Assembly (NCBI GenBank): GCA_030407315.1
Contig: JALQPE010001778.1
Coordinates: 42,103 to 106,102 of the forward strand
Direction of reading: 5' to 3'
Source of the DNA: Asparagopsis taxiformis
Taxonomy: Eukaryota; Rhodophyta; Florideophyceae; Bonnemaisoniales; Bonnemaisoniaceae
DNA length: 64,000 nucleotides
In this document: piece by piece, positions 1 through 64,000 of the stretch
Layout of the letters: the number at the start of each line of letters is the position of its first letter
Position numbering within the stretch: the stretch's first letter is position 1
Program-made: the position numbers and the translations under genes
The notes under the pieces: generated by a model
What the model saw: the letters and a program-made list of their open reading frames with translations, nothing else
Told to the model about the DNA's origin: nothing
The model's database searches: none

Positions 1-209
1 GTTGTATCATTGCTGTCCGGTTAAATAAATTACAATTCCAACTTTTCAATTAATACGGTAACAATTGTGCTCATGCATTCAGAACGCATAGATTATTGCG
101 AGATCGTATCGAGCTAACAAATGTCATGTTATTAGATACGGGCCGGAGACATTCTGCACCCCACCCGCAACGATTCCCACCATCCATAGCGTTCTTTGTC
201 CATTTCCAA

Positions 210-2456
210 ATGTCGAAGCAACCAGCGTTTGTCACATCGCTTCCCATAGCATTGTCAACTCGTTCAACATGGCTCACTGGATGCAGAGCTGCTGTCTCTT
301 CTCATCCACCCGTATCATCACGTGCACGCTCCATGAATCTCCAGCCACGCATGGTGACAAGTGCTGAAGAACGTGCCCAGGCAGCGGAACAGCAACAAAT
401 TGCTGCCGATCAAGCCCCTGCTGAACAGGATGCTCGTCGAGCATATCCACTCGCGGGCGTTGTAGGACAAGATTTTGTTAAATTGGCTTTATTGCTTTCG
501 GCCGTTAACAACCGAATCGGCGGTATTGGAATCAGCGGCAGACGTGGTACAGCCAAGTCCGTCATGGCCCGTGCTATTCATGCTCTCCTGCCTCCCATTG
601 AGGTGTTGACCGAATCATTCTGTAACGAGGAGCCACCTTTGCAAACCGATAACAGCGACGACGAGCAAGATCCCACTCGTAAGGTAATTCCCGCCCCGTT
701 CGTTCAGGTTCCCTTAAACGTTACCGAGGATCGCCTCATCGGTTCAGTCGATGTTGAGGCTTCCGTGAAAACTGGTACGACAGTATTCCAACCCGGTCTA
801 TTGGCACGTGCTAACCGTGGCGTCTTGTACATCGACGAGCTCAACTTGCTTGATGACGGCCTTGCAAACATATTGCTGGAAGTTATCTCGAGCGGTGTGG
901 TCCGTGTTGAACGTGAGGGAATTTCGTTTTCACATCCATGTCGACCACTCGTTATTGCTACATACAATCCCGATGAAGGAGAAGTACGTCCACATCTCCT
1001 TGATCGATTCGCTATCAATTTATCTGTTGATGCTGCCCCACTCAACATGGAGCAGCGACTTACCGCTGTCGATTCCGCAACTTCATACAGTGACGACCCG
1101 GCCAGTTTCATTGCAAACTTGGAAGAGGATACTGACCAGATGGCGACGAGCATTGTTCTTGCCCGTGAATATATCAAAGAAGTTACTATCTCGGAGCAAC
1201 AGATCAATTACCTGGTCACAGAAGCGACGCGCTCCATGTGTCAAGGGCATCGAGCCGAGCTTTTTGCAATGGAAGTTGCGAGAGCATCCGCTGCATTGGA
1301 AGGTCGCGAACAGGTGAATGCTGAAGATTTGCGTACAGCAGTGCGACTTGCAATTCTTCCCCGATCGCTTGTCATGAACCAGGAAATGGACATGGATGAA
1401 GAGATGGACGGTCCGCCGCCACCACCACCGCCACCGCAGAATGAGGAAGAGGACGTAATGGATGAGGATGACACAGAGGATGACGAGGAAGAAAAACAGG
1501 AAGAGGCAGAACAAGAAGAACAAGAAGATGAAGTACCAGAAGTTCCGGAAGAATTTATGTTTGATCCAGAAGGGGTCGTGATGGACCCTGAACTATTAGA
1601 ATTTAGCAAGTCACAGAAGCAAGGAAAGGCTGGAGGGCGTGGATTAGTGTTCTCACAGGACCGTGGACGATATATCAAGGCCATGTTACCTCGGGGAGGT
1701 GGTACACAACGTCTAGCGGTTGATGCAACACTGCGTGCGTCTGCACCATTTCAGAAGGCACGTAGAATCCGAGCGGATCCGGGGGCATCACGAAAAGTTT
1801 TTGTCGAAGAGAGTGATATGCGCATCAAACGCCTAGCACGGAAGGCGGGTGCATTAGTCATCTTCCTGGTAGATGCGAGTGGATCCATGGCTTTGAATCG
1901 AATGAATGCAGCTAAAGGTGCTGCTATTCGACTGCTGACTGAGGCGTATCAAACTCGCGACCGGGTGTCTCTGATACCGTTCCAAGGTAATCGTGCCGAG
2001 GTGATTCTACCGCCTACGAAGAGTGTGACGATGGCGAAGAAACGTTTGGAGAGCATGCCGTGTGGCGGCGGATCGCCGCTTGCTCATGGAATGATCCAGG
2101 CTGTACGAACGGGGATTAATGCGCAAAAGGCTGGAGATGTTGGGAAGGTTATCATTGTGTGCATTTCGGACGGACGTGCCAATGTGCCTCTGGCAACTAG
2201 CGAAGGGGAGGAACTTGAGGAGAAGATGAGCAAGGCGGATTTGAAACAGGAGACGTTGAACATTGCGAAACAGATTGCAGCACTGCCTGGAATCGAGCTG
2301 TTGTGTATCGATACGGAGAATAAGTTTGTGAGCACGGGAGTGGCCAAAGAAATTGCTACGGCAGCGCTCGGAACGTATCATGCACTGCCGAAAGCAACGG
2401 ATGCCGCGGTGGCAGGTGTGGCCGGATCGGCAATTGAAGCTATGAGGGTAAAGTAA
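210..2456 (+). CDS. CHLD: Magnesium-chelatase subunit D, plastid-targeted
   Basis: This is the D subunit of the ATP-dependent Mg-chelatase (with ChlI and ChlH) that inserts Mg2+ into protoporphyrin IX in the plastid, the first committed step of chlorophyll synthesis. The sequence shows a Ser/Arg-rich N-terminus of transit-peptide type. An AAA+-type domain follows, with GRRGTAKS near residue 110 and IDELNLLDD near 207. Then comes a proline run with a long Asp/Glu tract (about residues 390-445), and a C-terminal von Willebrand A domain with the MIDAS motif DASGS near residue 555. This AAA-acidic linker-vWA order is diagnostic of ChlD/BchD, and 748 residues is normal for the family. I chose the ATG at 210; the frame stays open upstream to 96, and ATGs at 330 and 351 would remove the transit peptide. 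It converges on the minus-strand gene ending at 2577. In red algae chlI is usually plastid-encoded and CHLD nuclear, which fits. Confidence 0.95.
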
Positions 2457-2576
2457 ACAATTTAATCCTTTTCTTGATTTTGTAATTTTTTAACGAAGCT
2501 ACCTACCTTACCTCTCGATACTCGAGCACCGCATTGCACCAGTAGTCGCGTGTTGCTTGTCCTGCGACGGTTAACG

Positions 2577-3791
2577 TTAATCGGAATCACCCGAATAAAA
2601 ACTCGATGTCGGTGATGAAGCGGCAGACTCTGCAACGCCCGAGCATTCTGGATCCTCGCAACACGGCTCATCTGGTGCAGGCGGACGACTGCTCCACATT
2701 ATCTGCATTCGCGTCGCCTCGAGCACATATTCAAACTCGTCGCCAAGCTGCGAATCTAGAATAGCATTGAATGCATTAATCTGCACTGCCATCCCTAATG
2801 GATTCTCCAGCTTTGCCCATCGTCCCAGCCGCATGCCCGCGCAAAACACGCCCTTCGTAGGCGCGTTGGCAAAAAACTGCGGATGACGATGCTGCATCTC
2901 TAGTACGGCGGCAAAGTCCGACACGCGAATCCAAGCCTTGGAAGTTGGTATCAGGCGGAATAGTACATCGCCCATAAAATTAGTAATAATAGTAGGTTGT
3001 TCCGATTCATCATTGGCATCGGGCACCACATCGACAAGCGACTCAATCAGTGCAAAAGCGGGTGGGGGCGCACGTGGTCGCACAGGGGGAGGTGGGTCCG
3101 TCGGTTCGACACGCTCTCGATGCAACGTTGGACTTTCGGGCTGCGCGCTTTCTACATCATTAGCCGATAGCTGCACAACTGTGGTTTGATCGTCTGGCTT
3201 GTCGTCATCCTCCGAGTCTGTCTCAGTAGCGGTAATGGTTGTGAGCTCGCCCATTTGCACGGCAAACTTGAGACGAACGGCGTGCAGGATGAGCTCAAAC
3301 TCTGAGCGATGAGCGCCGTTGAGCAGAGCATTAAAGGTGTTCATTTGAACGGCAGCGCGGATGAAGAGCTCGCGCGTGGAAATCGGCAACGGGGTGGGCG
3401 GAAAGCCAGGCGCATAGGCGGTTTCAGGAAGGAGGGAAAAGTCATTCTGCGGAATGACAACAGCGTTTTTACCGAGCGGGGCAGCGTGGAAAACGTCGGG
3501 TCGCAGGCGCTGGAAAACGATAATGGCGGCAAAGTCTGCATGGGCGATGTGGGGGGTGGAGGACGCACAAACGCGAGAGAGTTTGAATCCGCAGACGTCG
3601 GTGATAAGATTAACGGGGAGCGCGGGATTGGCTGCAAGCGGACTGAGGGGCGGGGGAGGCGGCGCGGGCGGGGAAGGCGGGGGCGTTGGGGCGGGGGTCG
3701 GCGGAGAAGTGGTGGCTGGGGAGGGCGCGGCTGGGGGGAGATCCAATTGTGGGAGAGGATGGTGTTTAACTGGGGAAGCAGAAGACGGCAT
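2577..3791 (-). CDS. Unknown protein with an internal duplication and Pro-rich N-terminus
   Basis: I do not recognise this 404-residue protein. The first ~60 residues are very rich in Pro, Ala and Ser. Two related segments follow, roughly residues 60-180 and 265-366, each carrying DFAA, then AVQ-N-FNA-L, then EFE--L-A-R in the same order. An acidic Ser/Thr/Pro-rich linker joins them, and the tail is short, acidic and Ser-rich with two Cys pairs. The pattern suggests a small alpha/beta fold duplicated within one gene. No signal peptide or membrane segment is visible. It begins with an ATG at 3791 and converges on CHLD, leaving about 120 bp between stops. Plus-strand open frames across the GC-rich 5' part are shadows of its proline codons. 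Confidence 0.7.
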   Translation of the reverse strand: MPSSASPVKHHPLPQLDLPPAAPSPATTSPPTPAPTPPPSPPAPPPPPLSPLAANPALPVNLITDVCGFKLSRVCASSTPHIAHADFAAIIVFQRLRPDVFHAAPLGKNAVVIPQNDFSLLPETAYAPGFPPTPLPISTRELFIRAAVQMNTFNALLNGAHRSEFELILHAVRLKFAVQMGELTTITATETDSEDDDKPDDQTTVVQLSANDVESAQPESPTLHRERVEPTDPPPPVRPRAPPPAFALIESLVDVVPDANDESEQPTIITNFMGDVLFRLIPTSKAWIRVSDFAAVLEMQHRHPQFFANAPTKGVFCAGMRLGRWAKLENPLGMAVQINAFNAILDSQLGDEFEYVLEATRMQIMWSSRPPAPDEPCCEDPECSGVAESAASSPTSSFYSGDSD

Positions 3792-6700
3792 GATGATGAC
3801 TGAAGATAGGCTGTACGGATAGGGTGGCTAGACAGGGTTGGGGTCGAGTCGGGACAAGGAGCGTCGGAACGAATGGACGGTGCGACGGTGAGATTTATAC
3901 TAAACAATTTAGTGCGTCGAGGGCATGAGTTATGTCGCGGCTCGGCGCAGACAATTGGAAGCGGATCGCTCTGTTGTTTGCGGTGATCGTGACGGTCACG
4001 TGCATATGGGCGGGTAATTTATGGGACGCGTCCGGCGCTGGTAATTTTAACGGGAGATATTAATAAACGGTGGAATTTAGGGCACGGAGCAGGTTGCGCC
4101 ACTTCGGCCGACCACGAATCGTTGCGAAAGTGGTGTCACGGTATATTGTGTGACAGTTTAAATCTGGCAATCGCAGTGGCTGGCAACATAAGTAGCGTGA
4201 CGAGCAATACAATTGGGGTTGAAAACGTCATGCACTGCATTTGCGCATCAGGTTGGGTCATAGTACAGTATCGAGTTCCAACGCGGCCACTGTATCTACC
4301 GTAAAAATATACTGAAATTCCAATCGATGGAAACCAACAAAAATACGATCAGTTGATCACAAGAGCCTATAAATGCCGCCTGTACTGTAACCGCACTTGC
4401 CCTAAATCGTCCAAATCGACAGACACGTCAGCAACGCTCAATGTCACACTCGTGTATACAGTAGCCTTAGGTTATTCAACTTGTTGTCTGTAGCCATGCA
4501 GCCGCCGTTTAACGGCAAAATTCACCCCATCTGCACATCCCTGTAACGCGCATATATCACAAGTCACTGCGCTGCATGTACGCGCTAGTAAGGACGCAGA
4601 GCACAGCACAGCACAGCATAGACCGCCCCATCCCGCCGCACCGCACAGCGCCCCATCCCGCCGCCACTCGCACAACCCTCCAACAACAACATCACACCAC
4701 TACGTATCGCCACTCCAGTCGAGCTTACTTGCCTGCTTGGCTACCTTCCCGCCGAGCAAACCGTCTCGCCGATGCACTCGCCAACATACGCACACTTGAA
4801 AATATACACTACTCCCTGCACAACGCAAGGCAATACAAACTCGTCAACGTTCCAACTGCCATTTACACTCTGCTCCACTCTCTTCCACTTCCCACTGTAT
4901 TCCTTCCACAACTCAAACAATCTTACCTCAATAACACTTATTCCTTCCTCTCATCTCTTCAGATCATTCCATGTCGCTACAAATGAGCAAGCAACTATGT
5001 CTTGGCATGGCATTATATTTGCTTCAACTTGAACCAAACATTCTGTCGAGACAACACCACATAGTGCATACTTTGCTCCGAGCTGCGTTGCGCCGCAACG
5101 TGCCTCGCTCAGCCTGAGTGCTGCAATAGCACAGACACGTTGCTCTTGCTTCCAGTCACATTGTTAAAATATACGCCAGCTCACTAGCCGTTCATATTTC
5201 ACACAGCCCATAGATTGTTTGGCTGCACACCGTCATTTACCGAATGATCGGTTTCCTTGTCAGCTAGCTCATTACAAAAGCACTGTCGAGGAATCGAATC
5301 CAAAGCGATTCCTCGACAAGGTCCTGTGTAAATTGATTTAGAGGCTTGACGTTTCAATTGATTGAGCGGAAACAAGGTCACCACACGTAATGGTTACTAG
5401 TGCAAGTATTTACGATTGTATAGAACGAGTGCGTGCCGAGTTTGTGTTTCTTCAAGGGGCACCATTGCAATATATTGCTCTATGCTTACGGTGTACATTG
5501 ATGAGCTCAGTGGAGAAGACGAACAGCTGAGGTGAGGAAACCATTTCATTCATTCGTTGATTCCGTGTGCCGCGGCGCACAAGTCAGCGATGTTTACTCG
5601 GTCGCAAAGCGTTGAAAAACGCGGGTTTCAAACAGAGGCAAATGTATGGGCGCATTTGAACGGTGCAGTCATTGCTGTCACGCGCCTTGTTTCAAAAGGC
5701 GCGAAATCAAGCGCAGTCATGGGAGCAGTGCGAGTGTTCGCGGCGGGTGTGAATTGATAGCGCAAAGGAGGTTATTGTGAGAAACAAGTTTGGACAAATC
5801 GTGAGAGAACATGCAGGCGCTGTGTGGCGCGCGCCGAGCGCACCAACTCGTGATGGGCAAATGGCGTTTGTTTCCATGCCAAACGAAATGTGGTACACGC
5901 TGCTGAATCAGTTTTGTCGACACACCCATTTGTTGTGTAAGAGGCGAACAAAAACCTGATTCATTACTGACACGAGACCGGCGTCTAGCGAGTAGATAGA
6001 CTTGGATGGAGTGTGCTGGAAAAAATATGTTTGACGTCAGTGTGCAATGACGGTTTGATATGAAGAGAAATCACACAAAGTATTTTTACATTTCACTCGG
6101 TGTAACCTAGCGTAGTATAGCGTGGCGTGGCCTGTTTGCTTTGGCTGCACACCACCACGCATCGAGTGAGTGAGTGAATGGCAGTGCAAGTGCTGGTCGG
6201 CCGCTCCGCCTCGCCTCGCCTCGCCCGCCCCGCCCCGCCCTTGAGAGTCGCTGTCATTTGATTGATGGAATAAACCAGCGCTGTGCAGTGCAGTGCAGTG
6301 CAGTTTGGGTTCCACTACTGTCGACGCTTCTTTGTTCCTTTTCACGGTCTATCAAAAAGAACGATGGGTCAGTACGCAAGGCCAGCGCGAGCAAAAGTAA
6401 AATTTAATGCCGAGCATGCCATGGTAGGGTACGGTAGGACCTATCCAGACTCACTCAGACCCGGTTCGTTTCGGCGGAAACTGGGACATTGAAACGCAAA
6501 CGTCTTAATTGAGTGACTTGTAACACGGTTTAGCACCTGTGTCACACTAACACGGCGCATAATAATGCATAAGTATGCACAGTATAGGGTTATTTAAAAT
6601 AATATAAAAGTCACGTTTGCAATGTCGAGATCTTCAATTCAATCGCGCCATTACAAAATGCGCATATGCGAACGCTAGGCTGCGAGCGCGCTAAAGAGGC

Positions 6701-8123
6701 ATCGGCTTGTTGAGCGACCGCGACACATTGGCAACGTGCAAGTGCCAACAATCGCCATGCGTCCAGATTGTCTATCGCCATCGCCCGACCATTACGTTTA
6801 TTCCATGCTCGGCGCACTCTTGAGAGCTTTGTACGCGCAGCTGCGCCAAAGCAACGGTTGGAACAGTAATTCATTTGTCATCCTATCAGCGTGCGCAATA
6901 ATCGTATCACGAGTGCGAGCAATGGATCTCATACTGTGACAGCCAACCATTGCTGCCATAATTGCAGCTGTGCAATTCTCGAGGAGGCATGCTTTATTCC
7001 GATCACTTTGCTGCATGTATAAATCGCGCGCTTCCATTTTCCATTGCTTTACTGCACGTTAATATGGACATAATATACATTGACTGGCTCCCTTGTTGAA
7101 ATCAGTCCAAGTAGCAACAGCAACGACAACACTTGCTTGCGTTCCAGCAATGACTATTTCCAAGGTCCGGGTGATAATATACGTCGTATATATTGGAAGA
7201 AATCGCAGCTTTCTGCTATGCCAGCAAACTGGTGCCGAAAACCAAGGGTAAACCACTTTAATTCTACCATACCCACTGTAAGAGATATATCAGCTCCGCC
7301 TCTGTTACAGTATCTCATACTTGATTCGGCACTGATACCCAGCCGACAATACATGAGTTATGTTATATGTTTCACTCACCTCAATCGGTAAGCAGCCTGT
7401 TGCCTGAAAATCAAGCTCCTTGGTTCTGATGAGCATTGAGTCATCAAAGGAGCGGAATAGTGGCAAGCAACCTTTCTCCGGCTCAATGGATTAGCTAACA
7501 ATGTAGCGCTGTAAGTGTTGCGTCATCTGCAAACACACCGCCTTTATATACTCCCACGCACAAACTGATTCAACAAGTCTCGGCTGCATTCATTCAACTT
7601 GTCTTTCCCTGTGTCAAATTTCGACTGGTCTCACTTGCAATGAGCTACATTGTTGACGTATATATATCACTTGGCGGCTGCAGACCGAATGGCAACGTCA
7701 TTAGCACTAGGCTGATTGAAAGCGACAGAATTGTCTTTCCCGTGTCAATTTGAGCTATTCATCTTTGGTGTTTGATTGCCAAGATACACTACAAGATCTA
7801 TGAACTATACGTAACGCACGTAGGTTTTGGAAACCTGAAACCTGTTGCGCATAGTATGTGATCGCCACGATGAGCACGACGATGGTGCGTTATGGATGAC
7901 TGACTGCATACATGAAATCATAGCAGCGATGTCAAGTTTGCTTCGACGAGATGCAGCCTTGTCCAAATCATTTTCCTCAAATTTAACCATAACGTGGCGT
8001 TTGTCTTTTGGAATGACAATCACTTTGCATCGCAATGGATGGTCAACAAACAGGCTAATGTGCACTCATTGGTTGAATCCAAATCAATGCAAACAGTCAC
8101 TCGAAAAAATTTACTGTAATTTG
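3792..8123. other. 4.3-kb gene-poor intergenic region
   Basis: No reading frame here has family resemblance, domain structure or convincing codon use. The open frames present (for example 4576-4986 and 7080-7391) are short and unrelated to anything I know. Visible elements are a perfect 13-bp-stem hairpin at 5284-5318, TATAAAT boxes at 4368-4374 and 7018-7024, a TATATA at 7545-7550, and short CAGTG and CGCCT reiterations near 6190-6305. The TATA-like boxes suggest unrecognised transcripts, perhaps noncoding. The 3792-4100 part probably holds the promoter of the minus-strand gene starting at 3791. Confidence 0.4.
5284..5318. repeat. Perfect 13-bp hairpin
   Basis: TGTCGAGGAATCG at 5284-5296 is followed after a 9-nt loop by its exact reverse complement CGATTCCTCGACA at 5306-5318. 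It stands alone in gene-poor DNA without a T-run, so it is not a typical terminator. It may be a structured RNA element, a binding site for a dimeric protein, or a relic of a small inverted-repeat element. Confidence 0.6.
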
Positions 8124-8759
8124 TCATTTGTGGTACTTGCTGTTGGCACGAATCTCTGTCGCGCGATACAACTGTTCATACAGCAACAATCTGACCTAAC
8201 GAATGAAACAAGCACAGGTTAGTTATGTCGTAGCGTGACCACCGCTGCCTGACTTGCGCAACCAACCTACCATCTTGTGTGTCAATGTCAATGTGCTCAA
8301 ACTTAACAATTGAACATTTTTCTTTGACCGCTCACTCCTTTCAGCCAATGTAAGCAGTTCATCCGGAAGGCCCTCAGCATCTCCGATAACGATCGCGAGG
8401 CGACTGCCGCCACGTTCCAGTGCATCATACATTATCTCTGACAAGTGCACACTGTCCTTGGCCATTTTCCCCTTTTCATCCAGTAGAATCACTGCCCCTT
8501 GCTCGCTATGTCTCTTCACATTCTCGACCGCACTTTCCGCCTTGACCCATCGGCCTTGCACCGATAAAACTGGCCGCATACGCTTCACATACTCGTTGAT
8601 TTGATCGTCGAACACCGCGTCTTTGCCTGACCGTTTCCCGATGTTAATCACTTCCACTTTCAATTTGGCGCATATCCTCGAAGCATTCCTCGACAGCACA
8701 CGCCGCTTGGGCGTGAATGAGAGCACCGTCGGGCTGAGAAACGCCTGTCGCGAATACAT
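8124..8759 (-). CDS. RlmH-type 23S rRNA (pseudouridine1915-N3)-methyltransferase, two exons
   Basis: RlmH is a SPOUT-class methyltransferase acting on helix 69 of bacterial-type large-subunit rRNA, so the likely site of action is the plastid (or mitochondrial) ribosome. Exon 1 is 8759-8271 and exon 2 is 8195-8124, with a 75-nt GT-AG intron and phase-0 join; the product is 186 residues. Visible motifs are LLDEKGK, an IVIGDAEGL segment (the family's G-GG-G SAM loop), LSLSTLTLTHKM, and the C-terminal EQLYRA..I....YHK, which appears only after splicing. The first ~35 residues are Arg/Ser-rich without acidic residues, as in a transit peptide. The unspliced frame ends in unrelated residues, which supports the intron. 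Confidence 0.88.
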
Positions 8760-9033
8760 ATCCAGTTAGGGTATCCAGATGCACCAGATCTGCAGACTTG
8801 TCGCTGGGTTACATGATGAAAACAGACCTCAAAGTATTCTTGAAATATGAAAAATATTTCACAATAATTCCACTTCATTTTTCGAACATAGTCTTTTGTC
8901 GGCGCAGAATAGAACAAGTGCGTTGTCAACCAGCGGACGGTGACCACGGTTTCTCTCCAACTCGTGATTTGTTTGTTACACAGAACTCTGTCCAAATTTC
9001 ACAGTCTGTGCTCTGGTCGCCTTGGGAATTGCA

Positions 9034-9249
9034 ATGATTATTCCAATCAGGTGCTTCACCTGCGGCAAGGTAATTGGAAATAAGTGGGACATGTACAAAG
9101 ATCTAATCAAGCAACATTCTGAGGGTGAAGCACTGGATATTCTTAAGCTCAATCGCTATTGCTGCAGGCGCATGATTTTGACACATGTTGATCTCATTGA
9201 GAAATTGTTGAACTATAACACCAACGGTGCCGTTGCAAAGGAACGATAG
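9034..9249 (+). CDS. RPB10: RNA polymerases I, II and III subunit RPABC5 (Rpb10)
   Basis: Rpb10 is a small zinc-binding subunit shared by nuclear RNA polymerases I, II and III that helps assemble Rpb3/Rpb11. The 71-residue product begins [18 protein letters not shown], the signature of the family. Zinc ligands are the CFTC pair and the later CC pair in RYCCRRM; the C-terminal helix [12 protein letters not shown] follows. The ATG at 9034 gives the canonical N-terminus, and four upstream in-frame codons lack an ATG. It is single-exon and lies about 270 bp from the divergent start of the RlmH-like gene, so the two may share a promoter region. Confidence 0.96.
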
Positions 9250-9704
9250 TACGAGCAGTCGACTATCATCGTCTTTCCATGCCGTACGACATGCAAACTA
9301 TTGAAAAATTGCTGGCTTTCCAGAAGCAAGTTTATCGAGCAAAGTGGCGGTACCGTCTGCAGTGTGTTGATAACAGTTGGTTTAATGTAGATCATGTAGA
9401 AGCAGGGGTGGTTCTCGTGGGCGACCGCCTTGTTCGACTGTTTAGGTAAAGGAGTGGCCACAGCTGATTTGCCATTGGATCTTACATATCTACGCCGCCG
9501 TTGAAATTTTGGAAAATAAAAGCACATACAGTTGGAAAGTTTACTCCGGATACACGTATCTCAGCAAAACCGTTCGTCCTCAATTCAGATGAGGACATCA
9601 ACGTTCCCATGGAGCACACTCCCATCGCGGCTTGAAAAGTGAACTCTGCTCCCGCGGTTCTATTAGCGGGTGCCTGCCGTTACGTTACGCTGCTCCAAAA
9701 AGAT
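9250..9704. other. Intergenic region upstream of HPRT
   Basis: This 455-bp gap between two same-strand genes has no convincing coding content. A minus-strand open frame at 9213-9527 has no family resemblance and overlaps RPB10. It probably holds the RPB10 3' end and the HPRT promoter. The HPRT frame is open from 9639 without an ATG before 9705, so a short upstream exon supplying an N-terminal extension cannot be excluded. Confidence 0.35.
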
Positions 9705-10262
9705 ATGGAAAGGACTGATGCAGTTCCAGCAGCCTGGCAACCCGACATTGTGCAAGTCTTACTCGGCGCCAACGACATATCAAGACGCGTCACAGAGCTC
9801 GGAGCTTTGATTTCCAAAGAATATTCCGGGCTCACCCCTATTTTACTGGTTGTCCTCAAGGGCTCATTCATGTTTGCTTCAGATCTTTCTCGTGCGATTT
9901 CGGAACCACACGAACTGGAATTCATCCGAGCGAAGAGTTATCAAGGAACATGCAGCACTGGACAAGTTCAAATCCAGGGCCTGGAAGCTGTTTCAATGCA
10001 AGGAAGGCATGTAATTGTCATCGAAGATATTGTAGATTCCGGTCTCACATTGAAGAGTCTTTACCAAAGTTTAGAAGGCCTTGGTGCTGCAAGTATCAAG
10101 ACATGCTCCTTCCTTGAAAAGGAAACAGCACGGCGAAAAGAGCATGTACCCAAGATTGATTATATTGCGTTTATCATTCCAGACAAGTTTGTTGTGGGCT
10201 ATGGACTTGATGTGAATCAGAAGTATCGACAGCTTCCCTTTCTTGGTGTGTATAAAACTTGA
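9705..10262 (+). CDS. Hypoxanthine-guanine phosphoribosyltransferase
   Basis: This enzyme salvages hypoxanthine and guanine by transfer of phosphoribose from PRPP to give IMP and GMP. The 185-residue product contains VLKGSFMFASDL (pyrophosphate-binding loop), a flexible-loop segment RAKSYQG, the PRPP-binding motif VIVIEDIVDSGLT, and the C-terminal PDKFVVGYGLD typical of the bacterial-type Hpt/HPRT family. The first ATG in frame is at 9705 and gives normal family length. It is single-exon and converges on the Tic22 gene. Confidence 0.92.
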   Translation: MERTDAVPAAWQPDIVQVLLGANDISRRVTELGALISKEYSGLTPILLVVLKGSFMFASDLSRAISEPHELEFIRAKSYQGTCSTGQVQIQGLEAVSMQGRHVIVIEDIVDSGLTLKSLYQSLEGLGAASIKTCSFLEKETARRKEHVPKIDYIAFIIPDKFVVGYGLDVNQKYRQLPFLGVYKT

Positions 10263-10478
10263 GCTCATATTGGATTGCCGCAAAATGGAAGCAAATCGTG
10301 ACCATGGCATTTTGAAGATGGCTAGCGTGAAAGGCGGCAGAGGAATGTAGTGCTCTTGAAGAGACGTGCAGTAAATTTATGCAATTAGTGCCCTCTTTAG
10401 TTTTAGTTCTCCACATTTCTTTGATCATAGATGCTCCCCGCCGTGATCTTCCAAGCAAACGCAGCTTTGCTTCCGATT

Positions 10479-11471
10479 TTACTTTTGTGGGTTGACAGGG
10501 TTCTGATGCAAGCGGGCTTGCCCCGTGGGTCCAGCTTGCTCCTTTGTAACGTACTCTACGGAAGCTCTTGGTGCGAAGAAACCAAGATTACGCAATTCAG
10601 GGAGCTCGTCGTTCTCCATCTGTTGTATGATATACAAAAGGTTTCCTACCACCACGGAAGCATTATTCGGTAATTCCTTGTTGGAATCTCTCAGCTTTGT
10701 CCAGGCGGCATCCAGATCTTCCTTTGTGAGAAACAGGGGCACTACATTCTCCGATCCCTTTCGAAGCGTAAGGCCTTTTGCTACAAACACCGGTACACCT
10801 TCTACAGACTGACGGATACGCAATTTACGCTGCAATCCTTCGGCAGCCTTGACCTGCTTTGAATCCGGAAAGAAACGGAACACCATAGTAAGCTCCTCGC
10901 CGCTCGAACCGCGAATACCGGACGGTGTTGGCTTGGCCTTCACCATTTCATAAGCCTTATCAAGCCCCATGATATACACACGAGCATCGGAAGCACCGGG
11001 GTTTTTCTGCATGTCCTTCAGCATATTTAATGCGTCCAGATGACTAAAGAAAATGAGACCAATCTGGCTACCGCTTCCATCCATGTTTGCCAGGTAGGGC
11101 TGGCCGCTAGCATTCGTGACCGCGAAAACAGGAACTTGCGAGAGTTTCTCGGATACGGTCTTTTTCGAAAACTTAGCTGCCGCTTCTGCTGCTGGTAGAA
11201 CTGTTTTCGGTACGCTTAGATCGCCGTTCAACTCTGATTGTCGCATAAAGCGGCCCGGAACTACAGCTGGAACAGCTATCGCGGCAGTAACGGCAGCGGC
11301 TGTGACACCAGCCATTCTAGCGGCGCGAGACAATCGCGCAGCCCAGCCAGCGGGTTCTCCAGAGGACATTCGCACCGTGTTTTGTCTGTACGAAGGCGGA
11401 GGGCAGACAGGTGCGAGCGATGGATGTGATGGGGCATTGCGAAGAACATTGGGAGCATTTGCAAAGGCCAT
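10479..11471 (-). CDS. Tic22-like chloroplast protein-import component
   Basis: Tic22 is an intermembrane-space chaperone passing preproteins between TOC and TIC complexes. The 330-residue product has a long N-terminal extension rich in Ala, Ser and Arg with a hydrophobic Ala/Val segment around residues 55-75, probably a targeting region. The mature part shows VPVFAVTNASGQPYL, a FF..LDAL..L segment, and a second related half (GVPVFVAKGL ... PLFLTKEDL), reflecting the duplicated Tic22 fold. I chose the ATG at 11471; the frame is open to 11504 without another ATG. The assignment rests on motif memory of the Tic22 family. A stroma-targeted relative is possible. Confidence 0.82.
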   Translation of the reverse strand: MAFANAPNVLRNAPSHPSLAPVCPPPSYRQNTVRMSSGEPAGWAARLSRAARMAGVTAAAVTAAIAVPAVVPGRFMRQSELNGDLSVPKTVLPAAEAAAKFSKKTVSEKLSQVPVFAVTNASGQPYLANMDGSGSQIGLIFFSHLDALNMLKDMQKNPGASDARVYIMGLDKAYEMVKAKPTPSGIRGSSGEELTMVFRFFPDSKQVKAAEGLQRKLRIRQSVEGVPVFVAKGLTLRKGSENVVPLFLTKEDLDAAWTKLRDSNKELPNNASVVVGNLLYIIQQMENDELPELRNLGFFAPRASVEYVTKEQAGPTGQARLHQNPVNPQK

Positions 11472-11852
11472 TTTGGAAGCGCTGTCGGATGGGGATATGT
11501 TCAATCACACACAGGCTATAACCACGTCGTAACGGCGAAAAATTACGGACGAGAGTTGGGAAGCTTCCGAGCCTGAATTTGCCGCTAGGAGTGACGCGAT
11601 CTACAGAGAAGCGTTGGCGATGAAGCGATGTCTACTGGTAACATAACTATTCGGGAAGGACGGTGTGATGGAGATTAAGAATATTGCGTCAGTATGCAGA
11701 TCTCGTGTAGTTTTTTTTCAAAATATTTGAAAAGTTTAGATCGTCTCGGATCAATGAATACTCGACCTTGTATTGAACTTCTTCCCACCAACCCATTCTT
11801 CGATCACATCTGACTGTTTTGTTCCCCAAGTCGTAATTGCCGTTCATTCATC

Positions 11853-12146
11853 ATGGGCAAGGTGGCGATGGATATGGCTCGCCGACGCATGTATGCTGAA
11901 AATGAAATCCCCCGCTTGGTGCTCAAGTCTATAACCATGTCGTCCCGCTTGCCTGCTTCAGTGCGATTAGCTGCGCAGAAGAAACTTGCGGAAATGCCGT
12001 TCAACACCAGCGCTACTCGGATTCGACAGAGATGCGTCCTTACGGGCAGGCCCCGTGCGGTTGATACAGCTACAAAAATGTCCCGAATTATGTTTAGACA
12101 GCTTGCAAGCGAAGGCAAGCTACCGGGCATTTGGAAAGCATCTTAA
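11853..12146 (+). CDS. Mitochondrial small-subunit ribosomal protein uS14
   Basis: uS14 binds the head of the small ribosomal subunit. The 97-residue product has the family hallmark C-terminus: RIRQRCVLTGRPRAV, then SRIMFRQLASEGKLPGIWKAS, matching the RN-C..TGRPR and SR--FRELA--G-LPG--KASW patterns. The zinc-less form and length fit mitochondrial or plastid S14. Red algal plastids usually encode their own rps14, so a mitochondrial role is inferred. It is single-exon and starts about 380 bp from the divergent Tic22 start. Confidence 0.93.
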   Translation: MGKVAMDMARRRMYAENEIPRLVLKSITMSSRLPASVRLAAQKKLAEMPFNTSATRIRQRCVLTGRPRAVDTATKMSRIMFRQLASEGKLPGIWKAS

Positions 12147-12451
12147 CATGTGTACTGATCTAAAATCTTTCTGAAGCAGAATGTGCCACCAAGCTGGGTT
12201 TTAGTTCTAATGGGCTCATACGAACACAAGTGGATGATTGCTGCATTAGTAAGTTATTAAAAAAGTATCCAGACTGAACCTGGATCACGTTCTGTTCACT
12301 GCTTGGCAAACGCACTTCCGTCTTTTGCAGACCATTTGCTGGATGCAACCTCAAAATTTAACATGCACAAGCTCAACAGTTATTTGGGATCTGCGTAACG
12401 CTGTTACAGAGCCAGGAAGAACAGGCTTTCCGAGTTCACCATGACATACCG

Positions 12452-13073
12452 TTATCTCTTCCAACAATTGGCCATCGAGGGCAGATGCTCGTGCGTCTGC
12501 TGGTGGTGACTTGCAATCGTCCTACCCTTCATTCTGTCCTTCCAATTCGAGAAGAGCACTGCAGGAGCCAAGTCACCGTTGATTGCAAGCCACATCTGTT
12601 TTCCTCGAGTCTCGTGCAACACAAGGGCTTTCACATATCGGTGCAGTTTAGTTTTATAATGTTGAAACACTTTCATTACGCGTTCGTACGGTACAGCGCG
12701 TAGCGTCTCAATCTCGATTAAGGAGCGCATCGTTGTAGATTCGTTTTGACTAGAAGATTACGTGCCCCAATTTTTCCGACATACCATACTGCTTGATTGT
12801 GGTTTCTGTCAGTTGCGTTGCCTGTATAAAGTCAGATGGTTCATCCAATGTCACGTACTCTCGCCCAAAATTGAGTTCCTCTGTTGCCTGTCCATCCAAG
12901 AAGAAATCTAACTTGGGAACTATTTGTGCTAGAGACATCGAAGTCGTATACGTCTGCTGTGGTTGCAAACATTCCAATCGCTTGACCTCTTGGCATGGAT
13001 GTCTTTTTACGCATACGTAGAGTATCTTTGGTTTAGAGAAAACAGAACACATCTCCACTTTCAAGATATCCAA
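12452..13073 (-). pseudogene. Decayed fragment of an FtsH-type (M41) AAA protease
   Basis: Two adjacent minus-strand frames resemble the C-terminal M41 peptidase domain of FtsH/Yme1. The first (13073-12750) has DGQATEELNFG, followed by DFIQATQL and YGMSEKLG, the family's GGRAAEE--FG ... A--LAT ... YGMSE-LG. The second (12730-12452) reads like the following C-terminal helices (IEIETLRAVPYERVMKV). A stop after SEKLGHVIF and a frame change separate them. The upstream AAA domain and HEXXH zinc site are absent, and the conserved Gly-Gly-Arg before AEE is eroded. A remnant of a nuclear plastid or mitochondrial ftsH copy is most likely; a gene with an unrecognised intron is possible. Confidence 0.55.
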
Positions 13074-13095
13074 TAGTCCTTGTTTATTCGCTCAC

Positions 13096-13248
13096 TCAGT
13101 TTATTTGCTCTCCCGTTTCCTCAAGGATTTCGTCCTCAGCGTTCGCCAAGTAGGCCATAATGAAAGCAGTAAAACCCTCCATGAATGTGTTCAAACCTGC
13201 CAAGTAGGCAAGATTTGCATATTTCGAGTCTGAAACGCTCGGTGTTCC
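13096..13248 (-). other. Exon-like unrecognised open segment
   Basis: A 50-codon frame without an upstream ATG reads as plausible protein: TFMEGFTAFIMAYLANAE (hydrophobic) followed by an acidic tail EDEILEETGEQIN and a stop. A neighbouring frame upstream contains KKYDSQTRQRFREYDM, so it may be the last exon of a short gene or a pseudogene fragment. I do not recognise the family. The 13250-13590 stretch up to the next gene shows nothing else. Confidence 0.2.
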
Positions 13249-13590
13249 TCATGTCATATTCTCTAAATCGCTGTCGTGTTTGGGAGTCATATTTCTTAGG
13301 AAGAGTGCAAGGTAGTAGGAACGATGGGCGCTTGCCCTAGGTGAACGTATCTACCGGAGTGTTGCCCATTATGTATCAATGCTGTACCCGATGGCGTTGG
13401 TTGCTGATGTTTTTACAGGGCGATGAATTGCTGCCGAGAAGATAGGTTAATAGCTAACATATGATAAAAAGGCCTGATGCTCATACTGGCCAAGTCATGA
13501 TCGTGATGGAATGGAGCGTTATGTCCGTTCTCGATCGAAAGAGAAGCATCAGTTTGAAACGTTATGGACATGGGTGATTTACCAAGAGGA

Positions 13591-14751
13591 CTAGGAGCCG
13601 GTATCCGATCCTGCCAATTCTAATAGTCTAAGTTCATTTGCAACTTGCTCACCTGCCTTGACTTTTGGGTACATCGCAGCACTGCTAGAATTTGCAAAGT
13701 GACCCATGGGCTCAAGAAGAGCGTCTGAACGAACATGGGCAAATAATGTAGAGCTCACACGCCACATCGATCCACCCCTTTCCCGAGCTCTTTTTGCAGC
13801 TTCACTCGTCTCTTGACTAACCACAACTTCATGCATACCTCGCTGGATCCCCCCTGCTGTCAGATGTTCCAATTGAATACCAGACTGGATCAACAGGAAG
13901 CCCTGTGGTACTTCAACTGGCACCCGCATACCATTTCTTGTCCATACATAAAGACCTGGATAGCGAGCACGGCCATGAATCGTCAAAATATTGAGGTCGT
14001 AGTGATATCCTGCGATGGTGGTTCCTACTTTATCTGCGAATAAAGACATGTCCGACCCGGTTGGGGCCAGAAGATGAGGTCCCAATTCAAGCTTTTCACG
14101 AATGGCACCGCGAGACAACCCAAGGCCAATTGCCAACATTTCTGACACATCTAGAACAGTTTGTATCAGCTTACCTCCCCATGCGTCCATAGTTGGCGCC
14201 CATTCATGTTGAAAGTTGTGGGGGATGACTTGTGGGGCATTAAGTTCAGGGAAATCTGTGGAGGTTGGCCTTTCTCCGCAGCGCCAGAAGAACCGCCATT
14301 TCGGGTCCTTACCACGTGCAGATGGATTGCTGATTGGTTTATGATTTGGTTCAAGTTCTGCTGCAATTGCACTGTTATCCCTCGGGCGCTCGACCCCGTC
14401 TGGCGTAACTCCAACCTGAATTAAAAGATGCATGGAAAACGTCAATGTCGGTAAGATAATTTGTGGCAACCCAACTACTCACCAATTTAGGATGAAGCGT
14501 ACCTGGTAGAAGAGATTTGGTCGAGAGTCCTTCATCTTTTCCTCTCTAGTCTGGGAGAAATATCGCTCCATCATGTTGATGAAAACGACAGAATCTGATT
14601 CATTAACACGGTTGTCTCTGATGAGAACTGCACCGCACTCTGCCAAGGAGCGTGCGATTGTGCTGCAAGCGTTGACATCTTCGTGAGTAGAAAGATATCC
14701 GGATATGTCAACAAGCTCTATGACGTTTGATAAACTTGAAGAAGTCATCAT
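13591..14751 (-). CDS. 2-oxoglutarate/Fe(II) oxygenase, isopenicillin-N-synthase-like, two exons
   Basis: The fold is that of the IPNS/2OG-dioxygenase superfamily, soluble enzymes coupling 2-oxoglutarate decarboxylation to substrate oxidation. Exon 1 is 14751-14503 (83 codons) and exon 2 is 14415-13591, with an 87-nt GT-AG intron; the product is about 357 residues. Visible elements are the N-terminal ARSLAECGAVLIRD segment typical of DIOX_N, the Fe ligands in YHYDLN (H-x-D), a distal His in QRGMHEVV, and a candidate Arg in WRVSSTLF. It overlaps none of its neighbours and is divergent from PRP31. The substrate cannot be predicted. Without the splice, the conserved linker between the two halves would be lost. 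Confidence 0.82.
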
Positions 14752-15124
14752 AGGAGCAAATTATGGTGAGATTAGAAGCGGCCCGAATCGTCTAAATGTT
14801 CACTGCAGGTCGTTTTAGACTCATCACAGGGTTTGAAACTCGATGTTTTTGTGCTGACGATACAACAGCGGGAGATTGCCAGGGTGCTAAATTCGTAACG
14901 TCTGTTTCACATACCGCAGTGTGCGGCATAAACCGACTTATAAAAATTGACGACTCTCAAGTCTTCGTGCAAGAAAGGGAGGCAGAAGAGTTTCAATATT
15001 TTACGGAGATGAAGGACATCTACTCGAGTTTTGAAAATTTTGTGGCTCAGAGTATTATTTTCTACAAGGTTATCAATTTGTTGTATCATCCAACTTTGAC
15101 AACAGCGTTTTGGTGCTGACTCTA

Positions 15125-16642
15125 ATGGCATCCCTGGCAGAACAGTTTTTGGACGACATACATTCTGAAGAAGATGATGGAGTCGGAAATGGTGCAAATG
15201 AGGAGGATGAAACTCTAAAGCCAGAGGAAGACCAACAGTTCCCAGCGAGCAATCCCAGTCCGCAGTCTGAACCACCAATATTGTCTACGCTAGGAGATGT
15301 CTTGCAAAGAGTGAAGCAATTCCAGAATCAGCTTCCCACAGAAGAAAACCTGCGGTCAGATAGTGGCACCGAGTCGCGTGAACAATATGATCTTGTTATC
15401 AACTGTGCCGAGCGGATAGCAGAGATCGACGATCAGATCGCTACATTTCATATTCGTTTGCGCAAAGTATATGCCCCCCGTTTCCCGGAGCTCGAAACTC
15501 TCATATTCAACCCACTTGATTATGCGCGTGTAGTTCAGCTTACTGCTGACCAGCAGGATCTCACCAAAGTTGACCTACGAAAGATACTTCCGTCTGGTAC
15601 CGTTATTACAGTTCAATTGACTGCAGCTGCTTCAACAGGAAAGGTATTAGAAGATGGTGAGCTACAGAACGTTACGCAGCTCTGTGCTACGCTCATATCA
15701 CTTGATGAGATGAAAACCACTATATTGGACTATGTCGAGAGTCGTGCGGGCTACTTGGCACCTAACCTTGTTGCAATAGTTGGTGGAGAGGTGGCTGCAA
15801 AGCTGATGGGACTAGCAGGTGGTTTGGGTCAACTTGCGCGAATGCCTAGTTGCAATATAAAGGTTTTAGGCAAGGTCATTCGTCCTTTGCAAGGCACTTC
15901 TACAGCAACTACTCGTCTTCATGAAGGAATAATATTTACATGTCCTCTCGTAGCGACATTACCTAAGCAATACCGATCAAAGGCTGGTGAGGTAGTGACT
16001 GGGAAAGCATCTCTAGCTGCGCGCGTGGACGCATGTCGCGAACAACGCGATGGTGCCATGGGGCAAAAACTACGGAAACAACTCGAGGAAAAGTTTGAAA
16101 AATGGCAAGAACCACCCCCGGCCAAGACAGCAAAGCCTTTGCCGATACCTGGTGGGGAATCGAAACGGAAGCATCGCGGTGGCAAACGCGCAAGGCGCGA
16201 AAAGGAAAGGTTCGGGATGACAGATGTACGCCGACTAGCAAACCGCGTCAAATTTGGTGAACAGGAAGAACTACATGGTAATGACCTTGAAAACGAAGGG
16301 TTTGGAATGGTTGGAGCGGAGGGCTCTCAACGCCTGCGAATCCAATCCAAGAAAACGAGCAACGCATCTAATGCTGCGAAGCGCTTGTTGGCCAAACAGA
16401 AAAGACGTAACAGTACGAATGATGCTGCCGCTCTCGGGCTAAGTACTAGTCTGGCGTTCACTCCAGTTCAAGGTATGGAACTTGGTACAATGACACCGGC
16501 TCCTGGTGGCGTAGGATTAGGTTCAATGGATGCAGCAGATGGTACTCAATCAAATTATTTCTCATCCTCTACTCCGTTCCTTGGTGTCAACAAGGGAACA
16601 CGGCAGATTACGAAACAGAATAAAGGTGGTAGTTCCAAGTAA
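15125..16642 (+). CDS. PRP31: U4/U6 small nuclear ribonucleoprotein Prp31
   Basis: Prp31 binds the U4 snRNA 5' stem-loop with 15.5K/Snu13 and bridges U4/U6 to U5 in the tri-snRNP. The 505-residue product opens with MASLAEQFLDDI and an acidic Glu/Asp-rich stretch. The NOSIC/Nop region contains PNLVAIVGGEVAAKLMGLAG near residue 213. The Prp31 C-terminal region follows, with basic KRKHRGGKRARREKERFGMT near 345 and MTDVRRLANRVKFGEQEE. Length matches the family (about 480-510). The ATG at 15125 gives the canonical start; the frame also has an ATG at 15110. It is single-exon, with its stop 60 bp from the stop of the convergent MED4. Confidence 0.96.
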   Translation: MASLAEQFLDDIHSEEDDGVGNGANEEDETLKPEEDQQFPASNPSPQSEPPILSTLGDVLQRVKQFQNQLPTEENLRSDSGTESREQYDLVINCAERIAEIDDQIATFHIRLRKVYAPRFPELETLIFNPLDYARVVQLTADQQDLTKVDLRKILPSGTVITVQLTAAASTGKVLEDGELQNVTQLCATLISLDEMKTTILDYVESRAGYLAPNLVAIVGGEVAAKLMGLAGGLGQLARMPSCNIKVLGKVIRPLQGTSTATTRLHEGIIFTCPLVATLPKQYRSKAGEVVTGKASLAARVDACREQRDGAMGQKLRKQLEEKFEKWQEPPPAKTAKPLPIPGGESKRKHRGGKRARREKERFGMTDVRRLANRVKFGEQEELHGNDLENEGFGMVGAEGSQRLRIQSKKTSNASNAAKRLLAKQKRRNSTNDAAALGLSTSLAFTPVQGMELGTMTPAPGGVGLGSMDAADGTQSNYFSSSTPFLGVNKGTRQITKQNKGGSSK

Positions 16643-16701
16643 ACTGCGGTGACTATTGAGTCGAAAAGTGAATTATCCTTGTTCATATTAAAGTCGAGAA
16701 G

Positions 16702-17564
16702 TCAGTTTGTCGAAGGCCTCTCAGTTAGTTCCGCGGCCCTGTTATCGTCTTCTACGGCAAGAGCGGCAAGTTTTCCAGCACGCATCATCTCTTCGGGTGG
16801 AGCTGGTGGGAGGTGATTACCCAGGGGTTGGGATGGATCCCAGCCCGATGGTGCAGATAAAGACGCGCTGATTTTGGAACCATAGCTGATAACCTCGTCG
16901 ACTTCCACCGGACGTTTATTCGCCCTCTTCAAAGCAGTCAAGCGCGGACGCGCCTCATCCAAAGCATTTTGTAATACAGATTCTGCAGAGCGAAGGTTTG
17001 CGCCCAGATGCGCAATCTTGGCATCCTCCACAGCATTTGCCTTTCGCAACTCTTCGATTATATTGTTGAGACGTTGATGCTCCAGAACTGTTTATGGTAC
17101 GATATCGCATTTCAGAAGGGTGAGAGTTCGTCAGGATCGTAAAAGTTGTGCACACAGATTTCATCTTTGCTTTCAAATTACAAACCTTCATCGATAAGCT
17201 TGCGAAGAGAATCTTGTTGGCTGATCAGTTTCTCCATGACTTGGACAGGCTCTGAAAGCGGCTCAGAAGTAGTGTTCGCGGCAGTGGAACCGCGCTCTGC
17301 ATCATTGGCCTTACTAGAGGTAACTCTATGAAATGTGGGAGGGAATGATGGATTGGGTAACAGAAGATATGGAGTTAGCAAATTGAGAGTGAAGTGAACA
17401 CAAGTATGTGACATAACGTACCTGCCACCAAGCAATTCGCTATGTGCATCAAATAGTGTGCGTATGAGCGTTTGGCATTCTCGCAACTCGTCTCGCGCTC
17501 TCTCTCTAACTGGTCCTTCTTCTACGTCCTTCCCCGTTGTCATCCTAGAGGGGATCAATGCCAT
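16702..17564 (-). CDS. MED4: Mediator complex subunit 4, three exons
   Basis: MED4 is a middle-module subunit of the RNA polymerase II Mediator. Exons are 17564-17422, 17325-17186 and 17087-16702, separated by GT-AG introns of 96 and 98 nt, giving 222 residues. Spliced, it shows an N-terminal helix (LIRTLFDAHSELLGG), a coiled-coil segment (LEHQRLNNIIEELRKAN), and the MED4 signature VDEVISYGSKISASLSAP, then GW and PPAPPEEMMRAGKLA. This matches the known I-YA-KIS--SAP--W ... PP-PTEDMMR-G-L pattern. The start could be the ATG at 17564 or at 17543. Neither single exon is recognisable alone, so this gene is easily missed. Confidence 0.88.
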
Positions 17565-17868
17565 GCGTAAGTCGGACTAAAGTGGCTGCATGCAAAGAGC
17601 GGGAGAAGTGTGACGATGCGTTATGGAAATTTAGGTCGAAAAAATCCAAATATGGAAGTTGCAGTGCGCCATTCCCTTTCCCCCGCGCAGTTGAGCTGTT
17701 TGATTCAATCGGTCGAAGGTAAGTGGAACTCGTCTTCTCAGTCACAGTCTTTTGAACGCCAATATTCTGCATATCAGTGTACCGTTTATGGTGTAGTATG
17801 CGAGAGTGATGCAGACCAACCAAACTGCCGTATGTCAACAATAGCTTTCAACTCATCAGGCGCAGAAC

Positions 17869-18726
17869 ATGGAAACGACCGCTGATCCTATCGGCTCACT
17901 CGCCTCCTCGTTTGGCAAAGTTTCGCTGCGTGATGTATCTCCTAAGCATGGATTTCGTGTACCAGAACTGGATAGCGCGGATGTGGTGGAACGTCTTTCT
18001 GAATGTGTCAATGATACCTGTATGGATGATATTCCAACAACAGCCAAAGCTGGTATCTGCGAAAACTTAGCTGCGCCAACGACATCTACCATTTCTCAGG
18101 ATACGGACCAAATCGTGGATAACCATGCGGTAGACAGCGAATTATCTCATCCGCACATTGTTTCCATTCGTCATGATGGACAGCGAGAATCTGCATCATC
18201 AATAGCTATTGAGCTAAGTGTAACTTTATTTTATGCTGGTATCTTGTGCGTCATGCTCTATCTTCCCGACAGCATCATTGTGAATATGCAACCGTCATGG
18301 TTTGCAATTGAGCTGTCGGTCGTTTGTGTAGCATTTGTTACCGTTAGACAGGTTTGGTCTCTATACGTGATGTTCGTCTTTATTACGCGACGGAAAGGCT
18401 ATTTCTCTCCGCCTTTGACACACATCAACTCCTTGCAGCAAATGAAACGTTTACGAACTGGAAAGGGTACATCAAGGATTGAACAGCGCTACCTTACCAT
18501 TTCTGGTATTGCCACTCGCTGGAAACGCTTCCTTGTTTGGATGTTGATCATTTCAGCGAATTTCGTGTTGTTGATCTTGTGCTGCTCTTCACTTTTGGCT
18601 GCATCTGACAAGACATGGAGACAAGTTAGTGCATCACCGTGGTCATCTGTTGAACCGGAGGTATCATCACTCTTTCGTACTACTTGTTCAGCGAAATATA
18701 GTGGAGGCGATATCAAAACGAAATAA
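17869..18726 (+). CDS. Unknown membrane protein with three predicted helices
   Basis: I do not recognise this 285-residue protein. The first ~110 residues are polar and acidic with Ser/Thr. Three hydrophobic segments follow at about residues 112-134 (ELSVTLFYAGILCVMLYLP), 143-165 and 222-245 (LVWMLIISANFVLLILCC), with a basic loop between the second and third (RRKGYF ... KRLRTGKGTSR). A soluble N-terminal domain on a three-helix anchor is inferred. Its stop lies 65 bp before the stop of the convergent gene at 18791. An upstream open frame at 17610-17885 overlaps the start and is probably leader sequence. Confidence 0.6.
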   Translation: METTADPIGSLASSFGKVSLRDVSPKHGFRVPELDSADVVERLSECVNDTCMDDIPTTAKAGICENLAAPTTSTISQDTDQIVDNHAVDSELSHPHIVSIRHDGQRESASSIAIELSVTLFYAGILCVMLYLPDSIIVNMQPSWFAIELSVVCVAFVTVRQVWSLYVMFVFITRRKGYFSPPLTHINSLQQMKRLRTGKGTSRIEQRYLTISGIATRWKRFLVWMLIISANFVLLILCCSSLLAASDKTWRQVSASPWSSVEPEVSSLFRTTCSAKYSGGDIKTK

Positions 18727-18790
18727 ATCCCAGTTTATAGTTTTTCAACGAGCAGCTTGGTAAAACTCTAGTATCTATACAACACAGCAC

Positions 18791-20371
18791 CTAGGTCTTT
18801 ACCATAGGAGCAGGTGCATACTCTTCATCAGAGGTTGCCAGCGAAACTGGCGAGTTGCTTCGACATTCCATTCTTGAATGATGATGTCGGCTACCGCGCC
18901 CTTCACTGAATATCATTCTTTTAATGTGCGGATGTCGACGACGCAGCGGTGATACTCTCTTCTTCTCAATGAACTTTGTATAATCATCTTCATAATATTC
19001 CGTGGAAGTCGTCGTTGCACTCTCATCCGACTCACGTTTCGCACTCGTTCTTCGAAAGATTCCCACCGCAGCTGCAACTGCCAATGACGGTGTACCGGCC
19101 ATACTCAGCACATGTCGCGGATCGATACTTTCCACTACGCTCTTCACGCTTCTCAATGTCGGGTGTGACGTAGACTGGCTTGCCGAAATATTTGACATCA
19201 CAGATTCATTTCTGTCAAACGAAGTGGGCTTGATCGAAGCAGGTGACACCGTTGGGGTCTCTGGCTTCATACACACTGCTTCATCTATTTCTTCTGCACT
19301 TAGTATTGGCTTGAAAGTGTACTTCACAGGCGTTGGTGCATGCTTCTGCAGCAAATCTGGCGCATATCGCCGTTGTGTAATGGCAACATGCGTACCAGTT
19401 GGACCATTGGTGGCGTTGGCGACCACGAGACGGGATTGGGGAGAATGACTATTGTCCATCGATGATAAACTGGATGGTATGCCTGCACTTGCAATTGAAG
19501 TTATCGAGCGACAAGCTCGATCAGTTGGGGTGAAAGTACGTGTCATTATATCAACAGAATCAACGATGGAAACAGTTTCAATCAGGGAGGACACGACACT
19601 TTCATTTTCATCAACGTCAACACGGGTGTGCTCACTCGAGGGATCGTTGCGATCAGGTTTTGGTGGACAGCATGGCTGGACATTGGTAACCCGTCCCAAT
19701 ATCGTGGAGGGTGGTTTTCGTGCATCAGCGGGATTGTAGTCAAAGTCGGGATCGACAGAGTCGTCATCTGAGAATTGGTGGGCAACATCATCTTGGACAC
19801 GTTGGGCACCAAAGTTCTGAACGCCATCCTCTCCACTATTTCTATTGACATTGCTGACGATGCGGAAAATTCGGTCAGAATGACCGTTATCTTCGAGCAT
19901 GAAGAACTTGCTATCAGGGTGAGTGTCTTTGCTACTGTCGTGCAAAGTTGTTCGGCCAAGTGCGTTCTCAAGGGCGTCGACGTCAAAAATATGTTCGTTT
20001 TCGAGAACGCGTCTTGGACTTGCAAGATCGTATGCTGGTGGACGCGGGATGTCATCTACGGGAGAGAGAGCTTCTTTGGGCTGACCGAGACGGTTTGGCA
20101 CTTTGATGAAATCAACGACGCGCACGTCGACGTAGGGTAGAGGCTTGACGCGTCTGGAAAAGCGCTGGGCGCGACGACGACGACGGGAGAAATGGGAGTA
20201 GGGCTCTGGGGACTGCGGCTGGGATTGGTTTCTGCGATGTAGGTGCGGGGCCGATTTGGATCGAGTGCGGAGACCAGGGGCGGGCGCTTGGTCTTGCGGT
20301 GCAACGGGCGGATCATAGTGCTGGAAGAGATTTGAAGAATTGGAGGGGCGCTTCGGGGTGCGATAGGGCAT
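18791..20371 (-). CDS. Unknown Ser/Arg/Pro-rich protein, probably disordered
   Basis: This 526-residue product has no recognisable domain. The N-terminus is basic (RTRSKSAPHLHRRNQSQPQ, SRRRRRAQRFSRR), the middle is Ser/Thr/Asp-rich, and the C-terminus has another basic patch (KKRVSPLRRRHPHIKR). Low hydrophobicity and many SP, TP and RxxS sites suggest a disordered, phosphorylated regulator or cytoskeletal/nuclear scaffold; that is inference. It begins with an ATG at 20371 and is single-exon. Plus-strand frames across it (for example 19002-19448) are shadows. Confidence 0.55.
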   Translation of the reverse strand: MPYRTPKRPSNSSNLFQHYDPPVAPQDQAPAPGLRTRSKSAPHLHRRNQSQPQSPEPYSHFSRRRRRAQRFSRRVKPLPYVDVRVVDFIKVPNRLGQPKEALSPVDDIPRPPAYDLASPRRVLENEHIFDVDALENALGRTTLHDSSKDTHPDSKFFMLEDNGHSDRIFRIVSNVNRNSGEDGVQNFGAQRVQDDVAHQFSDDDSVDPDFDYNPADARKPPSTILGRVTNVQPCCPPKPDRNDPSSEHTRVDVDENESVVSSLIETVSIVDSVDIMTRTFTPTDRACRSITSIASAGIPSSLSSMDNSHSPQSRLVVANATNGPTGTHVAITQRRYAPDLLQKHAPTPVKYTFKPILSAEEIDEAVCMKPETPTVSPASIKPTSFDRNESVMSNISASQSTSHPTLRSVKSVVESIDPRHVLSMAGTPSLAVAAAVGIFRRTSAKRESDESATTTSTEYYEDDYTKFIEKKRVSPLRRRHPHIKRMIFSEGRGSRHHHSRMECRSNSPVSLATSDEEYAPAPMVKT

Positions 20372-20622
20372 AGTAGGGGATGTGCGTGAGGGAATGTTTT
20401 CCTCTCAGACTCGGAAGCTGGGGAGAGTGGGAAAGAGCAGCGGCAGGGGCGTAGGTCTGGACATCAGCACAGATATATACATAGGTCGGGACTGAGAGAA
20501 GGAATCATTATATCTCCCTTGTAAAATGACTTGTCGATAACGGTCCGTTGCACATTTAGTTGTTACAAAAAAAGGAGCCGTTCAATGGACAATTGTATCT
20601 TTTTAATTGGCTGGTTCATATA

Positions 20623-22200
20623 TCAGATTTCGCGAGATATTGACACCCGTCCCCAATCGCTGCGCTTTCGATCAAATTCACAAATGCCGAGTAGCGCTGT
20701 GCCCAACAAGTGCGCTGCAACGTGCATCATCATGAAAACGACTAGAGCCAAGCTGACCCATGACAGCACATCTCCACTATGAGCGATGAACCCATTCGCT
20801 AGATTGCCGCGGAGCATTCTTCCACCCGCACTCGCCGCGACACCGTCCGCTGCCACAAAATACTTCTTATTTCGTATCCACACGGTGAATTTTGTTAATT
20901 GGCTGCGGCTTACATCACGCAACGGTAATGCCCCGCCCACTTCCAACCCTAACAGTAAGGCTAGCAACACAGTTCCACCGCCAACCATCATACATTGCCC
21001 GACGTGCGGCATTTTCGCTACTCGAAACCCACCCAATGCCACAAACAACACGCTCAGAAACAGTTGCAATGACATCATGTCGTTCACAATCTGTAGTTCC
21101 AAGTTGGCCATGGCATATCCACCGCGTACGCAACGATTCCTGTTCAGCGTATGTCTTGCGCAATGACGCGCTTTGAAATTCACCGCTTCGTTCAGCGCAC
21201 TTGGAAATTGATTCAGCGATCCTAGCTTCTCTCTGAACGGCGCCATATCATGTATCGGTGAATCTTTCACCTTGATATGGTCATGGTACGATAACCATTC
21301 GGAGCTAAATTGCTGAATTTTCGCGCTATGACCACTTCCAAGTGTTACCGCGTTAATTCCCGTGCTGAACGATTCCGTTTCGCGAAACATGGCATAGTAG
21401 GGCGCCGTCAAATTCGGTTGGTACATGTAGGTGACAATGTTGTCGTTGTCTGCGTACCAGATTTGCTTGTATGCACCAGAATCTAGACACAGTCCACTGG
21501 CAGCATCCTTCAAGAAAATTGCGCGCTTCCAGAACGGTCCGTAGGGATTATGCGTTGGGTTGTGTCCATCTGAAACACACACAACATCGCAATCAGTCTC
21601 ATCAAAGCCGACAGTTCCCGAAAACTTGTAAATTAGACATGGAGCTGTTCCCGATGATACTAGCCTGAACCTGCCGAAAGAAGAAAAACTTTCTGCTGAG
21701 CAGTTGAAACTTCTCGAGAACCAATCCGCCTGTAGTACCGGCATGTGTTCGGGCACATGCTGGTTATATCCTTGATACTCAGAGCCAAACACCCGTGAGT
21801 GAACGTCGGAGTGTGTGAGCATAACAAGCAACAATGCGGCAGCTGATCTAGCGATGAAACTAAATGATCTTGGCTTGAACACAGATCGTGTGTACTGAAT
21901 ATACAATATAGAAACAACGAGCATAAGCGAAAGTGGAAGGCCGGGATACACGATCAATAGGCCATTTCGGATGATAAAGCGCAAGCTGAACGGACCGAGC
22001 CATGAGGTGTCGAGTGATACGTGTCCTTTCGAAGTACGAAAGAGGGAAAGTGACTTACGTGCTGCTACGATTATATACTTGGATCGGAGTGGCAGCATGG
22101 TACAGCCATCGTTGCAGATTTCAAAGGTTGCGCTGCGCAAAGAGAGCAGGAGAAGGACGAAAACAAGCGCGGTGAGCAGCAGCCAGGTTGAACGTGGCAT
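20623..22200 (-). CDS. Unknown polytopic membrane protein
   Basis: This 525-residue protein is not one I recognise. It starts with a signal-anchor-like run (TWLLLTALVFVLLLLSL), then has hydrophobic segments near residues 75-95 and 108-128. A large, probably extracytoplasmic loop contains several Cys (for example DETDCDVVCVSDGHNP) and NxS/T sites. Further hydrophobic spans lie at about 385-435 and 480-515 (SWVSLALVVFMMMHVAAHLL). Six or seven membrane spans and a disulfide-rich ectodomain are inferred. It is single-exon with the ATG at 22200. Confidence 0.6.
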   Translation of the reverse strand: MPRSTWLLLTALVFVLLLLSLRSATFEICNDGCTMLPLRSKYIIVAARKSLSLFRTSKGHVSLDTSWLGPFSLRFIIRNGLLIVYPGLPLSLMLVVSILYIQYTRSVFKPRSFSFIARSAAALLLVMLTHSDVHSRVFGSEYQGYNQHVPEHMPVLQADWFSRSFNCSAESFSSFGRFRLVSSGTAPCLIYKFSGTVGFDETDCDVVCVSDGHNPTHNPYGPFWKRAIFLKDAASGLCLDSGAYKQIWYADNDNIVTYMYQPNLTAPYYAMFRETESFSTGINAVTLGSGHSAKIQQFSSEWLSYHDHIKVKDSPIHDMAPFREKLGSLNQFPSALNEAVNFKARHCARHTLNRNRCVRGGYAMANLELQIVNDMMSLQLFLSVLFVALGGFRVAKMPHVGQCMMVGGGTVLLALLLGLEVGGALPLRDVSRSQLTKFTVWIRNKKYFVAADGVAASAGGRMLRGNLANGFIAHSGDVLSWVSLALVVFMMMHVAAHLLGTALLGICEFDRKRSDWGRVSISREI

Positions 22201-23068
22201 CGCAGATCGAAGTGCCCGGAAAAGCGGCGGAACAAGTCGACGGCGCTAGCGATGAAAAGTAGGAAATGTTTATTCATTCTATCGACGGACTACGCAGTAT
22301 GGCAGTGGAATGCGATGAAGTTGGTATGGCACAAAGGATTTGTGGATGAACAGTGCACAAATGGCTGGAGTTTGGGGCGATGATTGAATGTCGAACAAAA
22401 GCGGGAAGAATGTTCTGTAACAACGGTCAGTGTGTATTGGCACTCGCGGATTGCAAATCGATACAGTTGTGAGCATTTGATTGAAGAGTTGAGTAAATTA
22501 GGCATGGTTGGCATCGGATGAAAATACACTACGCGGGCGCACTAGTCGCGTCTATTTTGTTGACGACGCATTGGCATTTAGAAGGGGCTCATGCTACAAT
22601 GAGTTGGCGCGCAATGACGCGTTTAAGGCGCTCAATTTGCAACAATGAAGAGTTTCCGAAAGCTCATTCTTGCGACTTGAGCGGTGGAATTTGTTGATCC
22701 TCTACTGTGCTAAATTTAATCATATCATGAAAATTTCAACCTGCGTCCAACGAATACAGCCGTGTACAGTACATGATGTACCACTGTGGACTACTATTCT
22801 GCGGCCATGATATGATGGGCTCAAGTATCTCGACAAACACACTAATAATGCTAAATCGCACCAGCCATCCGCACGAGACACACTCTCGAACAGCTGTTGA
22901 CACGCAACGACATGTTGTTGCTTTCCTCCACAGGCCATTAGCCACATATATGTTCACGGCTGATTTGCGCACACTATGGTCTCAGCTCCAGAGACCTGCA
23001 CCAACCTTTGAAGCCACTTCCAATATCCATTCATTCACCTTCCAGCTTTTCAACCAGACGTTGTAGTG
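22201..23068. other. Intergenic region between divergent membrane-protein gene and calmodulin
   Basis: This 868-bp gap holds the likely promoters of the minus-strand gene starting at 22200 and of calmodulin starting at 23069. Short open frames on both strands have no protein resemblance. I see no repeat or RNA gene. Confidence 0.4.
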
Positions 23069-23704
23069 ATGGCAACGATGACCGTCTCTCCAGATATATC
23101 CGAGGAAACTATTAAGGAGTTTAGGGAAGTATGCTAGTGCTAATCCCCATCGTTTTATGCTTCATACATCGTCGTATCTGACATATGTGCATTTTGTCAG
23201 GCCTTTGCTGTGTTCGATAAGGATGGCGATGGCTCCATTACAACTATTGAATTGGGCTCCATCATGCGGAATCTTGGTCAGAATCCTACAGAGCAGGCGC
23301 TAGTGCAAATGATTGACGAAGTCGACGCTGACGGTAGTGGCACAATTGATTTCGCAGAGTTTCTAACCCTCATGGCTCGCAAGATGAAGACTAAAGATGC
23401 CGAGTCTGAAATTCTGCAGGCGTTCAAAGTGTTCGACAAGGATGGGTCTGGGAAAATTTCAGCAGACGAGCTGCGCCAGGTCATGGCCAACCTGGGAGAA
23501 CCTTTGTCTGAAGAAGAGGTCGATGAAATGATCAATGAAGCAGATACCAACGGTGATGGAGTATGTGTGATGCTCGCCCACATTCCCACTTTCTATAGAC
23601 TGCTTCAGAATGAACTAACATGCAACCGTTGCGCTCTCTCTGTCCTTACTCTGCAGGAAATCGATATTGCCGAGTTTATCCGCATGATGGGTTATAGCGG
23701 TTAG
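23069..23704 (+). CDS. CAM: Calmodulin, three exons
   Basis: Calmodulin is the four-EF-hand calcium sensor that activates kinases, phosphatases and channels. Exons are 23069-23128, 23201-23560 and 23657-23704, with GT-AG introns of 72 and 96 nt, both phase 0, giving 155 residues. The EF-hand loops [36 protein letters not shown] and DTNGDGEIDIAE are all complete; the fourth forms only after splicing. The intron after EFREAF-proximal EFRE is close to classical calmodulin intron positions. The N-terminus is about six residues longer than usual, and the C-terminus ends IRMMGYSG. The unspliced frame carries a false insertion in the fourth loop. Confidence 0.95.
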
Positions 23705-23883
23705 GCAAACTCAATTAACTGCGATGTGCATGTGGTCTGGTAAATTGATAGCATTGGGTGAGGCATCTGTGGCCCTACTCTACGGTCCATGTATTCAACT
23801 TATGTATAATATTATTGAATGCCCACACCGAACAACAACACATTTCCCTTTATAATAGTGATGCACTCGCTCAGCTCATCCAA

Positions 23884-24909
23884 TTAAAGTTGAACGTTTT
23901 CAACCTGTGCTCTTTTGGACGCAATAGCTACTGATTCCAACGTGCGCGGAGCATCAATGATTGTCATGTCTTTCAAACGAGGTTCGCGTGCAACAGCTTC
24001 AGCAAACGCGGCCCTGCCTCCCGATGTCTGCAAATAATTGGTGAGAAATCCCGATTGCTCGCCAGCGGAGTTGTCAAACGGCATGCAAGCTGACGGAATT
24101 GTCGCTGTGCATAGCGCCATTGCCTCTGGAATTCCATTTACGAGAGCATAGTCACCTAGGGCAGGAATTTTCGTGGCAATAATGGGTGCAATGACGGTAT
24201 CAATTTTACCCGCATACTGCTGTAGGAATTCAAAGTCATGGTTCCCGTGCGGCTCATGATAGATGCGCAACATATCATCGGGATCATTGGAAAGCTCATC
24301 TCGAAATGAGAACATGTACCCGAGCTGCGCGTCGGACCACGGAGGGCCAACAATCGAGCCTCTGCACGCGGTTAGCTGAATGGCCGGAACTGATGACAGC
24401 GGTTGCACGGTCTGGCCGTAGGTGGTCTGGATGATATTGGAGTAGCCAAGCGAGCGCAGCAATGGAACAGCGGATTTGGGGGCAACAACCGGGAGAGTTT
24501 TCGGCAGCTTGGCCAGCGTCGGGGGATGTGCATGGTCTGCTAATCCTTGGGTGAGGACGATTGCGTCAATAGTGGATATGTGAAAATCATCCCATGTTGC
24601 CGTTTGGGTGACAGCCTTGCGTTGCTTGTAGAATTTGGGCGTCAGGAAGATAAGGTCGTCGGTCAACCACGGGTCGATGAGAAGTCTATTTTGGCCAAAT
24701 TCTAGGATGAAGGAGTTGTTTTCGAGCCATATAAAGTTGACTTGAAATTTACATAGTGGATTGGACGGCGTCTCGTTCTGCAGCGAGTTTTTGACTGTGG
24801 ATGCCCGTCGGGACAGACGTTTGGGCAATTTCCGTGCGCATGTTGCTGAGACGAGGTTTGGATGGCGCAATGAAAGGGGCGATGGTTGCGCAAAGGCTGA
24901 GAAGGTCAT
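23884..24909 (-). CDS. Metallo-beta-lactamase-fold protein, probably plastid
   Basis: The 341-residue product has an N-terminal Ser/Arg-rich leader (MTFSAFAQPSPLSLRH onward) of transit-peptide type. An UlaG-like beta-lactamase fold follows: NSFILEFGQNRLLIDPWL, the metal-site region VLTQGLADHAHPPTL, then PVVAPKSA and a late EPHGNHD. In this branch the canonical HxHxDH is reduced to QGLADHAH, as I recall for plant chloroplast relatives, so hydrolase activity is uncertain. I chose the ATG at 24909; the frame is open to 25122, with another ATG at 24978. The substrate is unknown. Confidence 0.72.
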   Translation of the reverse strand: MTFSAFAQPSPLSLRHPNLVSATCARKLPKRLSRRASTVKNSLQNETPSNPLCKFQVNFIWLENNSFILEFGQNRLLIDPWLTDDLIFLTPKFYKQRKAVTQTATWDDFHISTIDAIVLTQGLADHAHPPTLAKLPKTLPVVAPKSAVPLLRSLGYSNIIQTTYGQTVQPLSSVPAIQLTACRGSIVGPPWSDAQLGYMFSFRDELSNDPDDMLRIYHEPHGNHDFEFLQQYAGKIDTVIAPIIATKIPALGDYALVNGIPEAMALCTATIPSACMPFDNSAGEQSGFLTNYLQTSGGRAAFAEAVAREPRLKDMTIIDAPRTLESVAIASKRAQVENVQL

Positions 24910-25693
24910 GTTGAAAAAGGTGGGAGAGATGCTTGTGATAAGACGGCCAATAGTTGAAAATAATGAAATTGTACACATTGCGCTGAGGATAAAGACAGGC
25001 TGTCGTTTTTTTACGGAGCATCGATTGTACGGGTGTGCGATGATGACCGTTTGTCGAGATTGGAGTGGAAGCCATGTGGGTTGAAAGCGAAATTTTAATG
25101 GGTGAGGATCTTTTTCAAGCACAAGAGACGCTGTTTCCAGGATGTGTGGATACAGTTGTCCAACAGTGTGGCTTCGTTATGTTGACAAATCAATTGATAT
25201 TGATGGAATGAGCGGTATGATCACTTGTGTGGACATGAGGTATCGCCATGTGTCGTCCAGATTAAAAATCCTAATCGTTATGCATCAGTCCTAAAATGGT
25301 AGCTTTATTTCGATTAAAATGTGGACAAGTTGGGCCTCAAATGATTATACTGTAGAAGTAGAGCTGGACAGGCTGTAAACTTCTAAACAGGGCGTGTAGC
25401 AAGCTGGTTCCGTAATCTGACGCTAGCCGCGGTGTGTATGACGACTGCAATCAGAGGCAAGTACCAACGTTGCTGGGCTTCTCACCAATCACAACGCAAA
25501 TTCAATGCGCACGTGATCAGTGGAACAAAAATTCAATCAAAAAGCGCAAACTTGGCTTTGCCAGCAGAGCTATCTGTCAGCATTTTGTTCCTCAGCCATT
25601 CACTGTATGTATGTGTCTCATTAAGAACTCCACAGCATCACCTCCCGTCGCCCACGTAATGCGTGATGTGCACCACGTAATTGTACAGACAGC
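24910..25693. other. Intergenic region between divergent MBL-fold and sulfotransferase genes
   Basis: This is the probable bidirectional promoter region for the minus-strand gene starting at 24909 and the plus-strand gene starting at 25694. The MBL frame continues in part of it (to 25122) and may encode a longer leader. No RNA gene or repeat is evident. Confidence 0.35.
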
Positions 25694-26917
25694 ATGATTT
25701 CGCGAAGCTCTTATCGCTCCAAAATGCCTTCCCTTCTCCTTTCCGTCAGCAACAAGTATCTTCAACGACGCTTTGCCGTCATCGCAATGGCCGCCATGGT
25801 CGCCATACTATCCGCTGCGACGCTTATCAACAATTCAAAGTTGTATTCCGCAACGTCTCCAGAAATGGATCCGTCCAACCTTTTCGAAAGCGATCTCGTC
25901 CAGTCACAGGGTGCTCCCGTCAAAACCGCACCGCCCGCTAAGCCAATTGATAAACAAATCAACGCCGATGCCAATTCCACCGCCGTTGTCGTTGCCCATG
26001 AAGATGCCGATATTCTGCAAAAGTTCAAGCAGAAGAATGAACAAATTCGCTCCCAATTTCTGGACAATTTGCCTCCGTGTGCCGCACGAGGTCCAGCAAA
26101 GACTTTCTTTCTCGTATTTATGGGCCATTCCGGTTCGACAGCCATCATGACCTCGCTCAAGCAGCATAGTCAGACGCACATTGAGGGCTTCGAGCCCGTG
26201 GATCACGGCATTTATGTCGGCGAGCCGAAAAAGGAGACCTCGCTCAGAGCTCTCAATTACTCATTTCAGTTTTTTCATAAGAGTGTCGCTCTGAAAAAGA
26301 CTGGTGGTTTCAAGATTCGTCCGAGAAATCTTCAAATAAGACCAAATGGCTTCACTAAACTTGTCAAAATGTTCGACACTCGTTTGGTTTGGTCCTATCG
26401 AACAAATGTAATGAAACAAGCCGTAGGCACATATACAACTGCCTATCTCAACGACACCAGTGCGTATGAAGGTTTGAAAATTGATGACGATGGCAATGTG
26501 AAGGAAACCAACCGTTCTACTCGTTTTAAGATTCACGATATGGGCATACTGCACAAGATTCTCAAAGATAGAATACGGGGCGACTTGGAGGTGGCAGCTG
26601 CATTGCAGAAAATTAGTCCGGATAATTGTGTACTGCCTGTAAGCTATGAGAGCTTTCTGCGCCAGCCGAAGATTACCATGCAACGCGTGCAGCATTTTCT
26701 TGGGTTGAACTTGGACGAATTACATCCACCATTGCGCGCCAAAGCGACTAAAGATTCATTGTGCAATGTAGTTGAAAATTGGAAGCAACTCTGTGAGGCA
26801 TTTTTCGGATGCTTCCAATGGCGCTGGATGCTGGACGACTATGAAAATGGCTGCACGTGCTCGGAAATCACTCCATCAACATTCAATCTCACCAGGAAGT
26901 ACTGCGCAATGTCGTGA
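25694..26917 (+). CDS. Golgi-type carbohydrate sulfotransferase
   Basis: The 407-residue product has type II membrane topology: a short basic N-terminus, a hydrophobic anchor at about residues 31-50 (FAVIAMAAMVAILSAATLI) and a stem region before the catalytic domain. Sulfotransferase signatures are the PAPS 5'-phosphosulfate loop FLVFMGHSGSTAI near residue 137 and a 3'-phosphate-binding segment VWSYRTNVMKQAVGTY near 235. Several Cys cluster at the C-terminus (CEAFFGC, CTCSE). A role in sulfating cell-wall galactans is inferred; the acceptor is unknown. It is single-exon. Confidence 0.78.
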   Translation: MISRSSYRSKMPSLLLSVSNKYLQRRFAVIAMAAMVAILSAATLINNSKLYSATSPEMDPSNLFESDLVQSQGAPVKTAPPAKPIDKQINADANSTAVVVAHEDADILQKFKQKNEQIRSQFLDNLPPCAARGPAKTFFLVFMGHSGSTAIMTSLKQHSQTHIEGFEPVDHGIYVGEPKKETSLRALNYSFQFFHKSVALKKTGGFKIRPRNLQIRPNGFTKLVKMFDTRLVWSYRTNVMKQAVGTYTTAYLNDTSAYEGLKIDDDGNVKETNRSTRFKIHDMGILHKILKDRIRGDLEVAAALQKISPDNCVLPVSYESFLRQPKITMQRVQHFLGLNLDELHPPLRAKATKDSLCNVVENWKQLCEAFFGCFQWRWMLDDYENGCTCSEITPSTFNLTRKYCAMS

Positions 26918-27036
26918 AAACACTGTCAGTCTTCCAAGGCGTAGGCCAAGTAAATAACTAACTATGACGATACATCTTTTCAACGTGGTATTTTTAAGAG
27001 CGTCTCGTCTAAATCGCTATACCAATGGCTCGCGAT

Positions 27037-27447
27037 CTACAATTCATCATCGTCTGATTCTCCGAAACCGACCAGTTCAACTTTGAACTTGAGCGTTGCC
27101 TTTGGAGGAATCACGGGAGGATAACCGCTGTCACCATAACCCATGTCCGACGGAATGACGAGGTTGCGAATTTCACCTTTGCATATACCGTCGAGTCCCT
27201 TGTCCCAACCAGAGATGACCATACCAGCGCCGAGGGTGAATTCGAATGGAGATCCCCTCTTATAGGAACTATCAAACTCCTTTCCGTCCTCCAGCGTGCC
27301 TTCATAATGCATGCGAAGTGAATCACCCTTCTTGGCAATGCGCGAACAGTCTCCTTCCTTCACTGTTTCAACTTTGAGATCTTCGGCATTAGAAAATGTC
27401 ACGACCAGCGCCGCGATCATCAGAACTGCGAATGTTGCAGACTTCAT
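27037..27447 (-). CDS. ER-lumenal FKBP-type peptidyl-prolyl isomerase
   Basis: FKBPs catalyse proline cis-trans isomerisation during protein folding. The 136-residue product has a clean signal peptide (MKSATFAVLMIAALVVTFSNA), then the FKBP fold: GDSLRMHYEGTLEDGKEFDSSY, PFEFTLGAGMVISGWDKGL, and IPSDMGYGDSGYPPVIPP. It ends in DDEL, an HDEL/KDEL-type ER-retention signal, so it corresponds to the FKBP2/FKBP13 group. I start at the ATG at 27447; an open frame extends to 27609 but would bury the signal peptide. It is divergent from TAF9 across a 546-bp shared promoter region. Confidence 0.93.
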   Translation of the reverse strand: MKSATFAVLMIAALVVTFSNAEDLKVETVKEGDCSRIAKKGDSLRMHYEGTLEDGKEFDSSYKRGSPFEFTLGAGMVISGWDKGLDGICKGEIRNLVIPSDMGYGDSGYPPVIPPKATLKFKVELVGFGESDDDEL

Positions 27448-27993
27448 GATTGTTGGAAAGGAATCGTTGATGGACAAAGTCCTCGATACAACGGATCTTG
27501 GCCATGAAGAAGAATTCGATGAACAACATATACGTCTCCGCGCAACGCATGTCCATGACACCCATGCGACACGTGGGACAGAATCCCAAACATTTTCAAA
27601 ACTTTCCATAATATTCGCAAAAATGCCCTACACGTGTAGCTGCATGAATAGTTTTATATGAACGCTTTCAGCATACCCTCGGCGTACAGATGGTACACGA
27701 CGATTGTCTCACGCGCAACTTTCTAGCCGTGGGACCCTTCTAGTCCGCAACTACCCCATCTCCTCCCACCATCTCTGCAAGCTTAGAAGACATTCTGGGG
27801 CTACATGCAGTCCAAGTATCGTTTCCGCCGAAATAATCTGATCGCGCTCAGATATCACAATTCAATTGCCGACCTCAGCAACTTATATTACTAGTTTCAT
27901 ACCACACTTGTGCACCTTAGCACATTCTTGTGTGACTCGCGCACGCATCCTTCCCAACAGAACAGCTCACTTCTCCCGAATCGCCCTTGAAAG
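27448..27993. other. Shared promoter region of FKBP and TAF9
   Basis: This 546-bp gap separates the divergent FKBP and TAF9 starts. It has no supported gene; the in-frame extension of the FKBP frame to 27609 is probably untranslated leader. Confidence 0.4.
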
Positions 27994-28557
27994 ATGCAAG
28001 AAAGAGAACGTCCAGCCAAACCACGCGATGCGCAAACAGTGGAAGCAATTTTGAAAACCATGGGCGTGGAAAGCTATGATCCGCGAGTCGTTAACCAGCT
28101 GCTCGAGCTCCTGTATAGATATGTTTCATCCGTGTTGACCGATTCACGAATGTTCTCCGAACACGCCGATAAAACCAGTATTGACTTGGATGACATCAAG
28201 CTAGCCATACGATTGCGTTGCAACTTTACGTTCACGCAGCCGCCGCCCCGTGACGTTACGATGCGTCTCGTAGCAGAGCGAAACGTTGTGCCGATACCCG
28301 ACGATGGTGAGGCCGGTACGGATGCAGTGGCGACGGTGGGGGGCGGAGAAGTTGAGCAGTGTGACGTGTATGGGGTATGCGACGATTGCGGAGCTCTTGA
28401 GGCTTGTGCTGCTCTTGTCGGAGTACACTTGGAGGAGGCCGGCAAAGGAGGAAGGTGTGGGATCAGTTTCCTCTGCCCATACGACCTGTGGATCTTCCGG
28501 GAGCTGCACGCGCTGTCTAGTAACCTGGTGCAGCGTTTTCGCGAATTCTGTGTGTAG
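27994..28557 (+). CDS. TAF9: Transcription initiation factor TFIID subunit 9
   Basis: TAF9 is a histone-fold subunit of TFIID (and of SAGA in many eukaryotes) that pairs with TAF6. The 187-residue product opens PRDAQTVEAILKTMGV, then YDPRVVNQLLELLYRYV and SIDLDDIKLAIRLRCNFTFTQPPPRDV, the TAF9 histone fold followed by its conserved PPPR segment. The C-terminal ~85 residues are divergent. Upstream in-frame codons contain no better ATG. It is the last recognisable host gene before the repeat block. Confidence 0.94.
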   Translation: MQERERPAKPRDAQTVEAILKTMGVESYDPRVVNQLLELLYRYVSSVLTDSRMFSEHADKTSIDLDDIKLAIRLRCNFTFTQPPPRDVTMRLVAERNVVPIPDDGEAGTDAVATVGGGEVEQCDVYGVCDDCGALEACAALVGVHLEEAGKGGRCGISFLCPYDLWIFRELHALSSNLVQRFREFCV

Positions 28558-28670
28558 GGGATGAGAAAATATTGCGGTGCCGTCTGGGGCGGTCTGTGGG
28601 GAGGGGTGGAAGAGAGTATTTTGGTCGTTAGCCAGTGCTATCTGTAGGACCTTAGCCCTTCTAGATAGAT

Positions 28671-29881
28671 TGTACCTCCGAGGAGGATTAGAGGATAGGG
28701 ATAAGGCTTCGAACTCACGAGTGAGAGCGCCGATTCCACGAGGTTGACGCCTCGTGCGATCCTAGTAGCCCGAGGGCTGTGTCGGGTGGATCGATCCCTC
28801 GGAGCCCGGACACCTGTCTCCCAACCCGGTAGCGGGTGGTAGAGCGGGGTCCGGGAGGGCTGGATCTAACCTGCCGGAGGGATCTATCGGCCGTGGCCGT
28901 CCTCAACCCACTCAAGGGTTAACTAGGCACTTAGCGCGATGGATCCCCGCGGGGATTGTGGTCGCCTCCACGCGTGGTTTTCACACGACGTATTCCGCAA
29001 CTGTGATACCACTGACGGCAGCGGTCGGGACCGTTTGAAAAGCCTGCGGGCGTTGGCTTCGGTTGACCGGCTGGGGGTGCCAACCGACAGCACTCCCAGT
29101 CGGTAGCCTTGTCCCGGTGGGCGGAAGGCTCCTCCCGGTCGCCTAGCGGCGTTAAAAGAAGCGGGAAGGTTCTCCACTACCGTGGAGACGAAATGCCCTA
29201 GGGCAATCCACGTGCACTCCCGCCGGAGGAGGCTCGCGGCGGGCAATTGGGGAAATGTGCGAGCGATCCCCAATTGGAGATTGAAACGGAGCAGCGGGTA
29301 TCCGGTAAGGGAATTGCCGCCGCCGTTTAGTTGTAAGTTAAACGACCACGGTCGAAAGATTTGGAACCGAGACGATCTACCTTTATTGTAGCTTAGTGGT
29401 CAATCCGTTGACCTTAAATGGTCAACGAGACTGCCGGGACCGGACCTTGTGGGGTGTTTATGCGGCCCAGGGGCCTTACAGAGTAAGCTGCTACGTTGCT
29501 ACGTGTAAACTAATAGAAACGGCTAGCCGTAACGTACACGTGCACAACTGTAACGGGAGAATCCTCCCGCTCGCACACGTGTGTGACTAATCGCGCCTAT
29601 ATCGCTACACGTTGCACGCTCGCCGAAGGGTCCCGCGCAAGCAATGTGGCCCGGTGCCAATGCAAGGCGGCACGCGCCCATTCGCCCTTGGGCGACAATT
29701 GCCTTGCCACGTCACCGCGGCCATTGATTCCCAACGCGGCTCTTCGCGGCTGATTCCCTATCGAGCCCCCACTCACGCTCTCGAGCGTACCGCTTAAGCG
29801 ACCCTTCCTGGCGCCCATTCCAGACGCCTGGAATTGTCCCTCCCGCGACCGCTCGCAGCGCAATACGGGACGAGTCCCACA
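28671..29881 (+). repeat. Left arm of foldback element
   Basis: This arm is the reverse complement of 30539-31746 with few differences. It contains local hairpins, for example CACGAGG/CCTCGTG near 28737-28756 and CGTTGACC/GGTCAACG near 29407-29428. A Pol III A-box-like TAGCTTAGTGG lies at 29389-29399, with no B box seen nearby. Confidence 0.85.
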
Positions 29882-29980
29882 ACAGGCTGTCGGTGAGATC
29901 CCAATGAATAGAGCTCGACCAAATCCAAAGTGCCACACGTGTAAGGCGTGTTGCACTACACCTTTGCGTCAAAAGTCCTC

Positions 29981-30538
29981 ATGGAATGCAAGTATGAAGG
30001 GTGCTTCTACTACTGCGTAGATGCCTATGCGCTCGCGCTGCATGAGCGAACGTGTCGCTACCGTTTCAACCCCTCTCCCTAACATTTCAACAACGCTCGT
30101 GTCCCTACCGTCACCCATGAGCCTGCTCGAAACGGCGACCATGATTCCCCGCAACCCAGCTCCCCAGACCCAGAATCTGGTCGTGCTTCCTCCAGCGACT
30201 CACCCTGTGACGCTCCACTGCCACCAACCTCAACCCCCTCCCGCGCAGACCTCCTCGTGCAATCCCTCGCCGCCAGTCTCAAAACCCTCGAGTACAAGGC
30301 CGGCGCTGGCCGCGTGAGCGAAGTCATCACCATCCTTCAAGACCCCGCATTCTCCCTAGAAAAGTTCAACAGCGCCGTTCGCACCGTAGAAGAATGTCGC
30401 CACGTTACCGCTTCCATGGTCGAAACACATTTCCGCACCGAAGGTTACAAGAGCCACATCATTCCAGACAAAACTGGTAAGTACTCGGCACAGCTGTACC
30501 TCCGTGACCCAGTCGACATGCTCCGCAGGAAGTTAGTG
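29981..30538 (+). pseudogene. Captured gene fragment: C2HC zinc finger plus unknown domain
   Basis: One reading frame runs from the ATG at 29981 to the edge of the right arm, broken by a single TAA at 30080-30082. The first part encodes CKYEGC ... HERTC, a C-x4-C-x12-H-x3-C finger. After the stop comes a Ser/Pro/Asp-rich linker, then a helical segment (LAASLKTLEYKAGAGRV, EVITILQDPAFSLEKF, TVEECRHVTASMVETHF) that ends at the arm boundary. I do not recognise the helical domain. The order finger-linker-domain in one frame argues for a real gene fragment trapped inside the element rather than chance. Confidence 0.5.
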
Positions 30539-31746
30539 TGGGACTCGTCCCGTATTGCGCTGCGAGCGGTCGCGGGAGGGACAATTCCAGGCGTCTGGAA
30601 TGGGCGCCAGGAAGGGTCGCTTAAGCGGTACGCTCGAGAGCGTGAGTGGGGGCTCGATAGGGAATCAGCCGCGAAGAGCCGCGTTGGGAATCAATGGCCG
30701 CGGTGACGTGGCAAGGCAATTGTCGCCCAAGGGCGAATGGGCGCGTGCCGCCTTGCATTGGCACCGGGCCACATTGCTTGCGCGGACCCTTCGGCGAGCG
30801 TGCCACGTGTAGCGATATAGGCGCGATTAGTCACACACGTGTGCGAGCGGGAGGATTCTCCCGTTACAGTTGTGCACGTGTACGTTACGGCTAGCCGTTT
30901 CTATTAGTTTACACGTAGCAACGTAGCAGCTTACTCTGTAAGGCCCCTGGGCCGCATAAACACCCCACAAGGTCCGGTCCCGGCAGTCTCGTTGACCATT
31001 TAAGGTCAACGGATTGACCACTAAGCTACAATAAAGGTAGATCGTCTCGGTTCCAAATCTTTCGACCGTGGTCGTTTAACTTACAACTAAACGGCGGCGG
31101 CAATTCCCTTACCGGATACCCGCTGCTCCGTTTCAATCTCCAATTGGGGATCGCTCGCACATTTCCCCAATTGCCCGCCGCGAGCCTCCTCCGGCGGGAG
31201 TGCACGTGGATTGCCCTAGGGCATTTCGTCTCCACGGTAGTGGAGAACCTTCCCGCTTCTTTTAACGCCGCTAGGCGACCGGGAGGAGCCTTCCGCCCAC
31301 CGGGACAAGGCTACCGACTGGGAGTGCTGTCGGTTGGCACCCCCAGCCGGTCAACCGAAGCCAACGCCCGCAGGCTTTTCAAACGGTCCCGACCGCTGCC
31401 GTCAGTGGTATCACAGTTGCGGAATACGTCGTGTGAAAACCACGCGTGGAGGCGACCACAATCCCCGCGGGGATCCATCGCGCTAAGTGCCTAGTTAACC
31501 CTTGAGTGGGTTGAGGACGGCCACGGCCGATAGATCCCTCCGGCAGGTTAGATCCAGCCCTCCCGGACCCCGCTCTACCACCCGCTACCGGGTTGGGAGA
31601 CAGGTGTCCGGGCTCCGAGGGATCGATCCACCCGACACAGCCCTCGGGCTACTAGGATCGCACGAGGCGTCAGCCTCGTGGAATCGACGCTCTCACTCGT
31701 GAGTTCGAAGCCTTATCCCTATCCTCTAATCCTCCTCGGAGGTACA
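30539..31746 (-). repeat. Right arm of foldback element
   Basis: This is the inverted copy of 28671-29881. Small differences, such as a C missing relative to the left arm near 30784, show the two arms have begun to diverge. Confidence 0.85.
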
Positions 31747-31769
31747 CTACGGTGTTGAAAAGGGGGCCT

Positions 31770-31960
31770 CAGACAGTACTGCGAGACAGTGATTTTTACT
31801 GTCTGAGACAGTAAAAATCACTATGCGGCAAATGAAAATTAATGCCACACTTGGAGACAGTGATTTGCACTGTCTGGCAGACAGTACGGAACACTGTCTG
31901 CAGACAGTAAAAAACACTGTCTCACAGTACTGTCTGAGGCAGTGAATGGAGACAGTAAAA
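31770..31960. repeat. Cluster of GACAGT-based hairpins
   Basis: Several overlapping inverted repeats are built from the core (A)GACAGT/ACTGTC(T), for example GACAGTGATTTTTACTGTC and its neighbour with GACAGTAAAAATCAC, then CTGTCTGCAGACAG. The same GACAGT core starts each unit of the minisatellite that follows, so both may derive from one ancestral hairpin. Confidence 0.7.
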
Positions 31961-32125
31961 ATTAATGATTTATTCAATAGTTGGATATGATGTAATTTAC
32001 TGTACTGGGCAGTGTTGGCGGATAGTGTTTTGTATTGGCCAAGGCAACATGGCCGGATAGTGAAATACGCTGCCTGGGACAATAGATGGAACCAACACGG
32101 TGCACTGTCCTGGGCAGTACCTGGA

Positions 32126-32590
32126 GACAGTGATTTTCACTGTCCTGGGCAGTACCTGTAGACAGTACTTTGTGCTGCCTTGGGCAGTACCTGTAGACAG
32201 TACTTTGTGCTGCCCTGGGCAGCACCTGTAGACAGTATTTCGTGCTGCCCTGGGCAGCACCTGTAGACAGTGCTTTGTGCTGCCCTGGGCAGCACCTGTA
32301 GACAGTATTTCGTGCTGCCCTGGGCAGCACCTGTAGACAGTATTTCGTGCTGCCCTGGGCAGCACCTGTAGACAGTATTTCGTGCTGCCCTGGGCAGCAC
32401 CTGTAGACAGTATTTCGTGCTGCCCTGGGCAGCACCTGTAGACAGTACTTTGTGCTGCCCTGGGCAGCACCTGTAGACAGTATTTCGTGCTGCCCTGGGC
32501 AGCACCTGTAGACAGTACTTTGTGCTGCCCTGGGCAGCACCTGGAGACAGTATTTCGTGCTGCCCTGGGCAGCACCTGGAGACAGTAAAA
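32126..32590. repeat. 35-bp minisatellite, 13 units plus a partial
   Basis: Units begin GACAGT at 32126 and recur every 35 bp without slippage to 32581. Each contains the perfect inverted repeat GTGCTGCCC/TGGGCAGCAC. Variation is confined mainly to TTTCG versus TTTG and the first two diverged units. Because 35 is not a multiple of 3, all minus-strand frames stay open and give long repetitive translations (31974-32650), which are artefacts. It lies between the foldback element and the transposase gene. Confidence 0.93.
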
Positions 32591-33288
32591 GTAGTGTCCT
32601 GATATAGTAAAATTCGGTGTCTGGGAGTGGTGGATGAGATGGAGCGTCACGCTGTCGTGGGCATCTTTCTGGGGTAGAGGAAGGCAGTTCTAGCGCTATG
32701 AGGATGGGGCATGGACGGTATTCATATGGGAATGGACAGAATAGTACGGCTAGGAATTTTTATTTCGTAGTGACTATGAGCTAGCGAGAGGTATACGCGG
32801 TAGGATAGGTAGCAATCTAAGAGGGTGCGGTATGGGAAGCTTCACTCTGGATTTGTTTATTTGCGCAGGCTACATTGAGAATAAACAATCCCTATGTTAA
32901 AAATGCTACTACAACTAACACTATTCCGACGAGTAAAACTAAAACTACTAGAAAAGTCTAGAAATCTATCAACTGATTGAGCTGCATGAATAAGCTAGGA
33001 AATGAAGAGAAGAAGAAAAAATGATGTAGAGAAAGGAAACAAGTTAGTGACGTTGAATTGGAGAGGGAAATTGATGGTGATTAGGAGACTAACGTACCTT
33101 AACAAATACCATTGCATCCCAAATTGAGATATGTACTCACAGGCAGAAAAGAAAAGTAGTGGAGAAGTGGTAAGAGAGAAAGATAAATGAAAGTAGAAGT
33201 GGAACACTCACCGACTGGAAACCTGAGAAAGAGAAAACAAATAGAAAACTGGGTTAGTGGCGTGAGTTGTGGAAACGTACCATCATGG

Positions 33289-33429
33289 TTCATATCCGTC
33301 GGGGACAAAGCAACAACTTTGGCCCTGGAAGCCGTATTGATGATCTAAAACTTACGCTTTGGAAGCAGTTTAGATGATCTATACGGCTTCCACGGCCAGG
33401 GTTGTTGCTTTGTTTCCGACGGATATGAA
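33289..33429. repeat. 60-bp-arm imperfect hairpin
   Basis: The segment 33289-33348 is repeated in inverted orientation at 33370-33429 around a 21-nt loop, with a handful of mismatches. Both arms start or end in TTCATATCCGTCGG / CCGACGGATATGAA. It looks like a small foldback or MITE-type relic, or the source of a structured transcript. Confidence 0.8.
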
Positions 33430-34388
33430 GATGGAAACAGGGATTTCCAGAATCTGTTGTTTAAGTAGCACTCTGCGGGCGGAAATGACGTGTAGGAGAA
33501 CAATAGAGGGATGAGTTTGAAACGGAGCGGTGCGATGGGAGGCCCAGAAAAACGATACCTAGGGTGCGAATTACGCTTTGAAGCACATGACCTGGCAGAA
33601 CAGGCGCAAAATTATTGTATCTTCTACCGCCTTTTCTAGTCTATAATGACGTCATCACTACAGAAATATAGGAAAAACACTAGCATATGGGGCCTACTGG
33701 AAAGGGGGAGGTGAAGAGTAGGAAAAATGGCGCACTTTCCTGGACGAGGAGTCCGCGCTTCCAGTGATGATTTGGACGGTATATATCGATGACGTCATTG
33801 CATGCTCTGAGCACACTTGGCAGGCAGTCAAAGCGGGCCACGTGGATGTGGGCGGCTAGGAAACAGCAGTGTGGGAGAAATTTTATAATTTTCATGTTGC
33901 AAGCGAGCAGTGAATCTGCATTGCAATATATAAATTTATGCTAATTTAAGATATCACACCGAGTACGATTCAACGAGAGATTGTGCTTTCAACTTGTAAA
34001 TAGGGCCGAAAATGGTAGAGTATACGAGTAGGAAGTACGTTTATGAGAAAATCAGATTCAGTATTAGTGCCTAGAGCATCACTGCGAAATAAACGGCCGT
34101 TTTCCGGAAATTGATACATCTTGGCTGGGTTTGTGGTTAGGGGATGCGATACAAGATAGCAAAACGATGTTGAGTCCGGATGAAATAGCAATCAATGTGC
34201 ATAAAGCAATGAGCATAGGGCAAAGCATTGTGGTGAACCATTTCATTGGATCGAATGAAAGTCTGGAAAGGTTTCGTAACGGTTAAAAGTAGTAGTACTG
34301 TATTGAGATAGTAGTCATGTCATAGAAGTTTAGAGTTGTATTCTATGCAACAAAACTGAGCGAAGAAGAAAAGAACAAAAACATCAAG
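33430..34388. other. Upstream region of the transposase gene
   Basis: This 959-bp region has no supported gene. It contains two ATGACGTCAT-type palindromes, near 33645 and 33788 (bZIP/CRE-like), and AT-rich DNA before the transposase start. It probably carries the promoter of the gene at 34389. Confidence 0.4.
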
Positions 34389-37300
34389 ATGGCTCCGAGA
34401 CGGACTCCTATTCGAAAGAAAACCACAAGTCGTAGGACAAAGGCGAGATTCGATTCACTCAATGTGGCCAGTCCCAGTAAACAGCTTCCTGGGAAACTGC
34501 AGGGAGAAATACGCAGCAGTGATGCAGCCTGCATGAACAAAGAAATCCCGAGAGGTAATGAGCTACGACGTGAGTGTACCACAGATGACCTATTGGAGTC
34601 CCCAATCCCTATGAGTGACACAATAGAAGGTTGTATTGATGTGTACAGCAACAACGATGAATCTGGAAGTGACATCTACGTAGCATCGAGCACGCTAATG
34701 GAATCGGAAGAAGCAACCGGACGAGGTTCTGATTCCATTTCAACTGGAGGCCCGATAGACCGAAATGCTGGGGATGAAGCATGTGGTGATTTCAAGGCAT
34801 TACTACAATGGCCTGCGATGTATGGGGCTCTTCAGCTGAGTGGAACTCAAAGAATGACAAGAGCCCACTATGAAGGTACCCTGTTCGGAATGAATTTCCG
34901 CAGAGATCCAAGTGAGCACGTCCCGTCGGACTCTGTGATGCGACAGAAGATACTACCATTCTTGAGGAAACACTGCTATGCAAAGAGCTGTGACATCGAG
35001 TTTCCGATAGACCTTCGAAAGAGCGGAGCAAGAGCTGCACAGCATCGAGGTGGAGTAGGAACCCGTGGAACAACAGATGACAGAGACAATTGTGGAGGAA
35101 TGGCGAAAGTTCGTATTGTACTCCCAAGCACATGGGCTCTGAAAGATGTCCAGACTCGACCAATCTTTAAAGCATTCCGCAGTGATGCGAACAATCGAAG
35201 CTCGGAAGGAGAAAAATCAACCGCAGAGTGCAGCATTGAAGATTCGTTCATTGCAAAGTGCAGGAGGGGTGTTTTGAGCGACCCATTCGTTCGCACAGCA
35301 GTTGTTCCCATTGACAGCGATGGGAAAAAGGGTTTGAAGCACATTTATGTACCTGATGGAACAGCAATTCGAATCCGATGTCATCCAGGAGCTCGTCAGG
35401 TTGCCGTCATCGAAAGAGCAAAAGGGTTCAGGAAGAATGACAGAGATGGTGGGAAACCGAAGAGGAGAAGAGTGGCGGTTACGTCGTTGTGGGAACTTCA
35501 TGCTAGGACCATAGTTACCTATGAGGCTCGACACGACGGTGAGCATGATGTGCATGTCGAAAAATATCTGCAGCCGCGAATGTCACATCTATTGGAATGG
35601 GAGAGGCAGCATGCTCTGCGAGCGATATCGCAATGTGTAATCGGAGCAGGAGCCAAGGGAAAAGGAACACGAGCTGGGGACGTGATAACCGTTCTATTAC
35701 CAATTGGAATGGAAGAGGGTGATATTGTTCCACACGTCGTATTGGTGAACAGGTATTTGAAAGAGCAGGTCGGAGAAGCATCCACCATGTTACTTTGCTT
35801 TTCACCGGGCGCGAGCTTTGCTGAAGCCAGAAACCCGCCCGATGGACTAGGAAGCCCCAACTATGAAGAAATTCGTGTTTCAGGGGTGTTCTCGGATGGT
35901 TTCGGAGACCACAGGTCGCAATGGCACCCAGCGTCTCCGCGAGAAGATGCACCATGTTGGGGAAAGCTGGAGGATGGTCGAAACTACTTTGTTTACCGAT
36001 TTCTCCTTTACACGGATGACTTTGAACCATTCACAAGCAGGAAGGGAAGTTTTGGTGGATGCTATATGTTACCTCTCAATCTACCACCTCGGAAAAGGGG
36101 AAGCTACCAAGCGGTTCGAGTGATTGGTTTGCCACCTCCGGGAGTGTCCACAAATTGTGTATTGCGATATATCGTTCAAGATATAGTGCGGGGAAGCACA
36201 GAGGGTTTCCCAACGAAAAATGCAGAGGGAGAAGATGTTGTGGTATTTCTAGACCCAGTGGGGAGCATTGGAGACTATCCTGCAGTTTCACATACCCTGG
36301 ATGTTCTTGGACACACATCAAACTCTCCGTGCCACATCTGCAGTTTCCGCAAATATGACCTGAGCAGTACTGGTGGCACGAAGAATGCATACACTTCGGT
36401 AGTGAACGGGCAAACATCGACGCATGCCAGGAGCAAGTATCGGAATGCATCGACACGTAAGGATGCCACAGAAACCCAGCTTCGCACTCTCGGACTGGCT
36501 GCAGAAGAAGGGGAAGATTTACCATTTCATGTCCTGAGCACTTCCTTGGAAGCAGTGCAGGAAGAAGTACCGAAGACGGAAAACGGAGTTTCAGTTGTCC
36601 CAGCAATTTTTTACCCGTACCGTTCCGCAGTGATAGCACCTGACCATCTATTGTCTGGACTGGCACAAGATGTACTGAACGCTTGTATTTCAGCTGCCAG
36701 CCCACGAATTCGAGAGGTAGCTGAATTGCAAATTCTGGGCGCTCTGAAGAAGTTCAGGATGGGAAGGCAGAACCGTTTATTTGGAACCAACAATCTGCTT
36801 TCCATGAACATGAGTGACATATTCAGTGTGCTGCTGATAGCACCTATGGCATTCGAAAACGCAGCTCGAATGATGGATGGGAAAGGGGAAGGTCATCGTG
36901 AAAAATTTGATGGGGCCGTCAAACTAGTAGTGATGTTTCAGAAGCTGGTTTCGTGTATTAGTTTCATGCCCGTATGGTGGAAAGACGGTCCACATGAAGT
37001 AGAGACGGCTGACGGAGAAGGTGGCAGGAATGAATACATTCTGGGAAGAACTGTAGACTACGTGGAGACGTTGAATGAGTATTGTCGGAAAGTGAAGGGA
37101 GCAGGAGCACATTTGGACAAGCCTAATGTTCATCGTCTTGTCGAGTTTTGTGTTCATACGCTTCCTGCCTACGGCTCTGTGAAGCACGTGCAGGAGCTTA
37201 TATTCGAACGGATGCATCAGCCGCTGAAGAAAGGCGTGAGAATGTCCAATCACCAAAGCGAACAGCTTTCAGCGCTGGAATTAGTTCTTGCGGATGACTG

Positions 37301-38192
37301 GCAGACGAGAGTGGCCATTGTTTTGCGCGAAATCGGCATGGAGCCACAACATTGGTCCTCGTCCGAATGCTCTCAAATGGTCAACGTTCTTTCACAGGAG
37401 CTAGGGAGAGAAATAGATGTGGAAGACGAGGTAGTGAAAAACTGCTACCAGGAACCGGTTCTCCAGCTTCTCTCCCAGCGTCGAGGAAAGATATTGTCGG
37501 CGGATGGTGAAATTGTGACGTGGAGAGGGCATGGAGGTATATCTATTGACGAGGTCAAGGAGTACATGAATGGAAAATGTGATATGGCAGAGGGTGCTGT
37601 AGGTGTTTTCAAACGGTTCTTTACCGAAAGGTACGGAAGCGGAACAAGCGGGTGTGGAAAGTATGCCGAATGGGTGAGAAGAGTTTCTAGAAGCACTACG
37701 ACAGAGTGGGGAAGGAAAACAGTGCAGAGGTCTGGCTCTCTAGAATCAGGAGCTATCATCCATGCTGTTTGCCCTGAACAGAGGAAATGTGAGGATGGTG
37801 CAACTTCACAAGCGATTCTGTACCCGGCGTCTCGTCTCACATCAGAGATAATGCGGGGAAGAATTAATTATGAACCGCGGTTTTTTATTGTTCTAGCGTT
37901 CTTTATCCTGAGGAACGAGAGTGCGAGAGATGAGCAAGGTACAGCTTATGGAGTTTGCCTGGGTTTGCAAAAAACTGATGAAGGAGTGTTCAAGGTCGAA
38001 GAGAGGCGACGGACAGTAATTGTGGAGATGAGTGAGGGAGTCACTGAGGTGTTTGGTATGCACTATTGCAATGGGAGTGTATGCGAATATGATGAGAACA
38101 TGAGGGAGGTAAGGCACGGACCCGGACTGCTGGAGGGTGGAGAGATATATGCACTATGTAGGCGAGACGGATTTCCACCGAGGGCTGCATGA
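34389..38192 (+). CDS. tnp2/Plavaka-like DDE transposase, intact
   Basis: The uninterrupted 1267-residue product resembles transposases of the CACTA/Plavaka (tnp2) type. A disordered basic N-terminus (~150 residues) is followed by LLQWPAMYGALQLS. The core has YFVYRFLLYTDDFEPF (candidate first Asp), GSFGGCYMLPLNLPPRKRG and VRVIGLPPPGVSTNCVLRYI. It then has VVFLDPVGSIGDYPAVSH (second Asp region), HTSNSPCHICSF (CxxC zinc-type pair) and later VQELIFERMHQPLKKG (candidate Glu with the E--H--LKK pattern of this group). An intact frame this long in a repeat block implies recent activity. Whether it is strictly Plavaka, KDZ or another tnp2 branch cannot be settled by eye. I could not find matching terminal repeats that define its element. 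Confidence 0.72.
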   Translation: MAPRRTPIRKKTTSRRTKARFDSLNVASPSKQLPGKLQGEIRSSDAACMNKEIPRGNELRRECTTDDLLESPIPMSDTIEGCIDVYSNNDESGSDIYVASSTLMESEEATGRGSDSISTGGPIDRNAGDEACGDFKALLQWPAMYGALQLSGTQRMTRAHYEGTLFGMNFRRDPSEHVPSDSVMRQKILPFLRKHCYAKSCDIEFPIDLRKSGARAAQHRGGVGTRGTTDDRDNCGGMAKVRIVLPSTWALKDVQTRPIFKAFRSDANNRSSEGEKSTAECSIEDSFIAKCRRGVLSDPFVRTAVVPIDSDGKKGLKHIYVPDGTAIRIRCHPGARQVAVIERAKGFRKNDRDGGKPKRRRVAVTSLWELHARTIVTYEARHDGEHDVHVEKYLQPRMSHLLEWERQHALRAISQCVIGAGAKGKGTRAGDVITVLLPIGMEEGDIVPHVVLVNRYLKEQVGEASTMLLCFSPGASFAEARNPPDGLGSPNYEEIRVSGVFSDGFGDHRSQWHPASPREDAPCWGKLEDGRNYFVYRFLLYTDDFEPFTSRKGSFGGCYMLPLNLPPRKRGSYQAVRVIGLPPPGVSTNCVLRYIVQDIVRGSTEGFPTKNAEGEDVVVFLDPVGSIGDYPAVSHTLDVLGHTSNSPCHICSFRKYDLSSTGGTKNAYTSVVNGQTSTHARSKYRNASTRKDATETQLRTLGLAAEEGEDLPFHVLSTSLEAVQEEVPKTENGVSVVPAIFYPYRSAVIAPDHLLSGLAQDVLNACISAASPRIREVAELQILGALKKFRMGRQNRLFGTNNLLSMNMSDIFSVLLIAPMAFENAARMMDGKGEGHREKFDGAVKLVVMFQKLVSCISFMPVWWKDGPHEVETADGEGGRNEYILGRTVDYVETLNEYCRKVKGAGAHLDKPNVHRLVEFCVHTLPAYGSVKHVQELIFERMHQPLKKGVRMSNHQSEQLSALELVLADDWQTRVAIVLREIGMEPQHWSSSECSQMVNVLSQELGREIDVEDEVVKNCYQEPVLQLLSQRRGKILSADGEIVTWRGHGGISIDEVKEYMNGKCDMAEGAVGVFKRFFTERYGSGTSGCGKYAEWVRRVSRSTTTEWGRKTVQRSGSLESGAIIHAVCPEQRKCEDGATSQAILYPASRLTSEIMRGRINYEPRFFIVLAFFILRNESARDEQGTAYGVCLGLQKTDEGVFKVEERRRTVIVEMSEGVTEVFGMHYCNGSVCEYDENMREVRHGPGLLEGGEIYALCRRDGFPPRAA

Positions 38193-38312
38193 TTTTTAGG
38201 GAAGAATAAAATGAATAACCAGATGCATCACATATGAATTGTACACTCTAGGGCGTTGGTGGATTGGTGCAAAGTAGTGGGGAGAGGATCTGAGAGGATG
38301 GAGGGAGGTATG

Positions 38313-38742
38313 CTTACAGCAAAGTCATCGTTACGATGATTTTGCTGTAAGAAAACGTTTCCATTACAGTGGCCAAGAATTTTTTACCGGGTAAAAACAT
38401 CGTGGCAGCTGTAATGATTTGCTTTCTTACAGCAAAGTCATCGTAACGATGACTTTGCTGCAAGGAACCGTTTCCTTGCAGTGGCCAAAGAATTTTTTAC
38501 CGGGTAAAAAATCAGCAAGAAATTTTACCGGGTAAAAAAATTGTGGCCGCTGTAATGATTTGCTTTCTTACAGCAAAGTCATCATTACGATGACTTTGCT
38601 GTAAGAAAACGTTTCATTACAGCGGCCACAATTTTTTTACCCGGTAAAGAAATCATGGCTGCTGTAATGTTTTCTTTTCTTACAGCAAAGTCATCGTAAC
38701 GATGACTTTGCTGTAAGAAAACGTTTCATTACAGCAAATTCA
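38313..38742. repeat. Hairpin cluster A (four long palindromes)
   Basis: Four copies of a hairpin with 17-18-bp arms (TTACAGCAAAGTCATCG, loop TTA or TAA, then CGATGACTTTGCTGTAA) are spaced about 110-140 bp apart. They alternate with a second palindrome, TTTTTACCGGGTAAAAA, and a spacer CATTACAGCGGCCAC. It sits between the transposase and the first ParB-dioxygenase gene. Confidence 0.9.
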
Positions 38743-39547
38743 TCGATTGTTAAGGTTAAGTAACCAACTTTAGGATGTCCAGAGGACCTGCTCGTTGTAA
38801 GGAATATTGATCAACTGACGAAGAGGAAGCATTTTGAATCGACTAGGGTAGGAACGCAATGAGATTTGGTATGCAAGAAAACTGAATCGCAGTAGTGAAT
38901 AGGTAGTTGAAATGAATTCATATTGATGTTCTTTGGTGTATTGTCCATTGGAGCACATTGAAAACCATTTATATGATCACCGTTTAAATAGCCAATGAAT
39001 TCTTTGCAGCCGAGTACGCCAATAGGAAGAAATTCAAGCAGTGGCCTGCACGGGAACCGTTTATTTGTGAGTAGCAAAAGTTAGTGTAGAAATGAATTTT
39101 TCAGACTTGTAGGAGACGTGGATCGTAGTAAATGTATAAAACTCACGTAGAATCGATTGATAGGAATCAATGGTACGGAAGAAGAAGCGAGGTGGAGAGT
39201 GTGGATGAAATAGGTTGTTGGAATATGAATGATAATTGACGTGGTGAGGTAAACGGGTTCGATTGCATTATATGCGCTAGAGGTACATACTATTAGGTGT
39301 AGATTGATGGAAAGGGCTAAACGCTTTGTGGAGGTATCAGGATCAGGTAGAGTCAGAGGTGCTGAGCGGGTGCAGCGTAAGGTTCATCAGGACTGAAGGT
39401 AGGTAGGGAATGTCTTGTCCGGACAGTATATGAGAGGAAGCTGAGAGACGGGAAGCGCACTCGGAGGTACCACAATTGTGGATTTCATCGTCTACACAAC
39501 ATTTGAACAGAGAACCGATTGAACGAACTGAGATTGCAGGGATTACA
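38743..39547. other. Intergenic region before the ParB-dioxygenase gene
   Basis: This 805-bp region has no supported gene. Minus-strand frames at 38770-39077 are short and unlike any protein I know. The frame of the downstream gene is open from 39476 but has no ATG before 39548. Confidence 0.4.
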
Positions 39548-42500
39548 ATGGGAGACAATAGTATCATGAATACTACAGTGGAGAAGAGCAATTCTCCTTC
39601 TGCTGAAGAGAAAAGCATCACTATTGCTCAGTACAGCTCTTCTAAAGTGCAAGTTGATCCTCGCAAAGTGAAATTTCCGACAGTGACCTCCCGTTTGGTG
39701 CGACCGGGTCGTGTAAACGAACTGGCCAGCATTTTCATGGATAGAGGTTTCTCTACCACTGGAACTATGATTACAGTCTGCAAAATGGAAGAGAACGAAG
39801 GAGACGAGTTTTACTGCATCGATGGCTCTCATCGCATAGCTGCTCTGCAACTATGCCTGGAGAAGTACTCAGGAAAGAACAGGGATTCCTTGGAATTGGT
39901 TTGGGTACAACAGTTGATTGCGCCGAACGGGCGTCTAATTTTCGATGCGCTGGAGGTTCTGAAACTGTCTCTCGAAGCCAATATACAAACTCACGATGTC
40001 GCTTCTGTGAGCATTGCAGACAATGTCTGTGCGGTCATAGAGTTTCTCAGGTTTTCCAACCAGATGGATCTTCCTGTTGTCCGGCTTATTCCTATTCTGA
40101 AAGAAGTGAGCTATATTCTGCCGTCCGACAGGAACCGTTCGGAGAACTCGTATAGGCAGTACATCAACATTGCGAAGGGGTTCAATCGCACAGACAGCGT
40201 TGCTTTCGTGTACTGGAGCTCTATCCCTAGCGTTTACAATGCTTTGGATAGGAACAGAGAAATCGAGGATGCAAGAACCGAGGGAAGAGATCCGGACTTT
40301 TCTCGAATTGACTCTGCCGATATGTACGGGTGCGTGCTCGATCTTGTCAATAACGCAATATTCCGCAATGGCACGGACGGACGAGGGACGCGCGATAAGG
40401 AGTGGTTCCAGTGGTTTGTGCTCGAGATGACAGCGTCGTGGACAAGGATGAGGAGGAAGAGAGGACTTGTCAGAAATATCGGAAGCGGAAGTCCGTTCAC
40501 GATGCGCACTTGGCTACTGGCTCTGTTGGCCATCTATGATGTGGCAGAGGTCGTCCGCAAATGGTTGAACTCTGCAACGATGGAGGAATTCGTGCGAACG
40601 GATTTGGCAGCAGAAAACGCGAAGGAGGTCGGGGATAATGATCATCGCATTGGAGAGCGCATTGTATTCGTCCTTGTCGACTTTCATGACGACGTGGTAG
40701 ACAGTAGCAGTCTGAGAACCAAGAACGGGATGTTTACAAACAGTTTTTACGACAAACTGGAATATGCTACCGGGACAAAGGCAATGCAGGAGACGAAAGC
40801 GGAGGAGGAGAGGGAACGGAATCGCATGACCCCCGGAGAAATAGAAAAAGCACTTGTTGCTGGCGCCAAAGCAGAAGACGAAGAAGCACCTACTGCCGCA
40901 GAACAGGGAAATAATTCTACAGAGAAGGAAACGGTGGAAACTTCTGGTCCTGTTCAAGCAGAAGAAGGAGTATCTGCCGAAGCCCAAGTAGAGCAGGAAG
41001 TTTCTGCTGTTGTGGAGGAAGAACAGGAAATTACTCCAAATGTGGTGGCTGAAGAAGTGATTCCTGCTGTCGCGACGAAAGCAATAGAAGAGGCACCTCT
41101 GAGCACCCCGAAAGAAGCAGAAGACCGTCCTGCCGCAGCAAAAGAGGGAGGACAGGAACGTCCTGCCACGCGTCTTGCAGCAGCTGAGAAGAGGGAAGCA
41201 GAACGTCTTGCTGTTCTCCAAAAAGAACAGGAACGTCTTTCAGCTTCAAGGGCAGAGCGGGAAAGTCGTGCCAGGGATAATTCGCCGGGAAGGATTGTCA
41301 GAGAAGATCTTCCTCAGGGAAGGAAACAAAGCGGCGATACGCAAAGTCTGGATATCAACTTGGACAATAGTGGTCGCATGGACATAGACACGCCTGGACA
41401 ACAAGCTGGAGATGCGCAGAACCGCTCTGTGATATTGAAACTTCGAATCAGGACACCAGAAACTAACAGCACTAGCCCGGCAGAAGCGGACAAGGAGAAT
41501 TCGGGAAGAAGCAGGAGTTCTGGTGGAAGCGGCGATGAAAACGAGTCCAGGTTGCATAAGAAGCGAAGAAGGGAAGATACTAGCGCGAAGTTTTCTGAGC
41601 CCAATACGCCGGATGACAACATTGAGATTGGGCCTCCCCGGGAAAAGAAGAGTAGAGTCAATGCAAGAAAACGAACGACTGGAGAAGAAGCACCACTCTT
41701 CACTGAAGAGCAAGAAAACTCCCTTCCAGACCGCACATTCGCAGAGGAGATACCTGAGAAGCTGCCTTTATGCGTTCCTTCCAACTCGAGAATGAAGTAT
41801 TATATCACAGAAGAAGACATTGATACAATCCGGACGGAGACAATGGAAGCAGCAGCAGGCTACTCTACTTTGGTATGTCCCCTCGGTTCTTGTGAAAGCC
41901 AACAATACTTCAGCTACCAGAGAAGAATGATCGACGAGCTTGGTTACGTGGTGTTGCAAGACATTTTCTCTTCTACTACAGTGGGAGCAGCTACGCACGA
42001 GTTATTCACACAGATGGCCAGCGCATTCCAAGGTACTACAAGTGGCTCAAGTGCAAGTCAGAAGAACCCGTGGAAACCACTTCGACCGAAAGACAGCACT
42101 GGTGTATTCAAGACGGACCGGAAAAGCATCTGCGATGACCTTGAGCAAGAAAGCGCGCGGCAGTACAGGAACAAGCTGATTCTGGAGCTAGGTAAGGCGA
42201 TTTGTGCGGAGAACCTGAAGCTCGGGTTTGGAAGAGAAGAAGCGGTGGTCTTTCCAGAAACGGGTCTTCGTCTGATTTTGACCGCAGAAGGTAGTCAGGA
42301 GCAACTTATGCATACCGATGTTCCCGTCCGTGAGGGAACTGGAACTGGTCCTCTCAACTCGCCATCATATTTCATGATGGCTGCTGGTGCGGATGGGTTC
42401 ATCATTCGTATCGCCAAGTTCAGCCATGTGTGCCTAAGTCATCCAGCGAAAGACAAGTACCGCGTGCCAGTGACGAACGTGCGCATCCCACCGTATTCCC

Positions 42501-42670
42501 TGCTTGTATGCCGAACGGACGTGTATCACGGAGGAATGGGATTCGCAGAGGGTCGTTCTTCGGTGAGGTACCAGCATCCTATCCGGTCCCATCTATCACT
42601 GCGAACTTCCAGGGAGAAGTTGCTACAGCCTCCCTTCAATGTCAACTACTGGGAGCGTTTAGATATCTGA
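39548..42670 (+). CDS. ParB-like domain fused to a 2OG-Fe(II) dioxygenase, intact
   Basis: This 1040-residue protein has three parts. Residues ~35-110 form a ParB/sulfiredoxin-like domain: SRLVRPGRVNELASIF, then the signature YCIDGSHRIAALQ. A helical region extends to ~residue 415, followed by a long Glu/Ala/Lys-rich linker with nuclear-localisation-type basic runs (KKRRRED, REKKSRVNARKR). The C-terminal ~280 residues look like a phytanoyl-CoA-dioxygenase-type 2OG oxygenase: DELGYVVLQDIFSSTTV, H-x-D in LMHTDVPV (~920), a distal His in CRTDVYHGGMGF (~995), and RYQHPIRSHL with the 2OG-binding Arg candidate. A DNA or chromatin oxidation role is inferred from the partner domain and the company, not proven. 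A damaged relative lies at 44201-47709. Confidence 0.75.
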   Translation: MGDNSIMNTTVEKSNSPSAEEKSITIAQYSSSKVQVDPRKVKFPTVTSRLVRPGRVNELASIFMDRGFSTTGTMITVCKMEENEGDEFYCIDGSHRIAALQLCLEKYSGKNRDSLELVWVQQLIAPNGRLIFDALEVLKLSLEANIQTHDVASVSIADNVCAVIEFLRFSNQMDLPVVRLIPILKEVSYILPSDRNRSENSYRQYINIAKGFNRTDSVAFVYWSSIPSVYNALDRNREIEDARTEGRDPDFSRIDSADMYGCVLDLVNNAIFRNGTDGRGTRDKEWFQWFVLEMTASWTRMRRKRGLVRNIGSGSPFTMRTWLLALLAIYDVAEVVRKWLNSATMEEFVRTDLAAENAKEVGDNDHRIGERIVFVLVDFHDDVVDSSSLRTKNGMFTNSFYDKLEYATGTKAMQETKAEEERERNRMTPGEIEKALVAGAKAEDEEAPTAAEQGNNSTEKETVETSGPVQAEEGVSAEAQVEQEVSAVVEEEQEITPNVVAEEVIPAVATKAIEEAPLSTPKEAEDRPAAAKEGGQERPATRLAAAEKREAERLAVLQKEQERLSASRAERESRARDNSPGRIVREDLPQGRKQSGDTQSLDINLDNSGRMDIDTPGQQAGDAQNRSVILKLRIRTPETNSTSPAEADKENSGRSRSSGGSGDENESRLHKKRRREDTSAKFSEPNTPDDNIEIGPPREKKSRVNARKRTTGEEAPLFTEEQENSLPDRTFAEEIPEKLPLCVPSNSRMKYYITEEDIDTIRTETMEAAAGYSTLVCPLGSCESQQYFSYQRRMIDELGYVVLQDIFSSTTVGAATHELFTQMASAFQGTTSGSSASQKNPWKPLRPKDSTGVFKTDRKSICDDLEQESARQYRNKLILELGKAICAENLKLGFGREEAVVFPETGLRLILTAEGSQEQLMHTDVPVREGTGTGPLNSPSYFMMAAGADGFIIRIAKFSHVCLSHPAKDKYRVPVTNVRIPPYSLLVCRTDVYHGGMGFAEGRSSVRYQHPIRSHLSLRTSREKLLQPPFNVNYWERLDI

Positions 42671-42892
42671 TGAAATTAGTTCTTAATAGCATTCTATGGC
42701 AGGCATCAAGGCCGCCTTCAAGTAAACGATGAAAGTTAGGCTAGTACATGACGTTTGCGTATGTAGACGGGTCAGGAGATATACAATACTCAATTTAATA
42801 TGAGAAGGGGAGGAAACTATGGTGGGCACTACTAGAATAGAACAAGGTAATATCGCAGTCGTCTTTGGTTGCAACATTGAGGTGAGGAAGGC

Positions 42893-43126
42893 TTACAGAT
42901 GATGCATTTTCGCTGGGGTGCTGACAGCAAAGTCATCGTTACGATGACTTTGCTGTAAGAAATCAAATCATTACAGCGGCCACAATTTTTTACCGGGTAA
43001 AAAATTCTTGCTGATTTTTTACCCGGTAAAATTTTCTCACCACTGTAATCAAACCTTTCCTTACAGCAAAGTCATCGTAACGATGACTTTGCTGTAAGCA
43101 TCCCGGGTAAACGGCTTCGGCTGTAA
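42893..43126. repeat. Hairpin element B, MITE-like
   Basis: This is bounded by TTACAG and CTGTAA and contains two copies of the AGCAAAGTCATCG hairpin and the ACCGGGTAAA palindrome. The right end GGTAAACGGCTTCGGCTGTAA is the reverse complement of the left end of element D (48185). It follows the stop of the intact ParB-dioxygenase gene by 220 bp. Confidence 0.8.
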
Positions 43127-43668
43127 GCGGTTGGGAGTTTCGTCCGTCTCCCACCCTGGGAAGGGTGAGAAGGGAAGTGTGGAGCCGGGAACATCGTACA
43201 ACGATGGTTTGGACGGCTGTTGACGGCTCTGGGGAGCACTCTGCGTCGTGCAAGCCTGGTTTGCGCTGGCTGCACTACCTGGTATTGAACGGTTCTGTGC
43301 GCAAAGTTTACTCATGAAGGAGGTAGGGTGTTGTGTACCACACCAACCATAGTTACTAACATTTGCAGTGTACTCTAGTGATGTAATTATTATTCTAGTT
43401 TCTAACTATACAATGATATTAAGTAAGTCAGATGTGCACAGAGCATGGTCTAAGCCTAGCACGGTAGAGAAAGATGGAAGAAAGATTGAAGGGTAGGCAT
43501 GCAGAAGTATGAAGGCAGCAGTATGTGTAGACTATGGCAGTGGTAAGAAAATATTTCATGCACCAAAGGGTGGGCAGAGTGACATTAGAGACGTGGTGTG
43601 TAGGGGGAAGGTAGGTGGAGATGATGAAGGAGGACAACAGAAATGAGAGCGAGGGTGAGACCAACGGC
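43127..43668. other. Spacer with an inverted copy of the element D flank
   Basis: There is no gene here. The first ~130 bp match, in inverted orientation, DNA just left of 48185 (for example GGGAGTTTCGTCC at 43134-43146 against GGACGAAACTCCC at 48166-48178), so homology extends beyond the TTACAG/CTGTAA ends. Open minus-strand frames here are not protein-like. Confidence 0.55.
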
Positions 43669-43876
43669 TTACAGATGGAGCAGTTTACCAGGGGATGCTT
43701 ACAGCAAAGTCATCGTTACGATGACTTTGCTGTAAGGAAAGGTTCATTACAGTGCCATGATTTCTTTACCCGGTAAAAAAATTCCTGGCCTCTGTAATGA
43801 AAACGTTTCCTTACAGCAAAGTCATCGTAACGATGGCTTTGCTGTAAGGATCCTTGGTAAACTGCCTGAGCTGTAA
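43669..43876. repeat. Hairpin element C, MITE-like
   Basis: This 208-bp element runs from TTACAG to CTGTAA with inverted ends (GCAGTTTACCAGGGGATG against GGATCCTTGGTAAACTGC). It contains two hairpin copies flanking an ACCCGGTAAA palindrome. It is the smallest complete-looking member and precedes the second ParB-dioxygenase copy. Confidence 0.82.
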
Positions 43877-44200
43877 TTGTCGTACAACGAAAAGTGATGT
43901 GGAAGGTTCGGATTGGTCAACCGCTGAATATCATTACCAGGGTGTATACTAATAGGAATATGTCAGTTCTCTAAGTTTCGCCTATCTTACTCAGCTTACG
44001 CAGCAAAACAGCTTGTCGTTCAGATCTTCTTCTCTCTTTCTCAATCTTTCACTCTTCGTTTGTCAATCACTCATCAAAACAATGGCTCAACAATCCCCCA
44101 ACGCTTTCGACCGCCAGGTGCGCTCTGCCGCCGCCGCCGTGACAACGATTCTCCCACTCCTTCTCCCTCTCCTTCTCCTTCTCTGGCCCCCCCTGTCCCC

Positions 44201-47200
44201 ATGGACGTTTGCGAAGCTGCTGCAGCGCTGACCCAGCTCAGCCCAGCACCTAAGCCCGTCCCCTCCCCCCCTTCCGCTTCCGATCCCGCGGTTGTCCCGA
44301 CAATCGACGCTGGCGTTCCCGCAACTCCGCTTCCGGCTCAATCTGCCGAAGCGGCGCCAGCCGTCGAGGGATCTGGTGCTCCTCTGCCTAGCTCGCCTGC
44401 TCCGGACATGATCATCGCGTCCGGCAGCGACTTGGCAGAGGATGCGGAGAAGGTCGATGATCACAACGCTCGTGACATCGTACCGAACAAGCCTCTCCGC
44501 AGCACCAGGCTGGCCTACCCTGGCACAGTGCCCATCCCGGTGGATGTGGACTACGACATAAGTCCGGAGAGCTGCCGAAACATTCCAGTCTTCATTTCCC
44601 CTCTGGATGTTTCTCCTCCGGCAGTCGTGTCCAGGGTGGTCAGGCCGCATCGCGTTGATGAGTTGAAGAAAACGTTTCTCACTCAAGGATTTTCCGTGAT
44701 TGCTTCACGCGTGTCCGTCTGCGAGGTGATTGATTCCAATGCAAAAGTACGACTGCAATATGTCGATGGATCTCACCGAGTGACCGCGTTGAAGGCCATT
44801 CTCGAGTCGGCTGGACCTGCTCCTGCGAAGGACAGTCCAGAATGGGAGGAGTTTGTCAGTTCAGACATTTACCGTCGATTTGGAACTATTCCAGTCGACT
44901 TTCTCCTCCCACCGACTCGGCTTGGCCGGGATGTCTTCTGCTCCGAAGAAGTACTCCCGCTTTCACGGCTGATGAACTTCCACACCCACAATGTCAGCGA
45001 GGTAACAGTTGCTGACATGTGTGCTCTGTGATGGAGTTCATCAATATCCACCGCCTGGGAAAGAAGAAGATCGAGCCGACCGTTCAATACATCAAAGAAC
45101 GGAAAGCGCTGAGCTGGATTCGTCCGAGACAGCTCATGCGCTATGTCTCGATCGCGCGAGGGTTCAAGACCATTGAAAGCCCTGCTTTCAAATACTGGTC
45201 GAGCATCCCGAACAGGCCGGAGTTCGTTCAATTTTCTTCGACGGAGGATCTGGCTGGGTGTACGGTGAACTTGTTGTTCAATGGGTCGTTCAGGAGTGCG
45301 CCGGACGTCCAAAAGTGTTTCATCCTTGAGATGACGGCGCGCTACACTTGTAGCCGTCGGTCGGCCGGGCTGAAACCGTACTCGGTTGGTACCATTGGGC
45401 AGGAATGGATTGCTGGTTTGTTGGAAATCTTCGGGTACGTGAAGGAGGTGGCCGAGTATTGGAACGTTTCGGATGTGATGAGGATGCTGGATGGCTCAAT
45501 TCCCAGCGTGGGTGACCCGAGCAAGAGCTTCGACATTCGCTCGCGCGTTGTCGAAGTTCTTGCTCAGATGGTCCCCAAGAAGGGGTGCTGGGCAGACTTC
45601 CGTCCCAAGGAAGGCCCCCCCGATGGTTACAAGTCGGAGAACATTTTTCCCGTAAGAAGTCTGTCTTCGGGAAGGACGCCAGGAAAATGCTCCTGCGCGT
45701 CACTGGGTACCGCGACATGATTGCGGAAACGCTTTCACGCGATGTACCCAGACATCCCACATGCTGCGCTCCCAGCCACATGTGGTGATGATGCCCCCAT
45801 CCCTTCCTCTTCCAATTCCTTGCCCATCCCTTCATCCTCCATCCCTTTGCCCCCACCACCTCAACTGGAATCTTCCAGCGATTCCGAGGTTGCCCTGTTC
45901 CTGTCTCTACCCCTGCCGTGTCGGCATCCTCCCCTGCGGTGACCCCGGTCAAGCCGACTGCGCGTGGTCCCCAGGATGGCAGCGAACGCTCTGGTCCAGT
46001 TTCCCACGCCGGACTGGTACCCCCAACCGTCCTGTCCAAGCCGCGCAGGAGCAGGTCTCACCGGCTTCGCAGCCTGAGCCTGCGACTCCGGCTGCCGAGC
46101 AGCACCCTGCTGCTCCGGCCCCCGCTGTCGAAGCTTCCCGTTCTGCATCTGCTAGCAGTTCGGGAAGCTCCAGCGATGACAGTTTCGTCCCTTCACCATC
46201 CGGTGGGGTTGGACAGAAGACGGTTGCGAGGATTTCGACGGAGGGCCCTACTCCCGAGAATGTGGTCGAGGGCAGCAGTGCGAAGGGCGGTGCAGATCCT
46301 GACGGGGATGTTATTGAAGTCAGTGATTCTGCACCGCCCGGAGTGGAAACTTCTGGGAGGAAAGTGATGCCCAGAAGGAGTACCCGCCTGCAAGCGAGTC
46401 GTTCCGGTCGTGGTGGAACGGCGGGTGGTGCTGTGGAGGTCGTCGAGCTGGAGAGCGCCCCCGAGGATGCGGGTGAAAACTCCATCCTCGGGAAGCGTAA
46501 CTTGGAAGCCGCTTCTGCGACGCCCGAGCCTTCTACCAAAAAGAGAAGGCTCGGTGAGACTTCATCAAAGTCGTCGTCAAAGAAATCCAAGTCGGCTTCC
46601 CGAGGTCGCTCTCGGGAGCCGGTTCTCCAGTTCGACGACGCCCAGGAGAATCCCATTCCCGACAGTATCGTCGATGAGAATGTGGCCGCCGTTCTCCCCA
46701 GCGCAATTGCGTCTGGCAGCCGGATGAAGTACTATATGGAAAGTACGACGGTGGAGACGGTTCGGGCGGAAATGAGGGCGGCAGCATTCCAGGTAGCTGC
46801 ATCGCCGGGAGCCGAGGAAAAGGTGGTGGAACAGTACTTGCGGTGAAGCGGGCGTTGCTGGAGAACTTGGGGGTTATTGTGTTGGAACGCTGTTGGAATC
46901 GTCCACGGCTGGGAGTGCGACGCATGAGCTGTTCGGTCACTTCGCTAGGCAGTTCCCGCTGGTTGAGGAGGTTGAAAAACCCTCCCAGCAGTCTGATTCT
47001 AACGATGACGACAGGGAGCCACAGGACGAGCCGCCAGCTTTCGCAAAGCCCGGCTTCGATCCTTCGCCGTGGCAGTTCATCCACAACGTGGGTGATGCGC
47101 AGGCCGCATCGATGGTGGTCGTGGGCGCCTCTCTCTGCCACGGCGTGAGTTGTGCGACAAGTTGGAGGAGGAAAATTTGGATATGTACAAGAACAAGTTG

Positions 47201-47709
47201 GTGGCAGAGCTTGCTCTTGGTGTTTGTGCGGAGTTCTTGAAGCTGGGAATGGAGGGTGATGATCCTGTCTTCTTCCCGAAGACAGGATTGCGGCTGCTTC
47301 TTACAGCAGATGGGGCTGCGGACCAGGATGGGCACACGGACTTCAAGGTATCAACGAGTCGTGTTGCAGGACCTACCGAGTCTCCATCATATTTCATGAT
47401 GTCGAGCGGAGCAGATGGATTTCTATAGTAGCTGCCCCTTATAGTCATGTATGCCTAGCCAATCCGGACGCCGATATGTGGAAGGTTCCCATTCATAGGC
47501 TTTATGTGCCACCCTATTCCGTATTGGTTGGTCGCGGTGACCTTTACCATTACGGGGTCGGCTTCAAGCGCGGAGATATGCCTGCGGGCGAAAAGCTAGT
47601 CTATGGCCTGCCCACGCGCGGCCACATCTACTTGAAGACGGAGAAGGACGTCCTCACGGACCACATCCACACCGTCGAATATTACAAGTACGATAGGAGC
47701 AATAGATAG
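44201..47709 (+). pseudogene. Second ParB-dioxygenase copy, frame-broken
   Basis: This has the same architecture as 39548-42670. A Pro/Ala-rich N-terminus is followed by the ParB-like part (SRVVRPHRVDELKKTF, YVDGSHRVTALKAIL), which stops at 45031. The match to the intact copy continues in another frame from ~45019 (EFINIHRL ... YVSIARGF), and breaks again near 45650. A Ser/Glu/Arg linker leads to RMKYYMESTTVETV, then further frame changes between ~46846 and 47150. The oxygenase follows: GHTDFK (H-x-D) at ~47330, a break at 47428, and LYHYGVGF before the stop. At least five frame changes are needed. The first is explained by one missing G near 45019. The copy is well diverged from the intact one, so it is an old paralogue, not a fresh duplicate. 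Unrecognised introns could explain one or two breaks. Confidence 0.75.
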
Positions 47710-48184
47710 CATACCAGAAGTATTAAAACCTATACTACTGTTCCCTGCTATAAAGTTCTGTCTTTCTCATCTCAACATTGTTACCTTAGCCCACTTTTCA
47801 ATTCTCATCTATACATCTGGCCTTCATCTCATAGTTTAGTGCTACTCAGCAGATTGCTTGCTACTTTTTAATATTAGTCTACAACGTTGTATGATTTTAC
47901 TAGCTAGGCCGTAGGGGGAGACTAGTTTCAACCCTTGACAACGCGCACATTTCGACTACGAGAGCCGTCACTGTGATAAATTATTGGTAGAATTTTCGTC
48001 TATCTTCCCACCTACACTAGGCTACCTATATATATACAGGGTATACCCAGAACAGAGACCACGTGAGGTAAAATACTCCTGAGAGCTGCTCACAGCCGTA
48101 CAGACCTTTGCTGAGCAATTTCCCGACTTCACACTTCGCTTCTCACCTTTACTAAGATGGGAGAAGGACGAAACTCCCTGCTGC
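47710..48184. other. Spacer after the second ParB-dioxygenase copy
   Basis: This 475-bp AT-rich region has no gene. Its last ~130 bp are the inverted counterpart of 43127-43260, so inverted repeats bracket the second ParB-dioxygenase copy. Confidence 0.45.
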
Positions 48185-48763
48185 TTACAGCCGAAGCCGT
48201 TTACCAGGGTTCCTTACAGCAAAGTCATCGTTACGATGACTTTGCTGTAAGAAAAGAAAACATTACAGCAGCCACGATTTCTTTACCGGGTAAAAAAATT
48301 GTGGCCGCTGTAATGATTTGCTTTCTTACAGCAAAGTCATCGTAACGATGACTTTGCTGTAAGGAACCGTTCCTTGCAGGGCCAAAGAATTTTTACCGGG
48401 TAAAAAATCAGCAAGAATTTTTACCGGGTAAAAAATTGTGGCCGCTGTAATGATTTGCTTTCTTACAGCAAAGTCATCGTAACGATGACTTTGCTGTAAG
48501 GAACCGTTTCCTTTGCAGTGGCCAAAGAATTTTTAACGGGTAAAAATCAGCAAGATTTTACCGGGTAAAAAATTGTGGCCGCTGTAATGATTTGCGTTCT
48601 TACAGCAAAGTCATCGTACGATGACTTTGCTGTAAGGAACCGTTTCCTTGCAGTGGCCAAGAATTTTTACCGGGTAAAAATTCAGCAAGAATTTTACCGG
48701 TAAAAATTGTGGCCGCTGTAATGATTTGCTGTCAGCATCCCCGGTAAACGGCCCGCACTGTAA
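48185..48763. repeat. Hairpin element D, MITE-like, amplified inside
   Basis: This 579-bp element runs from TTACAG to CTGTAA with inverted ends (CCGTTTACCAGGG against CCCCGGTAAACGG). It contains four tandem ~135-bp modules, each with the AGCAAAGTCATCG hairpin, GGCCAAAGAATTTTTACC, and ACCGGGTAAA palindromes. Small indels distinguish modules, pointing to internal expansion. Confidence 0.85.
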
Positions 48764-49039
48764 TGGGGTGACTGCTTCTCCTACATCGCTCTCTTACTGG
48801 TGTTCTACATGCTGCGTTGCTACACAATTTCTCACTCACATCTTTCTAGTTTCTCTCCTTTTCGTATCCATAGGTAAAGCAGTAGAAAAGTGGATAGTTT
48901 GCACTCCAGGCCGCAGATGCCTTCCTGCAGTCATGTCACGATTGTTGTAGTCTAGTCTATAATATCTAGCGCTCTTGCAAGATGATGCACAGTCTATTGT
49001 CTCTGCCAATGCGTGTTTACTCAAATCTATCAAAGTAGC

Positions 49040-49890
49040 TCAGTTAGCTGGCCAATATTTTCTACCATAGTCAGCAAATATCTCCTCATCAGCTTCAACG
49101 TCTCTGGTCAGAACGACCTTGACAGCATGGGGATTCTTGATATTTGAAGCAAAGTCCGGTTGTCTATGACATCGCCTTGTCGAAACTCGGCTGACTGTGT
49201 TCGACTCACCTCGGTCGCTTTCTCCGTTCCGTCAATGACCCGACAATCATTGAGGTAGCTGGTACAACTATAGACCGCTGGAACGAGCCAAACTTCCGAA
49301 CAGGTGCACCCCTCCCTATGTACGTGGTTTCCAATTCCATGTTGTAGTCCTGGAACCTCTCTCTGTGCACCCAAATCCTTCCGGGCCGTACATCACTGAT
49401 CTCTGCGGTTCCGAGTCTCGAATCTTCGCATAGAAAATCGTCCCGTTGTACCAGCCAATGACCGTCCCCTTCTTCAGTTTCTTCGCCGCGAATACGCCAA
49501 ACCCACCACCTCTTACCTCCGATTGCGAAACATAGACAGCGTAGAATGCGGCATCGGCAGCCAGAATCGCGTCCGGGTCTATGCTCCAAAACGAGTGCAT
49601 GTCCTCGGCCGGCCACTGGTCCATAGGCACCCCGCTCAATCTGTGAAGCATAGACCCGTCCTTCTTCATTGACGCAACGAACACAAGCAGATGGTTCGGC
49701 AATGCTGTCACAGCAGGGAATCCTTCTGGTGCATCTGAGATGTGCTTCTGACGAAGCCTTGGAGCTTTTCCTGTGACCGGTACCGACTCGTCCCCAAGAA
49801 TACTCTCCACCTCACGCTGCAAGATCCCCCCATATCGCCCGGCTTTCACCTCACTGACGAAAGCATGCAGTATCCACTCCTGCGATGCAT
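49040..49890 (-). pseudogene. SET-domain segment of the fusion gene
   Basis: SET-domain features appear in order across three frames and one intron: GGGFGVFAAKKLKKGTVIGW (SET motif I, G-G-FA---I--G--I--Y), a middle region with ETTYIGRG, then YLNDCR in place of the usual NHS/C, and after the intron NPHAVKVVLTRDVEADEE and IFADYGRKYW (the catalytic Tyr motif and following aromatic). SET enzymes methylate lysines on histones or other proteins. The NDCR variant occurs, from memory, in some protist SET families. Confidence 0.68.
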
Positions 49891-50808
49891 CGTGGCACCT
49901 TTTTCCTTCTCACACCCAATGAACCGACGATACGTACCATCCCTCAACGTCATACACGCTATGGCTGTGCTGTACGTTCCCGAGAAGAAATCCATCACGA
50001 TATCGTTCTGCTTCGAAAATCGTTCCAGAAGCTCACGAAGAGTGGTCAACGCCTTCTGCTCATGGCGCAGTCGGTTGTTCTGCCCATCGTATTGAGCTTC
50101 ACCAGCCGACAACCTCGGAACGTTGTCAATCGCGTTGGTGAACCCAGGGTACCTCGATATGTCGGATTGTGCAACCTGTAATCCACCATATCGTACGCAA
50201 ACATACCCTTCCCGCTTATACGCATGGATAACGAAATCGTGCATATTATGCAGTGTGCACGTTTTCGTCGATGGATTGGACGTAAAGCTGTGTGGTCGGC
50301 GAGATAGCACGACTGGAACACTGTCCACAATCATCTTGCCAGGCTCGGCATTTCTGATTGCATCCATCCATGCCACGAGTTGGCGCACGCTGGAATAGAT
50401 CAGAGCATGGCCGCCAGGCCGAAGAACTCGAACTATTTCACACGCAACACTCGCCAACTCTTCCGGCTCCAGAATATCGTACTCCGAGTTTTCTCTGCCG
50501 CCTTCCCGCCTCGTGTTGAATGGAGGATCAGTGAGCACAAGCTGAACACTGTCCTCCAACACGCCATCTTCCAGGAAACTAATTTTGTCCTCCACCTCTT
50601 TGGCTACGTCAGTGGCGTCACAATTCACAGTGTGAATGTAACGCCCCATCACAGCTTCCAGCTTGGTGACGTATTCTGGCTTGGTTTCCTTTCCGACGTC
50701 AACGAGCGGTGCTTCTGTAGGCGATACAGTGTCAACCTCCATAGCGTCATCCTCTTCCGCACCTTCTCTTGTTGCTGTTTCGCTAGCAACCGCCGCATTA
50801 TCGTCCTC
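49846..50808 (-). pseudogene. Beta-class N6-adenine/N4-cytosine DNA methyltransferase segment
   Basis: The segment shows catalytic motif IV LVLTDPPFNTR first. REVLRPGG-like IVRVLRPGGHALIY, a target-recognition stretch and then the SAM-binding motif I VMDFFSGTYSTAIACM with RRFIGCEKE follow. The order motif IV to motif I is the permutation of beta-class amino-methyltransferases (CcrM/HinfI/YhdJ type). DPPF favours exocyclic-amine methylation of adenine, or of cytosine N4. The usual FxGxGTT of motif I is FSGTYST, so activity is uncertain. The frame reads back through an acidic linker to the ParB segment. Confidence 0.78.
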
Positions 50809-52456
50809 TCCACCACCGCGCTACCAGCCTAGCCTTCTTCCTCTGTGGCTCCAGACTATCCTCTTCTATATCCTCGCTGCCATTGTTTGGCACTGCTGCG
50901 GATATTTCCATCTGCGCAGGTGCACCTTCAAGGATGCCAGGCTCGGGCGTATCCTCAAGACTGTGTAACTCATCCATGGTCAGAGGAAGCTTTCGTTGCT
51001 CTCGGGTTCGCAATAACCAAGCCTTCAGCCTCCTCTGACCATCCAGGGCATGAGACGTGTTCAACTTGGCTCGCATGAACGAGTTCAATCCGAACTTGTC
51101 AGGAGTGTCGAAAAGCAAGGCTCGAAGTCTCTGCATCAGCTGACCACGCTCGGCGAAAACATTCACCTCAGTGACACATTGGCGTATCGACAGCAGGAAG
51201 GCGCTTGTCAATGATCGCAGCCTTGCATCCACAGCCACTGGAAGGTCGGCACAGAACCCGTTTTCACTGTCTACAGTTTTCGGGACAATGGTCAGGTTTT
51301 TCCGATGCTCCTCGACCGCACAGCCATCAGACCGATTCGGGAGTGACCTGAAGCAAAGGCTCGCGGGATCGAATACCATGAACGGCCAGCACATCGATTC
51401 AACATCCTCATACCCCAACACTCTTGCCCCGGTATCCCATGCAGCTAACACACGGTCGACAACAAATCCAAGCTGGTTGGCTTGCGCACTGGATGTTGCA
51501 ATTCCAACCATTCCACCACCACCAATGGCCCCGGATGTGGCTCTGGCCCGCCTAGATGGCACACTGCCCATCTCCTTACTGCGAATAGCCAAGATACACT
51601 GGCACATCATAACCATCAGCCTCCTGAACCGCTTCTGGCTAGCCTGCAAAGAATCTTGCATGTCGGATGTAGCGCCGTCCAGAAAGTACCTGCTCGAAAG
51701 CAGTTCACGGTTCAGTGGAGAGGACAATTCTCCGCGGGGTGTCTTGCCAAACATTTCGACGGCACGAGAACTAGTCACCCCCACCTGTTTCGGAAACTCA
51801 ACCATCCTCGGAGAATCACCCATCTCTGCATTGAGTCCCCATGCATGACAAAACATTTGCCACAGACGCAAATCAATCGCACTCGAATCTTCTGCTCGGT
51901 GATACGGCCGAAGCACAGCCAGAATAGACATGCATGAGCTGTACTGCGGTTTACCACTCAGGCTTGAAGCAATTTGGCCGCTTGGATCGCAGGATTTGAT
52001 CCAGCCCAACACATCAGCCATCCTCACAGACGAAATGTGAGCGTACTTGTCCTTTCCGTTTTGGACCCAGTACTCGTCTCTGAGATCAACGGCGATCATC
52101 AGATACTCAACAAACATCATGTGCCTTTGCAGGCCTGCAATGTCGTTGGATGTCGTCGCTCTCACACGGTCCAGCACAACAGCAGTACTGCTGTTGGTGT
52201 CCGCCACGATAGACTCTTCTCGCATAGGAATCGTAACGCCAGGTGGAAAGACGCCCTTCTCCATTCCACGTACAATTGCCATGCAGCGGTGCGCTCCATC
52301 TAATATCTCCAGAACGCCTTCTCGAAACCTGCCAGTCACGGGATGAGCTGTGTCATAACCGCTGTTGCGAATGCTCTCCATGAGCGCTTCCACATGACTT
52401 CCATCAACATCGCGAATCGATACGAATTTGCTGACTTGATTGGGGTCGATGAACAA
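50798..52456 (-). pseudogene. ParB-like segment of the fusion gene
   Basis: This 552-codon frame begins FIDPNQVSKFVSIRDVDGSH and contains the ParB/Srx-type signature EILDGAHRCMAIVRGME, equivalent to the DGSHR-A motif of the two dioxygenase proteins. A helical region of ~300 residues and an acidic tail with a basic patch (EPQRKKARLVARWWRGR) follow. There is no ATG after the upstream TAG before the conserved region, so it is not an independent gene as it stands. Confidence 0.75.
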
Positions 52457-52501
52457 CCATCCGTCGTGCTATTCACCGTGATTGTGGAACGTTCCTTCCA
52501 T

Positions 52502-53016
52502 GGCGAACAAAGGTAGAGTTTTTAAGAAAGGAATAGTAGGTTGCTGCTTGACCAGGGTGGCGCAAAGCAGAAGTTGGTTGTTTAAAACAAAGTGTCAGCG
52601 AGTGGTAGCACTTCGGTGGCTGTTTCCTTTCCACCCCTGTCCGAACCTTTACAAGTTAACTATATCGACTGTTAGCTCAATAATCAATGTAATACTAAAG
52701 TAATACTCAAAATATTGTTTCCATGCAATTTATTGGGCCCCGTAACATCTCTAAACGTATCTTTGTAGTCCAATCGTATGCATCCGACATTCACTTCTAG
52801 AACGATTATTCACATCAAATTTTATGCTGCAATCAGTTCATGGCAGACATCATCCACACTGACGTGTCAATTTTGTCAATTGTCCATTCTATTTCTACAC
52901 CAGCTAAAACATCTCTTCTCGACCTTTCCAATCCTCCTAGTATATACTACTCTTTAGCAGAAGGTAACGGTTAGGCTTTCACTAATACAACAATTCTATT
53001 CCATAGCTATCCCAAC
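52502..53016. other. Intergenic region between divergent genes
   Basis: This 515-bp AT-rich gap separates the minus-strand fusion gene from the plus-strand gene starting at 53017. It presumably holds both promoters. No repeat is shared with the flanking transposons. Confidence 0.35.
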
Positions 53017-53133
53017 ATGCTTCCTCTCGCTCCAAACGACGTTATAGAAGTTCAATGGGAACTTCGGCCGTTTGGGAGGAAACGAAAAATTGTCTGGTGG
53101 TCTGCAATCGTCAAGGAAATTACTCAGGTCAAG
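53017..53133 (+). pseudogene. 5' part of a small gene split by the 10.5-kb transposon
   Basis: The ATG at 53017 opens 39 codons (LAPNDVIEVQWELRPFG, IVWWSAIVKEITQVK) that end exactly at the CAAG target duplication. The continuation is at 63630-63986 in the same frame, so the uninterrupted gene would encode about 157 residues. The VWWSAIV segment resembles the WW-A-V core of Tudor/Agenet-like domains, a weak resemblance. Inside the element the frame stops within 12 codons. Confidence 0.6.
53130..53133. other. Left target-site duplication, CAAG
   Basis: CAAG directly precedes the left inverted repeat and is matched by CAAG at 63626-63629 directly after the right one. Confidence 0.8.
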
Positions 53134-55097
53134 AACACGACTTCCGAGCTAATGAGAATAATTTCCTAAATTGAGTATCAATAAAATTTATTTTTAGCTC
53201 AGTCAGGGCATCAAGCGCTACTTCTGAGCTCCTCTACTACGCTACTTCTAGCAAAACGAGTCCTAACCCTTTTTAACGGAAGAAAACAGATCGCGTTGGA
53301 ACGTCCAAAATCTATGCATTCTTCCACTGAGATGTGAAGAGCATGACGATCAAGAATGTTAATAATTTAAATAATTCTCTGTTCTGTAGAATGTACATGT
53401 GCTGCTTGTGTCACAGGGTTAATCAATGCCTCTGACACCAGCATTTGAGGCCATTGGCCCCGCCGTTGTTTCGAAACGGTGTCTGGGATAATATTGGAAG
53501 ATAGGTAAATCTCAACTCATGAGTGATATCATTTACTCTATTACGTTATTATTCTGTCAGCCAATGGGTGCAGAACAGGATGGTGCACTTTAACGTGGAT
53601 CTTTCCACGTTTTTTCAAATAATTTCTGATTCTTCGTCCATTGCAACCAGATCATCCGCGAAATTAGATCATCAATCCCTGGACTTCAGGGCACAGTGAG
53701 AACAACTGCCAATACATATCATCTACGCTGTACTGAGTATCGAACACTGAACACCAGCGAAACTAAGTGAAGACGGCGTGCGTTGCTCGTAAGCTTGCTA
53801 GTCGATATTTCAGCACTTTTTGATGCAGTCAATACTACGCTGAAATCATCCAGCGAGCCAAATGGAATCGAAGCAAATTCAGCCCTGCCGTGTCGCTTGC
53901 TTCAAGATATGTAAGTTGCGAGTTATATCCATTTTCGCCCTTACAAGCCTTCAATCGTATTTACCATGGAATACACCCATTGATGAACACCTAGTTCTTC
54001 CCTCTTACGGATTTGCTCTGCACCGTGCCCATTCTTCAGTCACCAGTACTTTGCATTCATGGTTTCCAATTTCATGCCATGTATCAAGTGGCTTTCGAAA
54101 CATATCGGTTATCAGGGATACACGTGCACGAGACGCGTCTGGTGCTATTATACATAAGTGCACCTAGGATTATAGAACTGAAGTCAGGTCACTGTGCTAC
54201 TCCGCGAAAAAATGACAAAGTAACTGTGACTACCAATAGCGTATGACTGAAATTCTTCTAGTCCCTACGGAGGCTTCAGAACATTGCTGGTATCATCTGA
54301 ACGCAATTTTCACCTTAATGCGTGCTAAATCTGAGATTCCCAGCCGTTGTGTATTTCCACCAGATTGTCAGCGATTGAGCTGCACAAATCTGGGTACGGG
54401 AGGATCCTCAATGCTGCAGATTGCGAAATATAGATGAAGGCTGTCACATATGATGACCATATGCGCTTTGTACAGGGAGATAGAGAAATAATGTCATGTA
54501 TGTCAATTATTATGTGCGGAATCACAATTCTATGAACCCTCTATCATTCCCTGAGAAGTTCAATCAACAGGCTATTGGAATCATTCACAAACTGATGAGT
54601 ACATAACACCATCACTATTCCATCACAATCTACAGTGTTGCAGAGTTCGTAACTAACTCCTATTCATATATCACGTGCGACCGAATATAATCTGTCCTCC
54701 AAAGTGAAGTAAGAGAGCACTATCCGCTTCTCAGAAGTTCAGGTACACACTACGTGGCTGAAGGAGTGAGGGAGGATAGGATACTGGCCAATGAACAGAC
54801 GGATGAAGGGAGCAATGGGGTGGCTGTAGTAGACGTTGAACTTTGGATTTGAAATGCTCGACTCGACTGCACTCTGAGCTTACCATTACTGCTCCAAGCT
54901 AGATCTAATTTTCTTCTGAACGTCTACTGGAATCCTCTTGTCCTTTGTGAGGCGTGAAAATCTGGCTAGAACTGTGTTAACAGAAACATTGTCAGTCCAG
55001 ATGTTCCTTTCGGCTTGATAACCACTTACAAATGAGGCAGTGTACTTAGCCCTGAATATATCCTGAGCGAAGGCTGACCCAGCCCCACTCCTCCTAG
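53134..55097 (+). repeat. Left terminal inverted repeat (1.96 kb)
   Basis: This is the reverse complement of 61660-63625 with few substitutions and several single-base homopolymer indels. The inner ~200 bp contain, on the minus strand, the inverted copy of the transposase C-terminus (AFAQDIFRAKYTASFVSGYQ; LARFSRLTKDKRIPVDVQKK). It is in an intact frame here (54886-55097) but broken in the right arm. The rest shows no coding sequence. Confidence 0.9.
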
Positions 55098-55309
55098 AGA
55101 CTGAAGTAGCCGGATAGAAAAGTGAAGGGTTTGCTCGTGAGTTCATTTGCATAACATATGAATAACTACAGATCAGCAGCTCTAAATTAGATAACAATAT
55201 CTACAGTTCCGCAGAACTGCTCGCCGCAGCCTGGCAGTTGGAGGACAGGAGAGAAAGTTGGTAGTTGAAAAATTTGCGTGGAAGTTGTTTTGTGCTGAGA
55301 GAGAGGTTT

Positions 55310-58231
55310 TCACTGACTCAAGGAGACTGTTGGTTTTTCTAAGGGACCGATGGGAGCTTCATCGCTACCGGTGAAGGCTGCACTTTTTCCGGTGGATTGG
55401 TCCGGTAGAATTGGACCATGGAAATCGTCTTCGCCTTCAGATTCTTGTGAAGATCCACAATCCTCAGAGAGATTCTGTATTCCTCTCTTTTGCCCTCTCA
55501 CAGCTGTTTTATTATTGACAGAACAGTAGATATTCCTCGGGATCTTGTTGTTATTTCGCTTCGAACACTGGATCTTTGTTCTGATTGAGCTCTTGAAGCA
55601 ATTCTATCAAGGCGTTCGAGAGCAAGCTTGTAACACTTTGGGTCCTTCTCTACGACGACACACTTGCGACCAGTTGCAATACAAGCGATGGCAGTCGTCA
55701 TAGTTCCTGCGAATCCATCAAATACAAGTCCTCCGGGTGGACAGAAAGTACAAAGTATCTCGGCAAGAGCAGCACTGTTTTTCTCCTCCACTCGAACTGG
55801 ACTCCTCCCGACACACAATTTCCTCTGTCTACCTACTTTGTCAAGAACAGCAATTTTCGGGTGTGTGAACATGGAATTAGACTATATGGCGTTTTGAGAT
55901 CAGCACCAAATTTTCGTCATGGGGAGGAAGGTATCCCATACATGCAGGCTCGGCACAGTTCTGTGGGACGAGGAAGCTTTTGTTTCTTACCTGTTGAGAA
56001 GAATCCTTCACAAGCAAGTATGGGTAGTTCCATACGGCAAGGCCCGCTGCTTTTAGGGCATCCCACCATTTAGATAGCAATGCAAACGAAGTAAAGATCA
56101 GAAAATAAACCGCCTGGCTTCAGGCTTCTTCTGCAGAACCTGCCAAAACGAGCAATGGCCTCTTCGTCTATGAAATCGTTATAGAACCGACCGGTATTTG
56201 ACAAGTTACTCCCTTGAAGTGCATAAGGAGGGTCTGATAAGATGAAGTCAAAGAGATCTTGCTGCTCTCTATCCGATGAGCCGTATATGGATTGATCATA
56301 TTGTTCCCAAGTCATATCATATATATAATGATTATAATGGGAAACGCCAAATTTCTTGAGTGCGCTCACATTACTTGGGTTATCATTTTCTTCTGATCCA
56401 GTACAATCCTTCACTTGAGACGACATAGCTGCACCCTCCTCAGAGATTGAGACAATCGGGATGAAAGGTGACCCATTAGCTTCCTCAGTTGGGTTGCTGG
56501 AAACTTGATTATAGTCCACTCCTGCATTTGAAGAAGAATGGTTTTCTGGGGTAGAATTCTTCCCTGAACCGTCTCTGTTCTTCTCAATTTTCTCGAGATC
56601 ATCTGCATCATCCTCTCTTCCTTTTGATTCCGTTTGAAAGGACGGAGATTTATCAATACCTGTTTGAGGAGAGGAACTGAGTGCATTACTTTCTGCGTCA
56701 GTTTCCTCTCGAACAAATATGCCCTTAAAACGAGCCAAGTCCATTCCTGAAGTACTCGGGAAGTGTTGCTTGTATAAGTCCCAGAGAGGTTCTAGAATGT
56801 CCTGTGGATTGTTCATGTTGTTCTCTACATGCTCATCCAACCTGTTTGTCTGAAGAAGATTCAAACGGGCTGTTTCAAGTTCAGGAGGCCATTTTTTTCC
56901 TTTCCCTCCCAGAAATAGCTCGAACTTTTCTGCTTCTAGTCTAGCCGCTACAGCAGCTTTAAACTCCTTCTCGATAACTTTGTACGAGACAGGTTTGTAA
57001 TAGTTCAGAGAAGCGTGATATCTTGCTCTTCGCAGCGCATGAATTGCGTCCGTAGTATTCTTACAGCACATGAAAGATGTCGCTTGTTTGAGACTAGACG
57101 ATGAAAATATGTTTCGATAAATTCGACAATCTGGAGTGCTTCCATTTCGAGGTGACTTCTGATGGAATCCAGAAGCGATCTCGGGATGTTCAGAGTTGAC
57201 GATCGCTCCAATTTCTTCTAAAACCTCGTTAGGAAGTCGCAGAGCTGTCCTTGCCAGCTGAACTGTAGTCGCGCTCGACCACTTCTTTCCACCTGCAACC
57301 TTTCCTGCAACCTCCACAGCAGACGGCATTTGACCAGTACATGCTTCTATCTCTTTAGCCTCATCCTTAAATGCGCACAGAGTGTCATAGAAAGTGCAGG
57401 CCACAACGTAGTCATTCTTTTGCTTTTCGTTTGCATTGCGGGCATATGCCCTGAGGATTGACTTAGAAGCCGACTGTATAACCATCACAGTCCACTGGAA
57501 ACCTGCCCATCTATTCGGTGTGTCCTTCATCAATTCACTGATGGCCATATGACGGTGGGCACCGTCAATGATACCATACCAGACATCATGTTTCTTCACC
57601 ATCTCCTCAGCTTTCTTCCTTGCCTCGTTTACACTTAATCCATCAGCTAAGAAATTGCTTTCTAAGAAAGAATATGGAAACGATTCATAGACACCTTCTA
57701 GCCGGACAACAGATGGGAGACAACCTCCGGATGTGATTCCTTTTGTCATTCCATCATCTTCAAAGTGACCTGAGAAAGATTCCTTCAAACGTGAAACACC
57801 AGAAGGAGAAATGCTTCGAACCTTCGAGAATGGAATACATACATCAGGATCAAGCTTCATAATCTCTGCACCTTCTAGAAGATCACGAAACGCCTCTGTA
57901 ACCCCTTCAAATCCGTCGGCAATTGATTCAGAGTTATCTTGGAGTGATTGTGTGGGATAACCTCTCCCAGAAGGGACACTAGCTTCAACAGGTGATACTT
58001 TCCTGGATTCTCGCGTCAATCTTGATTTTGAATATGACTTCTTGGACGTTTAGTTCCCATTTCAAGAGGAACAGAGTTTGACCAGACTAGTCGCTCCTGG
58101 GCTTTGGTAATTCCCGCAAAGTAGTGACTGAAGATATCATTTAAAGGAAAGCAAGCGAGGGTTTCGTTTCGACCTACTTTGCACTGGTTATATTTTACGG
58201 ACACAAAGCTGGTATATGTTTCCGCATCGTC
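55310..58231 (-). pseudogene. ParB-like domain fused to beta-class DNA methyltransferase, frame-broken
   Basis: Reading down from ~58231, a possible intron acceptor (TTTGGTTGCAG) precedes an exon with ETYTSFVSVKYNQCK and LACFPLNDIFSHYF. A frame change near 58020 leads into the main 649-codon frame (58019-56070). It carries ParB signature WYGIIDGAHRHMAISELM, a helical region, a Ser/Glu-rich linker, then DFILSDPPYALQGS (motif IV) and RRSLKPGG. A one-T excess near 56120 shifts to YFLIFTSFALLSKWWDALK, and another shift near 55870 leads to the C-terminal PGGLVFDGFAGTMTTAIACI (motif I) and RKCVVVEKDPKCYKLALERL, ending in an acidic tail by 55310. Motif order IV-I marks the beta class, and DPPY indicates adenine-N6 or cytosine-N4 methylation. 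It is related in plan, not in detail, to the ParB-methyltransferase-SET gene at 49.0-52.5 kb. Confidence 0.75.
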
Positions 58232-59598
58232 CTGCAACCAAATGAAATAGGTGCTTCACGGACATGATGCTTAGTGATCGAGGTCTACTATGATTTCCTA
58301 GAGACAGGAGCTCACACAACTCCTACTCTCATTTCTGGTCAACCGCAACTTTTTTTAAATCCGTTCATGATGTATTGTCACTGTCATTGAACTTATTATG
58401 TTGACCAATGAGCTCGAGCATATCTGGCGGATAAAATTTCCAGATATACACATGCTCTACCGTGTAATGAAATTCTATCCCTGTAGAACGCTCTTATGAC
58501 TTGGAAAATGGTTTTGAAGCCAAAATGATAACACGTATTGTAAAATGAAGGCCTGTTTGGTGAACACGTCATTGAAATGTACAGTGAGTGGTACAGGCCA
58601 AAATTACGTCTTTTCAGCACATCCTGCCAGATGGCATGTTATACACACATATCTTTTCTCGTTTTCCGCTTCGACAGCCCTTGAAAGAATAGTATCCTGA
58701 CATTTACGTTACGGTGATGATGATACTGCTTCGCTCCGAAAAACTGTTTTAGTTCTGGTTTGATGAGAGAGTTGTAGAGAAGTGTAATTTCCTCCCAGCT
58801 GTTGACTGATATAATTGCTAGTTTCTCTGCTTAGGTAGGAGAGCCTTATTCAGTCCAGAACTCTTGGGGACGAAAGGGGTTTCGAATGCCACTACATCCC
58901 TGGATATCATAATCATCCTCTCTACGTCTCTGTAGACTTCAAGGAGGACATGTGAGGACGTTGAATGTGATCTATGATCACTGCGGTACGATTCGTACCG
59001 TTAAATGGTGGTCCTCCAGCGAGCCTCAACAATATCAATATCATTGAAAAGCTTTCATAACATCTCTTTCGAAACACATATATCCATAGGAATCTGATCC
59101 TATCTGTTACGAGAGCTGTTTAGAAAAAGTTTTACTCAAAATTTTTGTAAATCAGAAAAGCACCAAGTGACATAGGATCTCTCCAGCTATGGGTACAATA
59201 TCAGTATCATCATACAGCTTTTCAAATTACTGAGTGGAACAAGCTATCCAAGCAGTCACTTGACAGTTTGTGCCTTCTGGCCAATTTCAAAGAGACACAT
59301 CATAGATGATATCATATCATTGATGTGCACGTCTGACGTATGTCCTAACAGCGAAACATGACTCCGATTCATATCTGAGTCAGACCTTTTCCGAGACGTT
59401 CTGTAGAACTCCCAGAGTAAAGTGCAGGAGTGGGCATAGTGAAGCTGTATATGCTTCCAGTGCTGCGGAATGTAAGCAGAGCTCACATGACAGGAATGCT
59501 GCTCACAGGAGACACTCTGTTGATTCTGAGCCCTTGCTCGATATGGAATCTATTCCGATTTTCGGACTGAATATGGATGATGCCGAAGCCGCCCTATT
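58232..59598. other. Central region between the two divergent transposon genes
   Basis: This 1.4-kb AT-rich region has no protein-like frame. It probably contains the promoters, and perhaps first exons, of the ParB-methyltransferase and transposase genes. An open frame at 59534-59803 overlaps the transposase in another frame and is a shadow. Confidence 0.4.
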
Positions 59599-61870
59599 AT
59601 GTCAAAATGTAATGATGAGCATCTCTGTGAGGAGACCAATGGAATTATGGATCGTTGTCACCGAGGTAGAATTGCCATTGGGGAGCTTTGCCAACATCTC
59701 ACAGTTCCAAAAAAGAGGAAGTACGTTCATGTATCGCGAAACAAACGGAAAGATGAAGCCAAGTCAGACCTCAAGAAGAGAAGGGAAGAAATGGCGAAAG
59801 TAAGTGACATGAAAACTGTTTCTTGTTCTAAAGATGGGTGCTTCAAGAATGTTGAGCAGAGCTACCTTCACGCCCAGAAGTTGCGCATACTTCAAATGGA
59901 TTGTATTGGCAGGAAATCTGCACTCACCTCTATGTTCAACGGAACAAGTTTCGAGTTCAGCTCAAGAAAAGTTTGCGTTCAATTCCTCAACAAAGCGTTT
60001 GGATTTTCAAGACAGTTGCAGGCTTCTGTTAAGCGTCTCCCAAGTGCTGGAGCCTCATCCTCTCTACTGGCAATTCCAAGAATGAGGAGAGGAAAAAGCC
60101 AGAAGATGCATGTAATGGAGTTTTTACATCACGCTGCTGAATACAATGCAGATAAGATTCCCGACTCGAACGAAACCCATCTACCTCATCACCGAAAGCT
60201 GGATGTGTATATGGACTTTAGGAATGGTTTCCACGAGAGATCTTTAGACGGGGAAATAATACCACCAGCATCCTATTCATACTTCATTCGTGTCTGGAAC
60301 ATGTTTGCCAATCACATAAAGGTTCGAAAAGTGAGGCGATTTTCGAAATGCGACGAGTGCGAGTTCTTACGTTCTGAGCTGGAAACGGAGCAAACGAGCT
60401 TCGATCCGCTCCCGTTCTTCAGCGATACCGAGAGCACCACGATTTCATTGCCAGCGAGAGACTGGTATACTATTCAACAAGAACACGGGCAAGAAACAAT
60501 CCTTCTAAAATTCTCTCTGTCATTATTGATGGAGCAGATCAAAGCGCATTCGGGCTTCCACACTTTGTGGTCAACACTAAAGCAGAAAAAGGTCACTCTA
60601 TCAGAGTAAGAATGATTGGAGTTCTCGAACATGGTTCTGTAAACAAAGCGTCACTTTTCCTCATGACAGAAGAATTCGAAAGCGGCGCGAATCATGTGAT
60701 CGAAGCCATACACCGATTTTTATCGGATCGAGCCTCAGTAGGATTCTTACCTGATACGTTCCATATCCAGATGGATAACTGCACTCGAGAAAATAAGAAT
60801 CGGTTTACGCTTCTTATCTAGAGTATTTGTTATGATGGGAGTCTTTCTAGAGGTTAATGCATCGTTTTTACCAGTCGGTCACACGCACGAAGACATCGAT
60901 CAGATTCTCGAGAACTGCAATACACCTCCGGCACAGGAATGCGATTACGATGGAGGAACTCGCTGCAGAGCTGAGAAACGCGTACAACCAAAACCGAAAG
61001 TATCTCTGATGAGGCACGTAGCAAATTTTTCTGGCCTGTTGAATGAATCAAGAAGTTTAAGGAAAAACTTGTCCTCATTCTCTGCCTTCCGTTACTTCAA
61101 ATTCTCCAGGAGACCGGCAGTTTCTGGGAGTGGTCCATTCCCCTTCTCCACTTAAGTGGCGGTAAAGGTGAATCACAGTCAGTCTTGGGAGTTATTCTCC
61201 CCTCTCGTGACAGTATTCTCACTGGATTTCTTTGCTCATGTCCGAACCTTGCTAAGACACCACCAACACTTGTTCGATCTCCCCCAAACTTCCATGAAGT
61301 TACGAAACGTATCATTCAGTAGAGAGAATGGTTTCCAATCACTCCAAACTTACAAGTCTCATCTCTCTCAGAGATCAGATCTATAGGGATAGAGAGGAAG
61401 CAATTCACTGGGATCTCGAAAACTGTCCAGAGTTGAACGGCCGCCACAGAGAGGATCGGCTCAATTCGGATATGAAAGTGAAAAAGTGAGGAGGAATCAG
61501 AACAGTTCTATGATTATGAGTACGATGTTGGTGATTTTGTCGCTGTTAGAACAAACGATAGGAAATGTTCTTTCTGGATAGGTCAAGTCAAGGAAACTAC
61601 CAGAAATGGAGAGGGACTGGTAACCCTTGTGAAACTGCATTGGTACCAGACGTACAACCCTAGGAGGGGTGGGGCTGGGTCAGCCTTCGCTCAGGATATA
61701 TTCAGGGCTAAGTACACTGCCTCATTTGTAAGTGTGTTATCAAGCCGAAAGGAACATCTGGACTGACAATGTTTCTGTTAACACAGTTCTAGCCAGATTT
61801 TCACGCCTCACAAAGGACAAGAGGATTCCAGTAGACGTTCAGAAGAAAAATTAGATCTAGCTTGGAGCAG
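59599..61870 (+). pseudogene. DUF7869-type DDE transposase, frame-broken
   Basis: The 336-codon first frame (59599-60609) shows the N-terminal region of this group: VSCSKDGCFKNVEQSYLHAQ, SSRKVCVQFLNKAFGFS, LPHHRKLDVYMDFRNGF, and a zinc-type FSKCDECEFLRSEL. A frame change near 60495 leads to VIIDGADQSAFGLPHF (first Asp), a segment with IRVRMIGVLEHGSVNKA, and FHIQMDNCTRENKNRF (second Asp). Another near 60815 leads to FLPVGHTHEDIDQIL (third acidic region). A Tudor-like C-terminal domain at 61520-61740 (YDVGDFVAVRTND, SFWIGQVKETT) runs into the right inverted repeat. DGxDQ ... QMDN--ENKN ... GHTHEDIDQ is the hallmark of DUF7869 proteins, which I recall from many protist and animal repeats. Two or more single-base breaks leave it non-functional as read. 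Confidence 0.78.
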
Positions 61871-63625
61871 TAATGGTAAGCTCAGAGTGCAGTCGAGTCG
61901 AGCATTTCAAAATCCAAAGTTCAACGTCTACTACAGCCACCCCATTTGCTCCCTTCATCCGTCTGTTCATTGGCCAGTATCCTATCCTCCCTCACTCCTT
62001 CAGCCACGTAGTGTGTACCTGAACTTCTGAGAAGCGGATAGTGCTCTCTACTTCACTTGGAGGACAGATTATATTCGGTCGCACGTGATATATGAATAGG
62101 AGTTAGTTACGAACTCTGCAACACTGTAGATTGTGATGGAATAGTGATGGTGTTATGTACTCATCAGTTTGTGAATGATTCCAATAGCCTGTTGATTGAA
62201 CTTCTCAGGGAATGATAGAGGGTTCATAGAATTGTGATTCCGCACATAATAAATTGACATACATGACATTATTTCTCTATCTCCCTGTACAAAGCGCATA
62301 TGGTCATCATATGTGACAGCCTTCATCTATATTTCGCAATCTGCAGCATTGAGGATCCTCCCGTACCCAGATTGTGCAGCTCAATCGCTGACAATCTGGT
62401 GGAAATACACAACGGCTGGGAATCTCAGATTTAGCACGCATTAAGGTGAAAATTGCGTTCAGATGATACCAGCAATGTTCTGAAGCCTCCGTAGGGACTA
62501 GAAGAATTTCAGTCATACGCTATTGGTAGTCACAGTTACTTTGTCATTTTTCGCGGAGTAGCACAGTGACCTGACTTCAGTTCTATTAATCCTAGGTGCA
62601 CTTATGTATAATAGCACCAGACGCGTCTCGTGCACGTGTATCCCTGATAACCGATATGTTCGAAAGCCACTTGATACATGGCATGAAATTGGAAACCATG
62701 AATGCAAAGTACTGGTGACTGAAGAATGGGCACGGTGCAGAGCAAATCCGTAAGAGGGAAGAACTAGGTGTTCATCAATGGTGTATTCCATGGTAAATAC
62801 GATTGAAGGCTTGTAAGGGCGAAAATGGATATAACTCGCAACTTACATATCTTGAAGCAAGCGACACGGCAGGGCTGAATTTGCTTCGATTCCATTTGGC
62901 TCGCTGGATGATTTCAGCGTAGTATTGACTGCATCAAAAAAGTGCTGAAATATCGACTAGCAAGCTTACGAGCAACGCACGCCGTCTTCACTTAGTTTCG
63001 CTGGTGTTCAGTGTTCGATACTCAGTACAGCGTAGATGATATGTATTGGCAGTTGTTCTCACTGTGCCCTGAAGTCCAGGGATTGATGATCTAATTTCGC
63101 GGATGATCTGGTTGCAATGGACGAAGAATCAGAATTATTGAAAAAAACGTGGAAAGATCCACGTTAAAGTGCACCATCCTGTTCTGCACCCATTGGCTGA
63201 CAGAATAATAACGTAATAGAGTAAATGATATCACTCATGAGTTGAGATTTACCTATCTTCCATATTATCCCAGACACCGTTTCGAAACAACGGCGGGGCC
63301 AATGGGCCTCAAATGCTGGTGTCAGAGGCATTGATTAACCCTGTGACACAAGCAGCACATGTACATTCTACAGAACAGAGAAATTTAAATTATTAACATT
63401 CTTGATCGTCATGCTCTTCACATCTCAGTGGAAGAATGCATAGATTTTGGACGTTCCAACGCGATCTGTTTTCTTCCGTTAAAAAGGGTTAAGGACTCGT
63501 TTTGCTAGAAGTAGCGTAGTAGAGGAGCTCAGAAGTAGCGCTTGATGCCCCTGACTGAGCTAAAAATATAAATTTTATTGATACTCAATTTAGGAAATTA
63601 TTCTCATTAGCTCGGAAGTCGTGTT
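61660..63625 (-). repeat. Right terminal inverted repeat (1.97 kb)
   Basis: This is the inverted copy of 53134-55097. Compared with the left arm it has extra bases near 61732 (GTGTGTT versus GTGGTT) and in an A-run near 61850, which break the transposase C-terminal frame. Minus-strand open frames at 62307-62791 mirror those at 54013-54437 and are not protein-like. Confidence 0.9.
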
Positions 63626-63629
63626 CAAG
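63626..63629. other. Right target-site duplication, CAAG
   Basis: CAAG directly follows the right inverted repeat and matches 53130-53133. Confidence 0.8.
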
Positions 63630-63986
63630 ACTGAAACAGACCCATTCCTCCATGCATTGCTCGAATACAAAGCTGAATATGGTTTCGACTCTACCCTTTC
63701 TCAAGTCAAGATTTCAGATCGTAACGAGCTCGTCGACAAGGATTCCGGAAGGGTTCTCCCGTGGCGAAGTGGTGAGCTTCGCAGTATGGACTCACCTCCA
63801 TCCCCAGCAGAGAGAGACCCAGACTACGGCATTGACCACACTCGCCACCGCCACCGCGGCATCCTTCAAGATTGCACTGCGGATCAAATGAAGAAGACCG
63901 TAGCAGAAATGCTGGCAAGATTGGAAAAGCTGGAGTCAGCTGCCAAACATCCTCTACCCCCTCCATTCGATTCCAAAGTTCCATGA
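63630..63986 (+). pseudogene. 3' part of the transposon-split gene
   Basis: Joined to codon 39 at 53133, this frame runs 118 codons to TGA at 63984-63986: TETDPFLHALLEYKAEYGFD, VKISDRNELVDKDSGRVLPW, a Pro/Asp/His/Arg-rich stretch, and a helix MKKTVAEMLARLEKLESAAK. It has no suitable ATG of its own. Function is unknown. A short coiled coil at the C-terminus is plausible. Confidence 0.6.
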
Positions 63987-64000
63987 CCTCCTCTGCTCTG

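Follow-up and report, generated by a model that had tools for sequence, protein, structure and literature searches.

Proteins that join a ParB-like module to a DNA amino-methyltransferase have been described from algal transposons and from phages. According to the available text of one account, the Ectocarpus element Sola1-1_Ec32, a 21.5-kb Sola-1 element, carries an accessory protein of 1104 aa with a ParB-like module and an N4C/N6A DNA methyltransferase (MTase), and green and red algal cases of transposon proteins with ParB-like and MTase modules are cited there as well (PMC12477816). Phage proteins with a ParB-CTPase fold fused to an N6_N4 MTase are reported in the available parts of a second paper (PMC12704722), and the accessible portion of a third describes HarbingerS and MuDR transposons that carry SET genes (PMC12730594). 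For Chondrus crispus, the part of the source used here lists enlarged EnSpm/CACTA families whose elements span 16-20 kb and hold 4-5 ORFs (PMC6431247 citing Kojima 2013).

We analysed a 64,000-nucleotide stretch of the Asparagopsis taxiformis genome (contig JALQPE010001778.1; hereafter the window) that holds a gene, gene 3, with ParB-like, MTase and SET modules. With a ParB-like module and an N4/N6-MTase in one transposon gene, gene 3 fits the algal transposon ParB-MTase accessory proteins, and it resembles Sola1-1_Ec32 in placing these modules in a giant algal DNA transposon; unlike gene 3, the Ectocarpus protein is described in the available text without a SET domain and its element belongs to another superfamily, Sola-1 (PMC12477816). 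The phage proteins also set a ParB fold beside PF01555, but the terms 'SET domain', 'transposon' and 'alga' are absent from the main text of that paper (PMC12704722). The HarbingerS and MuDR genes share with gene 3 a transposon-borne SET methyltransferase, whereas a fusion to a DNA MTase or ParB-like module is not described in the accessible portion of the source (PMC12730594). Like the Chondrus families, the element studied here is a giant red-algal CACTA-type element with several ORFs, but no target-site duplication was found for it (a comparison of size, end type and ORF number). No ParB-MTase-SET protein is named in the titles and abstract openings of the partly accessible literature that we searched, a search that had Petroll 2025 and Iyer 2011 outside it; what may be new is the addition of SET and the presence of other ParB-like proteins alongside gene 3 in the same element.

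A giant element and its genes

Gene 3 is one of the genes of a giant DNA transposon of ~24.8 kb that occupies hundreds of places in the genome. Copy B (contig C390) measures 24,789 bp and carries six genes; copies A (C1734) and B are collinear from a common left end for ~21 kb, the length of A that was compared, and the right end is common to copy B and the window (Table 1). The element ends, CACTACGGTGTTG and CAACACCGTAGTG, are 13-bp termini of CACTA type. EnSpm/CACTA transposons have CACTA termini and a 3-bp target-site duplication. Because none of the three copies with both ends read (C390, C2503 and C1851) had a target-site duplication, we did not file the element as EnSpm; assembly chimerism or an unusual insertion may account for the missing duplication. 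The 200-base left end was 100% identical at the best 40 of 875 candidate places and right ends were mostly 97-98% identical, and such near-identical ends point to a recent spread of the element.

Table 1. Features of the window, with positions counted from its first letter
Feature	Position	Strand	Remark
Terminal inverted repeat CACTACGGTGTTG, 13 bp, one end of element	31745..31757	+	
Gene 6: 1288-aa ORF, candidate transposase, CHIC and H..E..H-type motifs	34326..38189	+	same length in C390
Intergenic inverted-repeat array	38306..38735		
Gene 5: 1078-aa ORF, ParB-like DGSHR domain and C-terminal HTD...H motif	39434..42667	+	same length in C390
Intergenic inverted-repeat arrays	42891..43877		42891-43230 and 43667-43877
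Gene 4, broken: ParB-like DGSHR protein	43928..47709	+	shares a related C-terminus with gene 5
Intergenic inverted-repeat array downstream of gene 3	48208..48730		137-bp units holding TTTACCGGGTAAA
Gene 3 (broken): fusion of ParB-like, DNA MTase and SET modules	49040..52501	-	ATG at 52501
Gene 3 SET domain, in pieces separated by frame breaks (window copy)	49064..49504	-	PF00856 pieces below cut-off
Gene 3 N6/N4 DNA MTase domain, DPPF before FSGTY (beta-class order)	49897..50547	-	PF01555 E 2e-15
Gene 3 N-terminal domain, predicted ParB/Srx fold	52187..52468	-	DGAHR..A signature
Gene 2, one end	52975..53134	+	interrupted by nested element, resumes 63625-64000
Nested element with own ParB-like and MTase gene	53134..63625		~970-bp terminal inverted repeats (98.7%)

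The near-palindrome TTTACCGGGTAAA was present seven times in copy B and was absent from 25.2 kb of its flanks, and GACAGTA, dense near the ends, occurred 27 times in the copy B element versus once in 25.2 kb of flanks. A 35-bp tandem repeat lies near one element end (window 32103-32587); copy B has fewer of its units than the window does. Near the end of one element copy (L051, 5274-9872) we also observed a retrotransposon ORF with reverse transcriptase, RNase H, integrase and chromodomain.

Gene 1 (526 aa in copy B) had no Pfam match in the 462 of 526 residues scanned, gene 2 (467 aa in copy B) had no Pfam match, and genes 5 and 6 had no PDB sequence match. In copy B gene 4 occupies two overlapping frames. 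The C-termini of genes 4 and 5 are related and hold conserved HTD...H motifs that are possibly 2OG-Fe(II) dioxygenase-like, an idea based on the motifs only, as the AF2 model of the gene 5 C-terminus gave a pLDDT of 31. The six ParB-like pieces that we compared were chosen by eye for the motif. Gene 6, our candidate transposase, had no Pfam match up to E 10; its CHIC and H..E..H-type motifs are collinear and similarly spaced in a Plavaka transposase of this genome, at a BLASTP E of at least 0.3.

The nested 10.5-kb element inserted in gene 2 is unrelated to the 24.8-kb element and no part of it. Its own gene for a ParB-like (DGAHR) and N6_N4 MTase protein is broken, and SET had no match in the pieces of the nested element that were scanned. 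A long plus-strand ORF also lies within it at 59581-60606.

Domains and relatives of gene 3

The original prediction held that the ParB-like, DNA MTase and SET modules lie head to tail on one strand, and this order was confirmed: all three are on the window's minus strand. Domain searches of the three segments gave a mixed picture: PF01555 matched in the window, PF00856 stayed below its cut-off there but matched in an intact copy, L046, and PF02195 (ParB_N) found nothing in the segments or in the intact copy. In L046 gene 3 forms a single frame of 1186 aa, or 1155 aa counted from the ATG, with PF01555 at E 2.4e-16 (60.8 bits against a cut-off of 26.7) and PF00856 at E 4.3e-6 (27.5 bits against 22.4). 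The N-terminal ~94 residues have a predicted fold like that of ParB/Noc/sulfiredoxin, with Foldseek E no better than 0.005, and we treat this domain as a predicted ParB/Srx fold. The middle region is predicted to be helical, mostly with low confidence. Across the genome, the sole Pfam ParB_N match found lies in another gene (C1526, 7582-7839; E 8.8e-8).

A public protein search with the gene 3 protein returned four proteins, P0001-P0004. P0001 is practically identical to it. P0002 (44% identical overall; 43% in an alignment that spans 99% of the query) and P0003 (31% overall; 38% in its best local alignment, which spans 46% of the query) have the three domains in the same order, with PF01555 and PF00856 both above cut-off, and P0004 lacks the ParB part and has an MTase with SET below cut-off (E 0.008). 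Adding P0005, from a second family of this genome considered below, the DNA MTase-SET pair is found in five diverged proteins, three of them with the ParB-like module ahead and all except P0004 with SET above the Pfam cut-off. Aligned to P0001, P0002 and P0003 cover 95 and 92 of 95 ParB residues, 249 and 247 of 250 MTase residues and 170 and 157 of 170 SET residues, respectively. Identities were 42 and 40% for ParB, 57 and 46% for MTase and 55 and 33% for SET against 36 and 20% for the middle region, so that each domain is better conserved than the middle region. A profile search built from five sequences recovered only P0001 and none of the other members.

We also considered whether the fusion as a whole came from a prokaryote or a phage, for which we found no support: the contig relatives match only within query residues 550-881, around the MTase. 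Seven weak relatives came from viral contigs and two from genome contigs, in scans that were seeded by two MTase peptides and are blind to others. While 39 phage records match P0001, none covers 80% of it, and the eight listed cover 20-21%.

The MTase family profile, compared with the PDB, matched DpnA, MboIIA, CcrM and RsrI and, judged by sequence, is nearest to adenine enzymes. In beta-class N6_N4 MTases motif IV (DPPY/F) precedes motif I (FxGxG). Motif I of P0001-P0005 reads FSGTY, FSGTF or FAGTF, with the second G absent, and the order of the motifs, IV before I, is that of the beta class.

Among four distinct intact copies compared pairwise (L033, L034, L037, which equals L045 at locus C1734, and L046), dN/dS was 0.035-0.10 and differences were mostly silent. 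For example, L045 and L046 differ at 16 nucleotides, 15 of them at third codon positions, and at 2 amino acids (dN 0.0010, dS 0.018). Over 30 distinct copies, chosen for their resemblance to the window's MTase piece, the normalised N/S ratio was 0.21 for variants in at least two copies and 0.62 for singletons. By domain the counts are small: shared variants in the MTase gave 0.24 versus 0.29 for singletons, and those in SET (4 nonsynonymous to 3 synonymous) gave 0.39 versus 0.48, so that the two classes hardly differ in either domain.

Possible roles of the gene 3 protein

At the level of sequence, intact copies of gene 3 hold a single frame that encodes three domains; the gene is present in hundreds of copies that differ with a bias towards silent sites, and distant relatives keep the domain order. 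The reading that we favour, and that we judge about evenly balanced between right and wrong, is that gene 3 serves the giant transposon as an accessory gene and encodes a modifier of the element's own DNA and chromatin. In this view the ParB/Srx-fold domain, possibly together with other ParB-like proteins of the element, would recognise or load on the element's repeat arrays, the beta-class MTase would put N6-methyladenine on nearby element DNA, and the SET domain would modify lysines, either on histones nearby or on a protein of the element. Together these activities would set up a state that permits the element to be transcribed or to transpose, and the benefit to the element would be anti-silencing. 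For the gene 3 protein we infer element targeting, adenine methylation, lysine methylation and the anti-silencing benefit.

SET domains are marked by an NHS cofactor motif and a C-terminal catalytic tyrosine (YG). The SET family profile of gene 3 matched EZH2, KMT5A and KMT2 in the PDB, and the canonical NHS motif is absent, with [LI]ND.R in its place in all four aligned family members. Because of the missing NHS motif, we filed gene 3 as a SET-domain protein and not as a lysine methyltransferase. We think it somewhat less likely than not that the SET domain has no catalytic activity and acts instead as a platform that binds histone tails or a cofactor, with the DNA MTase alone at work; the replacement of NHS and the small by-domain counts, which give few signs that SET is constrained, agree with this. 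However, the N-terminal GxG and the C-terminal tyrosine-glycine (Y166 G167, as DYG or, in P0005, HYG) are kept in four of four aligned members, and between P0001 and P0002 SET is conserved about as well as the MTase (55% versus 57%), though less so in P0003 (33% versus 46%).

Dam methylation regulates Tn10, and TnpA acts at subterminal sites of Spm. The gene 3 MTase could similarly mark element DNA to regulate the transposase or transposase binding sites and not chromatin as such, a role that we consider rather unlikely. The dense subterminal GACAGTA repeats, the intergenic inverted repeats and the adenine type of the MTase are all consistent with it, but it leaves the SET partner behind the MTase in P0001-P0005, above cut-off in four of five, unexplained. 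We give little credence to a more elaborate version of the favoured modifier of element DNA and chromatin, a self-targeted epigenetic kit in which one protein would read the inverted repeats with a ParB-type clamp and write both N6-methyladenine on DNA and methyl-lysine on chromatin, and two ParB-like/dioxygenase-type erasers would oppose or tune these marks.

Copies of gene 3 and a second MTase-SET family

We searched the 141.5-Mb genome (3156 contigs) with the window's MTase piece and scored the best 123 of 3370 protein-level candidates; in 60 of these 123 the reading frame stays open for 1155 aa or more. A motif-I 30-mer with up to two mismatches gave 413 genome matches (190 forward, 223 reverse), and its backward control gave none. 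With 123 scored copies and 413 matches, we rejected a single-copy host gene. With P0003 as the query, the ParB half and the MTase-SET half fell in open frames of 1161-1188 aa at all 39 places scored, the best 39 of 4096 candidates, at 29-30% identity to P0003 for the ParB half and 39-40% for the MTase-SET half. Scoring takes the best candidates first and so favours intact copies; frame lengths run from stop to stop, and domains were checked copy by copy only in L046 and the P0003-query places. On contig C469 of the same genome, which we took as plastid, lie 11 of the 13 phycobilisome-family matches, in keeping with a red alga.

The search for intact homologues with all three domains in one frame yielded L046, the 39 places scored with P0003 and the public relatives P0002 and P0003. 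A single polypeptide, as the original prediction had proposed, is borne out by these copies and by the order common to both relatives. Its reading of the locus missed the high-copy transposon nature of the gene, and the ParB-like and MTase part had, from the available text, already been reported (PMC12477816).

Compared with an intact copy, the window copy stops at codon 11, has seven frame-shifting indels and 16 mismatches over 3461 aligned bases, and is a decayed transposon gene. We think it very improbable that the frame breaks are assembly errors in a really intact gene: the differences are indel-rich, as that explanation would have it, but the additional stop at codon 11 and the 10.5-kb insertion that cuts the neighbouring gene 2 speak against it. 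That three separate tandem genes merely look fused is scarcely credible and was rejected, for although the window frames are broken, 60 of the 123 scored copies are open for at least 1155 aa, intact copies and the 39 P0003-scored places keep both halves in one frame, and the order stands within one protein in two public relatives.

The second family, that of P0005 (PF01555 3e-15, PF00856 1e-6), is like gene 3 in having MTase then SET in one long frame and in its high copy number. Unlike gene 3, its N-terminus lacks the ParB-like signature, and 39 of 139 scored places lie at most 15 kb from a scored Plavaka transposase, mostly ~5.1, 5.6 or 9.5 kb away. These 139 are the best 150 of 1661 candidates minus the ten strongest, which we took for SET genes of other kinds, and a single row that contained stops, with membership taken from scores and lengths; the Plavaka places are the best 123 of 1208 candidates. 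For gene 3, four of the 43 rows tried (the first 43 of the 123 scored) had a scored Plavaka match no more than 15 kb away. In the longest second-family copies read (L009-L014) the frames are 1081-1154 aa; at five of the six places a single frame holds both MTase and SET, and at L014 a short frame has the SET part alone. From these sequences, the DNA MTase-SET pair apparently sits in two different transposon families of this genome.

The MTase-SET pairing recurs in five diverged proteins, three of which have a ParB-like module, and apparently in two transposon families here. The hundreds of near-identical copies of gene 3 in one genome make its role directly testable with methylation-aware long reads. 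If active, the gene 3 protein would join bacterial-type DNA adenine methylation and eukaryotic-type lysine methylation in one polypeptide, addressed to mobile DNA.
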